Below the pieces are notes generated by a model that saw only the letters and a program-made list of their open reading frames with translations, was not told where the DNA came from and did no database searches. From Lentzea fradiae (GTDB taxonomy: Bacteria; Actinomycetota; Actinomycetes; Mycobacteriales; Pseudonocardiaceae): 64,000 bases of DNA. Below are positions 1-64,000 of the stretch, piece by piece; the stretch's first letter is position 1; each line of letters starts with the position of its first letter. The translations under genes and the position numbers were made by a program. The stretch covers positions 186,001-250,000 of the forward strand of contig NZ_FNCC01000008.1 of NCBI RefSeq assembly GCF_900100955.1. The letters run 5' to 3'.

Positions 1-1454
1 GCGTTCGCGCCCGCCGCGCCGTGCACGCCGCCGCCCGGCCAGGCCGACGAGCCGGTCAGGTAGAGGCGGTCGAACGGCGTGTCCGCGCGGCCCAGGCCCG
101 GGACCGGGCGGAAGACGAGCTGCTGGTGGATGGCGCTCGTGCCGCCGTTGACCGAGCCGATCTCGTCGGGGCCGAGCACGGAGCGGCCGATGACGCGGTC
201 GCGGAAGCCGGGGGCGTGGTCCTCGATCACCTGCTCCAGGCGGTCGGCGCGGCGCTTGAGGCGGTCCGGGGTCCACGAGCCGCCCAGCGGCACGTGCGTG
301 TACGCCCAGGCGGCCTCGGTGCCGGCGGGGGAGCGGGTCGGGTCGGTCGTCGTCATCTGGCCCATCAGGACGAACGGGTTGCGCGGCACCTTGCCGCACG
401 CCAGCTCGTGGGCCGTGGTGGCGAGGCCGTTGACGTCGCCGCCGACGTGGACCGTGCCCGCCTGCGCGGCCTCGGGGTTGCTCCACGGGATCGGGCCCGA
501 CAGCGCCCAGTCGACCTTGATCGTGTCGGAGTCCCACTGGAACCGGCGGAGGTCCTCCACGAGCTTGCCGGGCAGCGCGTCGGCGCCGATCAGGTCCAGG
601 TAGAGCCTCGGCGCGGGCACGTCGGCCAGCACGGCGCGGCGTGCGCGCACGACCGAACCGTCCTCCAGGCGCACGCCGACGGCGACGCCGCGGGCGTGCA
701 GGACACCGGTGACCTTCGCGTTCGTCTCGACGCGTCCGCCGAAGCGCCGCACGAGAGAGGCGGTCAGCTCGCCCGCGCCGCCGCGGGGGACCGGGTTGCC
801 GACGTCCTGGGCCAGCATCGCCAGCAGCCAGCCGAAGCCCGCGCCACCGGCCTGGTCGGGGCCGAGGTCCGTGTGCATCGTGTTGCCCGCGAGCAGCACA
901 CGGGCGCCCTCGCCCTCGAAGAGCTCTTCGCCCAGGCGGCGCACCGGGAGCGTCAACGTGCGTGCGAGACGGAGTGCGTCGCCGACGCCCGTGCTCTTCA
1001 GCAGTGACAACGCTCCGCGTACCGGCGGGAAGGGGCGCATCAGCGATTCGAGCACGGCGTCACGCATCGACATCCAGCGTGCGTGCTCCGCCTGCCACCG
1101 TTCGGCGTCACCGTGCGCGAACGCGTCCACGGACTTCGCCGTCACCTCGACGTCGCGAGAGAGAAGCGCCACGCGGTCGTCCGGTAAGACGTGGGCGAGC
1201 ACAGCGGGGGCGTGCTCCCACTGCACGTCGAGGTTCAGCGCGCGGATGACGGGAGAGCCGAGCCCCAGGGGGTAGAACGCGCTGTAGACGTCGTTCGTGA
1301 ACCCCGGCGCCGTGATCTCGGCCGAGGCGACGGCACCGCCAGGGGTGTCGCGCTGCTCCAGCACCAGCACGTCCCACCCGGCGTCCGCCAGGAGCGACGC
1401 GGCGACCAGGCCGTTCGGGCCGGAGCCGATGACGACAGCGTCGACCTCGTTCAC
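1..1454 (-). CDS. Phytoene desaturase-like FAD-dependent oxidoreductase (C-terminus cut off)
   Basis: The gene reads off the left edge of the window, so its last residues are missing. The N-terminus begins VNEVDAVVIGSGPNG, a dinucleotide-binding Rossmann motif (GSGPNG) followed by an acidic strand end (VLVLEQ) and the PGG segment seen in the phytoene dehydrogenase/carotenoid isomerase family. Near the edge it contains LYLTGSSAWPGGGVHGAAG, the FAD-binding C-terminal signature of the same family, so only a few residues are lost. The GTG start at 1454 overlaps the stop of the upstream epimerase (GTGA) and has a GGGAGG ribosome site inside the epimerase's last codons, so the two are translationally coupled. 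The true substrate is not evident: no phytoene synthase is nearby, and the family also includes non-carotenoid oxidoreductases. Confidence 0.85.
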   Translation of the reverse strand, partial: MNEVDAVVIGSGPNGLVAASLLADAGWDVLVLEQRDTPGGAVASAEITAPGFTNDVYSAFYPLGLGSPVIRALNLDVQWEHAPAVLAHVLPDDRVALLSRDVEVTAKSVDAFAHGDAERWQAEHARWMSMRDAVLESLMRPFPPVRGALSLLKSTGVGDALRLARTLTLPVRRLGEELFEGEGARVLLAGNTMHTDLGPDQAGGAGFGWLLAMLAQDVGNPVPRGGAGELTASLVRRFGGRVETNAKVTGVLHARGVAVGVRLEDGSVVRARRAVLADVPAPRLYLDLIGADALPGKLVEDLRRFQWDSDTIKVDWALSGPIPWSNPEAAQAGTVHVGGDVNGLATTAHELACGKVPRNPFVLMGQMTTTDPTRSPAGTEAAWAYTHVPLGGSWTPDRLKRRADRLEQVIEDHAPGFRDRVIGRSVLGPDEIGSVNGGTSAIHQQLVFRPVPGLGRADTPFDRLYLTGSSAWPGGGVHGAAGAN

Positions 1455-2314
1455 GCACGTCCTCCCATCGCCGTGACGACCTCGCGCAGCACGTCGCGCG
1501 CGTCGTGTTCCGGCCACCATTCCAGATCCCGCTGCGCTCGGGTGGCCCGCACGAGCGGCGCCTGGTCGGCCATCTTGACCCACTCCGGGGTCAGCGGCTG
1601 CAGGCGGAGCTTCGCCGTCGCCCCAGCGAGCTTCTCGACCAGCGAGTACGGCACGGACAACCGGCCGGCGCCGACGATGTCGGCGATCATCGGCGCGGTC
1701 AGCACCGGTTCCGCGGCGAGGTTGAACGCGCCCAAAGCCTTGCGGTGCACGATCTCCGCGATGGCGCGCGCCACGTCGTCGGAGTGCACCAGCTGCAACC
1801 GCAGGCCGTCCCACAACGGGATCGGCAGGTACGGCAACAGCTTCGGTGGCAGGAACGGGCTGAGCAGCCACCGGCGCATCTGCGGCGCGGCGGACGCCTG
1901 CCCGATGGCGCACGGCCGGATCACCGTGTGCGGCAACGGGTAGCGGCGAAGCATGTCCTCCAGCCGCACCTTGTGCGCGCTGTAGGTGTTGCCCTCGATG
2001 CCGGTAAGCCGCCACGACTCGTCGACCCGGGACCAGCGCGGCGCCGGCCCGTACGCCGCGACCGACGACGCGACGACGAGGTGCCCGACCTCTTCCTTCA
2101 CGCACGCGGCGAGGACGTGCTCGCTGCCGTCGATGTTCGTGTCGCGGTCGGTCGGTTTGATCGCCCACGCCAGGTGCACCACGACGTCCGCGCCTCGGAT
2201 GGCGTCGCGCAACGACGACAGCGTGCGCACGTCCACGCCGACGTCCTCGAAGGTGAGGTGGCGGCGGAGCGCGGTGCCGACGTTGCCGGAGGCGCCGGTG
2301 ACGACGACCCTCAC
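1451..2314 (-). CDS. NAD-dependent epimerase/dehydratase (extended SDR)
   Basis: A 287-residue protein starting MRVVVTGASGNVGTALRRHL, the extended short-chain dehydrogenase nucleotide-binding motif (TGxxGxxG). DVVVHLAW follows at about residue 45, and a YSAHK (YxxxK-type) catalytic pair lies near residue 112. Such proteins act on nucleotide sugars or related carbonyl substrates in the cytoplasm; the substrate cannot be assigned here. The start codon overlaps the hemerythrin stop (ATGA), and its own stop overlaps the downstream oxidoreductase start, forming a tight three-gene operon. The pairing with a phytoene-desaturase-like enzyme suggests a shared redox pathway, which is inference. Confidence 0.85.
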   Translation of the reverse strand: MRVVVTGASGNVGTALRRHLTFEDVGVDVRTLSSLRDAIRGADVVVHLAWAIKPTDRDTNIDGSEHVLAACVKEEVGHLVVASSVAAYGPAPRWSRVDESWRLTGIEGNTYSAHKVRLEDMLRRYPLPHTVIRPCAIGQASAAPQMRRWLLSPFLPPKLLPYLPIPLWDGLRLQLVHSDDVARAIAEIVHRKALGAFNLAAEPVLTAPMIADIVGAGRLSVPYSLVEKLAGATAKLRLQPLTPEWVKMADQAPLVRATRAQRDLEWWPEHDARDVLREVVTAMGGRA

Positions 2315-2850
2315 CCGAGGACCTTCCGGATGGCGTCGCGCGCCTTGTCCACCACCGCGACGACCGGGCCCAGCGCGAGGTTCGCGACGGGGCTCTCGAC
2401 GCCTGGGTGCGGCCGGGTCGGCGCGATGGCCTCCGCGGCCTCCACGGCCTTCGCCATGCGTTCGAGCCGTTCCTGGTCGTAGACCTCGCGCAGCAGCGGG
2501 AACTCGGACTGCTCCTCGTGGTCGGCGTGCGCGAGGACGTCGTCGCGCAGCTGCACGAGCAGCGTGTCGAAGCCCTCGGCGTCGGGCCCGATGCGGTCCA
2601 TCGTGCTGAGGAGCTCCTTCGCGCGGTGCTCCTCGGCGACCCGTGCCTCGACGACGGGCTCGCCGCCGTCCACGCGCTTCACGGCGGGGTGGACGATCTC
2701 CTCCTCCGCCGTCTCGTGGATGGAGAGCAGCCGCACGAGCTCGTGCCAGGCGTCCTCGCGCTCGTCCCCGGTGGTCGTCTCGACCTGCGCGAAGAGGGAC
2801 CGGATCTGGGCGTGCTGCCGGTGCAGGAGGGTGATCACGTCGTCAGCCAT
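2311..2850 (-). CDS. Hemerythrin HHE cation-binding domain protein
   Basis: The 179-residue protein starts MADDVITLLHRQHAQIRSLF and carries the spaced His/Glu residues of a four-helix hemerythrin fold: HRQH near residue 11, HETAEEEIVHP around 50, EEHRAKELL around 77 and HADHEEQSEFP around 107. These typically bind a di-iron centre that senses or handles oxygen, nitric oxide or peroxide. The ATG at 2850 was chosen because similarity starts there; an upstream in-frame extension has no such signal. It is the first gene of the minus-strand operon and overlaps the epimerase start by 4 bp. Confidence 0.88.
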   Translation of the reverse strand: MADDVITLLHRQHAQIRSLFAQVETTTGDEREDAWHELVRLLSIHETAEEEIVHPAVKRVDGGEPVVEARVAEEHRAKELLSTMDRIGPDAEGFDTLLVQLRDDVLAHADHEEQSEFPLLREVYDQERLERMAKAVEAAEAIAPTRPHPGVESPVANLALGPVVAVVDKARDAIRKVLG

Positions 2851-2965
2851 GTGCCCCGGATACCCGGAATGCGGCTGGTCACGCCGTTCCGCCACCCCCA
2901 TTGGGCGGTGGTGACGACTACCACAAGATCGATGTGCGGCACAAGTCACATGAACTTCACGCGTT

Positions 2966-2981
2966 TGTGTTCCGTAGCACA
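2966..2981. promoter_or_regulatory. CRP/FNR-type palindrome candidate
   Basis: TGTGTTCCGTAGCACA reads TGTG-N8-CACA, close to the CRP-family consensus TGTGA-N6-TCACA. It lies about 80-95 bp upstream of the solute-binding protein gene and inside the divergent intergenic region shared with the hemerythrin operon. Whether any CRP-family protein binds it is untested. Confidence 0.35.
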
Positions 2982-3059
2982 TAAGGGGCCATTGTCTCGG
3001 GCTCCGATCAATACTCGGTTACCGCCCAGTACGTCTCACCACGTGACAAGGACGCCTGC

Positions 3060-4298
3060 ATGCCCTTCCTCCGCCGAGCACTGCCCACCACCGTCGCGCT
3101 GGCCGTCCTGGTAGCCGGCTGTGGTGCGAAGGACGACGAGAAAGCGCAGGTGGAGACCGGTCCGGGCGTCACGGACGACACGATCTCGCTCGGCATCCTG
3201 TCCGACATGACCGGGCCGTTCAAAGCGTCCTCGCTGACCCGGATCAAGGGCTACGAGCTGTACCTGAAGCAGGTCAACGACCGGGGCGGCATCTGCGGCC
3301 GCAAGGTCGAGCTCAAGCAGAAGGACCACGCCTACGACGTGCAGAAGGCCCTCGACGGCTACTTCGAGCTGGAGCCGCAGGTCCTCGGCCTGCTGGAGGT
3401 CGCGGGCGCGCCGATGACCGCCGCGATCGAGCCCGACATCATGCAGACCCGCACGCTCACCGCTCCCGCGTCGTGGTCGGCGTCGCTGCTCGGCAACCCG
3501 CACATGATGATCGTCGGTACCACCTACGACCTCGACGTCATCAACGCGCTCGACCACTACAAGCGCCGCGGCGTGATCGCCGAGGGCGACACCGTCGGGC
3601 ACCTGTACGTCCAGAACAACTACGGCGAGAACGCGGTCGAGGGCAGCCGGTTCGTCGGCGAGCAGTGGAACATGAAGATCGCCGAGCAGGCGGTCGGCGA
3701 GACCGCGGCCGACCTCACCCAGCAGGTCGCGGCCATGAAGGCGGCCGGTGCCAAGGCCGTCATGCTGAGCACCACCCCCGCCCAGACCGCCGCCGCGGTG
3801 GGCGTCGCGGCGGCCTTGAAGTGGGACGTGCCGTTCATGGCGAACGTGGTCGGCTGGGACACCGCGATCCTCGACTCACCGGTCGCCGCCGCCGTCGAGA
3901 AGCAGCTGTCCGTGGTGACCTCGGTGGCGCCGTTCAGCAGCGACAAGCCCGGCGCGCGCCAGGTGGCGGACGCGTTCACCGCGGCCTACCCGGACGAGAA
4001 GCCCACGATCTACGTCGACCACGGCTACACCGTCGCGAAGGTCTTCCTCGCGATCGTGGAGAAGGCGTGCAAGGAGTTCGACCTCACGCGGGACGGCGTG
4101 CTGAAGGCGTTCCAGGACACCGCCGGCCTGGAGACCGACGGCCTGACCGGCCCGCTGCGGTACTCGCTGGTCGGACGGCCCTCGGCGACGCAGTCCTACG
4201 TCACCAAGGTCGACGCGAGCGCGCCCGGCGGGCTCACGACCGTGGAGGACCTGTTCGAGTCCGAGCTCGTGAAGGCGAAGGGCACCCGCGCCAAGTAG
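3060..4298 (+). CDS. Branched-chain amino-acid-type ABC transporter substrate-binding lipoprotein
   Basis: The 412-residue protein has a lipoprotein signal peptide (MPFLRRALPTT then LAVLVAGCG, lipobox Cys at about residue 21). The mature part starts with DDTISLGILSDMTGPF, the type I periplasmic-binding (LivJ/AmiC-like) fold, and contains DRGGICGRKVEL and NNYGEN elements. It would capture an extracellular solute, perhaps an amino acid or amide, and deliver it to a permease. No permease or ATPase genes adjoin it; the next gene is convergent and the previous operon divergent, so it is an orphan binding protein. An AAGGA ribosome site precedes the ATG. Confidence 0.88.
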   Translation: MPFLRRALPTTVALAVLVAGCGAKDDEKAQVETGPGVTDDTISLGILSDMTGPFKASSLTRIKGYELYLKQVNDRGGICGRKVELKQKDHAYDVQKALDGYFELEPQVLGLLEVAGAPMTAAIEPDIMQTRTLTAPASWSASLLGNPHMMIVGTTYDLDVINALDHYKRRGVIAEGDTVGHLYVQNNYGENAVEGSRFVGEQWNMKIAEQAVGETAADLTQQVAAMKAAGAKAVMLSTTPAQTAAAVGVAAALKWDVPFMANVVGWDTAILDSPVAAAVEKQLSVVTSVAPFSSDKPGARQVADAFTAAYPDEKPTIYVDHGYTVAKVFLAIVEKACKEFDLTRDGVLKAFQDTAGLETDGLTGPLRYSLVGRPSATQSYVTKVDASAPGGLTTVEDLFESELVKAKGTRAK

Positions 4299-4307
4299 CT
4301 CCTCCGG

Positions 4308-4355
4308 CACGAGGAAGGGCCTCTCCCGCACGTGCGGGAGAGGCCCTTCCTCGTG
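4308..4355. terminator. Perfect 48-bp palindrome, bidirectional terminator
   Basis: A 24-bp inverted repeat without mismatch sits between the convergent solute-binding gene (ends 4298) and tex (ends 4362). The core is CCTCTCCCGCACGTGCGGGA. There is no long T tract, as is usual in high-GC actinobacteria. It should stop transcription from both sides. Confidence 0.85.
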
Positions 4356-4361
4356 TTCGGT

Positions 4362-6695
4362 CTACCTGCCGAAACCGGCCTTGCGGAGCGCGTCCGCCAT
4401 CGAGCCGTTCGCGGGCGCGGGCGCGGTGCGGTTCTGGCCACCGCCGCCGCGCTGGCCGCCGCCGCGCTGCGGACGACGGTCCCGCCCGCCGCCCTGCTGC
4501 CCGCCGCCCTGGTGCTTCTGGGCGGGCTTGCCCGGCTCGTCGGTCAGCCGCAGGGTCAGGCCGATGCGCTTGCGGGCCTCGTCGACCTCCAGCACCTTCA
4601 CGCGCACGACGTCGCCGGACTTCACGACGTCGCGCGGGTCCTTCACGAAGGTGTTCGACAGCGCGGAGATGTGCACGAGACCGTCCTGGTGCACGCCGAT
4701 GTCGACGAACGCGCCGAACGCGGCCACGTTCGTCACGACGCCCTCCAGCACCATGCCGGGCTTGAGGTCGGCGATCTTCTCGACGCCGTCCGCGAAGGTC
4801 GCCGTCTTGAACGCCGGGCGCGGGTCGCGGCCGGGCTTCTCCAGCTCCTTCAGGATGTCCGTGACGGTCGGCAGGCCGAACTTGTCGTCGACGAACGTCT
4901 CCGGGCGCAGCTTCGTGAGGACCTTGGAGTTGCCGATCAGCTCCTCACCGGCCTCCTGCTGCATCTTGCGCACCACCGGGTACGCCTCGGGGTGCACGGA
5001 GGAGGCGTCCAGCGGCTCGTCGCCGCCGCGGATCTTGAGGAAGCCCGCGCACTGCTCGAACGCCTTCGGGCCGAGCCGCGGCACGTTCTTGAGCGCCGTG
5101 CGGGTGCGGAACGGGCCGTTCTGGTCGCGGTGCAGCACGATGTTCTCCGCGAGACCGGCGGTGATGCCGGAGACGCGGGTCAGCAGCGGCACGGACGCCG
5201 TGTTCAGGTCGACGCCGACCGCGTTCACGCAGTCCTCGACCACCGCGTCGAGCGACCGCGACAGCTTCGACTCGGACAGGTCGTGCTGGTACTGGCCGAC
5301 GCCGATGGACTTCGGGTCGATCTTCACCAGCTCGGCCAGCGGGTCCTGCAACCGGCGCGCGATGGAGACCGCGCCGCGGATCGACACGTCGAGGTCCGGC
5401 AGCTCGGAGGAGGCGTAGGCCGACGCCGAGTAGACCGACGCGCCCGCCTCCGACACCACGATCTTGGTGAGGCCCAGCTCGGGGTGGCGCTTGATCAGGT
5501 CGGCGGCCAGCTTGTCGGTCTCGCGGGAGGCCGTGCCGTTGCCGATCGCGATCAGGTCGACCTTGTGCGCCTTCGCGAGCGCGGCGAGCTTCGCGATCGA
5601 CTCGTCCCAGCGGTTCGCCGGCACGTGCGGCTGGATGACGCCGTGCGCGACGACCTTGCCGGTCGGGTCGACGACCGCGACCTTCACGCCGGTGCGGTAG
5701 CCGGGGTCGAGGCCCATCGTGGCGCGGGTGCCCGCCGGGGCCGCCAGCAGCAGGTCGCGAAGGTTCGACGCGAACACCTTCACGGCCTCGTCCTCGGCGA
5801 ACGCCCGCAGCCGGCCGCGCAGGTCGATGCCCAGGTGCACGAGGATGCGGGTCCGCCACGCCCAGCGCACCGTGTCGGTGAGCCACTTGTCGGCCGGACG
5901 GCCCTTGTCGTCGATGCCGAACCGCGCGGCGATGCGCACCTCGAAGGACGACGGTCCGTCCTCGACCGGCTCCTCCGGCTCCAGGACGAGGTCGAGGACC
6001 TCCTCCTTCTCGCCGCGGAACAGCGCGAGGATGCGGTGCGACGGCAGCTTGGCGAAGGGCTCGTCGAAGTCGAAGTAGTCCGCGAACTTGGCGCCCTCGG
6101 TCTCCTTGCCCTCGCGGACCTTGGAGACGACGCGGCCGCGCGTCCACATCCGCTCGCGCAGCTCGCCGATCAGGTCGCCGTCCTCGCCGAACCGCTCGAC
6201 CAGGATGGCGCGGGCGCCCTGCAGCGCGGCGGTGGCGTCCGCGACCTCCTTGGCGGGGTCGACGAACTTGGCGGCTTCCTCCTGGGGATTCAGGTTCGGG
6301 TCACCCAGCAGCGCGTCGGCGAGCGGTTCGAGCCCCGCCTCCTTCGCGATCTGGGCCTTGGTGCGGCGCTTCGGCTTGTACGGCAGGTAGAGGTCCTCCA
6401 GCCGCGCCTTGGAGTCGGCGGCGAGGATCTGCGCTTCCAGTGCCTCGTCGAGCTTGCCCTGCTCGCGGATCGAGGTGAGGACGGCGGCGCGGCGCTCCTC
6501 CAGCTCGCGCAGGTAGCCGAGCCGTTCCTCGAGCGTGCGCAGCTGCGCGTCGTCGAGGCCGCCGGTCGCCTCCTTGCGGTACCGGGCGACGAACGGGACG
6601 GTCGCGCCACCGTCGAGGAGCTCGACAGCAGAGCCGACCTGGCCGGGGGCCACGCCGAGCTCGTCAGCGATCTTCTGGTGGATGAGCGTTGTCAC
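4362..6695 (-). CDS. tex: Tex family RNA-binding transcription accessory protein
   Basis: The roughly 777-residue protein has the full Tex layout: N-terminal helical region ([14 protein letters not shown]), a YqgF-like RNase H fold ([19 protein letters not shown]), helix-hairpin-helix repeats ([32 protein letters not shown]) and a C-terminal S1 RNA-binding domain ([22 protein letters not shown]). A Gly/Arg/Gln-rich tail rich in GGGQ repeats follows, then a short conserved-looking end. Tex binds nucleic acids and affects transcription and RNA turnover. The GTG start at 6695 gives the usual N-terminus; a GTG at 6734 would add 13 residues. It is divergent from the phosphodiesterase gene with 48 bp between starts. 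Confidence 0.95.
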
Positions 6696-6743
6696 AGCGC
6701 GCCATTCTGCCCGTTGCCCGATCCGGCGTGGCACGGTGTCCTG

Positions 6744-7832
6744 GTGACCATCGCCGAGGTCGTCCCCTCACTGCTGTCGGGCCTGGACGTTCCGGGTGCC
6801 GACAACACGCTCGGCCTGCCCGCGGCCCGGCGTGTCGTCCTGCTGCTCGTCGACGGCCTCGGGCACGAGCTGCTCCGCGCGCACGCCGCGCACGCGCCGT
6901 TCCTCGCGGGCCTGGTCCCGCGCGACATCGACGCGGGCTTCCCGTCGTCGACCGCCACGAGCCTCGCGTCGATCGGCACCGGCCTGCTGTCCGGTGAGCA
7001 CGGCATCGTCGGCTACACGTTCGCGATCGGCGACGAGGTGCTCAACTCGCTGAGCTGGTCGCGCGCCGGGGACCACCGCCACGACCTGCGCAAGGCGCTC
7101 GTGCCGGAGGTCGTGCAGCCGCACCCGACGGTGTTCGAGCGCGCGGCGGCCGCCGGGGTCGCGGTCAGCGCCGTCGCCCCGATGGCCCACCGCGGCAGCG
7201 GCCTGACGAGGGCGGTGCTGCGCGGGTCGTGGTTCCGCGGCGCCGCGGGCTTCGGCGACCTGGCGCTGGGCGCGGCGGCGGCCGTCCGGCAGGACCGCTC
7301 GTTCTGCTACGCCTACCACCCCGACCTCGACACGATCGGGCACCTGTACGGACCAGGTTCACCGGAATGGGTGTTGCAGCTGGAGTTCGTGGACGAGCTG
7401 GCCGCCCGCATCGCCGCCCGGCTGCCGTCCGGCACGCTGTTCGTCGTCACCGCGGACCACGGCATGATCACCGCGGGCGACCGCGTCGACTTCGACACCG
7501 AACCCCAGCTGTGGCAGGGCGTCCGCGTGATCGCGGGCGAACCGCGCGTGCGCTACCTGCACACGTCGACCGGCGAGGTGCTCGACGTGTGGCGAGAGCT
7601 CCTCGGCCCGCGCGCGGACGTCCTCTCCCGCGAGGAGGCCGTGGCGGAGGGCTGGTTCGGCCCGGTCGGACCGCTCGCGACCGACCGCATCGGGGACGTC
7701 GTCGTGGCGATGAAGGACTCGGCGGTCGTGCTGCGCAGCCAGGCCGAGCCGTCGTGGAACGCGATGAAGGGGTTCCACGGCTCCCGCACGCGGGACGAGC
7801 TGGCGATCCCGCTGCTGGTTCACATGACTTGA
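6744..7832 (+). CDS. Alkaline phosphatase-superfamily (nucleotide pyrophosphatase-like) protein
   Basis: The 362-residue protein has the metal-binding pattern of the type I phosphodiesterase/nucleotide pyrophosphatase family: [11 protein letters not shown] (first metal Asp), [15 protein letters not shown] (nucleophilic Thr region), [15 protein letters not shown] (Asp/His pair) and TADHGM (Asp-His pair), with a final His in KGFHGS. No signal peptide is visible, so it is probably cytoplasmic. The GTG at 6744 follows the divergent tex start closely. The substrate (nucleotide or other phosphodiester) cannot be told from sequence. Confidence 0.85.
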
Positions 7833-7891
7833 TAGCTTCAGTGTTGACTGAAGTGGGTCGTTCGGCCTGGTGAGCCCTAGGATCGCCGGAC

Positions 7892-8755
7892 GTGACGATC
7901 GAACTGCCAGGACCCGTGGGGTTCGTGCTCGGCGGTGGCGGAAGCCTCGGCGCGGCCCAGGTCGGCATGCTGCGCGCCCTGCGGGAGCACGGCGTGCGGC
8001 CCGACCTCGTCGTCGGCACCTCGGTCGGCTCGGTCAACGGCTCCCTGCTCGCCCTCGACCCCGACGAGGCGGCGTCCCGCCTGGCCGTGCTGTGGGAGGG
8101 CATGACGCGCCAGCGCGTGTTCCCCGGCGGCCCGATCGCCCAGCTGAGGTCGTTGCGCGCCAACAAGACCTACCTGTTCCCGAACACGGGCCTGGCCGGT
8201 GTGCTGGCCGGCGGCTTGGGAGGTGCCGAGGACTTCGAGTCGCTGGCCCTGCCGTTCGGCGCGGTGTCGGTGGACTGCGTGACGGGCGAGGCCGTGACCA
8301 TCACCTCGGGTCAGCTGGTCCCGGCGATCCTCGCCAGCTCCGCCATCCCCGGCATCTACCCGCCCGTGCGGATCGGCGACCGCGTCCTCTACGACGGCGG
8401 TGTCCTGGCGAACGTCCCCATCCGCCAGGCCCTCGCGATGGGCGCGAAGTCGTTGGTGGTGCTGGACTGCGCGTTCCCCGGCCACCTGCCGACCGTGCCG
8501 CAGACGCTCGCCGAGACGCTGCTGTTCTGGGCGACGCTCGGCATGCGCAACCAGGCCGTGCTGGAGGTGGAGCTGGCCTCGCAGCAGGCACCCGTGCTGT
8601 ACCTGCCGGGCCCGCCGGTGCAGGCCGTGACGCCACTCGACTTCTCCCGCACCGCCGAGCTGGTGGAGGCGTCGTACCAGGCTTCGGCCACGTTCCTGAC
8701 GACGCTGGAGATCGCGGGGTCGGGCCTGTACGGCCACCCGTCACACGGCGTCTAG
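7892..8755 (+). CDS. Patatin-like phospholipase
   Basis: The 287-residue protein shows all patatin motifs: the oxyanion-hole GGGGSLGAAQ near residue 12, the nucleophile elbow GTSVGS (GxSxG) near residue 48, and the catalytic Asp in DGG (VLYDGGVLANVPI) near residue 170. It is a Ser-Asp dyad acyl hydrolase that would release fatty acids from membrane or storage lipids. GTG start. It lies next to an alpha/beta hydrolase and a wax ester/diacylglycerol acyltransferase, which suggests a lipid-turnover neighbourhood. Confidence 0.92.
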   Translation: MTIELPGPVGFVLGGGGSLGAAQVGMLRALREHGVRPDLVVGTSVGSVNGSLLALDPDEAASRLAVLWEGMTRQRVFPGGPIAQLRSLRANKTYLFPNTGLAGVLAGGLGGAEDFESLALPFGAVSVDCVTGEAVTITSGQLVPAILASSAIPGIYPPVRIGDRVLYDGGVLANVPIRQALAMGAKSLVVLDCAFPGHLPTVPQTLAETLLFWATLGMRNQAVLEVELASQQAPVLYLPGPPVQAVTPLDFSRTAELVEASYQASATFLTTLEIAGSGLYGHPSHGV

Positions 8756-8821
8756 CACACGCTCGGTGTTTTGTTCGGCGATCGCGAGGCGCTGGAGGTG
8801 GATCACCCGCCGCGCGGTCTA

Positions 8822-8837
8822 CATACTGATCGGTATG
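8822..8837. promoter_or_regulatory. TetR-type palindrome over the hydrolase start codon
   Basis: CATACTGATCGGTATG is an inverted repeat with one mismatched pair, overlapping the ATG at 8835. Its size and sequence resemble TetR-family operators. No TetR gene is in the window, so a regulator would act from elsewhere; chance is possible at this length. Confidence 0.35.
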
Positions 8838-9734
8838 ACAACTGTCGCTCACTTCGGCGGGACCAGCCACCACGCGGACCTCGACGGGCCCGTGCACTGG
8901 GTCGACTTCGGCGGGCCGGAGGACGGGCCGCGTGTCGTCCTCGTGCACGGGCTCGGCGGGTCGCACCTCAACTGGGTGCTGCTGGCGCCGTTGCTGGCCG
9001 AGAGGGCGCGGGTGTGCGCCGTCGACCTCGCCGGGCACGGCCTCACCCACCCCGAGGGCCGGGAGGCCACGGTGCAGGCCAACGCGCGGCTGCTCGGCCG
9101 GTTCCTCGCCGAGGTGGTGGGGGAGCCGGTCGTGCTGGTCGGCAACTCGATGGGCGGGATGATCTCGCTCCTGCACACCGCGGACGACCCCGCGCTGGTC
9201 ACCGGCCTGGTGCTGGTCGACCCGGCGCTGCCGATGGTGCTCGGGCGGCCCGACCCGGCGATGCTGGGCACGTTCTTCGCGTACTCGGTGCCCGGTCTCG
9301 GCGAGCGGGTCGTGGCGAAGACGCGGACCGCGCCCGCCCGGCAGCAGGTCGACCAGCTGCTGGAGCTGGTGTGCGCCGACCCGTCGGGCATCCCCGAGGA
9401 CGTGAAGGTGGCCTCCGAGCACCTCATCGGCGTGCGTGCCGACGTCGGCGGGCTCGACAAGGCGTTCCTCTCGGCCGCGCGCAGCATCGTGTCCACGCTG
9501 GGCAAGCGCGGCGCCTACCGCGCCGCGATGGGCAAGATCCGCGTGCCGGTGTTCCTGATGAACGGCGACAAGGACCGGCTCGTCAGCGTCGCCGCCGCGC
9601 GGGCCACCGCCCGCAGGCACCCGCACTGGCGCTACGACGAGTTCGCGAACGTCGGTCACGTGCCGCAGCTGGAGATCCCGGACGTCGTGGCCGAGCGGGT
9701 GCTGGGGTGGATGGAGACCAACAAGCTTCTCTAG
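8835..9734 (+). CDS. Alpha/beta-fold hydrolase
   Basis: The 299-residue protein begins MTTVAHFGGTSHHADLDG and has the alpha/beta hydrolase signature VLVHGLGGSHLNW (HG oxyanion region) at about residue 35 and the nucleophile elbow GNSMGG near residue 102. The catalytic Asp is likely in FLMNGDKDRLVS and the His in NVGHVPQLE. Esterase or lipase activity is likely; the substrate is unknown. Its stop codon shares CTAG with the stop of the convergent acyltransferase. A start at 8835 is preferred over an upstream in-frame ATG because homology begins there. Confidence 0.88.
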   Translation: MTTVAHFGGTSHHADLDGPVHWVDFGGPEDGPRVVLVHGLGGSHLNWVLLAPLLAERARVCAVDLAGHGLTHPEGREATVQANARLLGRFLAEVVGEPVVLVGNSMGGMISLLHTADDPALVTGLVLVDPALPMVLGRPDPAMLGTFFAYSVPGLGERVVAKTRTAPARQQVDQLLELVCADPSGIPEDVKVASEHLIGVRADVGGLDKAFLSAARSIVSTLGKRGAYRAAMGKIRVPVFLMNGDKDRLVSVAAARATARRHPHWRYDEFANVGHVPQLEIPDVVAERVLGWMETNKLL

Positions 9735-11122
9735 ACGTCCGCGGCCAGCGCCACCAGTTCGTCGAACCCGGCGCGGATGCCGTCGGCGAGCAGCTGCACG
9801 TCCGGCACGCCGTCGAAGTCGGCGTTGATGCCGAACGTGAACCGGTCGAGGTAGGAGAAGATGCCGACCGTGACGCGCATCGTGGACGCGATCGGCACGT
9901 ACGGGAACATCTCCACGAGCGGCCTGCCGAGCATGTAGAGCGGGATGCGCGGGCCGGGGACGTTCGTGGTGACGGTCTGCAGGACCTGCTGCGGGAACCG
10001 CATCGCGGTCCGCGAGCCCAGCGCCATCAGGGTGGGCGCGGCGAAGTTCGACAGGTTCGTGATCACGTCGGCACCGGCGGCCTGGCGCGAGCTCTTCAGG
10101 TCGTCCATCTGCTCGCGGATCGACGCGAGGCGCCGGGCCGGGTCCGCCTCGCCGACGGGCAGGTTGACCAGCACGGCGCTGACGCGGTTGTTCAGCTCGT
10201 TGTGCTGGTCTGCCTTGCGCATCGACACGGGCACCATCGTGCGCACGACCATGCCGTCGGTCAGCTCGCCGCGTTTGTCCAGCAGGTCGCGGAAACCGCG
10301 CGTGATCGCGGTGAGGATGACGTCGTTGACGGTGCCGCCGGCCGCGGTGCGGATCTGCTTGATCTCCGCCAGGTTCGCCCGCGCCCACACCCAGCGGCGG
10401 TGCGGTCCGATGGGACCGTTCAGCGACGTGGCCGAGCGCGTGGTGAGCCGCTTCGCGGTGCCGGGCAGGGAGCTGAGCACGGACTTGCCGAAGTCGGCGA
10501 TCTCGCTGAGGGAACGGAGGTTCCGCGCGAACGCGGGCAGCGCGGCGAGGTGCTGCACGGGCGTCACGACGGCGTCGCGCACCCCGTCGACGACGAGGTC
10601 GAACGTCGACGGCTGCGGTGCGGGCTTCCACTCGGCGGGTTCCGGGAGAACGCTTTCCTTCTGGAAGTCCAGCATCAGCTGGAGCATGTCCGAACCGGAC
10701 ACCCCGTCGATCATGCAGTGGTGGACCTTGGAGATGACGGCCCAGCGGCCTCCCTCCAGGCCCTCGACGAGCCAGGCTTCCCACAGCGGCTTCGAGTCGT
10801 CGAGCTTCTGCGCGAAGATGCGGCCCGCGAGGTTGCGCAGCTGGTCCTCGCCGCCCGGTGACGGCACGGCGGTGTGCCGCACGTGGTACAGCACGTTGAA
10901 GTGGTCGTCGTCGACCCAGACCGGGCGGCCCACGTGGAACGGCAGCGCCTTCACCTTCTGGCGGTAGCGCGGCACCTGGTCCATGCGCGCCAGGAAGAGG
11001 CGGATCACATCGCCGTAGGACGGGACCGGCCCGTCGAACACGAGAACGGACCCGACGTGCATGGGCACGTTCTCGTCCTCGATGAAGTAGAAGCCTGCGT
11101 CGAGTGAGCTCATCCGATCCAC
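9731..11122 (-). CDS. Wax ester synthase/diacylglycerol acyltransferase (WS/DGAT)
   Basis: The roughly 463-residue protein starts VDRMSSLDAGFYFIED, matching the conserved opening of the actinobacterial WS/DGAT family. It carries the catalytic HHxxxDG motif as KVHHCMIDGVSG. Further family elements are NDVILTAITRGF and the C-terminal NVPGPRIPLYMLG. It esterifies acyl-CoA with diacylglycerol or long-chain alcohols to make storage neutral lipid. The GTG at 11122 gives the family-like N-terminus; ATG 11113 is possible. It is convergent with the alpha/beta hydrolase, the two stops sharing CTAG. Confidence 0.93.
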   Translation of the reverse strand: MDRMSSLDAGFYFIEDENVPMHVGSVLVFDGPVPSYGDVIRLFLARMDQVPRYRQKVKALPFHVGRPVWVDDDHFNVLYHVRHTAVPSPGGEDQLRNLAGRIFAQKLDDSKPLWEAWLVEGLEGGRWAVISKVHHCMIDGVSGSDMLQLMLDFQKESVLPEPAEWKPAPQPSTFDLVVDGVRDAVVTPVQHLAALPAFARNLRSLSEIADFGKSVLSSLPGTAKRLTTRSATSLNGPIGPHRRWVWARANLAEIKQIRTAAGGTVNDVILTAITRGFRDLLDKRGELTDGMVVRTMVPVSMRKADQHNELNNRVSAVLVNLPVGEADPARRLASIREQMDDLKSSRQAAGADVITNLSNFAAPTLMALGSRTAMRFPQQVLQTVTTNVPGPRIPLYMLGRPLVEMFPYVPIASTMRVTVGIFSYLDRFTFGINADFDGVPDVQLLADGIRAGFDELVALAADV

Positions 11123-11334
11123 TTGGGAAACAGTAGAGCGTGTTTCCGTCTCAATCGACGTCCGAGCAGGTGAGAGGCAGTGCACACCGGCGTGGTTGCG
11201 GGCGGGTTACGAGCTCGTGGCGAATCGAGACTCGAAAGTGCTGGCGAAAAGATCGCTTCCGAAACATCATGGAATCACCGGGCGACGCGGCCCGGGGCGC
11301 CGGCTCGGGGTTGTCGACGTGTGGGGAGGCTCGT

Positions 11335-12156
11335 ATGTCCGCCGTACCTTCGGACGAAAGCTTCGACGGAGCTGCCGCTTCATCCCTGCACCTGGTCAGA
11401 GGCAGAAGCGCTCCCGGCCTGTTCTGGTACCTCACCGAACCCACCCGCTGCGCGCTCGACGTCGGCGAGTTCGTCGCCACCAGGTCGATGCTGCGCGGCG
11501 CGCCCTCCGGTGACGGCCATCCGGTGCTGGTGTTCCCCGGTCTCGGTGCCGCCGACTCGTCGACGCTCATGCTGCGCCGGTTCCTGTCCGGGCTGGGCTA
11601 CGAGGTCCACCGCTGGGGTCTCGGCACGAACATCGGCCCGACGCGCAAGGCCGTCGACGGCATGCACGCGCTGGTGAAGAAGGTCTCCGACGCGCACGGC
11701 GGGCCGGTGTCCATCGTGGGCTGGTCGCTCGGCGGGATCTTCGCGCGCGAGATGGCGCGCGACCACCCGCACCGGGTGCGTCAGGTGATCACGCTCGGGT
11801 CGCCGTACAACATGAGCGATCCCGTGCAGTCACGGGCGATGCCCGCGTTCGCGTTGCTGTCCCGCCTGCACATCCCGCGCGAGGAGTTCCCGCCGCCGGA
11901 GGAGATGAGGCCGCCGATCCCGGTGCCCGCCACGTCGATCTACTCCAAGACCGACGGCATCGTGTCGTGGGAGTCGTGCGTCGAGGAACCGGGGCCGCAC
12001 CGCGAGAGCGTCCAGGTGTCGTCGTCGCACCTCGGCTACGGCTTCAACGCCTCCGTGCTGTGGGTGGTGGCCGACCGGCTGGCGCAGGCGGAGGGCACGT
12101 GGGCGCCCTTCACGGCGCCGCCCGGGATGGCCCGGTACTACCCGCGGGCCGCCTAG
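11335..12156 (+). CDS. Alpha/beta hydrolase, lipase/PGAP1-like
   Basis: The 273-residue protein has HPVLVFPGLGAADSSTLMLRRFL, then VSIVGWSLGGIFAREMA with the GxSxG nucleophile elbow (GWSLGG), and a later TDGIVSWESC plus SSSHLGYGFN (likely Asp and His of the triad). This resembles triacylglycerol lipase/PGAP1-like esterases acting on lipids. The ATG at 11335 follows a good GGGGAGG ribosome site. Together with patatin, the other hydrolase and the WS/DGAT it forms a cluster of lipid-active enzymes, though they are not one operon. Confidence 0.82.
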   Translation: MSAVPSDESFDGAAASSLHLVRGRSAPGLFWYLTEPTRCALDVGEFVATRSMLRGAPSGDGHPVLVFPGLGAADSSTLMLRRFLSGLGYEVHRWGLGTNIGPTRKAVDGMHALVKKVSDAHGGPVSIVGWSLGGIFAREMARDHPHRVRQVITLGSPYNMSDPVQSRAMPAFALLSRLHIPREEFPPPEEMRPPIPVPATSIYSKTDGIVSWESCVEEPGPHRESVQVSSSHLGYGFNASVLWVVADRLAQAEGTWAPFTAPPGMARYYPRAA

Positions 12157-12932
12157 AAGGGCTTCGGGTCCGAGTAGATCACCAGGGTCTGGTCGGGCCG
12201 CTCGGCGGGGTGGAACGCGGTGTAGGCGTAGTCGACCGGCCCGGTTCCGGGGTGGCGCAACCGTTTCCGTCCCGCGAGGCGCTGTGCCCGCACCTCCTGC
12301 CGCGGCCACCAGTCGCGCACCTCCGGGCTGACCTCGTGCAGCTCGCCGACCAGCGCGGTGAACCGCTCGTCGCCCGGATGCCTGCCCGCCAGGGTGCGCA
12401 GCCGGGCGAGCAGGTGACGGGCCTCGGGTTCCCAGTCGACGACGACGCGCCGCGCCTCCTCGAAGGCGAACGTCCAGCGGGCGAGGTTCCACCCGGCGGC
12501 GTCGAGGTTCTCGAACAGGCGGGCCGCCGCGTCGTTGTGGCTGAGCACGTCGTAGGTCGCGCCGGCCACGTAGGCCGGGCTGTCGCCCAGCAGTCCCGGC
12601 ACGGCGGCGATCTCGGGGCTCACCGCCTCCGCCTCGCGGGGCGGCGCCGGGGTGTGCCCGGCGAGCAGGAGCAGGTGGTCCTCCTCGGACGGGTCGAGCC
12701 CGAGCGCGGCGGCCAGCGCGCGCAGCACCTGGCCGGACGCCCGCACGTCGCGGCCCTGTTCGAGGTAGGTGTACCAGGTGGCGCTGATCCCGGCGAGGAC
12801 GGCGAGCTCCTCGCGCCGCAGCCCCGGCGTGCGGCGGCGGGACGTGTGCGGCAACCCGGCCTCGGCGGGGGTGAGCCGCTCCCGGCGGCTGCGCAGGAAC
12901 AGCCCCAGCTCACGGCGTCGGTCAGCGGACAC
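12153..12932 (-). CDS. MmyB-like XRE-family transcriptional regulator
   Basis: The protein has an N-terminal XRE helix-turn-helix (RRRELGLFLRSRRERLTP, then RTPGLRREELAVLAGISATWYTYLEQG) followed by the MmyB ligand-binding PAS-like domain, recognised by NDAAARLFENL and RHLLARLRTLAGRHP. This family binds fatty-acid-like ligands in known structures and usually represses a divergent oxidoreductase gene. GTG 12932 is preferred because GGAGG lies just upstream; GTG 12938 sits inside that ribosome site. Its stop shares CTAG with the convergent hydrolase stop. Confidence 0.92.
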   Translation of the reverse strand: MSADRRRELGLFLRSRRERLTPAEAGLPHTSRRRTPGLRREELAVLAGISATWYTYLEQGRDVRASGQVLRALAAALGLDPSEEDHLLLLAGHTPAPPREAEAVSPEIAAVPGLLGDSPAYVAGATYDVLSHNDAAARLFENLDAAGWNLARWTFAFEEARRVVVDWEPEARHLLARLRTLAGRHPGDERFTALVGELHEVSPEVRDWWPRQEVRAQRLAGRKRLRHPGTGPVDYAYTAFHPAERPDQTLVIYSDPKPF

Positions 12933-12942
12933 GGGCACCTCC

Positions 12943-12973
12943 GGTACCAGAATAAGCTCGGTCTGGATACCAG
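12943..12973. promoter_or_regulatory. Paired TACCAG repeats between regulator and SDR
   Basis: GGTACCAG (12943-12950) and GATACCAG (12966-12973) are direct repeats whose TACCAG cores are 23 bp apart, about two helical turns. They occupy most of the space between the MmyB-like regulator and the SDR gene and are the obvious candidate operator for the regulator. Confidence 0.5.
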
Positions 12974-12998
12974 GCTGAGGCCGGTCGAGGCTGGGTGC

Positions 12999-13736
12999 AT
13001 GTCAGGAATCGACGGCAAGGTCGTGGCCATCACCGGGGCGAGCAGCGGGATCGGCGAGGAGATCGCGTTGCTGCTCGCGGAACGCGGCGCGCGGCTCGTG
13101 CTCGGCGCGCGCCGGGAGGACCGCCTCGCGGACCTGGTCACGAGGATCGGGAAGGCGGGCGGCACGGCCGTGCACGTCCGCACGGACGTGACCAGGGCGC
13201 AGGACCTGCGGGCGCTGGTGGCGCTGGCCCGCGACCGGTTCGGCGGGCTGGACGTGCTCGTCGGCAACGCCGGTCTGGGCATGGTGTCCCCGCTCGACGA
13301 CCTGCGGGTCGACGAGTGGACCGCGATGGTCGACGTCAACGTGAAGGGCGTCCTGCACGGGATCGCCGCCGCGCTGCCGGTGTTCCGGGAACAGCGGTCC
13401 GGCCACTTCGTCACCACCGCGTCCACGGCGGCGTTCACCGTCGTGCCGGCCATGGCCGTCTACGCGGGCACCAAGGTCGCCGTCAGGGCGATCTGCGAGG
13501 GCCTGCGCCAGGAAGCCGGGCCCGAGGTGCGGGTGACCACCGTGTTCCCCGGTTTCGTGCACACCGGTTTCGCGGCGGCGTCGAGCAACGACGAGGTGCG
13601 CGCACGCCTCACGGCCATGCGCGACGAGATCGCCATCCCGCCGGACGCGATCGCCCGCGCCGTGGCGTTCGCGCTGGAGCAGCCGGACGGCGTGGACGTG
13701 AACGAGATCGTCGTGCGGCCGACGGCCCAGAGCTGA
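12999..13736 (+). CDS. Short-chain dehydrogenase/reductase
   Basis: The 245-residue classical SDR has VVAITGASSGIGEEIA (TGxxxGIG cofactor motif) at residue 9, NAGLGM (NAG motif) near 88, a Ser in TTASTAAF and the catalytic YAGTK (YxxxK) near 153. It reduces or oxidises a carbonyl/alcohol using NAD(P)H; the short N-terminus followed by GARREDR suggests NADP preference. It is divergent from the MmyB-like regulator, a common actinobacterial pairing in which the regulator controls the SDR. Confidence 0.92.
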   Translation: MSGIDGKVVAITGASSGIGEEIALLLAERGARLVLGARREDRLADLVTRIGKAGGTAVHVRTDVTRAQDLRALVALARDRFGGLDVLVGNAGLGMVSPLDDLRVDEWTAMVDVNVKGVLHGIAAALPVFREQRSGHFVTTASTAAFTVVPAMAVYAGTKVAVRAICEGLRQEAGPEVRVTTVFPGFVHTGFAAASSNDEVRARLTAMRDEIAIPPDAIARAVAFALEQPDGVDVNEIVVRPTAQS

Positions 13737-13768
13737 CGGCCCAGAGCTGACGGCCCGGAGTTGACGGC
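13721..13768 (+). repeat. Tandem 14-bp repeat at the SDR 3' end
   Basis: The unit GACGGCCCAGAGCT occurs twice exactly (13721-13734, 13735-13748), once with two changes (13749-13762), then a partial GACGGC. The SDR stop codon falls at the first unit junction, so the last SDR residues (TAQS) arise from unit 1. The period is not a multiple of three. It looks like recent slippage. Confidence 0.75.
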
Positions 13769-13776
13769 AGGGGTCG

Positions 13777-13820
13777 GCGGGAGCGGGCGGGCCGGGAGAG
13801 CCGGGTCCGCCCGCTCCCGC
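13777..13820. terminator. Hairpin between convergent SDR and repeat-protein genes
   Basis: Arms of 14 bp (GCGGGAGCGGGCGG at 13777-13790 and its complement at 13807-13820) enclose a 16-nt loop. It sits between two convergent genes and is a plausible bidirectional terminator. Confidence 0.75.
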
Positions 13821-13845
13821 GGGTGGTCAGGTCAGGCCGGTCGGG

Positions 13846-15102
13846 TCAGTCCTCGTCCACCTCGCTCTGGGTGGTCGCCCACGCGTGGGCGTCGCCGCCG
13901 TCGCCACCGTCACCGGTGCTGCCGCCCGCGGTGATGCTGTGGTTGCTCGCGTCGCCGGAGTCACCGGTGGAGGTGTCGCCGGAGTCACCGGAGGAGGTGC
14001 CGGTCAGGCAGGTGGAGTGCACGCACAGGACGTGGGCGTCGTTGCCGCCCGTGTCGCCGGAGTCGCCCGAGTCACCGGTGTCACCGCTGACGGCGAGGTT
14101 GCCGCTGAGCGCGTGGCCACCGTTGCCGGAAGCGCCACCGTTGCCGCCGATCGCGGTCGCGGTCGCGGTGGAGTCGTCGTTCGTCCAGCCGTGGTGGCCG
14201 TGACCGGTCTCGGTCTCGGAGTCCGTCGCCGCCGAGGCAGCGGCGTTGCCGCCGTCGCCACCGTCGCCGGTGTCGCCGCCCGCGGTGATGCTGTGGTTGC
14301 TCGCGTCGCCGGAGTCACCGGTGGTGGTGTCGCCGGAGTGGCCCGAGTTGGTGCCGGTCAGGCAGGTGGAGTGCACGCACAGGACGTGGGCGTCGTTGTC
14401 GCCCGTGTCGCCGGAGTCGCCCGAGTCACCGGTGTCGCCGGTGACGGCGGCGTTGTAGCTGGCGGCGTGGCCGCCGTTGCCCGAAGACCCGCCGTTGCCC
14501 GCGGTGGCGGACGCCGTGGCGTCGGAGTCGCTGGAGCCGGTCCAGCCGTGCGGGGTGTCCTTGCCCTTGTCCTCGTCCTCATCGGACTCGGTCTCGGTCT
14601 CGGCGGCCGTGGTGGCCGAAGCGGCGGCGTTGCCGCCGTCGCCACCGTCACCGGTGTCGCCGCCCGCGGTGATGCTGTGGTTGCTCGCGTCGCCGGAGTC
14701 ACCGGTGGAGGTGTCGCCGGAGTCGCCCGAGTCCGTGCCGGTCAGGCACGTGGAGTGCACGCACAGGACCGTGGCGTCGTTGCCTCCGGTGTCACCGGAG
14801 TCGCCCGAGTCACCGGTGTCCCCGGTGACGGCGGTGTTCTGGCTGACGGCGTGACCGCCGTGCCCGGAGGAACCACCGTGACCTGCGACGGCGGAGGCGG
14901 CGGCGTGGTAGTCGGAGAGGTGGTGCCCGTACCCGTGGAGCCCGTGTCCGTGCCCGTGGTGCCCATGCCCGTGATGACCGTGTCCGTGGTGCCCGTGATG
15001 GTGCGGGGCGCCGATGACGGCGTTGGCGTTGGGACCGCCGGCCAGGACGAGGCCACTGGCCGCGACCACGGCCAAGAGGCCCGTTGTGACGTTCTTGCGC
15101 AT
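13846..15102 (-). CDS. Secreted His/Gly/Asp-rich triple-repeat protein of unknown function
   Basis: The 418-residue protein starts MRKNVTTGLLAVVAASG, a clear signal peptide ending near ANA (residue 28). A His-Gly segment follows (residues 33-61, alternating HGHH and HG). Then come three near-identical modules of about 98 residues (67-164, 194-291, 312-410), separated by acidic or DED/His-containing linkers. Every module holds GDTGDSGDSGDTG, then CVHSTC, then SNHSITAGG and GDGGDGG. The protein's only six cysteines are the two in each CVHSTC (114/119, 242/247, 360/365). Asp/Gly/Ser/Thr content suggests calcium or metal binding and an extended or beta-roll fold, which is inference. I recognise no named family. 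A GAAGGGA ribosome site precedes ATG 15102. Confidence 0.8.
   Translation of the reverse strand: MRKNVTTGLLAVVAASGLVLAGGPNANAVIGAPHHHGHHGHGHHGHGHHGHGHGLHGYGHHLSDYHAAASAVAGHGGSSGHGGHAVSQNTAVTGDTGDSGDSGDTGGNDATVLCVHSTCLTGTDSGDSGDTSTGDSGDASNHSITAGGDTGDGGDGGNAAASATTAAETETESDEDEDKGKDTPHGWTGSSDSDATASATAGNGGSSGNGGHAASYNAAVTGDTGDSGDSGDTGDNDAHVLCVHSTCLTGTNSGHSGDTTTGDSGDASNHSITAGGDTGDGGDGGNAAASAATDSETETGHGHHGWTNDDSTATATAIGGNGGASGNGGHALSGNLAVSGDTGDSGDSGDTGGNDAHVLCVHSTCLTGTSSGDSGDTSTGDSGDASNHSITAGGSTGDGGDGGDAHAWATTQSEVDED
13873..14904 (-). repeat. Three tandem coding modules of about 295 bp
   Basis: Modules lie at about 14611-14904, 14230-14523 and 13873-14169. The central stretch encoding HVLCVHSTCLTGT to SNHSITAGG is almost unchanged at DNA level, while linkers differ in length and charge. 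This indicates in-gene duplication kept uniform by selection or gene conversion. Confidence 0.85.
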
Positions 15103-15422
15103 GCTCTTCCCTTCACGCGAAGCGTCTACTGGGGTGCGGCCGTCCGGTTCGTCCACGTTCTGGAGCACTTCGTCGTCCAGGACGCAGGCCCCGCCTGCCG
15201 CCGCGCCGGTGTTCCGCGCAGAAAGTTCCTCCCCTCTCCCTGCGGAACAGTGGCTGCGCGGAGTCGAGTAGCCCCGCGATTGGGACCAAAACGCCGCGGA
15301 AGCGCGTCTAGCTGATCGGGCGACGACCGGTTACACCCGCGCCCAGGGCCTCTCCCACCTGTGCGGGGGAGAGGCCACCACGTAAGGGGACGCTTGATCG
15401 GATGACCGGTCACCACCCGCCG
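15103..15422. other. Non-coding stretch upstream of the repeat protein
   Basis: About 320 bp without a convincing gene. It holds the promoter/leader of the repeat-protein gene (minus strand) and, at the right end, nothing but a terminator-like hairpin downstream of the secreted-protein gene. Short open frames here lack ribosome sites and resemble no protein. Confidence 0.6.
15347..15376. terminator. Terminator hairpin GGCCTCTCCC
   Basis: Arms GGCCTCTCCC (15347-15356) and GGGAGAGGCC (15367-15376) with a 10-nt loop lie just past the stop of the minus-strand secreted-protein gene. The stem core is the same as in the palindrome at 4308-4355. Confidence 0.75.
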
Positions 15423-16340
15423 TCAGCGGAAGGCGTTGCGCGTGTAGGTCAGGCTGAAGTCGCCCTTGTTCGAGAAGTACCGGTCCACGAGCAGGGCCGG
15501 GTCGGTGGCCAGGTAGCCGCGGTAGATCGGGCCGTCGTCCTTGTCGTCCCAGCCCCACGGCGCGTGGGCGGCGTTGGCCTTGCCGTTGTCGCCGCGGAAC
15601 GTGCCGAACGACGCGAAGGTCTCGGCGTTGCCGCGCCGGGCCCACAGTCCGTCCGGTTCGAGGACGTCCACCAGGCGATAGCCGACGTTCCGGTCGTTCC
15701 CGCTCGTCGGGACCCCGCCGGTCGCCGCGGGGCGGTAGACGACGCCGTCACCGCCGGGGAACTCCTTGCCGTCCCAGCGGTACAGGCCGTGGCCCTTGGC
15801 TTCCTGCCACGTGGCCGGACGTCCGTCGACCAGCAGCAACGTGCCGTCGACGGTCTCCGCGCCGGTGCGGTACGGCGACCCCGCGGGCACGTACGAGTAG
15901 AAGTCGCTGTGCGCCACGGTGACCGCGGCTTCGAGCGTGCCGAACCCGGTGTCGCGCCGGACGGCCAGCAGCACGCCCTCCAGGTCGTTCTCGTGCGTGC
16001 GCGTCCCGAACGGGTCGGGCTGGTCGTCCCAGTCGCGCGGGTGGTAGAAGGCGTAGATGATGAACCAGTGCGTGGCCGTCTCGGCCACCGAGTAGTAGGC
16101 GGCGCCGGTGAGCTTCGCGGTCTGCGGCTGGTTCTCCCAGTTGTCGCGGGTTTTCCAGTCGCCGTCGAAGTCCACAGTGGACAGGTAGTCGGCGTCGTGG
16201 TCGGACGAGTCGGTGTCCTGGTGGTGGACGGGCGCCCAGTGGAACGCGAGGTCGTGGTCGGAGACCGCGGCGTGAGCGGGAGCGGTCAGGGACGCCGTGA
16301 AGAGAGCGACGGCCAGCAGGGAGGCGCGAATCGTTTTCAC
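15423..16340 (-). CDS. Secreted protein of unknown function (Vps62/NPP1-like motif)
   Basis: The 305-residue protein starts VKTIRASLLAVALFTASL with a signal peptide ending near AHA (about residue 24). The mature part is rich in Trp, Asp, Tyr and His. It contains YYSVAETATHWFIIYAFYHP and then HENDLEG, a motif reminiscent of Vps62/NPP1-type secreted proteins; this link is weak and from memory of the motif only. It starts 11 bp after the DUF2332 stop on the same strand and is probably co-transcribed with it. No catalytic motif can be named. Confidence 0.7.
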   Translation of the reverse strand: MKTIRASLLAVALFTASLTAPAHAAVSDHDLAFHWAPVHHQDTDSSDHDADYLSTVDFDGDWKTRDNWENQPQTAKLTGAAYYSVAETATHWFIIYAFYHPRDWDDQPDPFGTRTHENDLEGVLLAVRRDTGFGTLEAAVTVAHSDFYSYVPAGSPYRTGAETVDGTLLLVDGRPATWQEAKGHGLYRWDGKEFPGGDGVVYRPAATGGVPTSGNDRNVGYRLVDVLEPDGLWARRGNAETFASFGTFRGDNGKANAAHAPWGWDDKDDGPIYRGYLATDPALLVDRYFSNKGDFSLTYTRNAFR

Positions 16341-16351
16341 GACGCCGCACG

Positions 16352-17320
16352 TCAGCTGTGGATGGTGACCGTCAGGCGGGGGTTGGAACGAAAGTCGGGT
16401 GACTCGTAGGCAACGCGGGCGAGCGTCATGGAGCCCGCCGCCGCCGTCAGCGTCGTCTCGATCTCGTCGCGTTCGTCCTCGGACAGGTACGGCCAGAACG
16501 AGCTGTGCCAGACGACCGTGGCGACGTCCTGCTCGGCGGGCGGCACCAGGTTCTCGCGCAGCCACCGCCCGGCGGGGGCGCGGTCGACCCGCAGCCCCAC
16601 CTTCGCGGCGAGCTCGATGGCGTCGTCGAGGTCCCACCGCTGGGCGTCGTGCTCCGGCGGGATGAACGAGCGCAGGATCATCGCGTGCCGCGGGTCGGCG
16701 GGGTTACGCGGCTGCAGGTCGCAGCCGGCGCGGTGGACGATCTCCAGGTCCGGTGGCCGCGGCCCGGTCGCGGCCAGGCGCACGGGGGAGTCCTGGTCGC
16801 CCCACTCCCAGCCGAGCCCGAACCAGCGGTACCGGTCGACGATCAGGTTCAGCCCCGCGCACGCGCCCAGCTCGAGCAGGCGGACGCGCGGCGCGCCGAT
16901 CATCGTCAGCCCGCGCAGGAGGTACCCGGCCATCTTCGGCTGGTGCTGCTGCACGGTCCGGTCCAGCGCCGCGAGGACCTCGCCGGGGTTGTCGATCATG
17001 GCGGTCCGCGCCGCGAGCCACGTGAGCAGCGCCGCCGACTCGGAGTCGCCCGCCATCGCGGCGGCGTGCGCGCTGGCGAACCGCCTGCTCAGCTCGGGCG
17101 CCCGGCCCGACAGCATCAGCAGCCGCACGCCCGCGAGCGCCTGGACGCCGAACAACGGGCTGTGCACGGCGGTGTGGGAGCAGAGCAGGTCTGCCACCTC
17201 CCCGCCGCGGTCCAGCTCGCCCGCCAGCTCGGAGACGATCCGCGCGGAGACCGGCGCGGTGGTGCGCAGCCGCACGGCGAACGTGCGAAGGGTCGAAGCG
17301 CCGATACTCGCCGCTGTCAC
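16352..17320 (-). CDS. DUF2332 family protein
   Basis: The 322-residue protein begins VTAASIGASTLRTFAVRLR and has the DUF2332 hallmarks: HSPLFGVQALAGVRLLMLSG near residue 55, RLLELGACAGLNLIVDRYRW near residue 150 (a methyltransferase-like glycine loop), and a conserved C-terminal VVWHSSFWPYLSEDER. Its biochemical role is unknown; the AGLN loop suggests nucleotide or SAM binding. The GTG start follows GGGGGAGA. It precedes the secreted unknown protein by 11 bp. Confidence 0.85.
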   Translation of the reverse strand: MTAASIGASTLRTFAVRLRTTAPVSARIVSELAGELDRGGEVADLLCSHTAVHSPLFGVQALAGVRLLMLSGRAPELSRRFASAHAAAMAGDSESAALLTWLAARTAMIDNPGEVLAALDRTVQQHQPKMAGYLLRGLTMIGAPRVRLLELGACAGLNLIVDRYRWFGLGWEWGDQDSPVRLAATGPRPPDLEIVHRAGCDLQPRNPADPRHAMILRSFIPPEHDAQRWDLDDAIELAAKVGLRVDRAPAGRWLRENLVPPAEQDVATVVWHSSFWPYLSEDERDEIETTLTAAAGSMTLARVAYESPDFRSNPRLTVTIHS

Positions 17321-17422
17321 GTGATCTCCCCCTGTAGGCAACGGCACCTTACAAGCAGGTGAACTCCGTGCCACACCTTCGAGCGAACCGTTCCTGCGGG
17401 AGCCGGTCGGTATCGTGCGGCC

Positions 17423-18181
17423 GTGAGTGAGTTCCTGGAGCTGTCCGCGGCCGGTCCGGTCGCCACGCTGACGATCAACCGCCCGGCCAAGCGCAACGCC
17501 ATGAGCTACGACATGTGGTCGGCGCTGCCCGGCCTGATGGCGGAGGTCGACGCGGACGAGAGCGTCCGCGTGCTGGTCATCCGGGGTGGCGACCACTTCT
17601 CGGCCGGTGCCGACATCGCCGAGTTCTCGACGCTGCGCCGCGGTGCCGAGGGCGCCGCGCACTACGGCGAGGCCGTGCACGCCGGCGAACGCGCCATCGT
17701 CGGGCTGAGCAAGCCGACGATCGCCGCGATCTCCGGCTTCTGCGTCGGCGGTGGCTGCGAGATCGCGCTGGCCTGCGACATCAGGATCGCCGCCGCGGAC
17801 GCGCGGTTCGGCATCACGCCCGCGAAGCTCGGCATCGTCTACAGCTTCACGTCCACCAAGCAGCTCGTGGCCGCGGTGGGCCCGGCGTGGGCGAAGCAGA
17901 TCCTGTTCTCGGCCGACCTGATCGACGCGCCGACGGCGTTGCGCATCGGCCTGGTCAACGAGGTGGCGGACGCGCTCGACACGCGCGTGAAGGAGCTCTC
18001 CGAGCAGATCGCGGCACGGGCGCGGGTGTCGGTGCGCGGCGCGAAGAGCATCATCAACTCGATCGCGGACGGCGGCCACGAGGACGACGCCGTGCGCGCG
18101 TTGTACGCGGAGGCCGCCTCCAGCGCCGACTACGCCGAGGGCGTGACGGCGTTCCTGGAGAAGCGCCCACCCCGCTTCTGA
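17423..18181 (+). CDS. Enoyl-CoA hydratase/isomerase family protein
   Basis: The 252-residue crotonase-fold protein shows VATLTINRPAKRNAMSYDMW, the oxyanion-hole loops VIRGGDHFSAGADIAEF and ISGFCVGGGCEIALACDIRIA, and FGITPAKLGI. Family members hydrate or isomerise acyl-CoA thioesters, often in beta-oxidation. In the second loop the usual glutamate region reads AKLGIVYSF, so the exact reaction is uncertain. GTG start. It stands alone: the next genes are convergent across a hairpin. Confidence 0.88.
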   Translation: MSEFLELSAAGPVATLTINRPAKRNAMSYDMWSALPGLMAEVDADESVRVLVIRGGDHFSAGADIAEFSTLRRGAEGAAHYGEAVHAGERAIVGLSKPTIAAISGFCVGGGCEIALACDIRIAAADARFGITPAKLGIVYSFTSTKQLVAAVGPAWAKQILFSADLIDAPTALRIGLVNEVADALDTRVKELSEQIAARARVSVRGAKSIINSIADGGHEDDAVRALYAEAASSADYAEGVTAFLEKRPPRF

Positions 18182-18202
18182 CCCCGGCGCCCTTTCATAA
18201 GA

Positions 18203-18257
18203 CCGCACGCGGGGCCCCCACGTACTGTGTGACAGTACGAAAGCGCCCCGCGTGCGG
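18203..18257. terminator. Nested double hairpin between convergent genes
   Basis: An outer 13-bp stem (CCGCACGCGGGGC 18203-18215 with its complement 18245-18257) encloses an inner palindrome CGTACTGTgtgACAGTACG (18221-18239). The position between convergent genes fits a bidirectional terminator; the inner element is also operator-like. Confidence 0.75.
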
Positions 18258-18269
18258 AGAAAAGCGCGG

Positions 18270-18869
18270 CTAGAAGACCTCGGCGGCGATCGTGGTGTCC
18301 GCGCCGTGGCCCGTGTGCACCACGGTCTCGCCGGGCAATGTCAGCAGCTTCTCGCGGATCGACTGCTCGATCGTCGGCCGGTCCGAGAACGATCGCCCGG
18401 TCGCGCCCGGCCCGCCCTGGAACAGCGTGTCGCCGGTGAACACCGCACCCAGCGACGGCACGTAGAAGCACACCGCGCCGGGCGAGTGGCCCGGCGTGTG
18501 CAGGACGTGGATCTCCTCGCCCGCGACGGTGATCACCTGGCCGTCCTCCAGCGCCTGGTGCGGGATGACGCCCGTGTGCGTCAGGTTCCACACGACGTGG
18601 TCGGCCTGGTGCAGCGCCATCGGCGCGTTCGTCGCGTGCGCCAGATCGGGCGCCACGCGGACGTGGTCGTCGTGGGCGTGCGTCAGCAGGATCGCGACGA
18701 CCTTGCGGCCACCGACGACCTTGAGGATCGCGTCCACGTCGTGCGGGGCGTCGATGACGACGCACTCGCTGTCGTCACCGATGACCCACACGTTGTTGTC
18801 GACGTCGAACGTCTCGCCGTCGAGCGAGAATGTGCCGGAGGTGACGGTGTGGTCGACGCGCAGTGCCAT
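18270..18869 (-). CDS. MBL-fold metallo-hydrolase linked to mycothiol formaldehyde oxidation
   Basis: The 199-residue protein has the metallo-beta-lactamase metal motif THAHDDH (HxHxDH), then HTPGHSPGAVCFY (third His), FTGDTLF (bridging Asp) and a terminal VVHTGHGADT (last His). It begins [14 protein letters not shown] with the ATG overlapping the stop of the dehydrogenase gene (TGATG). In other actinobacteria a glyoxalase-II-like hydrolase next to the mycothiol formaldehyde dehydrogenase is thought to hydrolyse S-formylmycothiol; the same role is likely here. Confidence 0.88.
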   Translation of the reverse strand: MALRVDHTVTSGTFSLDGETFDVDNNVWVIGDDSECVVIDAPHDVDAILKVVGGRKVVAILLTHAHDDHVRVAPDLAHATNAPMALHQADHVVWNLTHTGVIPHQALEDGQVITVAGEEIHVLHTPGHSPGAVCFYVPSLGAVFTGDTLFQGGPGATGRSFSDRPTIEQSIREKLLTLPGETVVHTGHGADTTIAAEVF

Positions 18870-19957
18870 CAGAACACCACGACCGATCGCAGCACGTCGC
18901 CGTGGTGCATCTTCTCGAACGCACCCTCGACGCCGTCCAGCGCGATCTCCTCGGTGACGAACGCGTCGAGGTCGAAGCGGCCCTGCTGGTACAGATCGAC
19001 GAGCATCGGGAAGTCGCGCGTGGGCAGGCAGTCGCCGTACCACGAGGACTTGAGCGAGCCGCCGCGCGAGAAGAAGTCGATCAGCGGCATCTCCAGCTTC
19101 ATGTCCGGCGTCGGAACACCCACCAGGACCACGGTTCCGGCGAGGTCGCGGCCGTAGAACGCCTGCTTCCACGTCTCAGGACGGCCGACCGCGTCGATCA
19201 CGACGTCCGCGCCGAACGAGTCCGTGAGGTCCTGGATCGCCGTGACGACGTCGTCGACCTCGCGGGCGTTGATCGTGTGGGTGGCGCCGAAACCCTTGGC
19301 CCACTCCAGCTTCCGCGGGTCCGTGTCGATCGCGATGATCTTCGCGGCACCGGCGATGCGGGCGCCCGCGATGGCGCCGTCACCGACACCGCCGCAGCCG
19401 ATCACGGCCACCGAGTCGCCGCGCGTGACGCCGCCGGTGTTGATCGCCGCGCCGACACCGGCCATCACGCCGCAGCCCAGCAGACCGACGGCGGCGGCAC
19501 GGGCCGACGGGTCGACCTTCGTGCACTGTCCTGAGTGGACGAGCGTCTTCTCGGCGAACGCGCCGATGCCCAGCGCGGGCGAGAGCTTCGTGCCGTCGGT
19601 CAGCGTCATCGGCTGCGAGGCGTTGAACGTCGAGAAGCAGTACCAGGGCTTGCCGCGCTTGCAGGCGCGGCACGTGCCGCACACCGCGCGCCAGTTCAGC
19701 ACGACGAAGTCGCCGGGTTCGAGGTCGGTGACCCCTTCGCCCACGGACTCGACGACGCCCGCGGCCTCGTGTCCCAGCAGGAACGGGAAGTCGTCGTTGA
19801 TGCCGCCCTCGCGGTAGTGCAGGTCGGTGTGGCAGACACCGCACGCCTGCACCTTCACGACGGCCTCCCCCGGTCCTGGATCGGGCACCAGCACCGAGGT
19901 CAGTTCGACGGGTTGACCTTTGCCCCGGGCCACGATGCCCTTGACCTCTTGCGCCAC
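18869..19957 (-). CDS. mscR: S-(hydroxymethyl)mycothiol dehydrogenase
   Basis: A 362-residue zinc-dependent class III alcohol dehydrogenase, almost certainly the mycothiol-dependent formaldehyde dehydrogenase. Catalytic zinc ligands sit in ACGVCHTD (Cys39) and LGHEAAG (His63); the structural zinc site is Cys93, 96, 99 and 107 ([15 protein letters not shown]). The NAD site is [12 protein letters not shown], with [13 protein letters not shown] after it. The spontaneous adduct of formaldehyde with mycothiol is oxidised to S-formylmycothiol. The MBL hydrolase gene overlaps its stop, so detoxification is encoded as a pair. This also shows that the organism uses mycothiol. Confidence 0.95.
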
Positions 19958-20003
19958 TGCGACTCCGTTCTCACTTGACCGACGTGCTCGCTGGACCAGT
20001 GTT

Positions 20004-20522
20004 TCACCTGATCAGCGTCGTACCTTCGAACTCACCGAGTTCTTCGAGGTAGAACTCGATCCCTACACCGTTGGGGTCGCGGATGTACAGGCTGTTCTCG
20101 ACGCCCCGGTCGGGTCCGAGGTACTCGACCCCGCCCTCGTCGAGCTTGGTCCTGATCTCGTCGAACCGCTCGGCGGAGACCGACAGCGCGAGGTGCTGGA
20201 CCGCGCCGATCGTCTCGGAGAACGGCGGGTGGTCGTGGCCGGGGAAGTCGAAGAACCCCAGCAGGTTCTTGCTGCCGATGTCGAAGAAGAAGTGGCTGGA
20301 GCCGCGGTAGTCGCGGTTCTCGACGAGCTCCACCAGCGGGAATCCGAGGAACTCCTGGTAGAACCGGATCGTCTCCTCGACGTCCTTGCAGATCAGCGCG
20401 ATGTGGTGCACGCCTCGGGTGGGCGAGCCACCCCGGTCGGCGAGCGGCTTCACGTAGCGGTCGCGCAGTTCGTCGCGCTTGGCCCTGATGGCTTCGAGCT
20501 CGGCACCCTCTGGCTGTGGCAT
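20004..20522 (-). CDS. VOC family (glyoxalase/dioxygenase-fold) protein
   Basis: The 172-residue protein has a single pair of VOC half-modules: [24 protein letters not shown] (first metal His) and [21 protein letters not shown] (second His), ending with [17 protein letters not shown] (metal Glu). It may be a dioxygenase, isomerase or binding protein. An N-terminal charged helix of about 35 residues ([19 protein letters not shown]) precedes the domain. It is 46 bp upstream of mscR on the same strand and may be co-transcribed. Confidence 0.85.
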
Positions 20523-20566
20523 GGGAGCAGACTAGTTGAGGGTTCAAGCTCCCGCAGGCCCGAGAA

Positions 20567-20590
20567 AACCCGGCCACGGGGGGCCGGGTT
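20567..20590 (-). terminator. Intrinsic terminator, minus strand
   Basis: On the minus strand the stem AACCCGGCC/GGCCGGGTT (arms 20582-20590 and 20567-20575, 6-nt loop) is followed by TTC, with four Ts in all. It lies past the end of the DUF4235 gene and ahead of the VOC gene, ending the envelope cassette. Confidence 0.75.
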
Positions 20591-20636
20591 CCTGGTCGTG
20601 CGCTGTCGGGCGGCTGTCGCCCTGCTGTCGGGAGGG

Positions 20637-20906
20637 TCAGTCCTCCTCGTCGCCGGGCCACTCGCCGGTGAGGCGCTGGAAGCCCTTGGCGCCGCCGCGG
20701 TCGATCGCGGCCTTGACCAGGCCGAAGATCGCGCCCTGCAGTGCCGCCGCCAGCAGCACCTCCCGCCACGTGCGGCCCCGCATCGTGGCGCTCGGAGCTT
20801 CCTTGTCGCCCGCGATGAGCTTCCAGATCTGTCCGAAGATCGCGCTCGCCAGGTAGCCACCCAGCGCGCCGACCAGCATGCCCAGCGGGCGGTACAGCAG
20901 CTTCAT
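20637..20906 (-). CDS. DUF4235 small membrane protein
   Basis: The 89-residue protein starts MKLLYRPLGMLVGALGGYLA and has two hydrophobic segments (about residues 6-24 and 50-66) with WREVLLAAALQGAIFGLVKA between, as in DUF4235. The function is unknown. It overlaps the upstream DUF3618 gene by 4 bp; DUF3618, a holin-like protein and DUF4235 commonly travel together in actinobacteria. Confidence 0.88.
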   Translation of the reverse strand: MKLLYRPLGMLVGALGGYLASAIFGQIWKLIAGDKEAPSATMRGRTWREVLLAAALQGAIFGLVKAAIDRGGAKGFQRLTGEWPGDEED

Positions 20907-21193
20907 CGGTTCCTCCTGGTGATGGCCCAGAGCGCGAGGACGAGCGCGATCAGCGCCGCCGCGACCGCTCCTGGGTGCCGGCGCGCCTTCTCGACCTGCG
21001 CCGCCACGGGCTCGGGCAGCGAGTCGACGGCCTGGTTCGTCGCGGCGGTCATCCGCACGACCGTCTCGTGCGCCTGCTCCTTCACCCTGCCGGGCACGTC
21101 GACCTTGTGCGCCAGCGCCTCCACGGTCTCACCCAGCTCCCGCCGGGTGCGCTCGACGTCGCGCTGGAGCTGTTCCTTGTCCGGGTCGGTCAT
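20903..21193 (-). CDS. DUF3618 domain-containing protein
   Basis: The 96-residue protein begins MTDPDKEQLQRDVERTRRELGETVEALAHKVDVPGRVKEQ, the typical amphipathic DUF3618 helix, followed by a C-terminal membrane segment (HPGAVAAALIALVLALWAI). Its ATG overlaps the holin-like gene's stop by 4 bp. The role is unknown; a membrane-tethered coiled-coil helper is plausible. Confidence 0.88.
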   Translation of the reverse strand: MTDPDKEQLQRDVERTRRELGETVEALAHKVDVPGRVKEQAHETVVRMTAATNQAVDSLPEPVAAQVEKARRHPGAVAAALIALVLALWAITRRNR

Positions 21194-21579
21194 CGGTGCG
21201 CACTCTCCTTGATCGTCGCTATGTCCCGCTGCACGTTGTCCATCGCCTGCCGCGGCACCGGGGGAGCGGCCTGCTTGACCTGCCCCTTGCCGACGAGCGC
21301 GAACACGCCCGCGAACAGCAGAAGGGCGGCCGCGACGATCAGTGCGGCCGCCCACGGCGGAACTACGAGTGCCAGCAGCAGGATCAGGCCCGCGACGACG
21401 CTGAGCCCGCCCCACCACGCGAACACGCCGGCCACGCCGAACATCCCGGCGCCGACACCGGCGTGCTTGCCCTTGTCCTTCAGCTCGGCGACGGCGAGAC
21501 GGATCTCGTCACGCGCGAGCCTGCTCACCTGCTCGGACAGCTGGTTCACCAGCTGTGCGGTCGACGTGTCGGTGTTCAT
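21190..21579 (-). CDS. Phage holin-family/Actinobacterial DUF1469-like membrane protein
   Basis: The 129-residue protein has an N-terminal amphipathic helix (LVNQLSEQVSRLARDEIRLA) and two long transmembrane helices near residues 48-70 and 75-95, as in the Phage_holin_3_6 superfamily. These chromosomal proteins are not phage lysis proteins; they occur with DUF3618 and DUF4235 and are often linked to envelope stress. First gene of the three-gene cassette. Confidence 0.88.
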   Translation of the reverse strand: MNTDTSTAQLVNQLSEQVSRLARDEIRLAVAELKDKGKHAGVGAGMFGVAGVFAWWGGLSVVAGLILLLALVVPPWAAALIVAAALLLFAGVFALVGKGQVKQAAPPVPRQAMDNVQRDIATIKESAHR

Positions 21580-21612
21580 GCACGTCGGCTACCCAGAGCG
21601 AGGTTCTGCCAA

Positions 21613-21984
21613 TCAGCCCTGCTTGGCCTGCGCCTCGGCCACCTTCGCGCGGACCTCGTCCATGTCCACCTTGCGCGCCTGGTCGATCAGGTCGTCCAGG
21701 GCGTTACCGGGCAGCGCGCCCGGCTGGGAGAACAGCACGACGCCGTCGCGGACGATCATCAGCGTCGGGATCGACCGGATGCCGAACGTGGCCGCGAGCT
21801 CCTGCTGCGCCTCCGTGTCGACCTTGCCGAACGTGATGTCCTCGTTCTTGTCCGACGCCGCCTCGTACGTGGGCCCGAAGGCGCGGCACGGGCCGCACCA
21901 CTCGGCCCAGAAGTCGACCAGGACGATGCCGGATCCGCCGACCACCTCGTCGAAGTTCTCCGTGGTCAGCTCGACCGTCGCCAT
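21613..21984 (-). CDS. Thioredoxin
   Basis: The 123-residue thioredoxin has the active site FWAEWCGPCRAF (Cys30/Cys33), the cis-Pro loop SIPTLMI and an additional C-terminal helix (DMDEVRAKVAEAQA). It reduces protein disulfides in the cytoplasm. It is slightly longer than E. coli-type thioredoxin, and is not next to a thioredoxin reductase, so it is probably an accessory rather than the main thioredoxin. Confidence 0.93.
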   Translation of the reverse strand: MATVELTTENFDEVVGGSGIVLVDFWAEWCGPCRAFGPTYEAASDKNEDITFGKVDTEAQQELAATFGIRSIPTLMIVRDGVVLFSQPGALPGNALDDLIDQARKVDMDEVRAKVAEAQAKQG

Positions 21985-22081
21985 GTGGGTCCTCCTCGTT
22001 TGCTGGGGGCACCCCGTCCAACGAACCGGGGTCCGCCGGAATTCCCCGCGTGCCGCCGGTCACCTCACGGCAGCGCAGCGT

Positions 22082-22112
22082 GTCTTCAACTTTTTGTGGA
22101 CGTCTTCAACTT
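22082..22112 (+). promoter_or_regulatory. Direct repeats upstream of the ABC operon
   Basis: GTCTTCAACTT occurs at 22082-22092 and 22102-22112, exactly 20 bp apart, about 20 bp upstream of the first gene's start. They look like a paired activator/repressor site or a promoter element. The first gene has no clear ribosome site. Confidence 0.5.
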
Positions 22113-22133
22113 CACGTTGTACGGTCCCCGGTC

Positions 22134-23039
22134 ATGATGCCGCGCCTGCTCGTGACCTCGTTGCTCGTGCTGGGGCTCGCCGCCTGCGGGTCCACGTCCG
22201 ACACCGGTACGGAGAACTCCGCGCCCCCGTCCTCCGACCTGGGCTCCGTCCGCAAGGACGACGCGCTCGCCGCGCTGCTGCCGCCCGAGATCGCCTCGTC
22301 GGGCAAGCTCCGGGTCGGGTCGAACATCCAGAACCCGCCGAACAACTTCTACGACGCCGACGGCAAGACGCCGATCGGGTCGGAGGTCGACCTGATCAAG
22401 GCGGTCGCCGCGAAGCTCGGGCTCACCGCCGAGCACAGCGACATGGCGTTCAGCTCGCTGATCACGAGCCTGGAGACCGGCCGCGTCGACGTGACCATGG
22501 CCGCGATGAACGACACCGCCGAGCGCCAGCAGAAGATCGACTTCGTCGACTACTTCACCTCCGGCATCACGATCATGGTGCAGAAGGGCAACCCGCAGGG
22601 CGTCAAGTCCGTCGACGACCTGTGCGGCAAGGGCATCGCGGTCAACCTCGGCAGCTCGCAGGAGCAGTTCGCCAAGGAGCAGAGCGCGAAGTGCCAGGCG
22701 GCGGGCAAGCCGGAGGTGCAGCTCAGCGTCACCGACAGCGACACCGGCAACCAGAACCAGCTGCGCACCGGCCGCGTCGCGGCGATCCTGAACGACCTGC
22801 CGACCGCCGTGTACGTGTCGAAGACCGCGGGCGACGGCGAGTACTTCGAGGTCGTGCCTCTCGCGCCGATCAACGGCGGCCCGTACGGCATCGGCGTCAA
22901 CAAGAAGAACGCGAAGCTGTCCGAGGCGATCAAGGGCGCGCTGCAGTCGCTGATCGACGACGGCACCTACGACAAGATCCTCACCACCTGGGACATCAAG
23001 CAGGGTGCGATCACGAAGGCCGCGATCAATGGCCAGTGA
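22134..23039 (+). CDS. Polar amino-acid ABC transporter substrate-binding lipoprotein
   Basis: The 301-residue protein has a lipobox (LLVLGLAACGS, Cys near residue 16). The mature part has GKLRVGSNIQNPPNNFYDADG, EVDLIKAVAAKLGL and SLETGRVDVTMAAMNDTAERQQ, the family 3 solute-binding fold for polar amino acids (Gln, Glu, Arg, Lys, His or opines). It is the first gene of a four-gene operon; the permease start lies within its last codons. Confidence 0.92.
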   Translation: MMPRLLVTSLLVLGLAACGSTSDTGTENSAPPSSDLGSVRKDDALAALLPPEIASSGKLRVGSNIQNPPNNFYDADGKTPIGSEVDLIKAVAAKLGLTAEHSDMAFSSLITSLETGRVDVTMAAMNDTAERQQKIDFVDYFTSGITIMVQKGNPQGVKSVDDLCGKGIAVNLGSSQEQFAKEQSAKCQAAGKPEVQLSVTDSDTGNQNQLRTGRVAAILNDLPTAVYVSKTAGDGEYFEVVPLAPINGGPYGIGVNKKNAKLSEAIKGALQSLIDDGTYDKILTTWDIKQGAITKAAINGQ

Positions 23040-23865
23040 CCTGCGCACCGCCGAGGAGGCCCCGTCCTCCGAGCTCGTCGTCGTGCCGCTGCGCCACCCC
23101 TGGCGGTGGGTCAGCGGCGCGGTGATCCTGCTGGTCATCGCCGGTCTCGGCTGGGCGATGTCCGGGGCGGCGATCCAGTGGGAGGACGTCCCGGGGTTCT
23201 TCACGCACCCGGTGATGCTCGAAGGTCTGCTCAACACCATCGTGCTCGCGGTCGCCGCGCAGGGCGGCGCGATCCTGCTCGGCGTCGTGATCGCGCTGAT
23301 GAGGCTCTCCGCGAACCCGGTCGCGCGGTGGTTCGCGGTCGGCTACATCTGGCTGTTCCGCGGCCTGCCGGTGCTGCTGCAGATCCTGATCTGGTTCAAC
23401 CTCGCGCTGGTGTTCCAGAACATCAGCATCCCGATGCTGTTCTCGGTGCCCACCAACGTGGTCATGACCGCGTTCGTCGCGGCGCTGCTCGGCCTGGGGC
23501 TCAACGAGAGCGCCTACATGGCCGAGATCGTCCGCGCGGGCCTGAGCAGCGTCGACTCCGGGCAGACCGAGGCGGCCAAGTCGATCGGCATGACGCCGTT
23601 CACGACGCTGCGCCGGGTCGTCCTGCCGCAGGCGATGCGCGTGATCATCCCGCCGACCGGCAACAACTTCATCAACATGATCAAGGGCACCTCGATGGCG
23701 TCGGTGATCGCCTTCCTGGAGCTCATCCACGCCGCGAACAACATCTCGTCGCGCAACCTGGAGATCATGGAGACCCTGTTCGCCGCCGCGGCCTGGTACC
23801 TCGTGATGGTGTCCCTCGCGTCGATCGGGCAGCACTACCTGGAGCGTGCGTATGGCCCTCGTTGA
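23029..23865 (+). CDS. Polar amino-acid ABC transporter permease
   Basis: The 278-residue protein has an extended N-terminus then five or more membrane helices and the EAA-type loop [23 protein letters not shown], which contacts the ATPase. The HisM/GlnP-type segment [12 protein letters not shown] opens the membrane domain. It overlaps the binding-protein gene by 11 bp, so one permease likely forms a homodimeric channel. Confidence 0.93.
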
Positions 23866-24610
23866 GGCGGTCGGAGTCCGCAAGTCGTTCGGCCACACCG
23901 AGGTTCTCAAGGGCATCGACCTGGAGGTCGAGCGCGGCGAGGTCGTGTGCCTGCTCGGCCCGTCGGGCGCGGGCAAGTCGACGTTCCTGCGCTGCGTGAA
24001 CCACCTGGAGACGATCGACGCCGGCCGGATCTGGGTCGACGGCGTGCCGGTCGGGTTCCGGTCGGCGAACGGCAAGCTCTACGAGCTGCGCGAGCGGGAG
24101 GCCGCCCACCAGCGCCGCGACGTCGGCATGGTGTTCCAGCGGTTCAACCTCTTCCCGCACCGCACGGCGCTGGAGAACGTCATGGAGGGCCCCGTCCAGG
24201 TGCTTGGGCGTGACCGCGCGGAGGTGCGCGCGGAGGCGCTGGCGCTGCTGGAGAGGGTGGGGCTGGCCGAGAAGGCGTCCTCCTACCCGGCGCAGCTCTC
24301 CGGCGGCCAGCAGCAGCGCGTCGCCATCGCGCGGGCCCTCGCGATGAAACCGAAGCTGATGCTGTTCGACGAGCCCACGTCCGCGCTGGACCCGGAGCTG
24401 GTCGGCGAGGTGCTCGACGTCATGACGTCGCTCGCCCGCGAAGGCATGACGATGATCGTGGTCACCCACGAGATCGGCTTCGCCCGCTCGGTCGCCGACC
24501 GCGTGGTGTTCCTCGTCGACGGCGCGGTGGTGGAGACGGGCAGTCCGGCCGACGTGCTGGACAATCCGCGGCAGCCGCGCACACGACAGTTCCTCGCAAA
24601 GGTGCTCTGA
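23852..24610 (+). CDS. Amino-acid ABC transporter ATP-binding protein
   Basis: The 252-residue ATPase has Walker A (GPSGAGKST), Q-loop, signature motif [15 protein letters not shown], Walker B ([14 protein letters not shown]) and the switch His (VVTHE). It powers uptake by the HisP/GlnQ family. ATG 23852 is chosen; GTG 23846 is possible. It overlaps the permease gene and is followed after 1 bp by the aminotransferase-regulator fusion. Confidence 0.95.
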
Positions 24611-24611
24611 C

Positions 24612-26300
24612 TTGATCGACGCCTCGTACCTCTCCCAGTTCCGCGAACCGGAGGGGTATCTCGACTTCGCCCGCTTCGGCCCGCCGTCCCTGCCCGTGGT
24701 GACGGCGACCGCGCGCCTGATGGACCAGGCGTCGCTCGCCGGTCCCGCCACAGTGGACACGCTGATGCGCGAGGAGCAGCGGGTGAAGGCCGCCGTGGCA
24801 CGGTTGTGCCGCACCGACACCGACCACGTGGCGCTCGTGCCGAACACGTCGACCGGCCTGTTCCAGGCGGCGTTCGGCCTGACCGGCACGGTCATGTACT
24901 CGGCGGCGGAGTTCCCGTCCAACACTTACCCGTGGGTGCGGGCGGGCCTGCCGTCCGTCCTGCTGGACGGTCCCGTGACGCCTTCGGCGGTTTCCTCACG
25001 TGTTTCCGAGGTGTCCGCGCTGTCGGTGTCCGCCGTGGACTTCCGCACCGGCCACCGCGCCGACCTCGCCGGGCTGCGTGAAGCCGTCGGCGACCGCCTG
25101 CTGATCGTCGACGGCATCCAGGGCTTCGGCGTCGTCGACGAACCGTGGGAGCTGGCCGACGTCCTGGTGGTCGGCGGCCAGAAGTGGCTGCGCGCCGGGT
25201 GGGGCACCGGTTTCGTGGTGCTGTCCGACCGTGCCCTGGACCGCCTGTCCCCGGTCCTGTCCGGCTGGACGGGCGCGGTCGACGCGGGCCTGTTCGACAA
25301 CGAGGTCCACGACGCCGCCCCGGACGCCGCCGCGTGGAACATCACGAACCTCTCCCCGGTCGTGTCCGGCGCCTTCGCCGAAGCCCTGGAGCTGGTCGAG
25401 CTGGCCGGCGTTCCCGCACTGGACTCCGCGGTCGGCGCCCTGGTCGCGGAACTGGAGGACATCGTCCTGTCGTGCGGCGGCGAGATCGTCTCCGCCCGGG
25501 ACCGCCGGGCGGGCATCCTCGCGTTCACCATGCCCCACGCGGCCCCGGTCGTGGGCGAGGCACTGAACGCCTTCGGCGTCACCGCCACGGTCCGCCCCGA
25601 GCACGTGCGCCTGTCCCCGCACGCCACCACGTCCCGCGGCACCCTGGAACGCGTCCGAGCCGCCCTCCGCTCGCTCTCCGGCACGGCCGCCTCCCCGGTC
25701 CCGGCCGCCCTGTCCGCACTGGTCCCGACCGTGGACTCGCTGGCATCGGCCCTGGGCCCGGACACCGAGGTGGTGGTGCACGACCTGTCCCGCCTGCCGA
25801 ACTCGATCATCGCCATCGCGGGCACCCTGACCGGCAGGCAGGTGGGCGGCCCGATGACGGACCTGCTGCTGGGCCTGGTCCGCCGCGGCACCACCACCGA
25901 CATGCCCGGCTACGAGACCTACGCCCCGGACGGCCGCGCCATCTGGTCGTCCACCACCTTCGTCCGCGACGCGTCCGGCGTCGCCATCGGCTGCCTGTGC
26001 GTCAACAAACTGGCCGCCCACGAGGCATCGGGCCCCGTCGAGTCGTTCCCGCAGGACGTGGACACGCTCCAGCGGGTCCTCGTCGAGAAGGCGGTCGCCG
26101 ACGTGGGCGTGCCGGTCGAGCTGATGAAGAAGGTGCACAAGTCGCAGGTCGTGCGGGTGCTGGACGAGGCGGGGTTCTTCCTGATCCGCGACTCGGTCGA
26201 CCACCTGGCGGGGGTGCTCGGGGTGACCCGCTACACGATCTACAACTACCTCAACGAGAGCCGGGGGACCGGTCAGACGACGGCGGCCTCGGAGAGGTAG
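24612..26300 (+). CDS. Class-V aminotransferase fused to YheO-like PAS and HTH regulator
   Basis: The 562-residue protein starts at TTG 24612, one base after the ATPase stop. Residues 1-360 are a PLP-dependent class-V (cysteine desulfurase/selenocysteine lyase-like) fold: VDGIQGFG (Asp167, PLP ring) and GGQKWLRAG with the Schiff-base Lys191. Residues 367-470 match the YheO-like PAS domain (VDSLASALGPDTEVVVHDLS, then AGTLTGRQVGGPMTDLLL). Residues 490-550 match the YheO C-terminal HTH (LMKKVHKSQVVRVLDEAGFF, then DHLAGVLGVTRYTIYNYLNES). YheO/DauR proteins regulate D-amino-acid use. Here one chain could process an imported amino acid and sense it for gene control. The direct operon link with a polar amino-acid transporter supports that. 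The exact substrate is unknown. Confidence 0.85.
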   Translation: MIDASYLSQFREPEGYLDFARFGPPSLPVVTATARLMDQASLAGPATVDTLMREEQRVKAAVARLCRTDTDHVALVPNTSTGLFQAAFGLTGTVMYSAAEFPSNTYPWVRAGLPSVLLDGPVTPSAVSSRVSEVSALSVSAVDFRTGHRADLAGLREAVGDRLLIVDGIQGFGVVDEPWELADVLVVGGQKWLRAGWGTGFVVLSDRALDRLSPVLSGWTGAVDAGLFDNEVHDAAPDAAAWNITNLSPVVSGAFAEALELVELAGVPALDSAVGALVAELEDIVLSCGGEIVSARDRRAGILAFTMPHAAPVVGEALNAFGVTATVRPEHVRLSPHATTSRGTLERVRAALRSLSGTAASPVPAALSALVPTVDSLASALGPDTEVVVHDLSRLPNSIIAIAGTLTGRQVGGPMTDLLLGLVRRGTTTDMPGYETYAPDGRAIWSSTTFVRDASGVAIGCLCVNKLAAHEASGPVESFPQDVDTLQRVLVEKAVADVGVPVELMKKVHKSQVVRVLDEAGFFLIRDSVDHLAGVLGVTRYTIYNYLNESRGTGQTTAASER

Positions 26301-27085
26301 CGGCGCAGCGTCGCGCGGGTGCGTTCCTCGTCCAGCGCGACCTTCCTCAGCTGGGTGAAGTGCTGACGGGCCTTGGCGATCGCGCCGGGGTCCTGCACGA
26401 ACACCTTGGCGAACTCGCTCTCGCTGTAGGCGACCGGCTTGGCCTTCTCGTACTCCCAGAGCATGAAACCGGCCGAGACGGCGGCGACCTCCGCGGGCAC
26501 GAGCCGGATCAGGTGCGCCTTGGTGAGCAGCCGCCGGTACTGGCCCTCCATCACCTCGCGGCTGCCCATCGGCTGCCGCAGCGCCAGTTCGTGGACGTAG
26601 AACACGCAGTCCGGCCTGTCGTGCCGGTTCAGGATCGTCTGCCGGTCGGTCCGGCACCGCACGAGCGCGGGAATGCGCTCCGGCGCGACCAGCCCGGTCA
26701 CCTCGTACACGCCCTCCGCGTACTCCGCCGTCTGGAACAGGCCTGGCACCAGGAGCGGGTCGTAGCTGATGATCGTTCTGGCCGTGGACTCCGCCATCGC
26801 CACCGTGCGCAGGTTGCCGGACAGCTGCACGATGTACTCGTCGAACGCGTATCGATAGCGGTGCTTGAAGTCCTCGTACGCGTCGATGTCCTTGTCGCAG
26901 GCCGTGAAGTACTGCACCAGGTCGACCTCGCTGGCGCGTGCCTTGCCGTGCTCGATGGTCGACACCTTGCTGGGGTCCCAGCCGAGCTTCCTGGCGAGCT
27001 CGTGGCCGTTCAGGCCGGTGCACTTCTCACGCATGCGCCGCAGCTCATCGCCCAGGTCCCTGCTGTACGCGGTGGATGGAGTCAT
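26273..27085 (-). CDS. Scr1-family HTH transcriptional regulator (DUF5753)
   Basis: The 270-residue protein has an N-terminal XRE helix-turn-helix (LRRMREKCTGLNGHELARKLGWDP, then SKVSTIEHGKARAS) and the DUF5753 ligand domain (LLVPGLFQTAEYAEGVYE, then YVHELALRQPMG), as in Scr1-type regulators of Streptomyces. These usually pair with a small DUF397 protein; none lies here, since the downstream side is occupied by a convergent gene that overlaps it by 28 bp. Its targets are unknown. Confidence 0.9.
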   Translation of the reverse strand: MTPSTAYSRDLGDELRRMREKCTGLNGHELARKLGWDPSKVSTIEHGKARASEVDLVQYFTACDKDIDAYEDFKHRYRYAFDEYIVQLSGNLRTVAMAESTARTIISYDPLLVPGLFQTAEYAEGVYEVTGLVAPERIPALVRCRTDRQTILNRHDRPDCVFYVHELALRQPMGSREVMEGQYRRLLTKAHLIRLVPAEVAAVSAGFMLWEYEKAKPVAYSESEFAKVFVQDPGAIAKARQHFTQLRKVALDEERTRATLRRYLSEAAVV

Positions 27086-27246
27086 GCGCCGAAGCTATGG
27101 CTTGAAGCCGCTCCAATCCGCTCCCGCTCCGCTACTCGTTCGGGTGAAAACAACCCCGGACGGACATCGCATCCCGGTCGAATCCGACAGCTTTCTCGTA
27201 ACTTACGTCTTCCCTTCCCTGTCATCTCATGTTTACCGTTCGTGGT

Positions 27247-29547
27247 GTGAGAGCGCTCTCAAAGGTGAGATGGCTGGCCGGCCTGGCCGCCACAGCGATT
27301 GCCCTGTCGTCATTCGCGTCGTCCTCCGTCGCCTCCGCGGCCGATGACTACACGCAGAGCGTGACGGCGCTGGACGCCACTCAGGCGAGAATCAACTTCA
27401 CGCCGACGACCCCTGCCCTGTACGTCGACGTGCACTACTTGGTCAACGGTGCGAACCAGCAGAACTTCCGCATGACCAACAGTTCCGGCACCTGGCAGAA
27501 GACCGTCGGGTCGCTGTCGTCCGGTACGCGGCTCGAATACTGGTTCACCTACGAGAAGAGCGGGCCGCAGTACGACTCCCCGCACTTCACCTACACCCAC
27601 GGCAGCGCGCCCTCCCAGGTCGCGACGCCGACGTTCAGCCCGCCGGGCGGTGCCTACACGTCCGGGCAGACCGTGACGATCTCCACCGCCACCAGCGGTG
27701 CGACGATCCGGTACACAGTGGACGGTTCGACGCCGACCGGCAGTTCGCCCGTGTACAGCGGGCCGATCTCCGTGCCGAGCAGCCGGACGGTCAACGCCAT
27801 CGCGATCAAGTCGGGGCTGACGAACTCGGCCGTCGGCAGCGCGACCTACACGATCGGCACGCAGCAGGGCTGTGTCCAGTCGGACACCCCGAACTTCGGG
27901 CCGAACACGCGGATCTTCGATCCGAGCATGTCCTCGCAGTCGATCCAGACGCAGCTCGACATCGACTTCAACAACCAGAAGGACACGCTCACCGCGCAGA
28001 TGGCGCCGCGGCGGGTCGCGCACCTGTTCAAGCCGGGTACGTACAACGTCCACGACGACGTCGGCTACTACACGTCCGTCGCGGGTCTCGGGCGCAACCC
28101 CGGTGACGTCGTGATCAACGGTGACATCACCGTCGACGCGTTCAACGAGTCGGACAAGGGTGTGGCGCTGCAGAACTTCTGGCGCTCCGCCGAGAACATG
28201 GCCGTCAACCCGAGCAACGGCACCAACCGGTGGGCCGTCTCGCAGGCCGCTCCGTTCCGGCGCATGGACATCCGCGGCAACCTGGCGCTCTACCCGGCCT
28301 CCTACGGGTTTGCGTCCGGTGGCTACACGGCCGACACGCGTGTTTCCGGCCTGACGGCGTCGGTCTCGCAGCAGCAGTGGTACACGCGTGACTCGAACTA
28401 CGGCAGCTGGGAGGGTGGCGTCTGGAACATGACGTTCTCCGGAACGCCCGGCGCTCCGGCGACCACGTTCCCGAACCCGCCGTCGACCAACCTGGCGACG
28501 ACGCCGATCTCGCGTGACGTGCCGTACCTCTACTTCGAGGACAACAAGTACCGCGTGTTCGTGCCTTCGACGCGCACCAACGCGTCCGGCGCTTCGTGGG
28601 TCAACGGTGGCACGCCCGGCACGTCGCTGCCGATGAGCCAGTTCTACGTCGTGAAGTCCGGCGACACCGCCGCGACCATCAACGCGGCGCTGGCCCAGGG
28701 CTGCAACCTGTTCTTCACGCCCGGCATCTACAACGTCAACCAGACGATCAACGTCACGCGGCCCAACACCGTCGTGCTGGGCATCGGCTACGCGACGATC
28801 GTGCCGCAGAACGGCGTCACCGCCATGCAGGTGGCCGACGTCGACGGCGTGCGGGTCAAGGGCATCCTGTTCGACGCGGGCACGACGCTGTCCCCGTCGC
28901 TGATGACCGTCGGCCCGGCCGGCTCGTCGGCCTCGCACGCCTCCAACCCGATCTCGCTGCACGACGTGTTCTTCCGCGTCGGCGGCGCGGTCGCGGGCAA
29001 GGCGACGAACAGCCTGGTGATCAACAGCCACAACACGATCATCGACCACACCTGGATCTGGCGCGCCGACCACGGCAACGCCGGCACCTGGGGCTGGAAC
29101 GAGGCGATCGGTGACACCGGCCTGGTCGTGAACGGCAACGACGTGCTGGCCACCGGCCTGTTCGTCGAGCACTACCAGAAGACGCAGGTGATCTGGAACG
29201 GCGAACGCGGCCGGACGATCTTCTTCCAGAACGAGATGCCCTACGACGTCCCGAACCAGGCGACCTGGAACAGGCCGTCCGGGCAGGCCGGGTACGCCGC
29301 CTACAAGGTCGGCGACAACGTCCAGAACCACGAGGCGTGGGGGCTCGGCAGCTACTGCTTCTTCGACGTCAACCCGTCGGTGCGCTCGGAGAACGCGTTC
29401 GAGGTGCCGAACAGGTCCGGCGTGCGGCTGCACAACCTGCTGACCGTCTCGCTCAACTACCGGGGAACGATCACCCACGTCGTCAACAACGTGGGCGCGG
29501 TGACGCCGCCGGGCACGGTCCCGGTGAACGTCGTCAACTACCCGTAG
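27247..29547 (+). CDS. Secreted beta-1,3-glucan enzyme: CBM56, CHB_HEX_C and GH55-like beta-helix
   Basis: The protein has a signal peptide (WLAGLAATAIALSSF, cleavage near ASA). Residues about 32-118 match CBM56 (YTQSVTALDATQARINFTPT, PALYVDVHYLVNG, WFTYEKSGPQYDSPHFTY), a beta-1,3-glucan binder. About 125-200 is a chitobiase-C-terminal-type beta-sandwich (ATPTFSPPGGAYTSGQTVTI, IRYTVDGSTPT). About 208-766 resembles the GH55 exo-beta-1,3-glucanase right-handed helix (NFGPNTRIFDPSM, HLFKPGTYNVHDDVGYYTSV, GLGRNPGDV). Similar proteins are often mislabelled adenylyl cyclase. Start codons GTG 27247, ATG 27229 and GTG 27265 are all possible; none has a strong ribosome site. It probably digests fungal or algal glucan. 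Confidence 0.85.
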   Translation: MRALSKVRWLAGLAATAIALSSFASSSVASAADDYTQSVTALDATQARINFTPTTPALYVDVHYLVNGANQQNFRMTNSSGTWQKTVGSLSSGTRLEYWFTYEKSGPQYDSPHFTYTHGSAPSQVATPTFSPPGGAYTSGQTVTISTATSGATIRYTVDGSTPTGSSPVYSGPISVPSSRTVNAIAIKSGLTNSAVGSATYTIGTQQGCVQSDTPNFGPNTRIFDPSMSSQSIQTQLDIDFNNQKDTLTAQMAPRRVAHLFKPGTYNVHDDVGYYTSVAGLGRNPGDVVINGDITVDAFNESDKGVALQNFWRSAENMAVNPSNGTNRWAVSQAAPFRRMDIRGNLALYPASYGFASGGYTADTRVSGLTASVSQQQWYTRDSNYGSWEGGVWNMTFSGTPGAPATTFPNPPSTNLATTPISRDVPYLYFEDNKYRVFVPSTRTNASGASWVNGGTPGTSLPMSQFYVVKSGDTAATINAALAQGCNLFFTPGIYNVNQTINVTRPNTVVLGIGYATIVPQNGVTAMQVADVDGVRVKGILFDAGTTLSPSLMTVGPAGSSASHASNPISLHDVFFRVGGAVAGKATNSLVINSHNTIIDHTWIWRADHGNAGTWGWNEAIGDTGLVVNGNDVLATGLFVEHYQKTQVIWNGERGRTIFFQNEMPYDVPNQATWNRPSGQAGYAAYKVGDNVQNHEAWGLGSYCFFDVNPSVRSENAFEVPNRSGVRLHNLLTVSLNYRGTITHVVNNVGAVTPPGTVPVNVVNYP
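27248..27261. promoter_or_regulatory. Perfect LacI/CebR-type operator
   Basis: TGAGAGCGCTCTCA is a perfect 14-bp palindrome overlapping the translation start of the glucanase gene. It fits the LacI-family core of actinobacterial CebR/CelR sites (TGGGAGCGCTCCCA), differing at one position per half-site. It most likely lets a LacI-type regulator repress the gene until a glucan-derived sugar is present. Confidence 0.7.
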
Positions 29548-29560
29548 CGACAACCGGAAC

Positions 29561-29590
29561 CACGGCCCGTCACCTCGGTGGCGGGCCGTG
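29561..29590 (+). terminator. Terminator after the glucanase gene
   Basis: Arms CACGGCCCG (29561-29569) and CGGGCCGTG (29582-29590), with an additional inner CACC/GGTG pairing, form a long hairpin 14 bp past the stop codon. Confidence 0.8.
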
Positions 29591-29672
29591 TTCCGTTCCG
29601 GGCACGAGGGCTCACCTGGTCGTTCGGGTCCTGATTTCCGGTCGTGGGTCCGGGCGTTGCATGATGCGTGCC

Positions 29673-30053
29673 ATGACGATCGAGCGGGGCCCCGAGTTCG
29701 CCGAGTTCTGGTCGGAGCGGCACCTGTGCACGCTGTCCACCGCGCGTCCGGACGGGACCGTGCACGTCGTGCCGGTCGGCGTCACGCTCGACCGGGAGGC
29801 AGGGATCGCGCGGGTGATCACCGACGGCGGGTCGTGGAAGGTCAAGCACGTCCGCAAGGCCGGGTACGCCGCGGTGTGCCAGGTGGACGGTGGGCGGTGG
29901 TCCACGTTGGAGGGTCCCGCGGTGGTCAAGGACGACCCGGCGGCCGTCGAGGAGGCGGTGCGGCGGTACGCGGAGCGGTACCGGCAGCCGCGGGTGAACC
30001 CGACGCGCGTCGTGATCGAGATCCAGGTGAAGCGTGTCACCGGAACGCTCTGA
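29673..30053 (+). CDS. PPOX-class F420-dependent oxidoreductase (TIGR03618-like)
   Basis: The 126-residue protein has the split-barrel flavin-reductase fold: MTIERGPEFAEFW, LCTLSTARPDGTVHVVPVGV and VIEIQVKRVTGTL. The small size and the RPDG...VPVG pattern are typical of the F420H2-dependent PPOX family. It may reduce an unsaturated or quinone-type substrate. ATG 29673 fits homology; upstream in-frame ATGs at 29661/29664 exist. Its end overlaps the cobL start by 20 bp, so the two are translated together, although a cobalamin role is not established. Confidence 0.85.
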   Translation: MTIERGPEFAEFWSERHLCTLSTARPDGTVHVVPVGVTLDREAGIARVITDGGSWKVKHVRKAGYAAVCQVDGGRWSTLEGPAVVKDDPAAVEEAVRRYAERYRQPRVNPTRVVIEIQVKRVTGTL

Positions 30054-31179
30054 CGTCGTGGTCGTCGGCATCGGCGCCGACGGCTGGGAAGGCTTGTCCC
30101 CGGCGGCTCAGGAAGCCGTGCGGGGCGCGAAGGTGCTGATGGGGTCGCGGCGGCAGCTCGGCCTGGTGCCGGGGGAGTTCGAGCGGGTGGCCTGGCCGTC
30201 GCCGCTGGTGCCCGCGTTGCCGGAGCTGTTCGCGAGGTACCGGGACGTGTGCGTGCTCGCGTCCGGCGACCCGATGTTCCACGGCATCGGCACGACGCTG
30301 GTCCGCCTGCTCGGCTCGCGCGTGCGGGTGGTGCCGCACCCGTCGTCGGTGTCGCTCGCGGCGGCGCGGCTCGGGTGGGCGTTGAACGAGGTCGAGGTCG
30401 TGTCGCTGGTCGGGCGGTCGCCGGACCTGCTGCGGGCGGCGCTGGCCCCCGGTCGGCGCGTGCTGGTGCTGGGCGGGGACCCGCAGGCCGTCGCGGCCAT
30501 CGCCGGGCGGGTGACGGTGCTGGAGCAGCTCGGCGGGCCCGGCGAGCGGGTGTACGAGTGGGCGGGACAGACCGCGGACCCGTTGTGCGTCCTCGCGGTG
30601 GAGTACGCGGGTGAGGCGTACTCGCGCGTGCCGGGGCTGCCGGACGACGCCTACGAGACCGATGGCCAGCTGACGAAGCGTGAGGTGCGGGCGATTTCCC
30701 TGTCGAGACTGGCGCCCCTGCCGGGGCAGCTGTTGTGGGACGTGGGGGCCGGGACCGGGTCCATCGCGATCGAGTGGGCGCGGACGCACCCCACCTGCCG
30801 CGCGGTGGCCGTCGAGCAGTCGGCCGAGCGCGCGGACCGGATCGGGCGCAACGCCGCCTCGCTCGGGGTGCCCGGTGTCGAGGTCGTCGTCGGACGGGCG
30901 CCGGAGGCGCTGGCGCCGCTGGAGAAACCCGACGCGATCTTCGTCGGCGGCGGGCTGACGGTGCCCGGTGTGGTGCAGACGTGCTGGGACGCGCTGCCGT
31001 CCGGCGGGCGGCTCGTGGTGAACGCCGTGACGCTCGAATCGGAGGCCGTGGTGGCGCAGTGGTACGCCAGGATCGGTGGTGACCTGGTGCGGATCGCGGT
31101 GAACCGCGGGTCCTCGGTCGGCAGGTTCACCGGGTGGCGGCCGCACATGCCCGTGACGACGTGGAGCGTGACCAAGTGA
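30034..31179 (+). CDS. cobL: Precorrin-6Y C5,15-methyltransferase (decarboxylating), CbiE-CbiT fusion
   Basis: The 381-residue protein joins CbiE (about 1-200: VVVVGIGADGWEGLSPAA, ASGDPMFHGIG) to CbiT (about 205-381: LLWDVGAGTGSIAIEWART, a SAM-binding loop). It methylates C5 and C15 and decarboxylates the C12 acetate of precorrin-6B, giving precorrin-8. GTG start. It is the first cob gene of the plus-strand set, overlapping cobM by 4 bp. Confidence 0.95.
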   Translation: MSPERSDVVVVGIGADGWEGLSPAAQEAVRGAKVLMGSRRQLGLVPGEFERVAWPSPLVPALPELFARYRDVCVLASGDPMFHGIGTTLVRLLGSRVRVVPHPSSVSLAAARLGWALNEVEVVSLVGRSPDLLRAALAPGRRVLVLGGDPQAVAAIAGRVTVLEQLGGPGERVYEWAGQTADPLCVLAVEYAGEAYSRVPGLPDDAYETDGQLTKREVRAISLSRLAPLPGQLLWDVGAGTGSIAIEWARTHPTCRAVAVEQSAERADRIGRNAASLGVPGVEVVVGRAPEALAPLEKPDAIFVGGGLTVPGVVQTCWDALPSGGRLVVNAVTLESEAVVAQWYARIGGDLVRIAVNRGSSVGRFTGWRPHMPVTTWSVTK

Positions 31180-31916
31180 CGGTGCACTTCATCGGGGCGG
31201 GGCCCGGAGCGGCCGACCTGATCACCGTGCGGGGGCGGTCGTTGGTCGAGTCGTCGCCCGTCTGCCTCTACGCGGGCGCGCTGGTGCCCGTGGAGCTGCT
31301 GGACTTCTGCCCGCAGGGCGCGCGCAAGGTCGACACGGCCGAGCTGACGCTGGACGAGATCGTCGCCGAGCTGGCGGCGGCGTCCGAGCAGGGCCTCGAC
31401 GTGGCGCGGCTGCACTCCGGCGACCCGGCGGTGTTCAGCGCGATGGCCGAGCAGATGCGCCGGCTGGACGCGCTGGGCATCGACTACGACGTCACGCCGG
31501 GCGTGCCCGCGTTCGCCGCCGCCGCGGCGTCGTTGCAGCGCGAGCTGACGGTGCCGGGCGTCGGGCAGACCGTCATCCTCACGCGGACGTCGCAGCGCGC
31601 CACGCCGATGCCGCCGGGCGAGGACCTCGACACGCTGGGCCGCAGCCACGCCACGCTCGTCCTGCACCTCGCCGTGCAGCGGATCTCCGAGGTGGTGGAA
31701 GAACTGGTGCCGAACTACGGCGCGGACTGCCCGGTCGCCGTGGTCGCGTACGCCTCGCGGCCGGACGAGGTCGTGCTGCGCGGGACCCTGGACGACATCG
31801 CGGACCAGGTGAAAGCCGCCGGGATCAAGCGCACGGCGGTGATCATCGTGGGGCAGACCCTCGGCGCGACCCAGTTCCCCGACAGCCACCTGTACTCGGC
31901 CACGCGCGTCCGATGA
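31176..31916 (+). CDS. cobM: Precorrin-4 C11-methyltransferase
   Basis: The 246-residue tetrapyrrole methylase has VHFIGAGPGAADLITVRG at its N-terminus, LHSGDPAVFSAM (GDP SAM motif), YDVTPGVPAFAAAAASLQRE and ILTRTSQRATPMP, all matching the CobM/CbiF family. It uses SAM to methylate C11 of precorrin-4. The GTG start at 31176 overlaps the cobL stop (GTGA). A GTG at 31182 is an alternative. Confidence 0.95.
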   Translation: MTVHFIGAGPGAADLITVRGRSLVESSPVCLYAGALVPVELLDFCPQGARKVDTAELTLDEIVAELAAASEQGLDVARLHSGDPAVFSAMAEQMRRLDALGIDYDVTPGVPAFAAAAASLQRELTVPGVGQTVILTRTSQRATPMPPGEDLDTLGRSHATLVLHLAVQRISEVVEELVPNYGADCPVAVVAYASRPDEVVLRGTLDDIADQVKAAGIKRTAVIIVGQTLGATQFPDSHLYSATRVR

Positions 31917-32614
31917 TCCTCATCCTCGGCGGGACGGGGGAGGCGCGCGAGCTCGCGTCCCGCGTCCCGGCGGTCTCCTCGCTCGCCGGGCGGGTGAGCG
32001 CGCCGCGGCTGCCTGCCGGAGAGGTCCGGATCGGCGGGTTCGGCGGGGTGGACGGGCTCGCGCGGTGGTTGCGGGACAACGACGTCCACGCCGTCGTCGA
32101 CGCCACCCACCCGTTCGCGCGGCGGATCACGGCGAACGCCTTCGAAGCCTGCGGGCGCGTCGGGGTGCCGTTGCTGGTGCTGCGCAGGCCCGGGTTCACG
32201 CCGCGGCCCGGCTGGCACTGGGTGGACAGCGTCGCCCAAGCGGCACAAGAGCTTCCGGGCGAGCGCGTGTTCCTCACGACCGGGCGGCAGGACCTCGCCA
32301 AGTTCGCCGGGTGCCCGCAGTGGTTCCTCGCGCGGATGGTCGAACCCCCGGAACCGCCGATGCCGCACCGGATCGAGGTGCTGCTGTCGCGCGGACCGTT
32401 CACTGTGGACGGTGAGCTGGAGCTGATGCGCGCGCACCGGATCGACGTCCTGGTCACCAAGGACAGCGGCGGCGCCATGACGTCGGCCAAGCTCGAAGCC
32501 GCTCGACAGCTGGGGATTCCGGTCGTGGTCGTGCGCCGGCCACCGCTCCCACCGGTGGAAGTGGTGGCCGACGTGGACGCCGCGGTCAGGTGGCTGGGTA
32601 CCGCCGGGGCGTGA
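31913..32614 (+). CDS. cobK: Precorrin-6A reductase
   Basis: The 233-residue protein starts MILILGGTGEARELASRV, then DATHPFARRITANA, VFLTTGRQDLAKFAG and LVTKDSGGAMTSAKLEAARQ, all matching CobK. It uses NADPH to reduce the precorrin-6A macrocycle. It overlaps cobM (ATGA) and runs 29 bp into the convergent cobI/J gene. Confidence 0.95.
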   Translation: MILILGGTGEARELASRVPAVSSLAGRVSAPRLPAGEVRIGGFGGVDGLARWLRDNDVHAVVDATHPFARRITANAFEACGRVGVPLLVLRRPGFTPRPGWHWVDSVAQAAQELPGERVFLTTGRQDLAKFAGCPQWFLARMVEPPEPPMPHRIEVLLSRGPFTVDGELELMRAHRIDVLVTKDSGGAMTSAKLEAARQLGIPVVVVRRPPLPPVEVVADVDAAVRWLGTAGA

Positions 32615-34037
32615 AGACGACGCCGTGCGGCGTCACGACCGTCTGCGAGGAGCCGATGATCAGCAGGCAGCGCATGTCGATCGTGGCCGGGTCGAGGTCG
32701 CCGAGCGTGAGGACGCGGATCTCCTCCTCCGGACCGCCAACGTCCCGTCCGACGACGACGGGCGTCTCCGGTTTCCGGTGCCGCAGCAGGAGATCGCGCA
32801 TGTCGGCGACCTGGTGCGTGCGGACCTTCGACGCCGGGTTGTAGATCGTGATCACCAGGTCGGCCTGGGCGGTGGCCTCCAGCCGGGCGGCGATGACGTC
32901 CCACGGCTTGAGCCGGTCGCTCAGCGAGATCACCGCGTAGTCGTGGCCGAGCGGCGCACCCGCCTTGGCCGCCACGGCGTTCGCGGCCGTGACACCGGGG
33001 ACGACCCGCACGGGCACGTCCGGGTGCTGCGCGGCGACCTCCAGCACGGCCGTGGCCATCGCGAAGATGCCGGGATCACCCGACGACACGACCGCGACCC
33101 GTGACCCGCGGCGCGCGAGGTCGAGGGCGAACGCGGCGCGCTCCGACTCGACCTGGTTGTGGGAGGAATGCCGCTTCTGGCCAGGGCGTTCGGGCACGCG
33201 GTTCAGGTAGGTGGAGTAGCCCACCAGCTCGTCGGCGGCCTCCAGCTCCTGGCGGGCCTCCGGCGTCAGCCAGTCCCGCGAGCCGGGGCCGAGGCCGACG
33301 ACCACGACCTCCCCGCGCGGCTTCGCGGGCTTCGACCGGCTGGGCAGCAGCGCGAGCGAGAAGTACGGGACGCCGTCCGGGTCGACCTCGGCGAGCGGTG
33401 ACGTCCGCTGGCGGCCGGTGGTGGCGCGTTCGACGTACCAGGCGCCGTCGAGGCGGCCGGACTCCTCCAGCGCCCGCCGGACGTTGCCGAACGTGCGGCC
33501 CAGCTTGAGGATCGCGGCCGAGTCGGTGTCGGCCAGACGGCTCGCCAGCTCGGCGGGCGGCAGCGTGCCGGGCAGGACCGTGAGCACCTCGTCGCGTTCC
33601 ACGAGCGGGGTGCCCAGCACGGCGGACGCGCCGCTGACGGACGTCACGCCGGGGACCACCTCCCACTCGTACCGGTCGGCGAGGCGTTTGTGCATGTGCA
33701 TGTACGAGCCGTAGAAGAACGGGTCGCCCGCGGCGAGCACGACCACGTTCCTGCCCGCGTCGAGGTGGGCGGCGAGCCGGGCGGCGGCCTGCTCGTAGAA
33801 GGCGTCGATCTCGCCCTGGTAGTCGTCGGTGTCCTCGGTGGTGACCGGGTAGACGAGCTGTTCGAGGACCTGGCCCTCGCGGAAGTACGGCGCCGCGATC
33901 GTCTTCGCCACCGACTTGCCGTGGCGGGCGCTGTGGAACGCGACGACGTCGGCCTCGCCGATGAGCCGCGCGGCCTTCACCGTCACGAGTTCCGGGTCAC
34001 CTGGACCCAGGCCGACACCGTAGAGCTTTCCCGTCAT
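32586..34037 (-). CDS. cobIJ: Fused precorrin-2 C20-methyltransferase and precorrin-3B C17-methyltransferase
   Basis: The 483-residue protein carries two tetrapyrrole methylase units. Residues 1-240 are CobI (KLYGVGLGPGDPELVTVKA, LAAGDPFFYGSYMHMHKRL). Residues 246-483 are CobJ (EVVVVGLGPGSRDWLTPEA, SSGDPGIFAMATAVLEVA, DLVITIYNPASKVRT). They methylate C20 and C17, on either side of the CobG step. The fusion is common in actinobacteria. Its ATG overlaps the cobH stop, and its end overlaps cobK by 29 bp on the other strand. Confidence 0.95.
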   Translation of the reverse strand: MTGKLYGVGLGPGDPELVTVKAARLIGEADVVAFHSARHGKSVAKTIAAPYFREGQVLEQLVYPVTTEDTDDYQGEIDAFYEQAAARLAAHLDAGRNVVVLAAGDPFFYGSYMHMHKRLADRYEWEVVPGVTSVSGASAVLGTPLVERDEVLTVLPGTLPPAELASRLADTDSAAILKLGRTFGNVRRALEESGRLDGAWYVERATTGRQRTSPLAEVDPDGVPYFSLALLPSRSKPAKPRGEVVVVGLGPGSRDWLTPEARQELEAADELVGYSTYLNRVPERPGQKRHSSHNQVESERAAFALDLARRGSRVAVVSSGDPGIFAMATAVLEVAAQHPDVPVRVVPGVTAANAVAAKAGAPLGHDYAVISLSDRLKPWDVIAARLEATAQADLVITIYNPASKVRTHQVADMRDLLLRHRKPETPVVVGRDVGGPEEEIRVLTLGDLDPATIDMRCLLIIGSSQTVVTPHGVVFTPRRYPAT

Positions 34038-34654
34038 TCTTCCTCGCTCGCGATCGCGTTGATGGCCGCCGCCGTCATGGCGCTGCCGCCCCGCCTTCCG
34101 TGCACCACCAGGTGCTCCAGGTCCGTCGCGGCCAGAGCTTCCTTGGACTCCGCCGCGCCGATGAACCCGACCGGGATGCCCAGCACGGCGGCGGGCCGCG
34201 GCGCCCCGGCGGCGATCAGGTCGAGCAGGTGGAACAACGCGGTGGGGGCGTTGCCGACCGCGATCACGGCTCCCGCGAACCGGTCCGCGAGCAGTTCGAG
34301 CGCGGCGGCGCTGCGGGTGTTGCCGATCCGCTCGGCCCTGGTCGGGGTGCGCGGGTCCTGGAGGTAGCACAGGACCTCGTTGTCCCTCGGCAGCCGCCGC
34401 CGGGTCACGCCGGACGCGACCATGGTGGCGTCGCACAGGATCGGCGCACCGGCGCGCAGGGCCGCGCGGGCGTCGCGGACGACGTTCGGCGAGAAGCCGA
34501 CATCGGCGGTCAGATCGGTCATCCCGCACGCGTGGATCATGCGGACGACGACCTTCGCGACGTCGTCGGGGAACCCGGTGAGGTCCGACTCCGCGCGGAT
34601 GGTGGCGAAGGACCGGCGGTAGATCTCCGCGCCGTCCTTGACGTAGTCGGTCAC
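34034..34654 (-). CDS. cobH: Precorrin-8X methylmutase
   Basis: The 206-residue protein matches CobH/CbiC: YVKDGAEIYRRSFATIRAE, VRMIHACGMTDL (catalytic His), LCDATMVASGVTRRRLP, AVGNAPTALFHLLDLI and GIPVGFIGAAESKEAL. It moves the C11 methyl to C12, making hydrogenobyrinate. The GTG start at 34654 overlaps the cobG stop (GTGA). Confidence 0.96.
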   Translation of the reverse strand: MTDYVKDGAEIYRRSFATIRAESDLTGFPDDVAKVVVRMIHACGMTDLTADVGFSPNVVRDARAALRAGAPILCDATMVASGVTRRRLPRDNEVLCYLQDPRTPTRAERIGNTRSAAALELLADRFAGAVIAVGNAPTALFHLLDLIAAGAPRPAAVLGIPVGFIGAAESKEALAATDLEHLVVHGRRGGSAMTAAAINAIASEEE

Positions 34655-35649
34655 CTGTTGTGCTCCGTCACCCTGATCTCCTCGTAGCCGTCGCCGGTCG
34701 CGACGAACTCGATCACATCTCCGGCCGGGCGACCACATCGGCGCGCGCAGCCCGACCAGTGCACCGGCCGGTCGTGCGGGGTGCCGAGCCACGTGCTCGC
34801 GTCCGCCCGCACGTCCGACAGCGACTTCGCGCAGCCGGGGCGCCCGGTGCACGCGCTGACCCCGTGCCACGCCGACGCCGGGTCCGTGACCAGGCCGGAC
34901 GTGTCCGTTCCCGGGGGCACCACCAGGCTGCGCCACGGTGTCAGCCGCACCGGCACGCCGGGCAGCAGGCGGGCGTCGAGGCGGCCCAGCGGAACGCCCG
35001 GTGTCAGCGGGGAAGGTGGGACGGGAGTCACAGCCGGGGTGACGCGCGGCGCGTCCGTCACGCCGAGGTGCTCGGTGATCTTCCGCACACCACCGTCCAC
35101 TTCGGACAACCGCCAGGCGGTGCCGCGCAGCGACTGGAACAGCCGGGCCGCGGTGACGACGGCGTCGACGGGGTCGGTGACCCGGACGCCTGTATCGGTT
35201 CCGGCGAGCAGGAGGGCGTCGCCGACCAGGCCGAGGTCGCCGCCGAGCCCGCTCACCGAAGCCCCCACCGTCACGAGGAAACGGCCTGGCAGCGCGGCCA
35301 GCGACGGGTCCGCGCACAGGGCCGCGTCGAGCGCGTCGACCAGGTCCTGGTTGTCCTCCAGCGGTGCCGCGACGATGTTGCGGACGCGTTCGTGCGTCTC
35401 GGACGGCAGCAGTCCCGCCGCACGCAGCCGCGCACCCAGCTCCACCCCGTCCGCGAGGCCCCTGATCTGCAGGTTCGCCCGCGAGGTCAGCTCGATCTCG
35501 CCGCTGCCCAGCTCCAGCGCGGCGGCCCGCACGACATCCCACCGGGCGGCGGTGAGGGTGCCGCCGGGCACCCGGATGCGCGCCAGCCCGCCATCGGCCG
35601 CCTGGTGCAGCTCGACGGCGCCGGGACAGGAATCGGGACGTGCGCGCAT
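34651..35649 (-). CDS. cobG: Precorrin-3B synthase
   Basis: The 332-residue protein has the sulfite/nitrite reductase ferredoxin-like half-domains (LARIRVPGGTLTAARWDVV, EIELTSRANLQIRGL) and an iron-sulfur cluster set (SACTGRPGCAKSL, then CARRCGRP). CobG contracts the ring oxidatively with O2, so the pathway is the aerobic one. ATG 35649 lies only about 20 bp from the divergent cobalamin riboswitch. It leads the cobG-cobH-cobIJ operon. Confidence 0.93.
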   Translation of the reverse strand: MRARPDSCPGAVELHQAADGGLARIRVPGGTLTAARWDVVRAAALELGSGEIELTSRANLQIRGLADGVELGARLRAAGLLPSETHERVRNIVAAPLEDNQDLVDALDAALCADPSLAALPGRFLVTVGASVSGLGGDLGLVGDALLLAGTDTGVRVTDPVDAVVTAARLFQSLRGTAWRLSEVDGGVRKITEHLGVTDAPRVTPAVTPVPPSPLTPGVPLGRLDARLLPGVPVRLTPWRSLVVPPGTDTSGLVTDPASAWHGVSACTGRPGCAKSLSDVRADASTWLGTPHDRPVHWSGCARRCGRPAGDVIEFVATGDGYEEIRVTEHNR

Positions 35650-35669
35650 GGCTCGGACTGTAGCTCGCC

Positions 35670-35785
35670 CGCTAGGGTGAGCCGAACGACGAAGCGCAGG
35701 AGGAAGCCGGTGCGAATCCGGCACGGTCCCGCCACTGTGACCAGCGAACCCGCTGGGAGTCAGGAACTCCGCTTCGCCGCGACCC
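35670..35785 (+). ncRNA. Cobalamin riboswitch
   Basis: The region holds the conserved core of the B12-sensing RNA: GAAGCCGGTGCGAATCCGGC, then GCCACTGTGA (B12 box) and GGGAGTCAGGAACTC. A GGGGCGAGGACCCC hairpin follows between it and the cobN start, and could control translation or termination. It precedes cobN on the plus strand, so cobalamin should shut down cobN. Boundaries are approximate. Confidence 0.93.
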
Positions 35786-35824
35786 GCAACCTGGGGCGAG
35801 GACCCCACGAGGGATGGAGCCTGC

Positions 35825-38800
35825 GTGATCCTGCTGTTGTCGACCTCCGACACCGATCTGCTGTCGGCCCGCGCGAGCGGCGCCGAGTACCGGCTCGGCA
35901 ACCCCGCCCGGCTCTCCGCCGACGACCTGCCCGCGCTCGTCGAGGGCGCCGACCTGGTGGTCGTGCGCATCCTCGGTGGCCGCCGGATGTGGGAAGAGGG
36001 CCTCGACTGGCTCCTCGCGTGCGGGCTGCCGGTGGTGGTCCTGGGTGGTGAGCAGCAGCCGGACGCGGCGCTCATGGAACTGTCGACGGTGCCCGGCGGC
36101 GTGTGCGCGGAGGCGCACCTCTACCTGGCCCACGGCGGGCCGGCGAACCTCGCTGAGCTGCACAAGTTCCTCTCCGACACGATCCTGCTGACCGGGCACG
36201 GCTTCGCCGCCCCCGCCGCCACGCCGACGTGGGGCGTGCTGGAGCGGGAGAGCGGCGGCGAAGGCCCCACGGTCGCGGTGCTCTACTACCGCGCGCACCA
36301 CGTCGCCGGGAACACGGCGTTCGTGCACGCCTTGTGCGACGCGATCGAGGCCAAGGGCGGCAAGCCGCTGCCCGTCTACTGCTCGTCGCTGCGCACCGCC
36401 GAACCGGAGCTGCTCGACACGCTGCGTCAAGCGGACGCGCTGGTCGTGACGGTGCTCGCGGCCGGGGGCACGAACCCGGCGAAGGCGTCGGCCGGTGGTG
36501 ACGACGACGCGTGGGACGTCGGCGCGCTCGCCGAGCTGGACGTGCCGATCCTGCAAGGGCTCTGCCTCACGTCGAGCCGCGAGTCGTGGGACGCCAACGA
36601 CGACGGGCTGTCTCCCTTGGACACCGCGACGCAGGTCGCGATCCCCGAGTTCGACGGCCGGATCATCACGGTCCCGTTCTCCTTCAAGGAGATCGACGCC
36701 GACGGCCTCACGGTGTACGTGGCCGACCCGGAACGGGCGCTGCGCGTCGCGGGCATCGCCGTGCGGCACGGCCGGTTGCGGCACATCCCGGTCGGCGAAC
36801 GCAAGGTCGTCGTGATGCTGTCGGCGTACCCGACGAAGCACTCCCGCATCGGCAACGCGGTCGGGCTCGACACGCCCGCGTCCACCGTGCGGCTGCTCAA
36901 GGCGATGAAGGAGCACGGCTACGACATCGGCGACGAGCTGCCGGGCGTCGAGGAGTTGGACGGCGACAAGCTGATCCACGCGCTGATCGCGGCCGGTGGC
37001 CAGGACGCCGACTGGCTCACCCAGGAGCAGTTCGAGAGCAACCCGATCCGCATCGCGGCGGCCGACTACCGGGTGTTCTACGACACGCTGCCGGAGGACT
37101 TCCGCGAGTCGATGGAACAGCACTGGGGTCCCGCGCCGGGTGAGCTGTTCGTCGACCGCTCGAAGTCGGAGGACGGCGAGATCGTGCTGGCGGCGCTGCG
37201 CTCCGGCAACGTCACGGTGGTCGTGCAGCCGCCGCGCGGGTTCGGTGAGAACCCGATCGCGATCTACCACGACCCGGACCTGCCGCCGTCGCACCACTAC
37301 CTGGCCGCGTACCGGTGGATCGAGTCGTCTTTCGGCGCCGACGCGGTGGTGCACGTCGGCAAGCACGGCAACCTGGAATGGCTGCCCGGCAAGACGGTCG
37401 GCATGTCCGCGTCCTGCGGCACCGATGCGGCGCTGGGCGACCTGCCGCTGGTCTACCCGTTCCTGGTCAACGACCCCGGCGAGGGCACGCAGGCCAAGCG
37501 CAGGGCGCACGCCACGCTCGTCGACCACCTCGTGCCGCCGATGGCCCGCGCCGACAGCTACGGCGACATCGCGCGGCTGGAGCAGCTGCTGGACGAATAC
37601 GGCAACATCTCCGCGATGGACCCGGCCAAGGTGCCGGCGATCCGCGCGCAGATCTGGACGCTGATCAAGGCCGCGAAGCTCGACCACGACCTGGGCCTCG
37701 ACGACCGGCCGCACGACGCGGAGTTCGACGAGTTCATCCTGCACGTCGACGGCTGGCTGTGCGAGGTCAAGGACGTCCAGATCCGCGACGGCCTGCACGT
37801 CCTCGGCGAGGCGCCGTCCGGGTCCGTGCGGGTGAACCTGGTGCTCGCGATGTTGCAGGCGCGGCAGATGTGGGGCGGTCAGGTGGCCGCGCTGCCCGGT
37901 CTGCGCGAGGCGCTCGGGCTCGACTCGCAGGCCCGCGAGGATGTCGACGCGGTCGAGGAGCAGGCGCGCGCCCTCGTGCAGGCGATGGAGGACGCGGGCT
38001 GGGACCCGGAGGTCGCCAAGACCCTGCACGAGTCCGTTGACGTGCAGCGGATTCTGGAGTTCGCGGCACTGGAGGTGGTGCCGCGGCTCGCGCGCACGAC
38101 CGACGAGATGACGAACGTGCTGCACGCGCTGGACGGCGGCTACGTCCCGGCTGGTCCGTCCGGGTCGCCGTTGCGCGGCCTGGTGAACGTGCTGCCGACC
38201 GGCCGCAACTTCTACTCGGTGGACCCGAAGGCCGTCCCGTCGCGCCTCGCGTGGGAGACCGGGCAGGCAATGGCCGAGTCGCTGCTGGCGCGGTACCGGG
38301 ACGAGAACGACGGCGAATGGCCGCCCTCGGTGGGCCTGTCGGTGTGGGGCACGTCCGCGATGCGCACGGCGGGCGACGACATCGCCGAGGTGCTCGCGCT
38401 GCTGGGCGTGCGGCCGGTGTGGGACGACCAGTCCCGCCGCGTCACGGGCCTGGAGGTCATGGGCCTGGAGGAGCTGGGCAGGCCGCGCATCGACGTCACG
38501 GTCCGGATCTCCGGGTTCTTCCGCGACGCGTTCCCGCACGTGGTGGCGTTGCTGGACGACGCGGTGCAGCTGGTGGCCGCCCTCGACGAACCCGCGGAGC
38601 AGAACTTCGTGCGGGCGCACACGCTGCGCGACCTGGAGGAGCACGGCGACGAGCGCCGGGCGACGCTGCGGATCTTCGGCTCCAAGCCGGGCGCGTACGG
38701 CGCGGGCGTGCTGCCGTTGATCGACAGCCGCAACTGGCGCGACTCGTCGGACATCGCCGAGGTCTACGCGGTGTGGGGCGGGTACGCGTACGGCCGCGGG

Positions 38801-39388
38801 GTCGACGGCGTGGCGGCACGGGAGGACATGGAGTCGGCGTACCGGCGGATCGCGGTGGCGGCCAAGAACATCGACACCCGCGAGCACGACATCGCCGACT
38901 CCGACGACTACTTCCAGTACCACGGCGGCATGGTCACGATGGTGAAGGCGTTGACGGGCAAGGCACCCGCCGCGTACATCGGCGACAGCACCCGTCCCGA
39001 GGCGGTGCGCACCCGCACGCTCACCGAGGAGACGTCACGGATCTTCCGCGCCCGCGTGGTGAACCCGCGCTGGGTCGGCGCGATGCGGCAGCACGGCTAC
39101 AAGGGCGCGTTCGAACTCCAGGCGACGGTCGAGTACCTGTTCGGCTACGACGCCACGACCGGCGTCGTGGCCGACTGGATGTACGAGAAGCTCACCGAGA
39201 CCTACGTGCTCGACCCGGAGACCCGCAAGTTCCTCCAGACCTCGAACCCGTGGGCGTTGCACGGCATCGCCGAACGCCTGCTGGAGGCGGCCGAGCGCAA
39301 GATGTGGGAGCACCCCGAGGAGTCCACTTTGGACGCCCTGCGGTCGGCCTACCTGGAGACAGAGGGCGACCTGGAGGACGGCGTCTGA
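35825..39388 (+). CDS. cobN: Cobaltochelatase subunit CobN
   Basis: The 1187-residue protein matches the large chelatase subunit: LLLSTSDTDLLSARASGAEY, YYRAHHVAGNTAFVHALCDA, then the conserved VHVGKHGNLEWLPGKTVGMS and LVYPFLVNDPGEGTQAKRRAH. It inserts cobalt into hydrogenobyrinate a,c-diamide with help of CobS/CobT or ChlI/ChlD-type ATPase subunits, none of which is in the window. GTG start behind the riboswitch with GGAG nearby. Its last 40 bp overlap the convergent Cys-rich regulator. Confidence 0.96.
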   Translation: MILLLSTSDTDLLSARASGAEYRLGNPARLSADDLPALVEGADLVVVRILGGRRMWEEGLDWLLACGLPVVVLGGEQQPDAALMELSTVPGGVCAEAHLYLAHGGPANLAELHKFLSDTILLTGHGFAAPAATPTWGVLERESGGEGPTVAVLYYRAHHVAGNTAFVHALCDAIEAKGGKPLPVYCSSLRTAEPELLDTLRQADALVVTVLAAGGTNPAKASAGGDDDAWDVGALAELDVPILQGLCLTSSRESWDANDDGLSPLDTATQVAIPEFDGRIITVPFSFKEIDADGLTVYVADPERALRVAGIAVRHGRLRHIPVGERKVVVMLSAYPTKHSRIGNAVGLDTPASTVRLLKAMKEHGYDIGDELPGVEELDGDKLIHALIAAGGQDADWLTQEQFESNPIRIAAADYRVFYDTLPEDFRESMEQHWGPAPGELFVDRSKSEDGEIVLAALRSGNVTVVVQPPRGFGENPIAIYHDPDLPPSHHYLAAYRWIESSFGADAVVHVGKHGNLEWLPGKTVGMSASCGTDAALGDLPLVYPFLVNDPGEGTQAKRRAHATLVDHLVPPMARADSYGDIARLEQLLDEYGNISAMDPAKVPAIRAQIWTLIKAAKLDHDLGLDDRPHDAEFDEFILHVDGWLCEVKDVQIRDGLHVLGEAPSGSVRVNLVLAMLQARQMWGGQVAALPGLREALGLDSQAREDVDAVEEQARALVQAMEDAGWDPEVAKTLHESVDVQRILEFAALEVVPRLARTTDEMTNVLHALDGGYVPAGPSGSPLRGLVNVLPTGRNFYSVDPKAVPSRLAWETGQAMAESLLARYRDENDGEWPPSVGLSVWGTSAMRTAGDDIAEVLALLGVRPVWDDQSRRVTGLEVMGLEELGRPRIDVTVRISGFFRDAFPHVVALLDDAVQLVAALDEPAEQNFVRAHTLRDLEEHGDERRATLRIFGSKPGAYGAGVLPLIDSRNWRDSSDIAEVYAVWGGYAYGRGVDGVAAREDMESAYRRIAVAAKNIDTREHDIADSDDYFQYHGGMVTMVKALTGKAPAAYIGDSTRPEAVRTRTLTEETSRIFRARVVNPRWVGAMRQHGYKGAFELQATVEYLFGYDATTGVVADWMYEKLTETYVLDPETRKFLQTSNPWALHGIAERLLEAAERKMWEHPEESTLDALRSAYLETEGDLEDGV

Positions 39389-40026
39389 TCGACCCGGACG
39401 CAGCAGCGTTCCGGTGCCGGGTCGAGGCGCGCGGTCACCCCGTCCGCCTCGATCCCGTCGAGCAGCCCGCTGACCAGGCACAGGTTCATCCCGCACACCA
39501 GCCGGGTGTGCCGCTGGGCCAGGCTGTGGAACGGGCAGTTGCCGAGCAGGATCGACCCGTCGTCCTCACGCGGCTCGAACCCGAGACCCGCCAGCGCCTC
39601 GGTGACGTCCCGGTGCGCGGCGGCGGCCAGTTCGGTGCCCCACTCGTAGGCGCGCCGGTTCAGCACCTCGCGGACGGGGTCGCCGGTGGACTCCGCCTCC
39701 ACCAGCGCGTCGGTGAGCAGGTGGCTCGCGGCCTCGTAGCGCCGGTCGGGCAGCGAGACCTCGATCTGCTCCCCGGAGCGCCGGTAGAGCTTCGCGGGCC
39801 TGCCCGCGCCGGGGCCGCCGCGGCCGGAACGCCGCTGGTGGACGACGGTGAGCAGGCCGAGCTCCACCAGCTTGTCGAGGTGGAACGCCGCTGTCGTGCG
39901 CGGCAGCTCGACGGCCTGCGCGGCCTCGTCCTTGCTGATGGGCGCGGCCTGGCGCGCGACGAAGTCGTAGAGCCGGCGCCGGTTCGGCTCGTCGAGTGCC
40001 GCGACGGCGGCGACGGGGTCGGCCAT
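39349..40026 (-). CDS. SufR-like HTH regulator with C-terminal cysteines
   Basis: The 225-residue protein has an N-terminal winged HTH (LDEPNRRRLYDFVARQAAPI, ISKDEAAQAVELPRTTAAFH, LDKLVELGLLTV) and a basic wing (RSGRGGPGAGRPAKLYRR). The C-terminal half contains Cys164, Cys178, Cys183, Cys208 and Cys209 (GNCPFHSL, VCGMNLC, PERCCV), a spacing like the iron-sulfur site of SufR. It may sense iron-sulfur status, metal or redox. It overlaps cobN by 40 bp at the 3' end and is divergent from folE, the likely target. Confidence 0.8.
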   Translation of the reverse strand: MADPVAAVAALDEPNRRRLYDFVARQAAPISKDEAAQAVELPRTTAAFHLDKLVELGLLTVVHQRRSGRGGPGAGRPAKLYRRSGEQIEVSLPDRRYEAASHLLTDALVEAESTGDPVREVLNRRAYEWGTELAAAAHRDVTEALAGLGFEPREDDGSILLGNCPFHSLAQRHTRLVCGMNLCLVSGLLDGIEADGVTARLDPAPERCCVRVDQTPSSRSPSVSR

Positions 40027-40044
40027 CTCTAAAACCCACTTTGG

Positions 40045-40095
40045 TTGACTTAATTCGCCCGACGGTTCTAACGTTAGCGGAAGTCGTCGTTAGAA
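40045..40095 (+). promoter_or_regulatory. folE promoter with overlapping inverted repeat
   Basis: TTGACT (40045-40050) and TAACGT (40069-40074), 18 bp apart, form a good sigma-A-type promoter for folE. TTCTAAC (40066-40072) and GTTAGAA (40089-40095) form a 7-bp inverted repeat across the -10 box, a likely operator for the divergent regulator. Confidence 0.6.
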
Positions 40096-40105
40096 GGAGG
40101 ACGTC

Positions 40106-40684
40106 GTGACGCTCCCGAGTCGCACCGAGGCGAGCCCGATCGACACCGAGGCGGCCCGGCAGGCCGTGGCGGACCTGTTGAAAGCGCTGGGAAAAGACCC
40201 CTTCTCGGTCCACCTGGCCGACACTCCCCGCCGCGTCGCCGACGCCTACGCCGAGCTGCTCACCCCGCGCACGTTCACCCTCACGACGTTCCCGAACGAC
40301 GAGGGCTACGACGAGCTGGTGCTGGCACGCGGGATTCCCGTGCAGTCGTTGTGCGAGCACCACATGCTGCCGTTCCACGGCGTCGCGCACGTCGGCTACC
40401 TGCCGGGGGAGCGCATCCTGGGGCTGTCGAAGCTGGCACGGGTCGTGGAGATGTTCGCCCGTGACCTCCAGGTGCAGGAACGCCTCACCAAACAGGTCGC
40501 GGACTGGTTGCAGGAACACCTGCGCCCCAAGGGGGTCGGCGTCGTGATCGAGGCCGAGCACATGTGCATGGCGCTGCGGGGTGTGCGGGTCGCCGGGTCG
40601 AGCACCGTCACCTCGGCGTTGCAGGGCGTGCTGCGCGAGGACCCCGCGTCACGTCAGGAGTTCTTCACCCTCGTGCACGCCTGA
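40106..40684 (+). CDS. folE: GTP cyclohydrolase I
   Basis: The 192-residue enzyme has the catalytic and zinc motif SLCEHHMLPFHG (Cys83, His86), then LGLSKLARVVEMFARDLQVQ and EHMCMALRG (Cys154). It converts GTP to dihydroneopterin triphosphate for folate or related pterins. GTG start with GGAGG upstream. It is not next to folate genes (folP/folB/folK) here, so it may be a second copy dedicated to another pathway or condition. Its end overlaps the EF-hand gene by 36 bp. Confidence 0.95.
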   Translation: MTLPSRTEASPIDTEAARQAVADLLKALGKDPFSVHLADTPRRVADAYAELLTPRTFTLTTFPNDEGYDELVLARGIPVQSLCEHHMLPFHGVAHVGYLPGERILGLSKLARVVEMFARDLQVQERLTKQVADWLQEHLRPKGVGVVIEAEHMCMALRGVRVAGSSTVTSALQGVLREDPASRQEFFTLVHA

Positions 40685-41185
40685 CACCGGGCCGAACGCG
40701 TAGGAGCCGGGCGCCGTCTCGTCGTCACCGGCCCAGAACTCCATCCACAGCTGGGCGAACTCGTGGCGTGACAGCCTGCCGTCGCCGTCGAGGTCGAGCC
40801 TCGCGAAGTCCACCGGGCCGTCGTGGCCGAGCCACGCGCGGATCATCATCCGGTACTCGTCCTGCGAGACGTAGTCGTCGTTGTCGGCGTCGGCGGCCGT
40901 GAACATCGCGTCCGCGGTGCCGAAGACCGCCTCGGGGCTGCTCGGCAGGACGTCGACGACGCCCATCACGTCGTCGAGGGAGACGCGGTCGCGGCCCGCC
41001 GCCGTCCGCAGTGCCTCCCACCAGCCCATCATCACCTGGGCCAGCTTCTCCTCGTCGCCGCCGCGCACCTCCACCCAGCGCGTGGTCAGCGCCCGGAAGT
41101 CGTCCTCGGCCAGGTAGCCGTCGTGGTTGGCGTCCATCGCCTCGAAGACGGGGGACACCTTCTGTCTCTGGAAGTCGCTCGCCAT
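40649..41185 (-). CDS. EF-hand calcium-binding protein (calerythrin-like)
   Basis: The 178-residue protein has three canonical EF-hand loops: DANHDGYLAEDD (18-29), DADNDDYVSQDE (99-110) and DLDGDGRLSRHE (131-142), with the Asp/Asn/Glu ligands at positions 1, 3, 5 and 12. The region where a fourth hand would be (about 64-75) is degenerate. This is the actinobacterial calerythrin-like layout. It is likely a cytoplasmic calcium sensor or buffer. It is convergent with folE and overlaps it by 36 bp. Confidence 0.92.
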   Translation of the reverse strand: MASDFQRQKVSPVFEAMDANHDGYLAEDDFRALTTRWVEVRGGDEEKLAQVMMGWWEALRTAAGRDRVSLDDVMGVVDVLPSSPEAVFGTADAMFTAADADNDDYVSQDEYRMMIRAWLGHDGPVDFARLDLDGDGRLSRHEFAQLWMEFWAGDDETAPGSYAFGPVSGVHEGEELLT

Positions 41186-41239
41186 GCGCCGAAGATAGGC
41201 CGAACGCCCTAAGGAGCCTATCGGCCGAACGGGTCCGAA

Positions 41240-43801
41240 CTAGTCCACGAACAGAGCATTCGACAGCTGCGAACGGCCGCCCACGCCGAGCTTGCGGTAG
41301 ATGCCCGGCAGCAGCGCCGCCACCGCGTCCGCGGGCATGAGCAGCACCGACGCGATCTCCTCGTCGGAACGGCCGCGCGCGGCCAGCTCCGCCACCTGGT
41401 GCTCGGCCGGGGTCAGCGCGGTGGGCCCGGTCTGGCGCATCCGCCGAGGTCCGGCGCTCGTCGCCACCAGTTCGGAGTAAGCCCGCGCGGCCATCGCGGT
41501 GGAGCCGCACTTCTGCGCGAGGTCGACCGCGTCCCGCAGGCACGCGCGGGCACCGGCCGTGTCGCCCTGCCGCCGCACCACCACGCCGAGGTCCACCAGC
41601 GCCCGCGCCAGTTCCAGGCGGGCGGGGGAGCCTCGCAGCACCCGCACGGCCTCCTCCAGCACCGTGCGTCCCGCCGCGCCCGCGGTCACCCGGCCCTCCG
41701 CGCGCAACGCCATGCCCAACGCCCGTGGCGCGCCCCAGGCCCGTGCCAGCTCGACCTCCTCCGACGCGAGATCCCGCGCCCGTTCGGAGTCGCCGATCGC
41801 CGCGCACGCCAGGGCCGCGCCGGAGCGCCACGCCAGCGGGGCCGGGTTGCGGTACGGCCATGCCGCGCAGTGCCGTCCCGCCGCCAGGAACGCTTCCAGC
41901 GCCTCGCGGTCCTCGCCCCGTGCCGTCAGCAGACGCCCTCGCACGGTCAGCAGCGCGGCGTACTGCCAGACGCGACGCGCCTCGTCGGTCGAGGACTCGG
42001 CGACCAGCGCCTCCGCCTCGTCCAGACGGCCTTCCTCCAGCAGGATGTCGGCGAGCAGCGCGGCGTGCCACACCGAGACCGCGTGCCAGCGCCGGTCCTG
42101 CCGCAGGTGGTCCTCCGCCAGTTCGAGGTCGGCGTGCGCCGAGACCAAATCTCCTTTGCGGCGCTGGACGTTCGCGCGCATCACGTACGTCAGCGCCCGC
42201 AACGGCGGGGCCTGCGCGCGGTCCACGTCGTCCAGCACGGCCAGCGCCTCGTCGAGCGAGTCCGCGAGGTTCAGCGTCATCGCCGACGTCAACGACGACA
42301 GCACGTCCGTCGGCACCATCTCACCGGCGGACACCCGTGACACGGCCTCCTCGGCCGTGATGTCCCCCACCATCACGTGGTGCAGCACTCCGGCCGGGGT
42401 GTCCAGACTTACCTGCGACGGCACGGCTTCCTGCCACGCCAGGCCGTGCACGACCAGGTGCGCCCGCGCCAGCGGAGACCCGCCGGCCAGCACCGCGGGC
42501 ACCTCGGCCGCGTTCCCCTCGGCGTGCAGCGCGTACGACAGCGCCACCGCCGTCTCCTCCTCGTCCACATCGGACTCGAACGCCTCACGCAGCCGTGCCG
42601 TCGCGCCGGGCAGGTTGCCGACCAGCTCGGCGATCCCCAGCAACCGCAGGGCCCGTGACGGGTTCGCCACCGGCTCGCGCAACGCCCGCCACAGCAACCG
42701 TGCCGCACCGGGCGTGTCGCCCTGGTTCACCGCCTCCTGCGCGGCCCGGTCGAGCACCTCGGCCGCCCACGGCGGAAGTCCCGGCGAGGTCTCCAGCAGG
42801 TGGTCCGCCACCGCCCGGTCCGGTGCGCCGTGCGCGCGCAACGACCGCGCCGCACGCAGGTGCAGGTCGGCGCGTGCCGGTGCGGGCAGGTCGTCGAGCA
42901 CCGCCTGCCCCGCCACGCCGAGCAGCCCGGCGCAGCGCCTGGCCTCCGCCAGCTCCAGCGGCCCCAGCCCGGTCAGGTCGGCCAGCACGGCGGGGTGCGG
43001 GTCCGGCCCGAGCACCGCGAGGCAGTGCGCGGTGACGACGACCGCGGCGGAACGGCGGCGCAACCGGGCCACCGCGATCTCGCCCAGCACCTGCGCGCCG
43101 CGTTCGGCGACCCGCCACGCGGACTCCTCGTCCGGAGCCACGCCCTCCTCGGCCAGTGCCGCCACCAGCCGCGTCACCGCCAGCGGGTTGCCCCCGGTCA
43201 CGGCCAGGCACGCGGCGGTGAACGCGGGAGCGGGGCGGCCGAGCGACGCCGTGACCACGTCGGCGACGGCCTCGGGGGAGAGGTCCTCCAGCACGACGCG
43301 CCTGCCGACGGCCATGACCTCGGCGTGCGACGGGTCGTCGCAGCGCTCCCCGGTGCTCAGCGTCAGCACGAGGGCGATGGGCAGGCGCTGGATCCGCAAC
43401 GCCAGGTAGGCGAGCCAGCGCCACGACGCCGCGTCGGCCCACTGCGCGTCGTCGACCACGACGAGCAGGTCCGCCTGACCCGCCAGCGCCGCCGCCAGCC
43501 GGTAGACGCCGTGCAGCACCGCGAAGTCGGCCGTCCGCGCGGTCAGCCGCACCGCGCCCACCGCCTCCGGCGGCACGAGGTCCGGGTCCACCAGGTCGAA
43601 GAGCTGGGCCACCACCCCGAACGGCAGGTCGCCGTCGAGGGCGCTGCACCGGGCCCGCAGGACGTGGCCCCGCCAGCGGGAGGAGAGGTCGTCCAGCACG
43701 GTCGTCCTGCCCGTGCCGGGAGCACCCTCCACGACGGTGGTCGTGCCCGGCGTCACCTGTTCGCTGATTCCGGCGCACCACGCATTCAGCCGGTTTCCCA
43801 A
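41240..43801 (-). CDS. Large ATPase LuxR-family (LAL) transcriptional regulator A
   Basis: The roughly 853-residue protein has an N-terminal AAA/STAND ATPase (Walker A GAPGTGRTT, Walker B LLVVVDDAQW), a long helical TPR-like middle with many Ala/Leu/Glu repeats and a C-terminal LuxR HTH (LTPAEHQVAELAARGRSDEE, then AVAALLPGIYRKLGVGGR). LAL regulators activate carbohydrate or secondary-metabolite genes. The TTG start at 43801 is preferred because GGAGAG lies 6 bases upstream. The Walker A is atypical (Arg in place of Lys), which may reduce ATP binding. It is divergent from LAL B. Confidence 0.85.
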   Translation of the reverse strand: MGNRLNAWCAGISEQVTPGTTTVVEGAPGTGRTTVLDDLSSRWRGHVLRARCSALDGDLPFGVVAQLFDLVDPDLVPPEAVGAVRLTARTADFAVLHGVYRLAAALAGQADLLVVVDDAQWADAASWRWLAYLALRIQRLPIALVLTLSTGERCDDPSHAEVMAVGRRVVLEDLSPEAVADVVTASLGRPAPAFTAACLAVTGGNPLAVTRLVAALAEEGVAPDEESAWRVAERGAQVLGEIAVARLRRRSAAVVVTAHCLAVLGPDPHPAVLADLTGLGPLELAEARRCAGLLGVAGQAVLDDLPAPARADLHLRAARSLRAHGAPDRAVADHLLETSPGLPPWAAEVLDRAAQEAVNQGDTPGAARLLWRALREPVANPSRALRLLGIAELVGNLPGATARLREAFESDVDEEETAVALSYALHAEGNAAEVPAVLAGGSPLARAHLVVHGLAWQEAVPSQVSLDTPAGVLHHVMVGDITAEEAVSRVSAGEMVPTDVLSSLTSAMTLNLADSLDEALAVLDDVDRAQAPPLRALTYVMRANVQRRKGDLVSAHADLELAEDHLRQDRRWHAVSVWHAALLADILLEEGRLDEAEALVAESSTDEARRVWQYAALLTVRGRLLTARGEDREALEAFLAAGRHCAAWPYRNPAPLAWRSGAALACAAIGDSERARDLASEEVELARAWGAPRALGMALRAEGRVTAGAAGRTVLEEAVRVLRGSPARLELARALVDLGVVVRRQGDTAGARACLRDAVDLAQKCGSTAMAARAYSELVATSAGPRRMRQTGPTALTPAEHQVAELAARGRSDEEIASVLLMPADAVAALLPGIYRKLGVGGRSQLSNALFVD

Positions 43802-43934
43802 GATCTCTCCACAATCGGTGGCCGAATGGATCAGCGGAATTGATGCTAGGAGAAAGAGGGCCGCTTGCCCAGGTAAAGCTCGCCGGGCGGGAGGCGTCTC
43901 AACAGGGGTCCTGCACGTATGATCCCGCGGGCAA

Positions 43935-43950
43935 CTACCCGAATGGGTAG
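43935..43950. promoter_or_regulatory. Palindrome between the divergent LAL regulators
   Basis: CTACCCGAATGGGTAG has perfect 6-bp arms around a 4-bp centre and lies in the 280-bp space between the two regulator genes. It is a candidate binding site for either LAL protein. No other gene is visible in this gap. Confidence 0.4.
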
Positions 43951-44081
43951 CGGCAGCCGCACGGACTCCCCGCGTGATCGTCCCAACGGCCCAGGACGCT
44001 GTCCCGGGGCTGGTCGCCGGGTGGGGCGTCGTGGTAATGAGGAAGTCGTTCTCCGCCCCTCGCGGAGCGAAAGGAAAATGG

Positions 44082-46697
44082 GTGTCCGGGAATCGGGACG
44101 GGGTGTTCCGCGGCCGTGGGGCAGAACGGGAGCTGCTGCGCGGGGTGCTCGACTCGGGCACCGGTGTGGTGCTCGTCGACGGCGCACCGGGAACGGGCAA
44201 GACCCGGCTGCTCGCCGAGGCCGCCGCGCTGGCCGCCCGCCGCGGCTTCGAGGTCGCGACCGCCCGGGACGAGCTGGACCAGCCGTTCCTGCTGGCGCGC
44301 CTGGCAGAACGCGAGCCGGACGGTCCCGCGCTCGTCCTGCTCGACGACCTCCACCTGGCCGAGCCGGGAACGCTCGCGGCGCTGCGGTCCCTGCTGCCCG
44401 CCTCCACCCACGAGAAGGTCGTCTGGCTGCTCGCCCGCCGTTCCGGCGAGGGCGCCGACCGCCTGTTCGCCGCCGCGCTGGCCCGCGGTGCCGTCCGGAT
44501 CGACCTGCGGCCGTTGCCGGAGGAGGTCGTCACCGACCTCGTCGCCGACCTGGCGGGCGGGGTCCCCGACCACGACCTGCGGGCGCTCACGTCGACCGCG
44601 CTGGGCAACCCCGCCGAGCTGGTCGCCCTGGTCGACGCCCTGCGCGAGGACGGCCTCGTCGAGGTCGTCGCCGGCAACGCCTCGCTGCGCTCCGGCCGCC
44701 CGCCGCTGCGCACCGAGGCGCTGCTGCTCGGCCGCTGCCAGTCGCTGAGCGGCAAGGCGCGGCACCTGTTGCAGGTCGCCTCCGTCCTCGGGCGGCGCTT
44801 CGAGCCCGCCGACGTCGCGGAGATGCTGGCGACCAGCACCGCGATCCTGCTGCCCGCGCTGGACGAGGTCATCCGCGCGGGCGTCGTGACGTCGCTGGAG
44901 GACAAGCTCGCGTTCCGGCACGACCTGCTCTGGCGGCTCGTCGCCGAGTCCGTGCCGCCGCCCGTGCGCCGTGCCCTGCACCGCGAGGCGGGCGAGATGC
45001 TGCTGGGCCGCGGCGACTCCGCCGTCCTGGCCGCCGGGCACCTGCTGCACGGCGCCCAGCGCGGTGACGTGAGGTCGATCGACGGACTGGTCACCGCCGC
45101 GCTCGCCGTGCTGTTCACCGCTCCCGACGCCGCCGCCGAGCTCGCGGTGCGGGCGCTGGAGCTCACCGACCAGTCCTCGCCGTCCCTGCTCGACCGCACC
45201 GTCATCGCGGTCCGCGCGCTGACCGCGGCGGGCAAGCTCGCCGCGGCGCAAGCGCTCGCGCAGGACGCGTTGTCCCGCCAGGTCTCGCCGGAGGCGTCGG
45301 CCCGGCTGCGGCACTGCGTGGCCACGACGACGCTGCTGTCCGCGCGGCACGCGGAGTCGGCGGAGCTCTCCGAGGCGTTGCTGCACGAGCCCGACCTGAT
45401 GCCGCAGCTCGTGCCGTGGGTGGAGATCGTGCGCATGATGGCGCTGCTCGGCCACGACCGGCGCCGCGCGGAGGAGCTGGCGGAGGACGTCGTGCGCACC
45501 CACCAGGGGACGCCGGACGACGTGCTCGCGACGGCGCTCGCGGTGCTCGCCGCGATCGCCCGCGACACCGGGCAGCCCGGCGCGGCACTGGACCTGGCCC
45601 GCGCGGCCGCGCGGTCGGTGACCTCGCAGGAGCTCAGCGCCTACCCGCAGCTGCTGCTCGCGACCGTGCTGGGCGGGCTGCGCGAGCTCGCCGAGGCCGA
45701 CAGCGTGCTGCGCCGGGCGCGCAGCGGGACGTCCGCCGTCGTCACCAAGGGCATCCTGATCGAGGTCGTGCAGGCCAGGACCCTGTTGCAGGCCGGGCGG
45801 ATCGAGGAGGCGGCGGTCGAGGCGCGGGCAGCGCTGACCGCGGCGGAGGAGACGGGCCACACCGCGCTGGTGGCGCCCGCGCTGGCCGTGCTCGCGCTGG
45901 TCGCGATCCACACCGGTGACCTGCCGGCCGCGGTCGAGCACGTCGACCGCTACCGCCACGGCGTGCCCGCCGACGGGATCGTGTTCTCCCACGCCTTCTA
46001 CCAGTGGACCGACGTCCTGGTCACCTACGTGGAGTCGGGGCTGGAGAAGGCGCTCGCGCTGCTCACCGACGAGTACCCGGACCTGGTGTCGTCCGGGCTC
46101 TTCGCCGAGGAACCCCGTGCCGCCGGGTGGTTCGTGCGCAGGGCGCTGGAGGCGGGCGACTCCGGGCTCGCCAAGTCCGTCGTCGCGAGGGTCGAGCAAC
46201 TGGCCGCGGACAACCCCGGGTTCCGGGCGCTCGCGGCGGCCGCGCTGCACGCCCGCGGCCTGCTCGACGCCGACCCGTCCGCGCTGGAGCTGGCCGCACA
46301 GCAGGAAGGCGACCGGTGGGCGCGGGCGAACGCCGCGGAGGACCTCGGCGTGCTGCTCACCGACCGCGCCGCCGCGGTGAGGGCCCTGGAAAGCGCTCTC
46401 TCGCTGTACCGGGAGATCGGCGCGTCCCGCGACAGCGCCCGCGTGCTGGGCAGGCTGCGCAAGCTCGGGCGGCGCCGCCGGGCCGAACCCGCGCGTCCCG
46501 CGTCCGGGTGGTCGGGCCTGGACGACACCGAACGCGCCATCGCGAACCTGGTCGCGAAAGGACAGACGAACCGGCAGATCTCCACGCAGCTGTTCATGTC
46601 ACCGCACACGGTGAACTTCCACCTGCGCAAGATCTTCCGCAAGCTCGGGATCAGCTCTCGGGTCGAGCTGGTGATGCGGACGAGGGACGACCGGTGA
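44082..46697 (+). CDS. Large ATPase LuxR-family (LAL) transcriptional regulator B
   Basis: The roughly 871-residue protein has FRGRGAERELLRGVL (the LAL N-terminal boundary), a full Walker A (GAPGTGKTR), Walker B (ALVLLDDLHLAE), a helical TPR-like centre and a C-terminal LuxR HTH (LDDTERAIANLVAKGQTNRQ, FMSPHTVNFHLRKIFRKLGI). GTG 44082 follows AGGA; ATG 44037 is possible. It shares only low similarity with LAL A outside the motifs. Its last 47 bp overlap the convergent LapA gene. Confidence 0.9.
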   Translation: MSGNRDGVFRGRGAERELLRGVLDSGTGVVLVDGAPGTGKTRLLAEAAALAARRGFEVATARDELDQPFLLARLAEREPDGPALVLLDDLHLAEPGTLAALRSLLPASTHEKVVWLLARRSGEGADRLFAAALARGAVRIDLRPLPEEVVTDLVADLAGGVPDHDLRALTSTALGNPAELVALVDALREDGLVEVVAGNASLRSGRPPLRTEALLLGRCQSLSGKARHLLQVASVLGRRFEPADVAEMLATSTAILLPALDEVIRAGVVTSLEDKLAFRHDLLWRLVAESVPPPVRRALHREAGEMLLGRGDSAVLAAGHLLHGAQRGDVRSIDGLVTAALAVLFTAPDAAAELAVRALELTDQSSPSLLDRTVIAVRALTAAGKLAAAQALAQDALSRQVSPEASARLRHCVATTTLLSARHAESAELSEALLHEPDLMPQLVPWVEIVRMMALLGHDRRRAEELAEDVVRTHQGTPDDVLATALAVLAAIARDTGQPGAALDLARAAARSVTSQELSAYPQLLLATVLGGLRELAEADSVLRRARSGTSAVVTKGILIEVVQARTLLQAGRIEEAAVEARAALTAAEETGHTALVAPALAVLALVAIHTGDLPAAVEHVDRYRHGVPADGIVFSHAFYQWTDVLVTYVESGLEKALALLTDEYPDLVSSGLFAEEPRAAGWFVRRALEAGDSGLAKSVVARVEQLAADNPGFRALAAAALHARGLLDADPSALELAAQQEGDRWARANAAEDLGVLLTDRAAAVRALESALSLYREIGASRDSARVLGRLRKLGRRRRAEPARPASGWSGLDDTERAIANLVAKGQTNRQISTQLFMSPHTVNFHLRKIFRKLGISSRVELVMRTRDDR

Positions 46698-47064
46698 GCC
46701 GCTTGGCCTGACGGCGCAGCTGCAGGATGCGGGCCGCGCCGACGACCGCGACCAGCAGCGCCCCGCCGATCGCCGCGAAGAGCAGGGAGACGCCCAGCGG
46801 CAGGCTGAACTCGCCCCACAGGAAGTGGATCGTCGTCGTGCCCAGGTTCTGCAGGATGAACACCAGCAGGAAGATCAGCACGACGATCGCCACCAGCACG
46901 GCGACCCACGTCCCGCTGGTTCTGGTGGGACGGGTCGACTCGCGCGGGGTGTCCGGGGCCGTCAGGTCCGCCGGCGGGACGGTGGCAGGAGGACTGCCGG
47001 GCCTGCCCGCCGGGATCGGCTCGGTGACCGGGGCCTTCGGGGTCTCGTCGCTGGAGGTCGCCAC
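46651..47064 (-). CDS. LapA-domain membrane protein (DUF1049)
   Basis: The 137-residue protein has a Pro/Thr-rich cytoplasmic N-terminus (about 45 residues), then two membrane helices (VAVLVAIVVLIFLLVFILQN; LPLGVSLLFAAIGGALLVAV) around TTTIHFLWGEF, the lipopolysaccharide-assembly A-domain pattern. A basic tail (RILQLRRQAKRL) follows. Function in actinobacteria is unknown. It is convergent and overlapping with LAL B. Confidence 0.88.
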   Translation of the reverse strand: MATSSDETPKAPVTEPIPAGRPGSPPATVPPADLTAPDTPRESTRPTRTSGTWVAVLVAIVVLIFLLVFILQNLGTTTIHFLWGEFSLPLGVSLLFAAIGGALLVAVVGAARILQLRRQAKRLTGRPSSASPARPES

Positions 47065-47115
47065 CCGCCGATTATCGGCGACCTCCCGTCGTCGCGCCCG
47101 CTGGCGAACGGGGGA

Positions 47116-47646
47116 CTACAGCCGGCGCAGACCGGCGAGCACGCGTTCGAGCAGCGCCATGTTCGGCTGGGCGCCCGGTTCGTGCACCGCGACCAGGTTC
47201 AGCGTGATCAGGTCGCTCAGCAGCACCCGCGTGACGCCGAGCGGGATCTTCATCAGCGCCGAGATCTCGGCGACCGACCGCGGCTGAAGGCACAGCCGCA
47301 TCATCGCCGCCTGGTCGTTGTTCGCCTGGTGCAGCCGCTCCTCGTCGGTCGAGAGCAGCGTCTCCAGGCGCAGGTCGTGGCGGGCCGTCGTGCGGCCGCC
47401 CGTCCGCGCGTACGGACGGATCAGCGAGCTGTCCCGCGCGGGAACGCCGGGAGGTTCTTCTTCCTGCATCGGCCACTCCGGTGGCGGCTCCGGTGGGCGT
47501 TGGCGCAACGGTTGCTGAACGGGCATCTGCTGCGTGTCCGAGCCGTGCGAGTCACCTCGCTCGTCCGACTTCAGCCGTCTGCGGGTCGCCGGGGATCCGA
47601 ATCGCGCCCCGGTGTAACCGATTTCCGTCGCTTCCTCGTCGTGCAC
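47116..47646 (-). CDS. DUF742 family protein
   Basis: The 176-residue protein has a long disordered N-terminus rich in Pro, Gln and Glu and the DUF742 domain near its C-terminus: SSLIRPYARTGGRT, LSTDEERLHQANNDQAAMMR, VAEISALMKIPLGVTRVLLS and DLITLNLVAVHEP. In actinobacteria DUF742 proteins usually sit inside conservons (histidine kinase, roadblock protein, DUF742, GTPase). Here only an anti-sigma-like ATPase lies upstream, so it is outside the normal context. A predicted winged-HTH fold gives a possible signalling role. Confidence 0.9.
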   Translation of the reverse strand: MHDEEATEIGYTGARFGSPATRRRLKSDERGDSHGSDTQQMPVQQPLRQRPPEPPPEWPMQEEEPPGVPARDSSLIRPYARTGGRTTARHDLRLETLLSTDEERLHQANNDQAAMMRLCLQPRSVAEISALMKIPLGVTRVLLSDLITLNLVAVHEPGAQPNMALLERVLAGLRRL

Positions 47647-47685
47647 GTGCCCAAGCTATAACGAAGTCGCCCAAATGTATGTCGA

Positions 47686-48609
47686 TCACGTTGCCTTTTT
47701 GTCACCCAGATCGAATCTGACCTGGATTGCAGTGCCCGTCGCCGTCGTTTGGGTGCGCACGAGGTCCGCCAAACGGTTGACAAGCAACAGACCGCGACCG
47801 CCTGGTTCGTTTGCGTGAACAGGCGTGCGTCCGGCGAGAACATCCGTGATGTGTCCGTTGTCGTTGACTTGGCAAACAATGCTTTCGTTTTCGGTCCACA
47901 CCCGGACCGTGCTCTGGCCGCCGCCGTGCCGGACGCTGTTGGTCGCCAGCTCGGTCACCGCGAGCGCGAAGTCGTCGAGCCGCGCCGCCGAAAGGCCCAG
48001 CCGCACCGCCTGCTCGCGGGCGAACGACCGCACCGCCGCCATCGCGCCCGCGCCCACCGAGGTGCTCACCGCGTCCACCGGGATCGTGAGCGGCAGCGAG
48101 TGCGCGGCGACGACCACCCGCGCCGGGTGGAAGTGGTCGCTCGGCCGGTGCCCGCCCGCGTCGATCACGACCGGGTGGGTCTTCTCGGCGTCGGCCAGCA
48201 CCTCGTGGCCGAGCGCGGACGTGTCGTACGGGCACAGGATGCTCAGGTCGCGACCGCTGAAGGCGTAGTTGACGAGCGCCTCGTGCAGCGTGCAGGCCGG
48301 GTACTCGACGTCGGTGCGCCGGTCCCAGACCGGTTCGCTGATGATCCGGACGGCCCCGCGGTGCCGGTCGGCGAACGCGCGGAGATCCGGGATGATCCGG
48401 CCGGGGTTGCGGCCGGTGTCCGCCATGTCGAGGAAGGTGACGAGGTGTGCGAACCCGCTCAGCGCCTCCCGCAGCAGCTCGAGCTTCCTGCTGGGCACCG
48501 CCACGGCGACGGGCTCGCCGTTCGCCAGGCCCTCGACCACGAACGGGACCGTGCCGTCGATGTAGGACTCCTCGTCGGAGTAGAACAGCGCCGGATGTGC
48601 GAACGTCAT
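47686..48609 (-). CDS. MEDS-domain anti-sigma-factor-type ATPase regulator
   Basis: The 307-residue protein has an N-terminal MEDS (DcmR sensory) domain: HPALFYSDEESYIDGTVPFV near residue 5 and CTLHEALVNYAFSGRDLSIL, CPYDTSALGHEVLADAEKTH. The C-terminal part (about 175-305) is a HATPase_c_2 kinase-like domain of anti-sigma regulators (LDDFALAVTELATNSVRHGG, GGRGLLLVNRLADLV). Such proteins control sigma-factor antagonists or bind sensory ligands. It is upstream of DUF742 on the same strand with 39 bp between them and may share its transcript. Confidence 0.88.
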   Translation of the reverse strand: MTFAHPALFYSDEESYIDGTVPFVVEGLANGEPVAVAVPSRKLELLREALSGFAHLVTFLDMADTGRNPGRIIPDLRAFADRHRGAVRIISEPVWDRRTDVEYPACTLHEALVNYAFSGRDLSILCPYDTSALGHEVLADAEKTHPVVIDAGGHRPSDHFHPARVVVAAHSLPLTIPVDAVSTSVGAGAMAAVRSFAREQAVRLGLSAARLDDFALAVTELATNSVRHGGGQSTVRVWTENESIVCQVNDNGHITDVLAGRTPVHANEPGGRGLLLVNRLADLVRTQTTATGTAIQVRFDLGDKKAT

Positions 48610-48710
48610 GTGCCACCTCTCGTCAACTTCCCAGGGTGTCCACCCGAGCGGCCGCTCAAACCATCATTTCTTGACCCTCACACCGTGTCAGCCCCTACAC
48701 AGGACCAGTC

Positions 48711-49532
48711 ATGTTCACCATCGGAGACTTCGCTCACCTGGGCCGGGTGTCGGTGCGGATGCTGCGCCACTACGACGCCACCGGCCTGCTGCCGCCCGCC
48801 CGCGTCGACCCGTCGACCGGCTACCGCTTCTACACCGCCGCCCAGCTGCAGCGGCTCAACCGCCTCGTCGCGCTGAAGGACCTCGGTCTGACGCTCGACC
48901 AGGTGCGGGTCGTGCTCGACGAGGAACTGCCCGTCGAGCAGCTGCACGGCATGCTGTCGTTGCGACGAGCCGAGCTGCGGCAGCAGATCGCCGCCGACAC
49001 CGCGCGCCTGCGCCGGGTCGAGGCACGTCTCCGCGCCATCGAGAGGGAGGGCACCATGCCCGCCGACGAGATCGTCGTGAAACCCGTCCCCGCCGTCCGC
49101 GTCGCCCGGCTGAGCGCCACCGCGGCGTCCTACGACCCGCAGGACATCGGCCCGGTCATCCAGCCGCTCTACCCGCAGCTGTTCGAACGGCTGGGCCGCG
49201 CGGGCGTCACACCGTCCGGGTGCGGCATCGCCACCTACGAACCCGCGCCCGGCGACGAGGTCCTCGTGCACGCCGGCGTGACCGTCACCGTCGAGCCGTC
49301 GCCCTCCTACGGCTTCGAGGTCGTGGACCTGCCCGCGCTCACCGAGGCGGCCACGGTCGTGCACCGCGGGGCGATGGACGACGTCGACGTGACCTACCAG
49401 GCCGTGGCGGCGTGGATCGAGGCGCACGGGTACAAGCAGAACGGGTTCGCCCGCGAGGTGTACCTGAACTACGGCGAGGGCGACCCGGCCGACTGGCTGA
49501 CCGAGCTGCAGCTGGAGATCACCAAGCCGTGA
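48711..49532 (+). CDS. MerR-family regulator with GyrI-like effector domain
   Basis: The 273-residue protein has an N-terminal MerR HTH (FTIGDFAHLGRVSVRMLRHY, YDATGLLPPARVDPSTGYRF), a coiled-coil linker (LSLRRAELRQQIAADTARLR) and a C-terminal GyrI-like small-molecule-binding domain (VRVARLSATAASY to LQLEITKP). This is the BmrR-like layout that senses drugs or other hydrophobic ligands. No efflux gene is adjacent, so it may act in trans or autoregulate. Confidence 0.92.
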   Translation: MFTIGDFAHLGRVSVRMLRHYDATGLLPPARVDPSTGYRFYTAAQLQRLNRLVALKDLGLTLDQVRVVLDEELPVEQLHGMLSLRRAELRQQIAADTARLRRVEARLRAIEREGTMPADEIVVKPVPAVRVARLSATAASYDPQDIGPVIQPLYPQLFERLGRAGVTPSGCGIATYEPAPGDEVLVHAGVTVTVEPSPSYGFEVVDLPALTEAATVVHRGAMDDVDVTYQAVAAWIEAHGYKQNGFAREVYLNYGEGDPADWLTELQLEITKP

Positions 49533-49552
49533 CATGAGCGCGGCGTGGCCGG

Positions 49553-50188
49553 TCAGCGGTCGTCGGTGTGGATGCGCCGGTGCAACGACTCCATCCGCTC
49601 GTCCAGCTGCGCCGCGATCATCGCCGACGACATCAGCTCGTCGACGAAGTCCGCGGGCGGGCTGTCCTCGTACTTGTAGAACAGCTTGTGCTCCAAGGTC
49701 GCCCAGAAGTCCATCGCGATGGTCCGCAGCTGCACCTCGACCTTCACGAGCTCGACCCGGTCCGACAGGAACACCGGGATGCGCACGATGAGGTGCAGGC
49801 TGCGGTACCCGTTCGGCTTCGGCGTGGCGATGTAGTCCTTGGTGCGCAGGATCTCCACGTCGTGCTGGCGCGCGAGCATCTCCTTGACGCGGTAGACGTC
49901 CGAGACGAACGGGCAGATGACGCGCACGCCCGCGATGTCGTCCAGCACGTCGCCCATCGACTCCAGGTCGAGCGGGAAACCCTTGCGCCGCAGCTTCTCC
50001 AGGATTCCTTCCGGCTTCTTCACCCGGTTGGTGATGTGCTCGATCGGGTCGTGCCGGTGGACCGAGTCGAACTCCTCGCTGAGGATGCGCAGCTTCGTCA
50101 TCAGCTCCTCGATGGCGAACTTGTAGACGAGCAAACGCCGTTCGAGGTCGCGCAGGAGGCTCAGGTCGTCGGCCAGGTCGGTCACCAC
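49553..50188 (-). CDS. Small alarmone synthetase (RelA/SpoT synthetase domain)
   Basis: The roughly 211-residue protein has only the synthetase domain: FAIEELMTKLRILSEEFD, RVKKPEGILEKLRRKG, DDIAGVRVICPFVSDVYRV (the conserved D..G.R motif), TPKNTILP-like segment replaced by IATPKPNGYRSLHLIVRIP, and VEVQLRTIAMDFWATLEHKL (substrate-binding E.QLRT). No hydrolase, TGS or ACT domain is present. It would make ppGpp, pppGpp or related nucleotides. The start is uncertain: GTG 50188/50185 or a longer GTG at 50263 that overlaps the next gene. Confidence 0.9.
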   Translation of the reverse strand: MVTDLADDLSLLRDLERRLLVYKFAIEELMTKLRILSEEFDSVHRHDPIEHITNRVKKPEGILEKLRRKGFPLDLESMGDVLDDIAGVRVICPFVSDVYRVKEMLARQHDVEILRTKDYIATPKPNGYRSLHLIVRIPVFLSDRVELVKVEVQLRTIAMDFWATLEHKLFYKYEDSPPADFVDELMSSAMIAAQLDERMESLHRRIHTDDR

Positions 50189-50201
50189 ACCAGCGTACTG
50201 A

Positions 50202-51182
50202 TCATCGGGGACCGAACCGCGCGACCGCTTGCGGGGCGTACCCGTAGAAACCGGGAAGTCCACCCGTGTGGAGGAACACGACCGGCGTGTCGCCGTGTGC
50301 CGCGATCTCGCGGAGCTTCACCGCGGCCTTGCCCGTGTACACCGGGTCGAGCAGCACGCCCTCGGTCTCGGCGAAGAGCTTCAGCACGTCCCACATCTCC
50401 GGCGTCGGCACGCCGTAGCCCGGTCCGACCGTGTCGTCGGTGAAGGTGACGTGGGACAGCTCCGGCGCGGGCGCGCCGAGCAGGGCGGCGGCCTCGGTGG
50501 CCAGGGCGCGCAGCTCCTGCTCCGTCTCCGCGGCGGGGTGCGAGACGCTCGGGGCGTGGACGGTGCCGGGCCAGCCGAGCAGCTCGGTGCCGAGCGCGAT
50601 GCCCGCCGCCGTGGCGCCGCTGCCCTGCGGCACGACGATCCTCGCCGCGCCGATGCCGCGGTCGTGCAGCTGGTCCACCAGCTCGGCGGCCGCCGCGACG
50701 TAGCCGAGGGTGCCCAGGCCGTTGGAACCGCCGACCGGCAGCGTCACGGCCTTGTCGTGGTTCACCCGCGCGTAGACCTCGTCGGCCTCCTCGGCGTTCG
50801 CGCACACGTGCACGGTGGCGCCGAACATGTGGTCCAGCACGATGTTGCCGGAACGCTCGTACGCGTCGCCGTCCATCGGCACCTTGGCGGTGAGCACCAG
50901 CTCGCACCGCAGGCCGAGCTTCGCACACGCCGCCGCGGTCTGGCGGCCGTGGTTGGTCTGCAACGCGCCGAACGTGATGACCGTGTCCGCACCGTCGGCG
51001 AGGGCGCGGCCGAGCAGGAACTCCAGCTTGCGCAGCTTGTTGCCGCCCGCGCCCAGCCCGTTGACGTCGTCGCGCTTGAGCAGGACCGGAGGGCCGCCGA
51101 GCGCCGCCGTGAGCCGAGGGGCGTCGTCGAGCGGGGTCGGCCAGCTGCCCAGTGCGACTCGGGGGAACGCGCTCAGGTCCAT
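50202..51182 (-). CDS. 1-aminocyclopropane-1-carboxylate deaminase/D-cysteine desulfhydrase family
   Basis: The 326-residue PLP fold type II enzyme starts MDLSAFPRVALGSWPTPLDD. It has KRDDVNGLGAGGNKLRKLEF with the PLP lysine in GNKLRK, TFGALQTNHGRQTAAACAKL and VPQGSGATAAGIALG (PLP phosphate loop). The family contains both ACC deaminases and D-cysteine desulfhydrases; without the diagnostic active-site residues being checked, D-cysteine desulfhydrase is slightly favoured. It stands alone on the minus strand. Confidence 0.9.
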   Translation of the reverse strand: MDLSAFPRVALGSWPTPLDDAPRLTAALGGPPVLLKRDDVNGLGAGGNKLRKLEFLLGRALADGADTVITFGALQTNHGRQTAAACAKLGLRCELVLTAKVPMDGDAYERSGNIVLDHMFGATVHVCANAEEADEVYARVNHDKAVTLPVGGSNGLGTLGYVAAAAELVDQLHDRGIGAARIVVPQGSGATAAGIALGTELLGWPGTVHAPSVSHPAAETEQELRALATEAAALLGAPAPELSHVTFTDDTVGPGYGVPTPEMWDVLKLFAETEGVLLDPVYTGKAAVKLREIAAHGDTPVVFLHTGGLPGFYGYAPQAVARFGPR

Positions 51183-51225
51183 GCCCGTGAGCTTAGGGCG
51201 TGCCCGCCGGTCCAAGGTGGACGGT

Positions 51226-51756
51226 TCAGGTCTCGCGGCCGAACTCGGCGTAGCGCGTGGTGCCGCTCTCCAGCGCCGTCACGGCGAGCGTGAGCCGCCG
51301 GTGCAGGGACGGATAGATGCGTGGCCGGGCGTCGTCGAGCGTCAGGTACTCCACGCCGCGCAGTTCGGGGTCGCAGGCCACCGCGCCGTCCACGACGCCG
51401 CCGTCGAAGACGAACTGGTGGCAGTCGCGCCAGACGCCGTTGCGCGGGGTCCAGTCGACCACCAGCAACCGTCCGAGCCGGACGTCCAGGCCCAGCTCCT
51501 CGCGGATCTCGCGCAGCGCCGCCGCCTTGGGCGACTCGTCGTCCTCGGTCATGCCGCCCGGGATGTCCAGCACCGGCTTGTAGACCGGCACGACGAACAG
51601 CACCCGCCCGGCCGAGTCGCGGACCAGTGCTCCGGCCGCGCTCGTCTTGACCGGCCGCCGCGACGCCACGCCGGGCTCGAACTCGATCTCGGCCGGTCCC
51701 TCGTCGAGGACGTCGGCGGCGAAGGTCGCGGGGTCTCCCGCGTGCTGGGCGGACAT
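51226..51756 (-). CDS. NUDIX hydrolase
   Basis: The 176-residue protein has the complete NUDIX box with spacing GX5EX7REUXEEXGU: GGMTEDDESPKAAAL followed by REIREELGL. It is preceded by SAAGALVRDSAGRVLFVVP. It hydrolyses a nucleoside diphosphate linked to another moiety; the substrate is not evident. It has an N-terminal acidic extension of about 35 residues. Confidence 0.92.
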   Translation of the reverse strand: MSAQHAGDPATFAADVLDEGPAEIEFEPGVASRRPVKTSAAGALVRDSAGRVLFVVPVYKPVLDIPGGMTEDDESPKAAALREIREELGLDVRLGRLLVVDWTPRNGVWRDCHQFVFDGGVVDGAVACDPELRGVEYLTLDDARPRIYPSLHRRLTLAVTALESGTTRYAEFGRET

Positions 51757-51900
51757 CGTCCGATGATCACACCACAGGGTGAATCACGCACCGGAGCGGC
51801 TGCCGTTCGGCGCTGGTGAGCGGCCGCCGGGCGATGACGGTGCGCGACCAAACGAACAAGCAGTACGCTCAGCGGTGTAACTCCGTGCGATCAATCGCCG

Positions 51901-52281
51901 ATGTCCGAGGCAACATCGGTGGAGGTGACGCCAATGGGGGCAACCGGTGCCGCCAAGCGCAGACACGACGGCAGATCGGCCCCGTGGTCGGTGGTCATGC
52001 TGACCGTCGTGTTCGTCGTGGTGGCCCAGGTCCAGTTCGCCATCGCGATCGCGGAGGCCGTCTGGTGGCCTGCCGTGGTCGGGGTGCTGCTGCTGGGTGC
52101 CGCGATCGCTTTCGTGAAGACGGCGCGCAGGCTGCGTTGGGAAGACAGCGACACGTACGAGAAGCCGGTCGAGGTGGCCAAGCCGCTCCCCGCCGGGTAC
52201 GAGCCGCACGTCGACGCCGACGGAAGCCTCGCTCGTGCGGTCGGCGAGGTGGTCGAGGCGTCCCGGCGCTGGAGGGCCTGA
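51901..52281 (+). CDS. Small two-helix membrane protein of unknown function
   Basis: The 126-residue protein has a hydrophilic N-terminus (about 28 residues), two membrane helices (VVMLTVVFVVVAQVQFAIAI and WWPAVVGVLLLGAAIAFV) and an acidic/basic cytoplasmic tail. It has no recognisable family motif. Codon bias is normal for the window, so it is likely real. It is isolated: neighbours on both sides are on the minus strand. Confidence 0.7.
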   Translation: MSEATSVEVTPMGATGAAKRRHDGRSAPWSVVMLTVVFVVVAQVQFAIAIAEAVWWPAVVGVLLLGAAIAFVKTARRLRWEDSDTYEKPVEVAKPLPAGYEPHVDADGSLARAVGEVVEASRRWRA

Positions 52282-52335
52282 CAGCTCCACGTCGCGAAGG
52301 CCGGCCCACGGGGTGGTCCGGTCATGTCGCCGTGT

Positions 52336-53679
52336 TCAGGATCGGAACGGGTTGGGCAGCCACGCCCACGCCGTCGTGGCCGGGTCCAGCCGCATGAGGG
52401 TGAGCGGCTTCGCGGGCAGCGGTTCGTGCAGCAGCGCGTGCCGGTCCGGCGTGGCGGGGACGGCGTCCGCCACGACCTGCCACAGCTCGGCGTCCGGCGC
52501 GTCGAACGCCTCCACCAGCCCCGCCACCGCCGTCGCGAAGAACGTGGCGAACGTCTTGGCGCGCAACGCCTCGGGGCTCGCGTGCAGCCGGGCGGGCAGG
52601 TCGGGGCGGGGGCTCACCCTGATGTCCGCGAGGTCGCGGTAGACCACCCGGCTCGGCCGTCCGCCGACCAGCCCCACCAGCAGGTTCTGCTCGTGCGCCT
52701 CCAGCGCGACGCCGCGGGCGAGCAGCGTCATCAGCGGCGGCACGGTGAGCCGCGCGAACTCCGCGAGCCAGGCGACCGGGTCCGGCGGAGGGGACAGGCG
52801 CAGCGCGGCCAGCGGCAGGAGCGTCTCGCCGGGGCGGGGCACCGGCGCGTCCCGCAGGATCACGCCCAGCCCGCGGTCCGGCTCGCCGTTCGTGAGCACC
52901 GCGGCGGACGCGCGGTTGGGTTGCAGCTCGATCCCCTCGACGACCCCGGCGAGGAACCCGGACACCGTCGTGGCGGTGGCGATCGACTCGGCGGAGATGT
53001 CCCGCACGGCCGAGGTGATCTGGGCGCTCAGCGTCGTCTTCACGTGCCACGGCCCGGCCGCGAGGGTCCGCAGCGCCATCAGCGGGCTCGCGTCCAACGT
53101 CCCGGCGCTCGCCACCTTGCGGCGTCCGGCCTGCCACGGGTGCACCGGCAGCAGGACGTGGTCACCGTCGGTCAGCTCGGCCGGCCAGTCGCCGAACACG
53201 ACGTGGTCCTTCGCCGGGTGCAGCCGCAACCCGACGACGGGCCGGTGCTCCGGCCCGTACGCGAGGTGGTCGAGCGCGGTGAACCCCGTGCGGTTGCGGC
53301 AGCACGGGTGCAGCGGGTGGCCGTCCACGACGCTCTGCTCGTGCTCCGTCAGCGACCGGTCGGCGAACGGCGTCGTGAGCGGGGCGGCGGTGCGCGACAG
53401 CGCCAGTCCGGCGACGCTGTGCGCGACCTCGGAGACGAGGTTCTCCGACCGGGGCCAGCGCAGCGCCCGCAGCAGCTCGACAGGGTGGGAGAAGTCGTCC
53501 AGGTCCACGCTGACCTGCGGCAACGGTTCGACCGCCACCGCACGGCGCAGGCGCGCGAGTACCGCCGCACGCGCTCCCGGCAGCGCCGCGAGGAATCTCC
53601 CGGCACGATCGTCGTCCAGCGCGGCGGCGAACTCCGTTTCGATCGGCGTCTGCGTGAGAATGATCAGATCCTGACACAT
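52336..53679 (-). CDS. NIS siderophore synthetase (IucA/IucC family) A
   Basis: The 447-residue protein shows NRPS-independent siderophore synthetase features: VVDGHPLHPCCRNRTGFTAL (ATP/citrate lobe), LLPVHPWQ, WHVKTTLSAQITSAVRDIS (Lys/Thr/Arg core), and LEAHEQNLLV near the C-terminus. It joins a carboxylate (such as citrate) to an amine or alcohol using ATP. A GAGGGGAATG site marks the start. It is divergent from a second family member, with 23 bp between the two starts. Confidence 0.92.
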   Translation of the reverse strand: MCQDLIILTQTPIETEFAAALDDDRAGRFLAALPGARAAVLARLRRAVAVEPLPQVSVDLDDFSHPVELLRALRWPRSENLVSEVAHSVAGLALSRTAAPLTTPFADRSLTEHEQSVVDGHPLHPCCRNRTGFTALDHLAYGPEHRPVVGLRLHPAKDHVVFGDWPAELTDGDHVLLPVHPWQAGRRKVASAGTLDASPLMALRTLAAGPWHVKTTLSAQITSAVRDISAESIATATTVSGFLAGVVEGIELQPNRASAAVLTNGEPDRGLGVILRDAPVPRPGETLLPLAALRLSPPPDPVAWLAEFARLTVPPLMTLLARGVALEAHEQNLLVGLVGGRPSRVVYRDLADIRVSPRPDLPARLHASPEALRAKTFATFFATAVAGLVEAFDAPDAELWQVVADAVPATPDRHALLHEPLPAKPLTLMRLDPATTAWAWLPNPFRS

Positions 53680-53702
53680 TCCCCTCAGGGAAGCGGGCCA
53701 CC

Positions 53703-55178
53703 GTGGAAGCGAGCACCGTGGAAGCCAGCAGCACCGACCCCGACGGCGTCACCACGACGGCCCTGCTGAACTGCCTGCGCCGCGAGGTGGCCGTGCGGGA
53801 GCCGGACGGGACGCTGCTGCTGCCCCGCACGGGCGTGCGGCTGCGGGCGAAGGAGGGGCGCTGGCCCACCGAGCCCGAGATGTTCGCCGGGACCTGGCGG
53901 CCTGTCTCGTGGCACGAGCTGGCCGTGCTCACCGGCGAGGAGCTGGGCGACCCGCCGCCGGGGTTCCTCGACGAGGTCGCCGGGTCCCGCGCGGCCGTCG
54001 CCGCCGTGCTCGCCGCCCGCCCGGCCCCGCCCGCCGACCTCTACCAGCGGTCCGAGCAGGCGCTCGTCGCCGGGCACCGCTACCACCCCGCGCCGAAGGA
54101 CCGCGGTGGCCTCCCGCCCGCCGAGTGGCTGCCGTACGCGCCGGAGGTGCACGCCCGCTTCTCGCTGGCGCACCTGGAGGGCTCGTTCACCGACGACGGT
54201 GACGTGCCGCTGCCGGAGGGCGTGCTGCTCGCCCACCCGTGGCAGCTCTCGCTGCTCGGCGTCGAGGCGGAGGTGGCCGACCACGAGGTGTGGCCGACGT
54301 CGTCGGTGCGCACGGTCTACGACCCGGCCGCCGACCTGTTCTACAAGTTCAGCCTCGACGTGCGGATCACCAACGACGTGCGCCGGCTGTGGGCGCACGA
54401 CCTGAGGTGGATCCCGCCGCTGGCCCGCCTGCTGAGACCGGTGTTCGAGGACGTCTCGGCGGTGCACCCCGGCAGCGCGTTCATGGTCGACCGCGGCTAC
54501 CGGACCTCGCCGAGCTGCCACGAGGGTCTCGCCGTCGTGGTGCGGGACGGCCTCCGGCAGCACGTGCTGCCCGGCGTGACCCCGTTGCTGGCGGCGGGGA
54601 TCAGCGAGGGGTTCGAGGGGAACCCGGTGGACGGCCTGGACCCCGACGCCGCGCTGAGGTGGTTCCGGCGGTACGTCTCGGTCGTGGTTCCCCCTGTGCT
54701 GCACGCCTTCTTCGCGCACGGCGTGGTGATGGAGTGCCACCTGCAGAACGTCCTCGTCGGAGTGGACGCCGGGGGGATGCCGGTGCAGGCGATCTTCCGC
54801 GACCCCGAGGGGATGCGGCTGCTGCCGCGCCACGCCGACCTGCTGTCCTCAGTGGACGGACCGGGCAGTGCTCGCGGGGTGTCGGAGACCAAGGGCTGGG
54901 AGCGGTTGCAGTACTGCCTCGTCGTGAACCACCTCGTCGAGATCGCCGGTGCGGTGCTGGAGCGCCACCCCGGCATCGACGTGTGGGAGCAGGCGCGGGA
55001 GGTGTTCCTCGGCTGCGCGCGGGACCTCGGCCGGCCGGAGCGGCTGACGTCCCTGCTGGAGAGTCCGTTCGTGCCCGCCAAGGCGAACCTGTTGCTGCGC
55101 TGGGCGCGTGCGGAGGGCGCCGCGAGCCGGTATGTCGACTTCCCGAACCCACTGGACAGGAACGGTCCACTTCGTTGA
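53703..55178 (+). CDS. NIS siderophore synthetase (IucA/IucC family) B
   Basis: The 491-residue protein shows the same family core: AGHRYHPAPKDRGGL, YKFSLDVRITNDVRRLW, MECHLQNVLVGVD and a C-terminal ferric-reductase-like-transporter (FhuF-like) tail ending PAKANLLLRWARAEG. GTG start. Its partner on the minus strand starts 23 bp away, implying one shared regulatory stretch. Pairs of NIS synthetases make bis-amide siderophores, but no monooxygenase, acyltransferase or export gene is near. Confidence 0.92.
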   Translation: MEASTVEASSTDPDGVTTTALLNCLRREVAVREPDGTLLLPRTGVRLRAKEGRWPTEPEMFAGTWRPVSWHELAVLTGEELGDPPPGFLDEVAGSRAAVAAVLAARPAPPADLYQRSEQALVAGHRYHPAPKDRGGLPPAEWLPYAPEVHARFSLAHLEGSFTDDGDVPLPEGVLLAHPWQLSLLGVEAEVADHEVWPTSSVRTVYDPAADLFYKFSLDVRITNDVRRLWAHDLRWIPPLARLLRPVFEDVSAVHPGSAFMVDRGYRTSPSCHEGLAVVVRDGLRQHVLPGVTPLLAAGISEGFEGNPVDGLDPDAALRWFRRYVSVVVPPVLHAFFAHGVVMECHLQNVLVGVDAGGMPVQAIFRDPEGMRLLPRHADLLSSVDGPGSARGVSETKGWERLQYCLVVNHLVEIAGAVLERHPGIDVWEQAREVFLGCARDLGRPERLTSLLESPFVPAKANLLLRWARAEGAASRYVDFPNPLDRNGPLR

Positions 55179-55204
55179 CAGCGTTTTCCCCGCGCCAATA
55201 GCGT
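55175..55204 (+). promoter_or_regulatory. Sigma-A-type promoter of the SGNH hydrolase gene
   Basis: TTGACA (55175-55180) and TAGCGT (55199-55204) are 18 bp apart, overlapping the stop of the synthetase gene. The expected start site, about 7 bp past the -10, coincides with the GTG at 55213, so the mRNA may be leaderless. Confidence 0.65.
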
Positions 55205-55212
55205 GCTGGGAC

Positions 55213-56439
55213 GTGACGAAACGCTGGCGCACCCTGACACCCACGGTCCTCGTCCTGGCATCCCTGCTCACCCCCGCCACCCCCGCGGCCGAAGCCGGTC
55301 GCGCCGTCTGGTTCACCTCCTGGGCCCAGTCGCAGCAGAACCTCGGTCCCGCCGTGCGCGACCAGTCGCTGCGCATGATCACCCACCTGAGCCAGGGCGG
55401 CAGCGCCGTCCGGGTGCGCGTGCAGAACACGTTCGGCACGCGGCCGCTGACGCTGGACCACACCACCGTCGGCCTGAGCAGCGGCGGCGCGGAGGTGTCG
55501 GACGTCCGCGACCTCACGTTCGGCGGCCGGCGCGCCGTGACGCTGCAACCCGGCGCGTCGACCTGGAGCGACCAGGTTCCGCTGAGGACGACCGCCGGGA
55601 CGGACCTCGCCGTCAGCATGTACGTGGCGGGGGAGGCGGTCCCCGGCCGGCACGACACGGCGTTCCGGGACAACTACCTGACCCCGGCGGGCACCGGTGA
55701 CCACACCGCGGCGCAGGCCGAGCCGTACAGCCAGAAGACCCAGTCCACCTACGTGGTGACCGCGGTGGACGTCTTCAACCCGCGGCTCAAGGGCGTGATC
55801 GTCCCGTTCGGCAGCTCCGTCGTGGACGGGATCGGCAGCACGAACTGCGGTCCCGGCTGCACCGAGATCGGCACCAACAAGCGCTGGACCGACTTCCTGG
55901 CCCGCCGGCTCGCCGCGGAGCTGCCCGCCCACGCCCAGCTGGCCGTCGCGAACGCGGGCATCAACGGCACGACCAGCGCCGTCTGTCCCGGGAACGCTCC
56001 CGGTATCAGTGGCCTGGACGCGGTGTCACGGTTGGAGCGGGACGTCCTGGACCTGCACGGCGTCACCGACGTCATCTACTACTACGGCACCAACGACCTC
56101 GCCAACGGGTGCTCGGGTGCCGACATCATCGCCAGCTACCGCACGGTGTTCGACCGGCTGCGGACCGCCGGGGTGGCCGTCCACGTCACGCCGATCACGC
56201 CCCGCCCCGGCTACAGCGACCAGAACAACGTCGACCGCCACGCCGTCAACTCCTTCGTGCGGCGGGGCAGCGACTGCTCCGGCACGTGCGAGTCGCTGAC
56301 GGACTTCGACCAGGTGCTGGCCGACCCGACGAAGCCCAACAGCATCCACCCGCCCTACGACACGGGTGACGGCGTGCACGCCAACATCGCCGGGCAGCAG
56401 GCCATCGCGGGCTACATCGACCTGAAGGCGTTCCGCTGA
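55213..56439 (+). CDS. Secreted SGNH/GDSL hydrolase
   Basis: The 408-residue protein has a signal peptide (VTKRWRTLTPTVLVLASLL, cleavage near AEA). It has an N-terminal beta-rich region, then VPFGSSVVDGIGST (block I, with Ser as nucleophile in GSS), NAGINGT (block II-type Gly), YYYGTNDLANG (block III Asn) and GDGVHAN (block V Asp-His). It should be an extracellular esterase or acetyl-hydrolase, possibly for plant polysaccharides. The GTG at 55213 lies where transcription probably starts, so no ribosome site is present. Confidence 0.9.
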   Translation: MTKRWRTLTPTVLVLASLLTPATPAAEAGRAVWFTSWAQSQQNLGPAVRDQSLRMITHLSQGGSAVRVRVQNTFGTRPLTLDHTTVGLSSGGAEVSDVRDLTFGGRRAVTLQPGASTWSDQVPLRTTAGTDLAVSMYVAGEAVPGRHDTAFRDNYLTPAGTGDHTAAQAEPYSQKTQSTYVVTAVDVFNPRLKGVIVPFGSSVVDGIGSTNCGPGCTEIGTNKRWTDFLARRLAAELPAHAQLAVANAGINGTTSAVCPGNAPGISGLDAVSRLERDVLDLHGVTDVIYYYGTNDLANGCSGADIIASYRTVFDRLRTAGVAVHVTPITPRPGYSDQNNVDRHAVNSFVRRGSDCSGTCESLTDFDQVLADPTKPNSIHPPYDTGDGVHANIAGQQAIAGYIDLKAFR

Positions 56440-56591
56440 GGCGTCATCCCGGCCGGAAGGAGGAGCGGGGTGCGGGCGAGTCCCCCGTGAGAGCTACCCC
56501 GAGGTGTCCTCCCGGGTGGGATTTCCCGTGCTCGCCGGGGTTCTAGCGTCAGCGGCACGAGTTTTCCGCTGACAGCCAGGAAGTCGGAGTC

Positions 56592-57467
56592 ATGCAACGA
56601 AGTGCCGCCCGCCGCGTGTGCGCCGAGCCGTCCGGGTGGGAGCGGTGGGTGCGCCGGTTCCGGTTCCCGGTCCTGTTCGTGCCGCTGTTCGCCGCGCTGC
56701 TCGCGGTCGCGGAGGTCGCGTCGCGCCTCGCCCCGGTGCCGCTGCTGGCGCTGCCCGCCGGGGTGGGACTCGCCGTCGCCGGGCTGGCCTGCTACCGGTG
56801 GCTGGCGCGGGTCGTCGAGGGCAGGGACACCGTGCTGGAGGTGGCACCGCGCCACCGGTGGGCCGGTCTGGCCCGCGGTGCGGCGCTCGGGGCGTGGCTG
56901 TTCTGCTCGGTGCTCGCGCTGATCGGGATGCTCGACGGCTGGGGCCGGGTGACGTGGGGGTCGTTCTCCGGGGTGCTGGGGGTCGCCGGGGTGCTGGCGG
57001 CGGTCGCGACGATGGAGGAGATCGTGTTCCGCGGCGTGCTGTTCCGGATGCTGGAGGAACGGGCGGGGACCGCGGTCTCGGTGGTCGTGTCGTCGTCGCT
57101 GTTCGGCCTGGCGCACCTGCTCAACACCGGCGCGACGCCGTGGACGGCGCTGTCCGTCGGGCTCACCGGCGGCGGTGTGCTGGCCGCCGCGTACGTCGTG
57201 ACCCGGTCGCTGTGGCTGCCGATCGGCCTGCACTTCGGCTGGAACTTCGCCCAGGCCGGGGTCTTCGGCGTCGAGCTGTCCGGCGCGGACGTCGAGCCGT
57301 CCGGGCTGCTGCTCCTGGAGCTCGACGGCCCGGTGGTGCTCACCGGCGGACCGTTCGGTCCCGAAGCGAGTGTGCCGGCCGTGCTGGTGTGCCTGGTCGC
57401 GACCGGTGTACTGCTTCGCCAGGCCGCGCGCACCGCCAGGATCAGGCCACGACCCCGATCGTCCTAA
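56592..57467 (+). CDS. CPBP-family intramembrane metalloprotease
   Basis: The 291-residue membrane protein has the CAAX-protease/bacteriocin-processing (Abi) motifs: ATMEEIVFRGVLFRML (EEx3R), LFGLAHLLN (FxxxH) and GLHFGWNFAQ (HxxxN), with six to eight hydrophobic helices. It may process membrane proteins or resist antimicrobial peptides. It is on the same strand as the glycosyltransferase operon, 101 bp upstream, and may be a separate unit. Confidence 0.92.
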   Translation: MQRSAARRVCAEPSGWERWVRRFRFPVLFVPLFAALLAVAEVASRLAPVPLLALPAGVGLAVAGLACYRWLARVVEGRDTVLEVAPRHRWAGLARGAALGAWLFCSVLALIGMLDGWGRVTWGSFSGVLGVAGVLAAVATMEEIVFRGVLFRMLEERAGTAVSVVVSSSLFGLAHLLNTGATPWTALSVGLTGGGVLAAAYVVTRSLWLPIGLHFGWNFAQAGVFGVELSGADVEPSGLLLLELDGPVVLTGGPFGPEASVPAVLVCLVATGVLLRQAARTARIRPRPRSS

Positions 57468-57568
57468 GTGGATTCACGACCCACTGCGCCGATTGAGACG
57501 CGATCTGGGCTGAGAGCGCTTCCGTGCTACGTTCGAGGAAGAGCTGACCACTCGGAGCGGAGCGGCCT

Positions 57569-60079
57569 GTGCCCGTCCTTTGGGGTGTCTCCTTCGACGC
57601 CACGGCCATGTCTGGTGTGGTGGTGGAGTTCATCAAGATCGCGAAGTCCTTCGCGGGCAGGGGGTTCGGGGTCCACCTCGACCTCGGCTACGACATCAAG
57701 GCCGACAAGGGCCGTTTCTTCCAGCCCTACCAGCAGGAACGCGTTCCGGACTGGGTCACCCTGGACCGGGTCGACGGCCTGCGCGACATCGCCGGGTACG
57801 ACCAGGAGTTCGTCGCGGCGACCCTGGAGGACGTCCGGCACGACCGCGTCCCCGACACCGGCCACGTCGTCGAGCGGCTCGCCGACGCGATCGTGCGGAC
57901 CTGGGAGGACCGCGGCGTCACGCTGGTGATGGTCGAGAACGGCACGCTGCCCGAGAACGTCGCCTACACGAAGGCGTTGTACCGGGCGATCGAGGTCTAC
58001 GGCACGACCCACGGACTGGGCCGGTACGTCCTGTGGCGCGACCACGACCTGATGTGGCAGAGCGAACCGGACAAGTACGGCAGCTTCCCGTACCCGGCGA
58101 CACCTCCGATGGTGAACTCGCCGCACATCCACTACTTCGCGCTGCACGAGGAGGCGAAGCGCCGCACGCTGGAGTGGATGCCGCACCTGCGCAACCTCGA
58201 CGTGCTGCCGAACACCTTCACCCCGCCGAGCCGTCCGGGGCGCGCGGACTTCCGCGAGCACCACGGCATCCCGCCGGACGCGCGGATCGTCGCCAGGTTC
58301 ACCAGGATCATCCCGCAGAAGCGCGTCGACAGGGACCTGCACCTCGTCGCGATGCTGCCGGACACGTGGCTGTTCGTCGCCGGGGACACCGAGGAAGACC
58401 CCGGCGAGACCGCGAAGCTGCGCGCACTGGCCGGACAGCTCGGGGTTCCCGTGGTGTTCGGCGGCGTGCTCGAACCGTGCGAGTCGGCGGGAGACGGGTT
58501 CTCCGTGCGCGACCTGCTGGCGCACGCCGACGTCGTGTCGTTCCTGACGTCGTACGACTACGAGAGCTACGGCAACCCGATCGGCGAGGCGATAGCGGCG
58601 GGCGTGCCGTACATCGCGAGCCGGTACGCCCTCTACGACACGGTGTACGCGGGCTTCGAAGCGCCTGTCCTGGACATCCTGTCCCACGACCTGCCGACGC
58701 GGGAGTTCGCCGCGCGGGTGCTGGAACTCATGACGAACGCGGAGAGGCGGGCGGAAGTGGTGGCGCACAACCAACAGCTCGGGATGCACAACCGCGCTGC
58801 CGCGGAGGACCTGGTGAGCGGGCTGTTCCCGCCGCCGATGGGCGAACGCGTGCGGCTCAGCGTCGTGCTGCCGGTGTTCGACGAGGCCGCGAACATCGAG
58901 GACGTGCTGCGGTCGTTGCACGACCAGGACGACATCGACCCCGAGACCTACGAGATCGTGCTGGTGGACAACAACTCCACGGACGCCACGGTCGAGCTCG
59001 CCCGTGCCTTCGCCGAGACGTCCAAGGTCGCGGTGCACGTGATCAGCGAACGCGAGCAGGGCGTCGCGTGTGCGCGCAGGACGGGCATGGAGTTCGCCGC
59101 GCAGCGCAGCCGCAACCGCAAGGACCCCGGCGAACGCTTCTACCTGGTCTCCGCCGACGCGGACTGCAAGGTCGACCGGCGGTGGCTCACCGAGCTGTTC
59201 GCCGTGATGGAGAAGGACAAGGCCGCCATCGGCGTGTGCGACTACTACTACAACGACGAGCACTTCGTGGGCAGGCCAAGACTCTGGGACGCGATCCAGC
59301 GCACGTTGCGCTGCCGCGCGGTGACGTTCTCGTTGTTCGGCGGTTTCCCGGACGGCAAGGGCTTCGCCGTCGAACGCGAAGCCTACGAGAGCGTCGGCGG
59401 CATCGAGATCTTCTACCAGCTGCGCGACGGGAAGTTCGTCAACCACCTGTCCGACGACTGGGACTTCGGCATCAAGGTCCGCGGGGCGGGCTACGACATC
59501 GCCTACGCCCCGAAGTCGCGGGTCGAGATCAACCCGCGCCGCGTCAACCACGCCCTCGACGAGGTGATCACCGGCAGGGCCTACGGCAACGACGGCATCA
59601 TCGTCATGCGCGACATCCGGCCCGACGCGCCACCGCGCACCGCCGACCTCACCGAGGAGGAAGCGTTGCAGGCGTGGGAGTTCTCCATCAAGGACTTCAC
59701 GCCCAAGAACACCATCCTGCCCGTCCTGCTCACACCGTCCTTCCTGGACGACGACGCGGTGGTGGCGTTCTTCGGCCAGGACCTCGCGGCCAGGCTGGGG
59801 GAACGCGCGGCGGAGATCAAGGCCGAGATGAGCATGACCGACTTCCAGCCGATCCACTCCTACAAGACGCCGTCGTACCGGCTGTACCTGGAGTTCCGCG
59901 ACGAGATCTTCGCGCGGCTGCGGGCGACGGTCGGCGAGGACATCGGCTATCCGCCGCCACTCCCGGAGTGCTTCGCCGACGTGCCGGAGGAGCGGTTCGC
60001 GGAGTTCGTGAAGTACTACTGCGAGGACCGCGAGTCCGGAGAGGCCCACAACTACTTCGGCAACGGAGGCGTGTTCTGA
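57569..60079 (+). CDS. Double glycosyltransferase: GT4 domain fused to GT2 domain
   Basis: The 836-residue protein has two catalytic units. Residues about 205-415 form a GT-B glycosyltransferase (GT4) C-lobe: IVARFTRIIPQKRVDRDLHL and the EX7E motif in YESYGNPIGEAIAAGVP (Glu332, Glu340). Residues 428-680 form a GT-A glycosyltransferase (GT2): LSVVLPVFDEAANIEDVLRS, IVLVDNNSTDATVELA, DxD in SADADCK (530-532) and a DDWDFGIKV acceptor motif. A C-terminal stretch (690-836) is unassigned. The N-terminus (1-200) is a divergent Rossmann domain. It would add two sugars in sequence. The radical SAM gene overlaps its stop. Confidence 0.9.
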   Translation: MPVLWGVSFDATAMSGVVVEFIKIAKSFAGRGFGVHLDLGYDIKADKGRFFQPYQQERVPDWVTLDRVDGLRDIAGYDQEFVAATLEDVRHDRVPDTGHVVERLADAIVRTWEDRGVTLVMVENGTLPENVAYTKALYRAIEVYGTTHGLGRYVLWRDHDLMWQSEPDKYGSFPYPATPPMVNSPHIHYFALHEEAKRRTLEWMPHLRNLDVLPNTFTPPSRPGRADFREHHGIPPDARIVARFTRIIPQKRVDRDLHLVAMLPDTWLFVAGDTEEDPGETAKLRALAGQLGVPVVFGGVLEPCESAGDGFSVRDLLAHADVVSFLTSYDYESYGNPIGEAIAAGVPYIASRYALYDTVYAGFEAPVLDILSHDLPTREFAARVLELMTNAERRAEVVAHNQQLGMHNRAAAEDLVSGLFPPPMGERVRLSVVLPVFDEAANIEDVLRSLHDQDDIDPETYEIVLVDNNSTDATVELARAFAETSKVAVHVISEREQGVACARRTGMEFAAQRSRNRKDPGERFYLVSADADCKVDRRWLTELFAVMEKDKAAIGVCDYYYNDEHFVGRPRLWDAIQRTLRCRAVTFSLFGGFPDGKGFAVEREAYESVGGIEIFYQLRDGKFVNHLSDDWDFGIKVRGAGYDIAYAPKSRVEINPRRVNHALDEVITGRAYGNDGIIVMRDIRPDAPPRTADLTEEEALQAWEFSIKDFTPKNTILPVLLTPSFLDDDAVVAFFGQDLAARLGERAAEIKAEMSMTDFQPIHSYKTPSYRLYLEFRDEIFARLRATVGEDIGYPPPLPECFADVPEERFAEFVKYYCEDRESGEAHNYFGNGGVF

Positions 60080-61479
60080 TGACCGGTGTCCTGACCGAGC
60101 GCGAACCGCGGGTGTGGGCCGCGCTGCAGAACCCCGCCAACTCCCACCTGCTCGACTACGTCACCGAGGACCCGTTCGGGGCGCACGTCTTCCCCGGCAA
60201 CGTCCCCGGCTACGGCGTGGAGGACTTCCTCGACGACCTGAGCGACCAGCTCGTCGGCACCGCACCGATCCACCTGTGGTCCTACATCCCCACGTGCGCC
60301 TACAAGTGCCGCTTCTGCCAGTACCCGGTGGTGCTGGTCAAGGGCGGCCAGGCCGAGGAGAAGCTGACCCAGTGGGTCGACTGGAACATCCGCGAGGCGC
60401 GGCTGTGGCTGAAGCGGGTCCCCGAGCTGGCCGACGCGCCCGTGGGCGAGTTCAACGTCTTCGGTGGCACGCCGTCGTTGTTGCCGGAGAAGCAGATCCG
60501 GCGCCTGCTCGACTTCTACCGGGAGAACTTCGGGTTCACCGAGGACACGACGATCCGGTTCGAGGGCGACCCCAGCACGTTCACCGTGCCGAAGCTCGAA
60601 CTGCTGCGGGAGCTGGGCTGCACCAAGCTCTCCAGCGGCGTGCAGTCGTTCGACGACCCCGTGCTGCGCGAGTGCGGCCGTGAGCACACGTCGGAGATGT
60701 GCGTCGACTTCGTGCGCAACGCCCAGGCCGCCGGGTTCGAGTGGATCAGCATCGACCTCATGTACGGCCTGCTGGACCAGACCGTCGACAGCGTCCGGCG
60801 CGACCTGGACGTGGTGCTGGAGAACGAGATCACCGCCGTCGTGTGCACCAAGCTGCACCTCAAGTCCTACGCCGAGACCAGGACCGGCGTGGCGGGGGAG
60901 CGGCCGGCGCCGTGGCAGCTGCCCGAGTACCGCGACCGGCTCGTCCGCAACGGCCACTTCTGGCCGGACCTCCTTCAGCAGTACCGGATGCGGGAGATCC
61001 TCACCGACGGCCTGCGCGCCGCCGGCTACACCGAGCACCCCACGATGTACTTCGCCCGCGACGGGCTCGGTCCGGAGAAGTGGAAGTCCATCATGGTGGA
61101 CCAGGACAAGCAGGAGGCCGAGGTCGCGATCGGCCTGGGCGGCAGCTCCAGCTGCCGCGCGTCCGAGGCCATCACCGACGTGAACTGGAAGAACTACGCG
61201 AAAGCCGTCGAGGAGGGGCGCGTGCCCTTGGGCTCCGCCACCGGTTTCGACGCGGACGCGCAGGAGGCGCGGGCGGTCAAGATGGCGCTCTCGACCTTGC
61301 AACCGGTGCGCGAAGACCTGCACCGCGCCCGTTATGACCGGTCTTTGCACGACAGCCCGTGGCGGGAGAAGTTCGCCTCGCTCGCCGACCGCGGCCTGGT
61401 CGTGGCCGACTCCGACGGCATCACGCTGACCAGCGACGGAGAAGTGCTGGTGGAAGCCATCATCAACACCGAGCTGTGA
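60079..61479 (+). CDS. HemN/HemW-like radical SAM protein
   Basis: The 466-residue protein has the radical SAM cluster CAYKCRFC (CxxxCxxC) near residue 75, FGGTPSLLP (SAM site; GGGTP in HemN), RFEGDPSTF (an E.NP.T variant), SSGVQSFDDPVLRECGREHT and IDLMYGLLDQT (HemN-type). The C-terminal LTSDGEVLVEAIINTEL resembles HemN/HemW ends. This family includes coproporphyrinogen dehydrogenases, heme chaperones and class C methyltransferases/cyclopropanases. The ATG overlaps the glycosyltransferase stop (TGATG), so it is coupled to it, suggesting a non-heme product-modifying role. Confidence 0.88.
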   Translation: MTGVLTEREPRVWAALQNPANSHLLDYVTEDPFGAHVFPGNVPGYGVEDFLDDLSDQLVGTAPIHLWSYIPTCAYKCRFCQYPVVLVKGGQAEEKLTQWVDWNIREARLWLKRVPELADAPVGEFNVFGGTPSLLPEKQIRRLLDFYRENFGFTEDTTIRFEGDPSTFTVPKLELLRELGCTKLSSGVQSFDDPVLRECGREHTSEMCVDFVRNAQAAGFEWISIDLMYGLLDQTVDSVRRDLDVVLENEITAVVCTKLHLKSYAETRTGVAGERPAPWQLPEYRDRLVRNGHFWPDLLQQYRMREILTDGLRAAGYTEHPTMYFARDGLGPEKWKSIMVDQDKQEAEVAIGLGGSSSCRASEAITDVNWKNYAKAVEEGRVPLGSATGFDADAQEARAVKMALSTLQPVREDLHRARYDRSLHDSPWREKFASLADRGLVVADSDGITLTSDGEVLVEAIINTEL

Positions 61480-61531
61480 CGGCGCGGGTTGAAACCTCGG
61501 TGAGCTGATTGTCACCGGGTCGGGTGGTCTT

Positions 61532-61564
61532 GCCCGCGTCCGGCCCTGCGAAGTCGGCGCGGGC
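61532..61564 (+). terminator. Hairpin downstream of the radical SAM gene
   Basis: GCCCGCG (61532-61538) pairs with CGCGGGC (61558-61564), followed by TTTCT. It may end the operon. The CTTGCCC at 61529-61535 can instead pair with GGGCAAG at 61609-61615, an alternative fold. Confidence 0.5.
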
Positions 61565-61626
61565 TTTCTACGGTCCTGCCCAGCGGCCGAAAGGTCGTCG
61601 CACCACCAGGGCAAGCCGTGCGCTCA

Positions 61627-62310
<684 letters not shown>

Positions 62311-62334
62311 CCGGCTGAACGCCCGGCCTTCCAG

Positions 62335-63876
62335 TCAGTCCTGTTCGGCGGGGATCTCCGCGTTCGCGCGAGGCAGGGTGAACCGGATCGTCGTGCCGCC
62401 GGTGACCTCGGTGTCGAGCCAGATCCGGCCACCGTGGTACTCCACGATCTTGCGGCACATCGCGAGCCCGATGCCCGTTCCCGCGTAGCGGTCCTTGCCG
62501 TGCAGCCTCTGGAAGATGACGAAGATCCGTTCGGCGTACTGCTCCTCGATGCCGATGCCGTTGTCCCGCACGGAGAACACCCAGTTGTCGTCGTCGCCCG
62601 GTTCCGCGTCGACCCTCACGTGCGGCGCCTGCTCACCGCGGAACTTCACCGCGTTGCCAAGGAGGTTCTGGAACACCGCGGTGAGCAGACGGGCTTCCCC
62701 GCGCACCTCGGGCAGCTCGCCCACCTCGATGGTGGCGCCGGCGTCCTCCACCGCCTGCGCCAGGTTGCGGCGGGCGTCCTCGACCAGCTCGGCCGCGGGC
62801 ACCACCACGTGCTTCTCGCGGTGGCGGCCCACCCGGCTGAACGCGAGCAGGTCGTTGATGAGCAGCTGCATGCGCTTCGCGCCGTCCACGGCGAAGTCGA
62901 TGTACTGCGTGGCCCGTTCGTCGAGCTGGCCGCGGTAGCGCCGTTCCAGCAGCTGGCAGAAGCTCGCGACCTTGCGCAGCGGTTCCTGCAGGTCGTGGGA
63001 CGCCACGTAGGCGAACTGCTCCAGCTCGGCGTTGGACCGGCGCAGCTCGGCCGTGGCGGCGTCCAGCGCGGCGTTGCGCTTCTGGGCCTGGTCGAGCTCG
63101 TCGACGATGCGGGTGCGCATGACGTCGACGTCCCGTCCCAGCTCGCGCAGCTCGGACGGGCCGGTGGCGGTGACGGTGTGGGCGAAGTCGCCACCCGCCA
63201 CCATCGCCACGTGCTGCCGCAACCGGGTCACCGGACCGACGACGTGCATGAGCACCGCCGCGACGCAGCCGAGCACCGCGAGCAGCACGACCGCCATCGC
63301 GATGATGCAGGTGACGGCCATGCTCGTGGCCGAGTCGTTGAGCCCTGCCCTGCCCTGTGCCCGCTCCTCGGCCAGTTCCTCCTGGAGCGCGGACAAGGCG
63401 ACGCGCACCGCGTCGAACCGCTCCTTGCCCACCGACTCGTCGGGCGGTTGCGCTCCGGCGCGGACGGCGGCGATGGTGGGGTCCGCGTACTCGGTGCGCC
63501 AGCCGGCCAGCGCCGCGTCCAGGGAGTCGAGGTCCGCCACGACCGTCGGCGTGTTCAGCGCGGCGACGGTGGCCCGCGCGGAGCTCTGCCGGTCGAGCCC
63601 GTTCTGGTAGGGCTTGAGGAAGTCGTCGCTGCCGCTCAGCACGAAGCCGCGGACGCCGTTCTCCTGGTCCACCAGGTCGGCGCCCAGCTGCTGCGCGCTC
63701 ACCACGGCCGGCCCGACCACGTCGAGCAGCCGCGACCGCGCCTGGGAGAGCTGGCTGATGGCCAGCAGGACCGCGAGCGTGGCGCCCAGCAACACCGCGA
63801 CCAGCGCCATCGAGATCCACACCGACCACCGCCGCAACGACGGACCCGCCGGCACCGCACCCGAACCCGTGCGCAC
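62335..63876 (-). CDS. CHASE3-HAMP sensor histidine kinase
   Basis: The 513-residue protein has two membrane helices (residues about 18-42 and 185-210) around an extracellular CHASE3-like sensor (QQLGADLVDQENGVRGFVLS), a HAMP region (VGPVTRLRQHVAMVAGGDF), a HisKA helix with the phospho-acceptor in FAYVASHDLQEPLRKVASF and a HATPase (NLLGNAVKFRG, DNGIGIEEQY, GTGIGLAMCRKIVE). No response regulator adjoins. GGGGAGG precedes GTG 63876; an earlier in-frame start lacks it. Confidence 0.93.
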   Translation of the reverse strand: MRTGSGAVPAGPSLRRWSVWISMALVAVLLGATLAVLLAISQLSQARSRLLDVVGPAVVSAQQLGADLVDQENGVRGFVLSGSDDFLKPYQNGLDRQSSARATVAALNTPTVVADLDSLDAALAGWRTEYADPTIAAVRAGAQPPDESVGKERFDAVRVALSALQEELAEERAQGRAGLNDSATSMAVTCIIAMAVVLLAVLGCVAAVLMHVVGPVTRLRQHVAMVAGGDFAHTVTATGPSELRELGRDVDVMRTRIVDELDQAQKRNAALDAATAELRRSNAELEQFAYVASHDLQEPLRKVASFCQLLERRYRGQLDERATQYIDFAVDGAKRMQLLINDLLAFSRVGRHREKHVVVPAAELVEDARRNLAQAVEDAGATIEVGELPEVRGEARLLTAVFQNLLGNAVKFRGEQAPHVRVDAEPGDDDNWVFSVRDNGIGIEEQYAERIFVIFQRLHGKDRYAGTGIGLAMCRKIVEYHGGRIWLDTEVTGGTTIRFTLPRANAEIPAEQD

Positions 63877-63960
63877 TGAACCTCCCCTGTCACGACGCAG
63901 GACGCCGTCCTCAACACGCGTTGAGGAGCGCAATCCTAGAGCCGCCGCGGGAAGGGGCTG

Positions 63961-64000
63961 TCAGCCGTGCACGGTGATGACGTAGCCGTCCGGGTCGGCG
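63961..64000 (-). CDS. C-terminal end of a VOC family protein (partial)
   Basis: Only the last 12 codons are in the window: ADPDGYVITVHG then stop. DPDGYxIxV is the typical C-terminal strand of glyoxalase/bleomycin-resistance (VOC) proteins, including a metal-ligand region. The rest lies beyond the right edge. It is upstream of the histidine kinase on the same strand, 84 bp away. Confidence 0.65.
   Translation of the reverse strand, partial: ADPDGYVITVHG

Follow-up and report, generated by a model that had tools for sequence, protein, structure and literature searches.

Within the window, a 64,000-nucleotide stretch of the Lentzea fradiae genome, a single gene joins a class-V PLP enzyme to a YheO-type PAS-HTH regulator, and its product is probably an autoregulatory trigger enzyme that represses its own importer operon. 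Our analysis found the domains, the active-site residues, a four-gene operon, palindromes over a promoter-like element, specificity for a single locus, and co-inheritance with frequent co-loss of importer and regulator, and from these we infer DNA binding by the fusion, repression rather than activation, catalysis and a ligand. The N-terminal enzyme, of the SufS/kynureninase fold, would act on an alpha-amino acid delivered by the ABC importer that the operon also encodes, and the C-terminal regulator would bind two tandem palindromes on the operon promoter. Without substrate the operon would stay repressed; the imported amino acid, or a product made from it, would engage the PAS domain (and/or the PLP site) and lift repression, so that importer and enzyme would be made together.

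The fusion gene occupies 24612..26300 of the forward strand as one open frame, which runs for 562 codons from a TTG to a stop codon ending at 26300. The TTG lies one base past the stop of the transporter ATPase gene (24610), as the preliminary description had stated, and AAAGGTG is found a few bases 5' of it. Pfam divides the 562-residue protein into Aminotran_5, PAS_6 and HTH_22, and the domain search proposed in that description placed all three over their curated cut-offs. The enzyme half (residues 1–355, 24612..25676, forward strand), delimited by Pfam, invariant residues and structure alignments, contains the Aminotran_5 match (PF00266, residues 57–311, E 5.1e-7, 29.4 bits against a cut-off of 21.5). 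It is followed on the same strand by a YheO-like PAS_6 domain (PF08348, residues 367–465, 25710..26006, E 8.9e-26, 90.5 bits against a gathering cut-off of 27) and by the DNA-binding HTH_22 domain (PF13309, residues 490–548, 26079..26255, E 6.9e-20, 71.3 bits against a gathering cut-off of 29.6), which together account for both parts of the YheO/DauR-type regulator previously suspected at residues 367–550. The fusion thus contains a YheO-like regulator, which is not the plain stand-alone two-domain kind since an enzyme is attached. The linkers are variable in the alignment of fusion proteins, with a mean identity of 13% over residues 356–366 and of 39% over residues 466–483. No NCBIfam cut-off was reached by the fusion protein of the window, and a phmmer search with this single protein against the PDB gave no match.

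The comparisons below draw on samples of 200 genomes of the same family and 396 of the phylum, together with a one-genome-per-species scan that returned 121 relatives, of which 80 were kept as named-genome loci; genes at neighbouring loci were called with a simple codon-usage script. We regard it as next to impossible that the fusion is an annotation artefact, in which a sequencing error or the loss of a stop codon has joined two genes. Enzyme-only relatives do stop near the fusion junction, as two joined genes might lead one to expect, but the frame is open for 553–595 codons, with the gene end as its only stop, in all 80 named-genome loci and in 30 loci of the family sample, in which many matches had been scored with an internal stop; these counts refute the idea. 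All three domains were also found in each of the six other full-length fusions scanned with Pfam (L122, L149, L037, L091, L106 and L111), and so in all seven with that of the window. Chance is likewise excluded by the 48 full-length copies in the 200 family genomes and the 80 in named genomes.

In the enzyme half, Asp167, Gln170, Lys191, Arg328 and Arg333 are invariant in all 30 aligned fusion proteins. Lys191 and Asp167 align with SufS structures, with Lys191 at the position of the SufS lysine, and the Schiff-base lysine that the preliminary description had recognised in GGQKWLRAG is therefore this invariant residue. With the Pfam cut-off passed and the PLP lysine present, the fusion belongs to the class-V aminotransferase superfamily. 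Profile and fold searches found SufS cysteine desulfurases, selenocysteine lyase, carbon sulfoxide lyase, C-DES and kynureninase as the nearest relatives; the structure model is of moderate quality (pLDDT 75.8, pTM 0.58), with the loop of residues 191–197 below 50. Phe101 replaces the first His of the SufS EHHAN motif, in 30/30 fusion proteins, and the RPEHVRL loop after Arg328 contains no Cys, showing that the enzyme half is not a canonical cysteine desulfurase; an assignment to SufS/CsdA was rejected on these two positions. In SufS the Cys is catalytic and the His lies in the active site, as mutant names in PDB titles partly reflect. Judged from its residues, the enzyme half is probably catalytic, and the hallmark of a trigger enzyme, an intact active site and a DNA-binding domain on one chain, is present at the level of sequence.

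The operon encodes an amino-acid ABC importer and has the fusion as its fourth gene. The three genes before it, all on the forward strand, encode a polar amino-acid substrate-binding lipoprotein (22134..23039, with its ATG at 22134 or 22137; SBP_bac_3, E 1.1e-32), an amino-acid permease of the GlnP/cystine-permease type (23029..23865; BPD_transp_1, E 2.1e-22, with TIGR01726 over its cut-off) and a GlnQ-type ATPase (23852..24610; ABC_tran, E 3.3e-36, with 327.8 bits on the GlnQ model, below its cut-off of 379). These three Pfam families in adjacent genes are the make-up of a polar amino-acid ABC importer (PAAT), in agreement with the earlier reading of the upstream genes. The binding protein matched best the solved amino-acid-binding proteins AncQR and GlnH, and the permease scored best on a cystine-permease model; the structural neighbours of the enzyme include C-S lyases. 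A cysteine-like substrate would suit both the permease model and these neighbours, and is not claimed here, the models concerned being below cut-off or generic. The D- or unusual amino acid that the preliminary description suggested as substrate is unsupported, the case for a D-amino-acid (DauR-like) specificity being family resemblance and the DauR name.

Upstream of the operon, GTCTTCAACTT occurs twice (22082–22092 and 22102–22112). The preliminary description had read these as direct repeats; the repeats are real, but each is the left half of an inverted repeat, two of which stand in tandem, rather than a simple direct repeat. Predicted operator copy 1, TTCAAC-N5-GTGGAC (TTCAACTTTTTGTGGAC, 22085..22101, no strand assigned), overlaps the predicted -35 element with its right half, and predicted copy 2, TTCAAC-N5-GTTGTA (TTCAACTTCACGTTGTA, 22105..22121, no strand assigned), reaches the predicted -10 element with its right half, both copies being recognised by conservation. 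Across relatives, the arrangement of TTCAAC-N5-GTkGAC and TTCAAC-N5-GTTGTA, 20–22 bp apart, is near-invariant between genera. With a strict routine, both copies were recovered from 73 of the 80 upstream regions, including the window's (68 at 20 bp and five at 22 bp), and by eye the other seven regions (L135, L136, L137, L139, L142, L143 and L146) show copy 1 and a degenerate copy 2 at the same distance. In 79 distinct aligned regions, the half-site columns of both copies are 0.92–1.00 conserved, bar one copy 1 column at 0.46, in a profile whose copy 1 register is off for the five loci spaced at 22 bp; over 23 columns of upstream flank the mean is 0.22 bits.

The predicted promoter (22097..22125, forward strand) consists of a -35 element TGGACG (22097–22102), a 17-bp spacer and a -10 element TACGGT (22120–22125). 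The -35 is supplied by the right half of copy 1, reading TTGACc in Amycolatopsis and TGGACg in Lentzea, and the -10, TAnnnT, begins at the end of copy 2, its T, A and T being invariant in the 79 regions; the spacer measures 17 bp wherever the operator copies are 20 bp apart. A strict scan for consensus promoters reports none here, and the promoter is accordingly one predicted from conservation. Eight bases separate the -10 from the ATG at 22134 in Lentzea, a distance suggesting that the message is probably leaderless in this genus.

The exact copy 2 pattern, TTCAACN5GTTGTA, gave 71 matches in 52 genomes when counted by hand, 47 of them at the fusion operon, two at remnant loci and 22 elsewhere, and the reversed-pattern control gave 21 matches against the 22 off-locus ones. 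Off-locus matches being no commoner than the control, the predicted regulon is the operon itself, and a wider regulon was rejected. Of the 48 fusion genomes, 47 have the exact site at the operon (G065 being without one), and it lies at the locus in two of four remnant genomes (G184 and G195, not G110 and G114); the window's genome has a single match. A binding site at the promoter of its own gene and transporter, and there only, is thus indicated by the phylogenetic footprint. The preliminary description had proposed the upstream repeats as the likely target of the fusion, and the footprint, the single-locus specificity and the co-loss described below all point the same way. The window's genome has no copy of the perfect palindrome TTCAACN5GTTGAA, which matches in 21 of the 52 genomes, with two occurrences placed, one at the G110 remnant locus and one before a stand-alone YheO gene in G060. 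Also, a second match to TTCAAC-N5-GTTGWM in G000 (C20:59583) lies, by eye, between IclR-like and amidohydrolase-like genes (L206). Similar palindromes lie immediately 5' of those stand-alone YheO genes that come closest to the fused one (two at L069, 22 bp apart, and also at both L046 genes). The unfused locus L047, in which the gene of a YheO regulator adjoins those of a class-V aminotransferase and a RidA-type protein, all three divergent from a peptide ABC transporter, has only a weak palindrome between the regulator and aminotransferase genes. L067, whose stand-alone YheO gene is more distant and belongs to the window's own genome, has no such palindrome.

The fusion architecture is widespread in Pseudonocardiaceae and is also found in some Mycobacteriaceae and Nocardiaceae. 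A full-length fusion is present in 48 of the 200 family genomes, at 65–100% identity, and the 80 named-genome loci span at least nine genera, going by the titles of the records: Lentzea, Saccharothrix, Umezawaea, Actinosynnema, Kibdelosporangium, Amycolatopsis, Herbihabitans and Pseudonocardia, together with records titled Mycobacterium/Mycolicibacterium, Nocardia and Rhodococcus. Lentzea species are the nearest named relatives, with L. aerocolonigenes at 93% identity. When the architecture was surveyed together with its neighbouring transporter genes, as had been suggested at the outset, the order binding protein, permease, ATPase, enzyme-regulator was kept in 79 of 80 loci, the exception being L149, from a metagenome-assembled genome (MAG), where the fusion stands alone.

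Importer and fusion are inherited together. An orthologue of the binding protein (59–100% identity) occurs in 49 of the 200 family genomes, namely in 48/48 with the fusion and in 1/152 without it (G006); the next best binding-protein match listed at E<=1e-50 has 42% identity. In G006 (locus L209), the sole genome with the importer and no fusion, the importer genes are 59–73% identical, no enzyme or regulator match was found in the 0.83 kb of contig remaining past the ATPase, and no TTCAAC-N5-GTTG site precedes the binding-protein gene. Among the matches listed, at least 15 family genomes have a relative of the enzyme at 56–68% identity without a complete fusion, and the binding-protein orthologue was found in none of these 15, the best match being 41%; as these genomes keep the enzyme relative without the importer, the substrate of the enzyme need not be the imported compound. 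In the phylum sample, the enzyme half was detected at E<=1e-25 in 11 of 396 genomes, the window's own among them, and around the enzyme in the other ten (L196–L205) tblastn at 1e-4 detected relatives of neither the regulator half nor the binding protein; PAS_6 occurs in 21 of the 396. ABC ATPases lie near the enzyme in L201, L202 and L203, and in L203 an NlpA-type ABC importer, with binding protein and permease beside the ATPase, lies about 1.7 kb from it.

Natural variants show how these parts come apart. In an enzyme tree of 58 rows cut to the enzyme part, which held 29 fusions (28 of the 80 loci and that of the window) and left out L205, there are three places where rows lacking a complete regulator sit inside fusion groups: L052 groups with Kibdelosporangium (100/100), L043, L044 and L051 (99/99) fall within a Saccharothrix-Umezawaea group, and L053, L054 and L056 group with A. 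antarctica (100/97). Some forks of this tree are open, and L055 and L057–L063 may have lost the regulator or never had it. Eight loci, L149 included, lack the importer, and perhaps stand for about four events; PAS is lost in seven of the eight and HTH also in five of those seven. Loss of the importer thus mostly accompanies decay of the regulatory half, with the enzyme staying.

The operator has followed these losses unevenly. L149 keeps all three domains and carries both operator copies directly before the fusion gene, copy 1 being one base off. L043 and L044 keep enzyme and HTH, with a low-complexity stretch in place of PAS, where Pfam finds no PAS_6, and both operator copies with few mismatches. 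According to Pfam, L051 and L052 keep the enzyme alone. At L051 copy 2 is intact and copy 1 weaker, so operator decay does not always follow loss of the regulator. Compared with L037, L052 is missing 2,702 bp (importer) and 745 bp (regulator) as two separate gaps, and the DNA around both is 89.7–93.6% identical to L037. The 745-bp gap also covers about 110 bp past the regulator stop, apart from a 24-nt island that corresponds to L037 residues 474–482, between PAS_6 (371–474) and HTH_22 (494–554); a reading of the end of the L052 enzyme gene as an HTH scar was rejected, because the sequence past the island comes from beyond the stop of the fusion. In the L052 operator, the left half of copy 2 reads CTCAGC, and GTTGTAGCTT and the -10 are kept. 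At L053 and L054 the enzyme is fused to a zinc alcohol dehydrogenase instead (for L053, the one scored, TIGR03366 at 373 bits against 328).

Several known systems resemble the fusion in part. PutA is built from a ribbon-helix-helix domain and a proline dehydrogenase, and Pfam shows neither in the fusion, which is therefore not of the PutA family by homology. The likeness lies in the layout, with an enzyme and a DNA-binding half on one chain and a single target serving its own gene and a substrate transporter, repression and control being predicted for the fusion; the differences are its unrelated parts, a class-V PLP fold and a YheO PAS-HTH, and an ABC importer within the same operon. PutA binds nowhere but in the stretch between putA and putP, the gene of the transporter, and is a repressor when proline is absent, according to an excerpt of PMC8249747. 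The regulatory half resembles stand-alone YheO/DauR-type proteins such as Campylobacter Cj1387c (CfiR), sharing PAS_6 and HTH_22 over Pfam cut-offs, a RidA-type neighbour (in C. jejuni and in the unfused relative L047) and, as predicted for the fusion, control of an adjacent gene or operon. The stand-alone proteins compared are about 220–250 residues long, whereas the regulator of the fusion is attached to a 355-residue PLP enzyme. RidA proteins are described, in the literature extracts available, as handling imines that arise from PLP enzymes.

That the regulatory half activates the operon instead of repressing it seems to us distinctly unlikely: YheO-type regulators are little characterised, and a PAS regulator, SLCG_7083, related by its authors to the MmyB-like family and not to YheO, activates genes (PMC10717218, in part), but the predicted sites cover the -35 and reach the -10, and an operator laid over a promoter-like element favours repression. 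Repression is also favoured by Cj1387c, a YheO PAS6-HTH protein that represses the adjacent gene (PMC4519771, in the text available), and L052, which has lost the regulator and keeps the enzyme and the promoter-like bases with operator copy 2 changed, fits a dispensable repressor. It is improbable, too, that the halves have independent functions, with the fusion fixing no more than co-expression and stoichiometry and the PAS domain sensing an unrelated signal such as redox state. The variable linkers suggest loosely tethered modules, and the enzyme half is found on its own, too, or joined to an alcohol dehydrogenase; against this, one operon keeps enzyme, importer and regulator together at 79 of 80 loci, and L047 pairs a separate YheO regulator with a class-V aminotransferase and a RidA-type gene, so that the pairing exists unfused.

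The PLP half might instead be a ligand sensor and not (only) an enzyme, as in MocR/GabR, with an external aldimine switching DNA binding and the PAS domain a relay or dispensable. MocR proteins, as far as the accessible part of PMC5320631 describes them, set the precedent for a PLP fold as sensor, and share with the fusion a PLP-enzyme fold and DNA-binding domain on one chain and repeated boxes as operator. They differ in having a GntR-type DNA-binding domain and an aspartate-aminotransferase-like sensor, whereas the fusion has an N-terminal class-V fold, a C-terminal PAS and HTH_22, and enzyme relatives that live alone; Pfam found neither a GntR-type winged HTH nor a class-I fold in it. The PAS-less L043 and L044, with enzyme, HTH and tandem operator kept, indicate that the PLP site could be the sensor, but both are also importer-less, and their HTH may be merely decaying. 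All catalytic-type residues are kept, and the enzyme persists alone at L051, L052 and L056, where the regulator was lost, and at L055 and L057–L063, showing that it has a job without DNA binding, and we consider a sensor role of this kind unlikely. A bolder variant, which we also rate as rather unlikely, would make the fusion a class-V counterpart of MocR that is a working enzyme as well, the state of its PLP site directly setting DNA binding at the tandem operator and PAS being a later add-on or relay. Weighing against our preferred reading, an autoregulatory trigger enzyme that represses its importer operon, are the separability of regulator, importer and operator (L149, L043, L044 and L051), the 15 family genomes in which an enzyme relative persists with no importer, the lack of a palindrome at L067, the silence of the strict promoter scan and the moderate structure model.

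In open-access full text we found no description of an Aminotran_5-PAS_6-HTH_22 fusion, which upholds the preliminary description's view that this layout was undescribed, although domain databases may list the architecture, and it is widespread rather than unique. In the text available of PMC4519771, a 2015 Campylobacter paper, PAS6 was known in only five architectures as of that year, very little was known of the group, and the signal of Cj1387c was unknown. Few proteins combine an enzyme with a regulator of their own transporter, PutA being the textbook case, and five trigger enzymes were counted in E. coli K-12 (PMC8249747, in part). If our reading is true, the fusion would be a trigger enzyme that combines a class-V PLP enzyme with a YheO regulator and has a predicted operator. 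Were it instead a class-V counterpart of MocR, a catalyst would gauge its own substrate supply and control the importer that provides it, and the enzyme-linker-HTH proteins of L043 and L044, behind their tandem operator, would represent the minimal form. Little is known of what YheO-type PAS domains sense, as far as the accessible text of PMC4519771 goes, and an enzyme fused to the regulator, together with a dedicated importer, narrows the candidate PAS ligands.

The final 28 bp of the fusion gene are overlapped by a convergent gene encoding an HTH_31/DUF5753 regulator (window 26273-27085, minus strand). A second PLP enzyme in the window, an unrelated protein of the PALP family, is encoded 24 kb away (50202-51182, minus strand).

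In L053 (5960-8263) and L054 (5837-8131), the C-terminus of the class-V enzyme homologue is joined to a zinc alcohol dehydrogenase where the fusion carries its regulator, and the L053 protein, the one scored, exceeds the TIGR03366 (HpnZ) cut-off. Locus L047 contains an unfused set (664-10346), with separate genes for a YheO regulator, a class-V aminotransferase, a RidA-type protein and an amidohydrolase, from which a peptide ABC transporter diverges; a weak palindrome separates the regulator gene from the aminotransferase gene. PAS_6 is also fused to another partner in a distant member of the phylum, where a 558-aa protein (L207:2111-3787) has an AAA ATPase domain on the C-terminal side of its PAS_6.

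Next to enzyme-only relatives, which lack the regulator half, paired GTCAAC-N5-GTTGAC palindromes precede a Clp_N-domain gene (L057:4671-4716) or its counterpart (L058:7659-7703), and these pairs are probably sites for a different regulator. In one distant family (L198, L200, L203 and L204), undecaprenyl-diphosphate-synthase-like and PhoH-like genes, identified by Pfam for L198 and by eye for the other three, flank the enzyme-only relative and are a conserved context across all four loci. In L203 (748-6183), an NlpA-type (methionine-family) ABC importer and a second aminotransferase-like gene are additionally found near the class-V enzyme relative, on the opposite strand.

Two strains are possibly mislabelled: L086, titled Nocardia sp. 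NRRL S-836, is Lentzea-like (90% to the window), and L103, titled Rhodococcus rhodnii, is Kibdelosporangium-like, its operator and identity matching L101 and L105.

The fusion operon also occurs beyond Pseudonocardiaceae, in Mycobacterium/Mycolicibacterium (L119, L122, L123, L134, L141) and Nocardia (L135). All five mycobacterial loci have an operator spacing of 22 rather than 20. In the enzyme tree, from which L123 was left out, the mycobacterial and Nocardia copies branch inside Amycolatopsis, and this nesting suggests that they were acquired by horizontal transfer.
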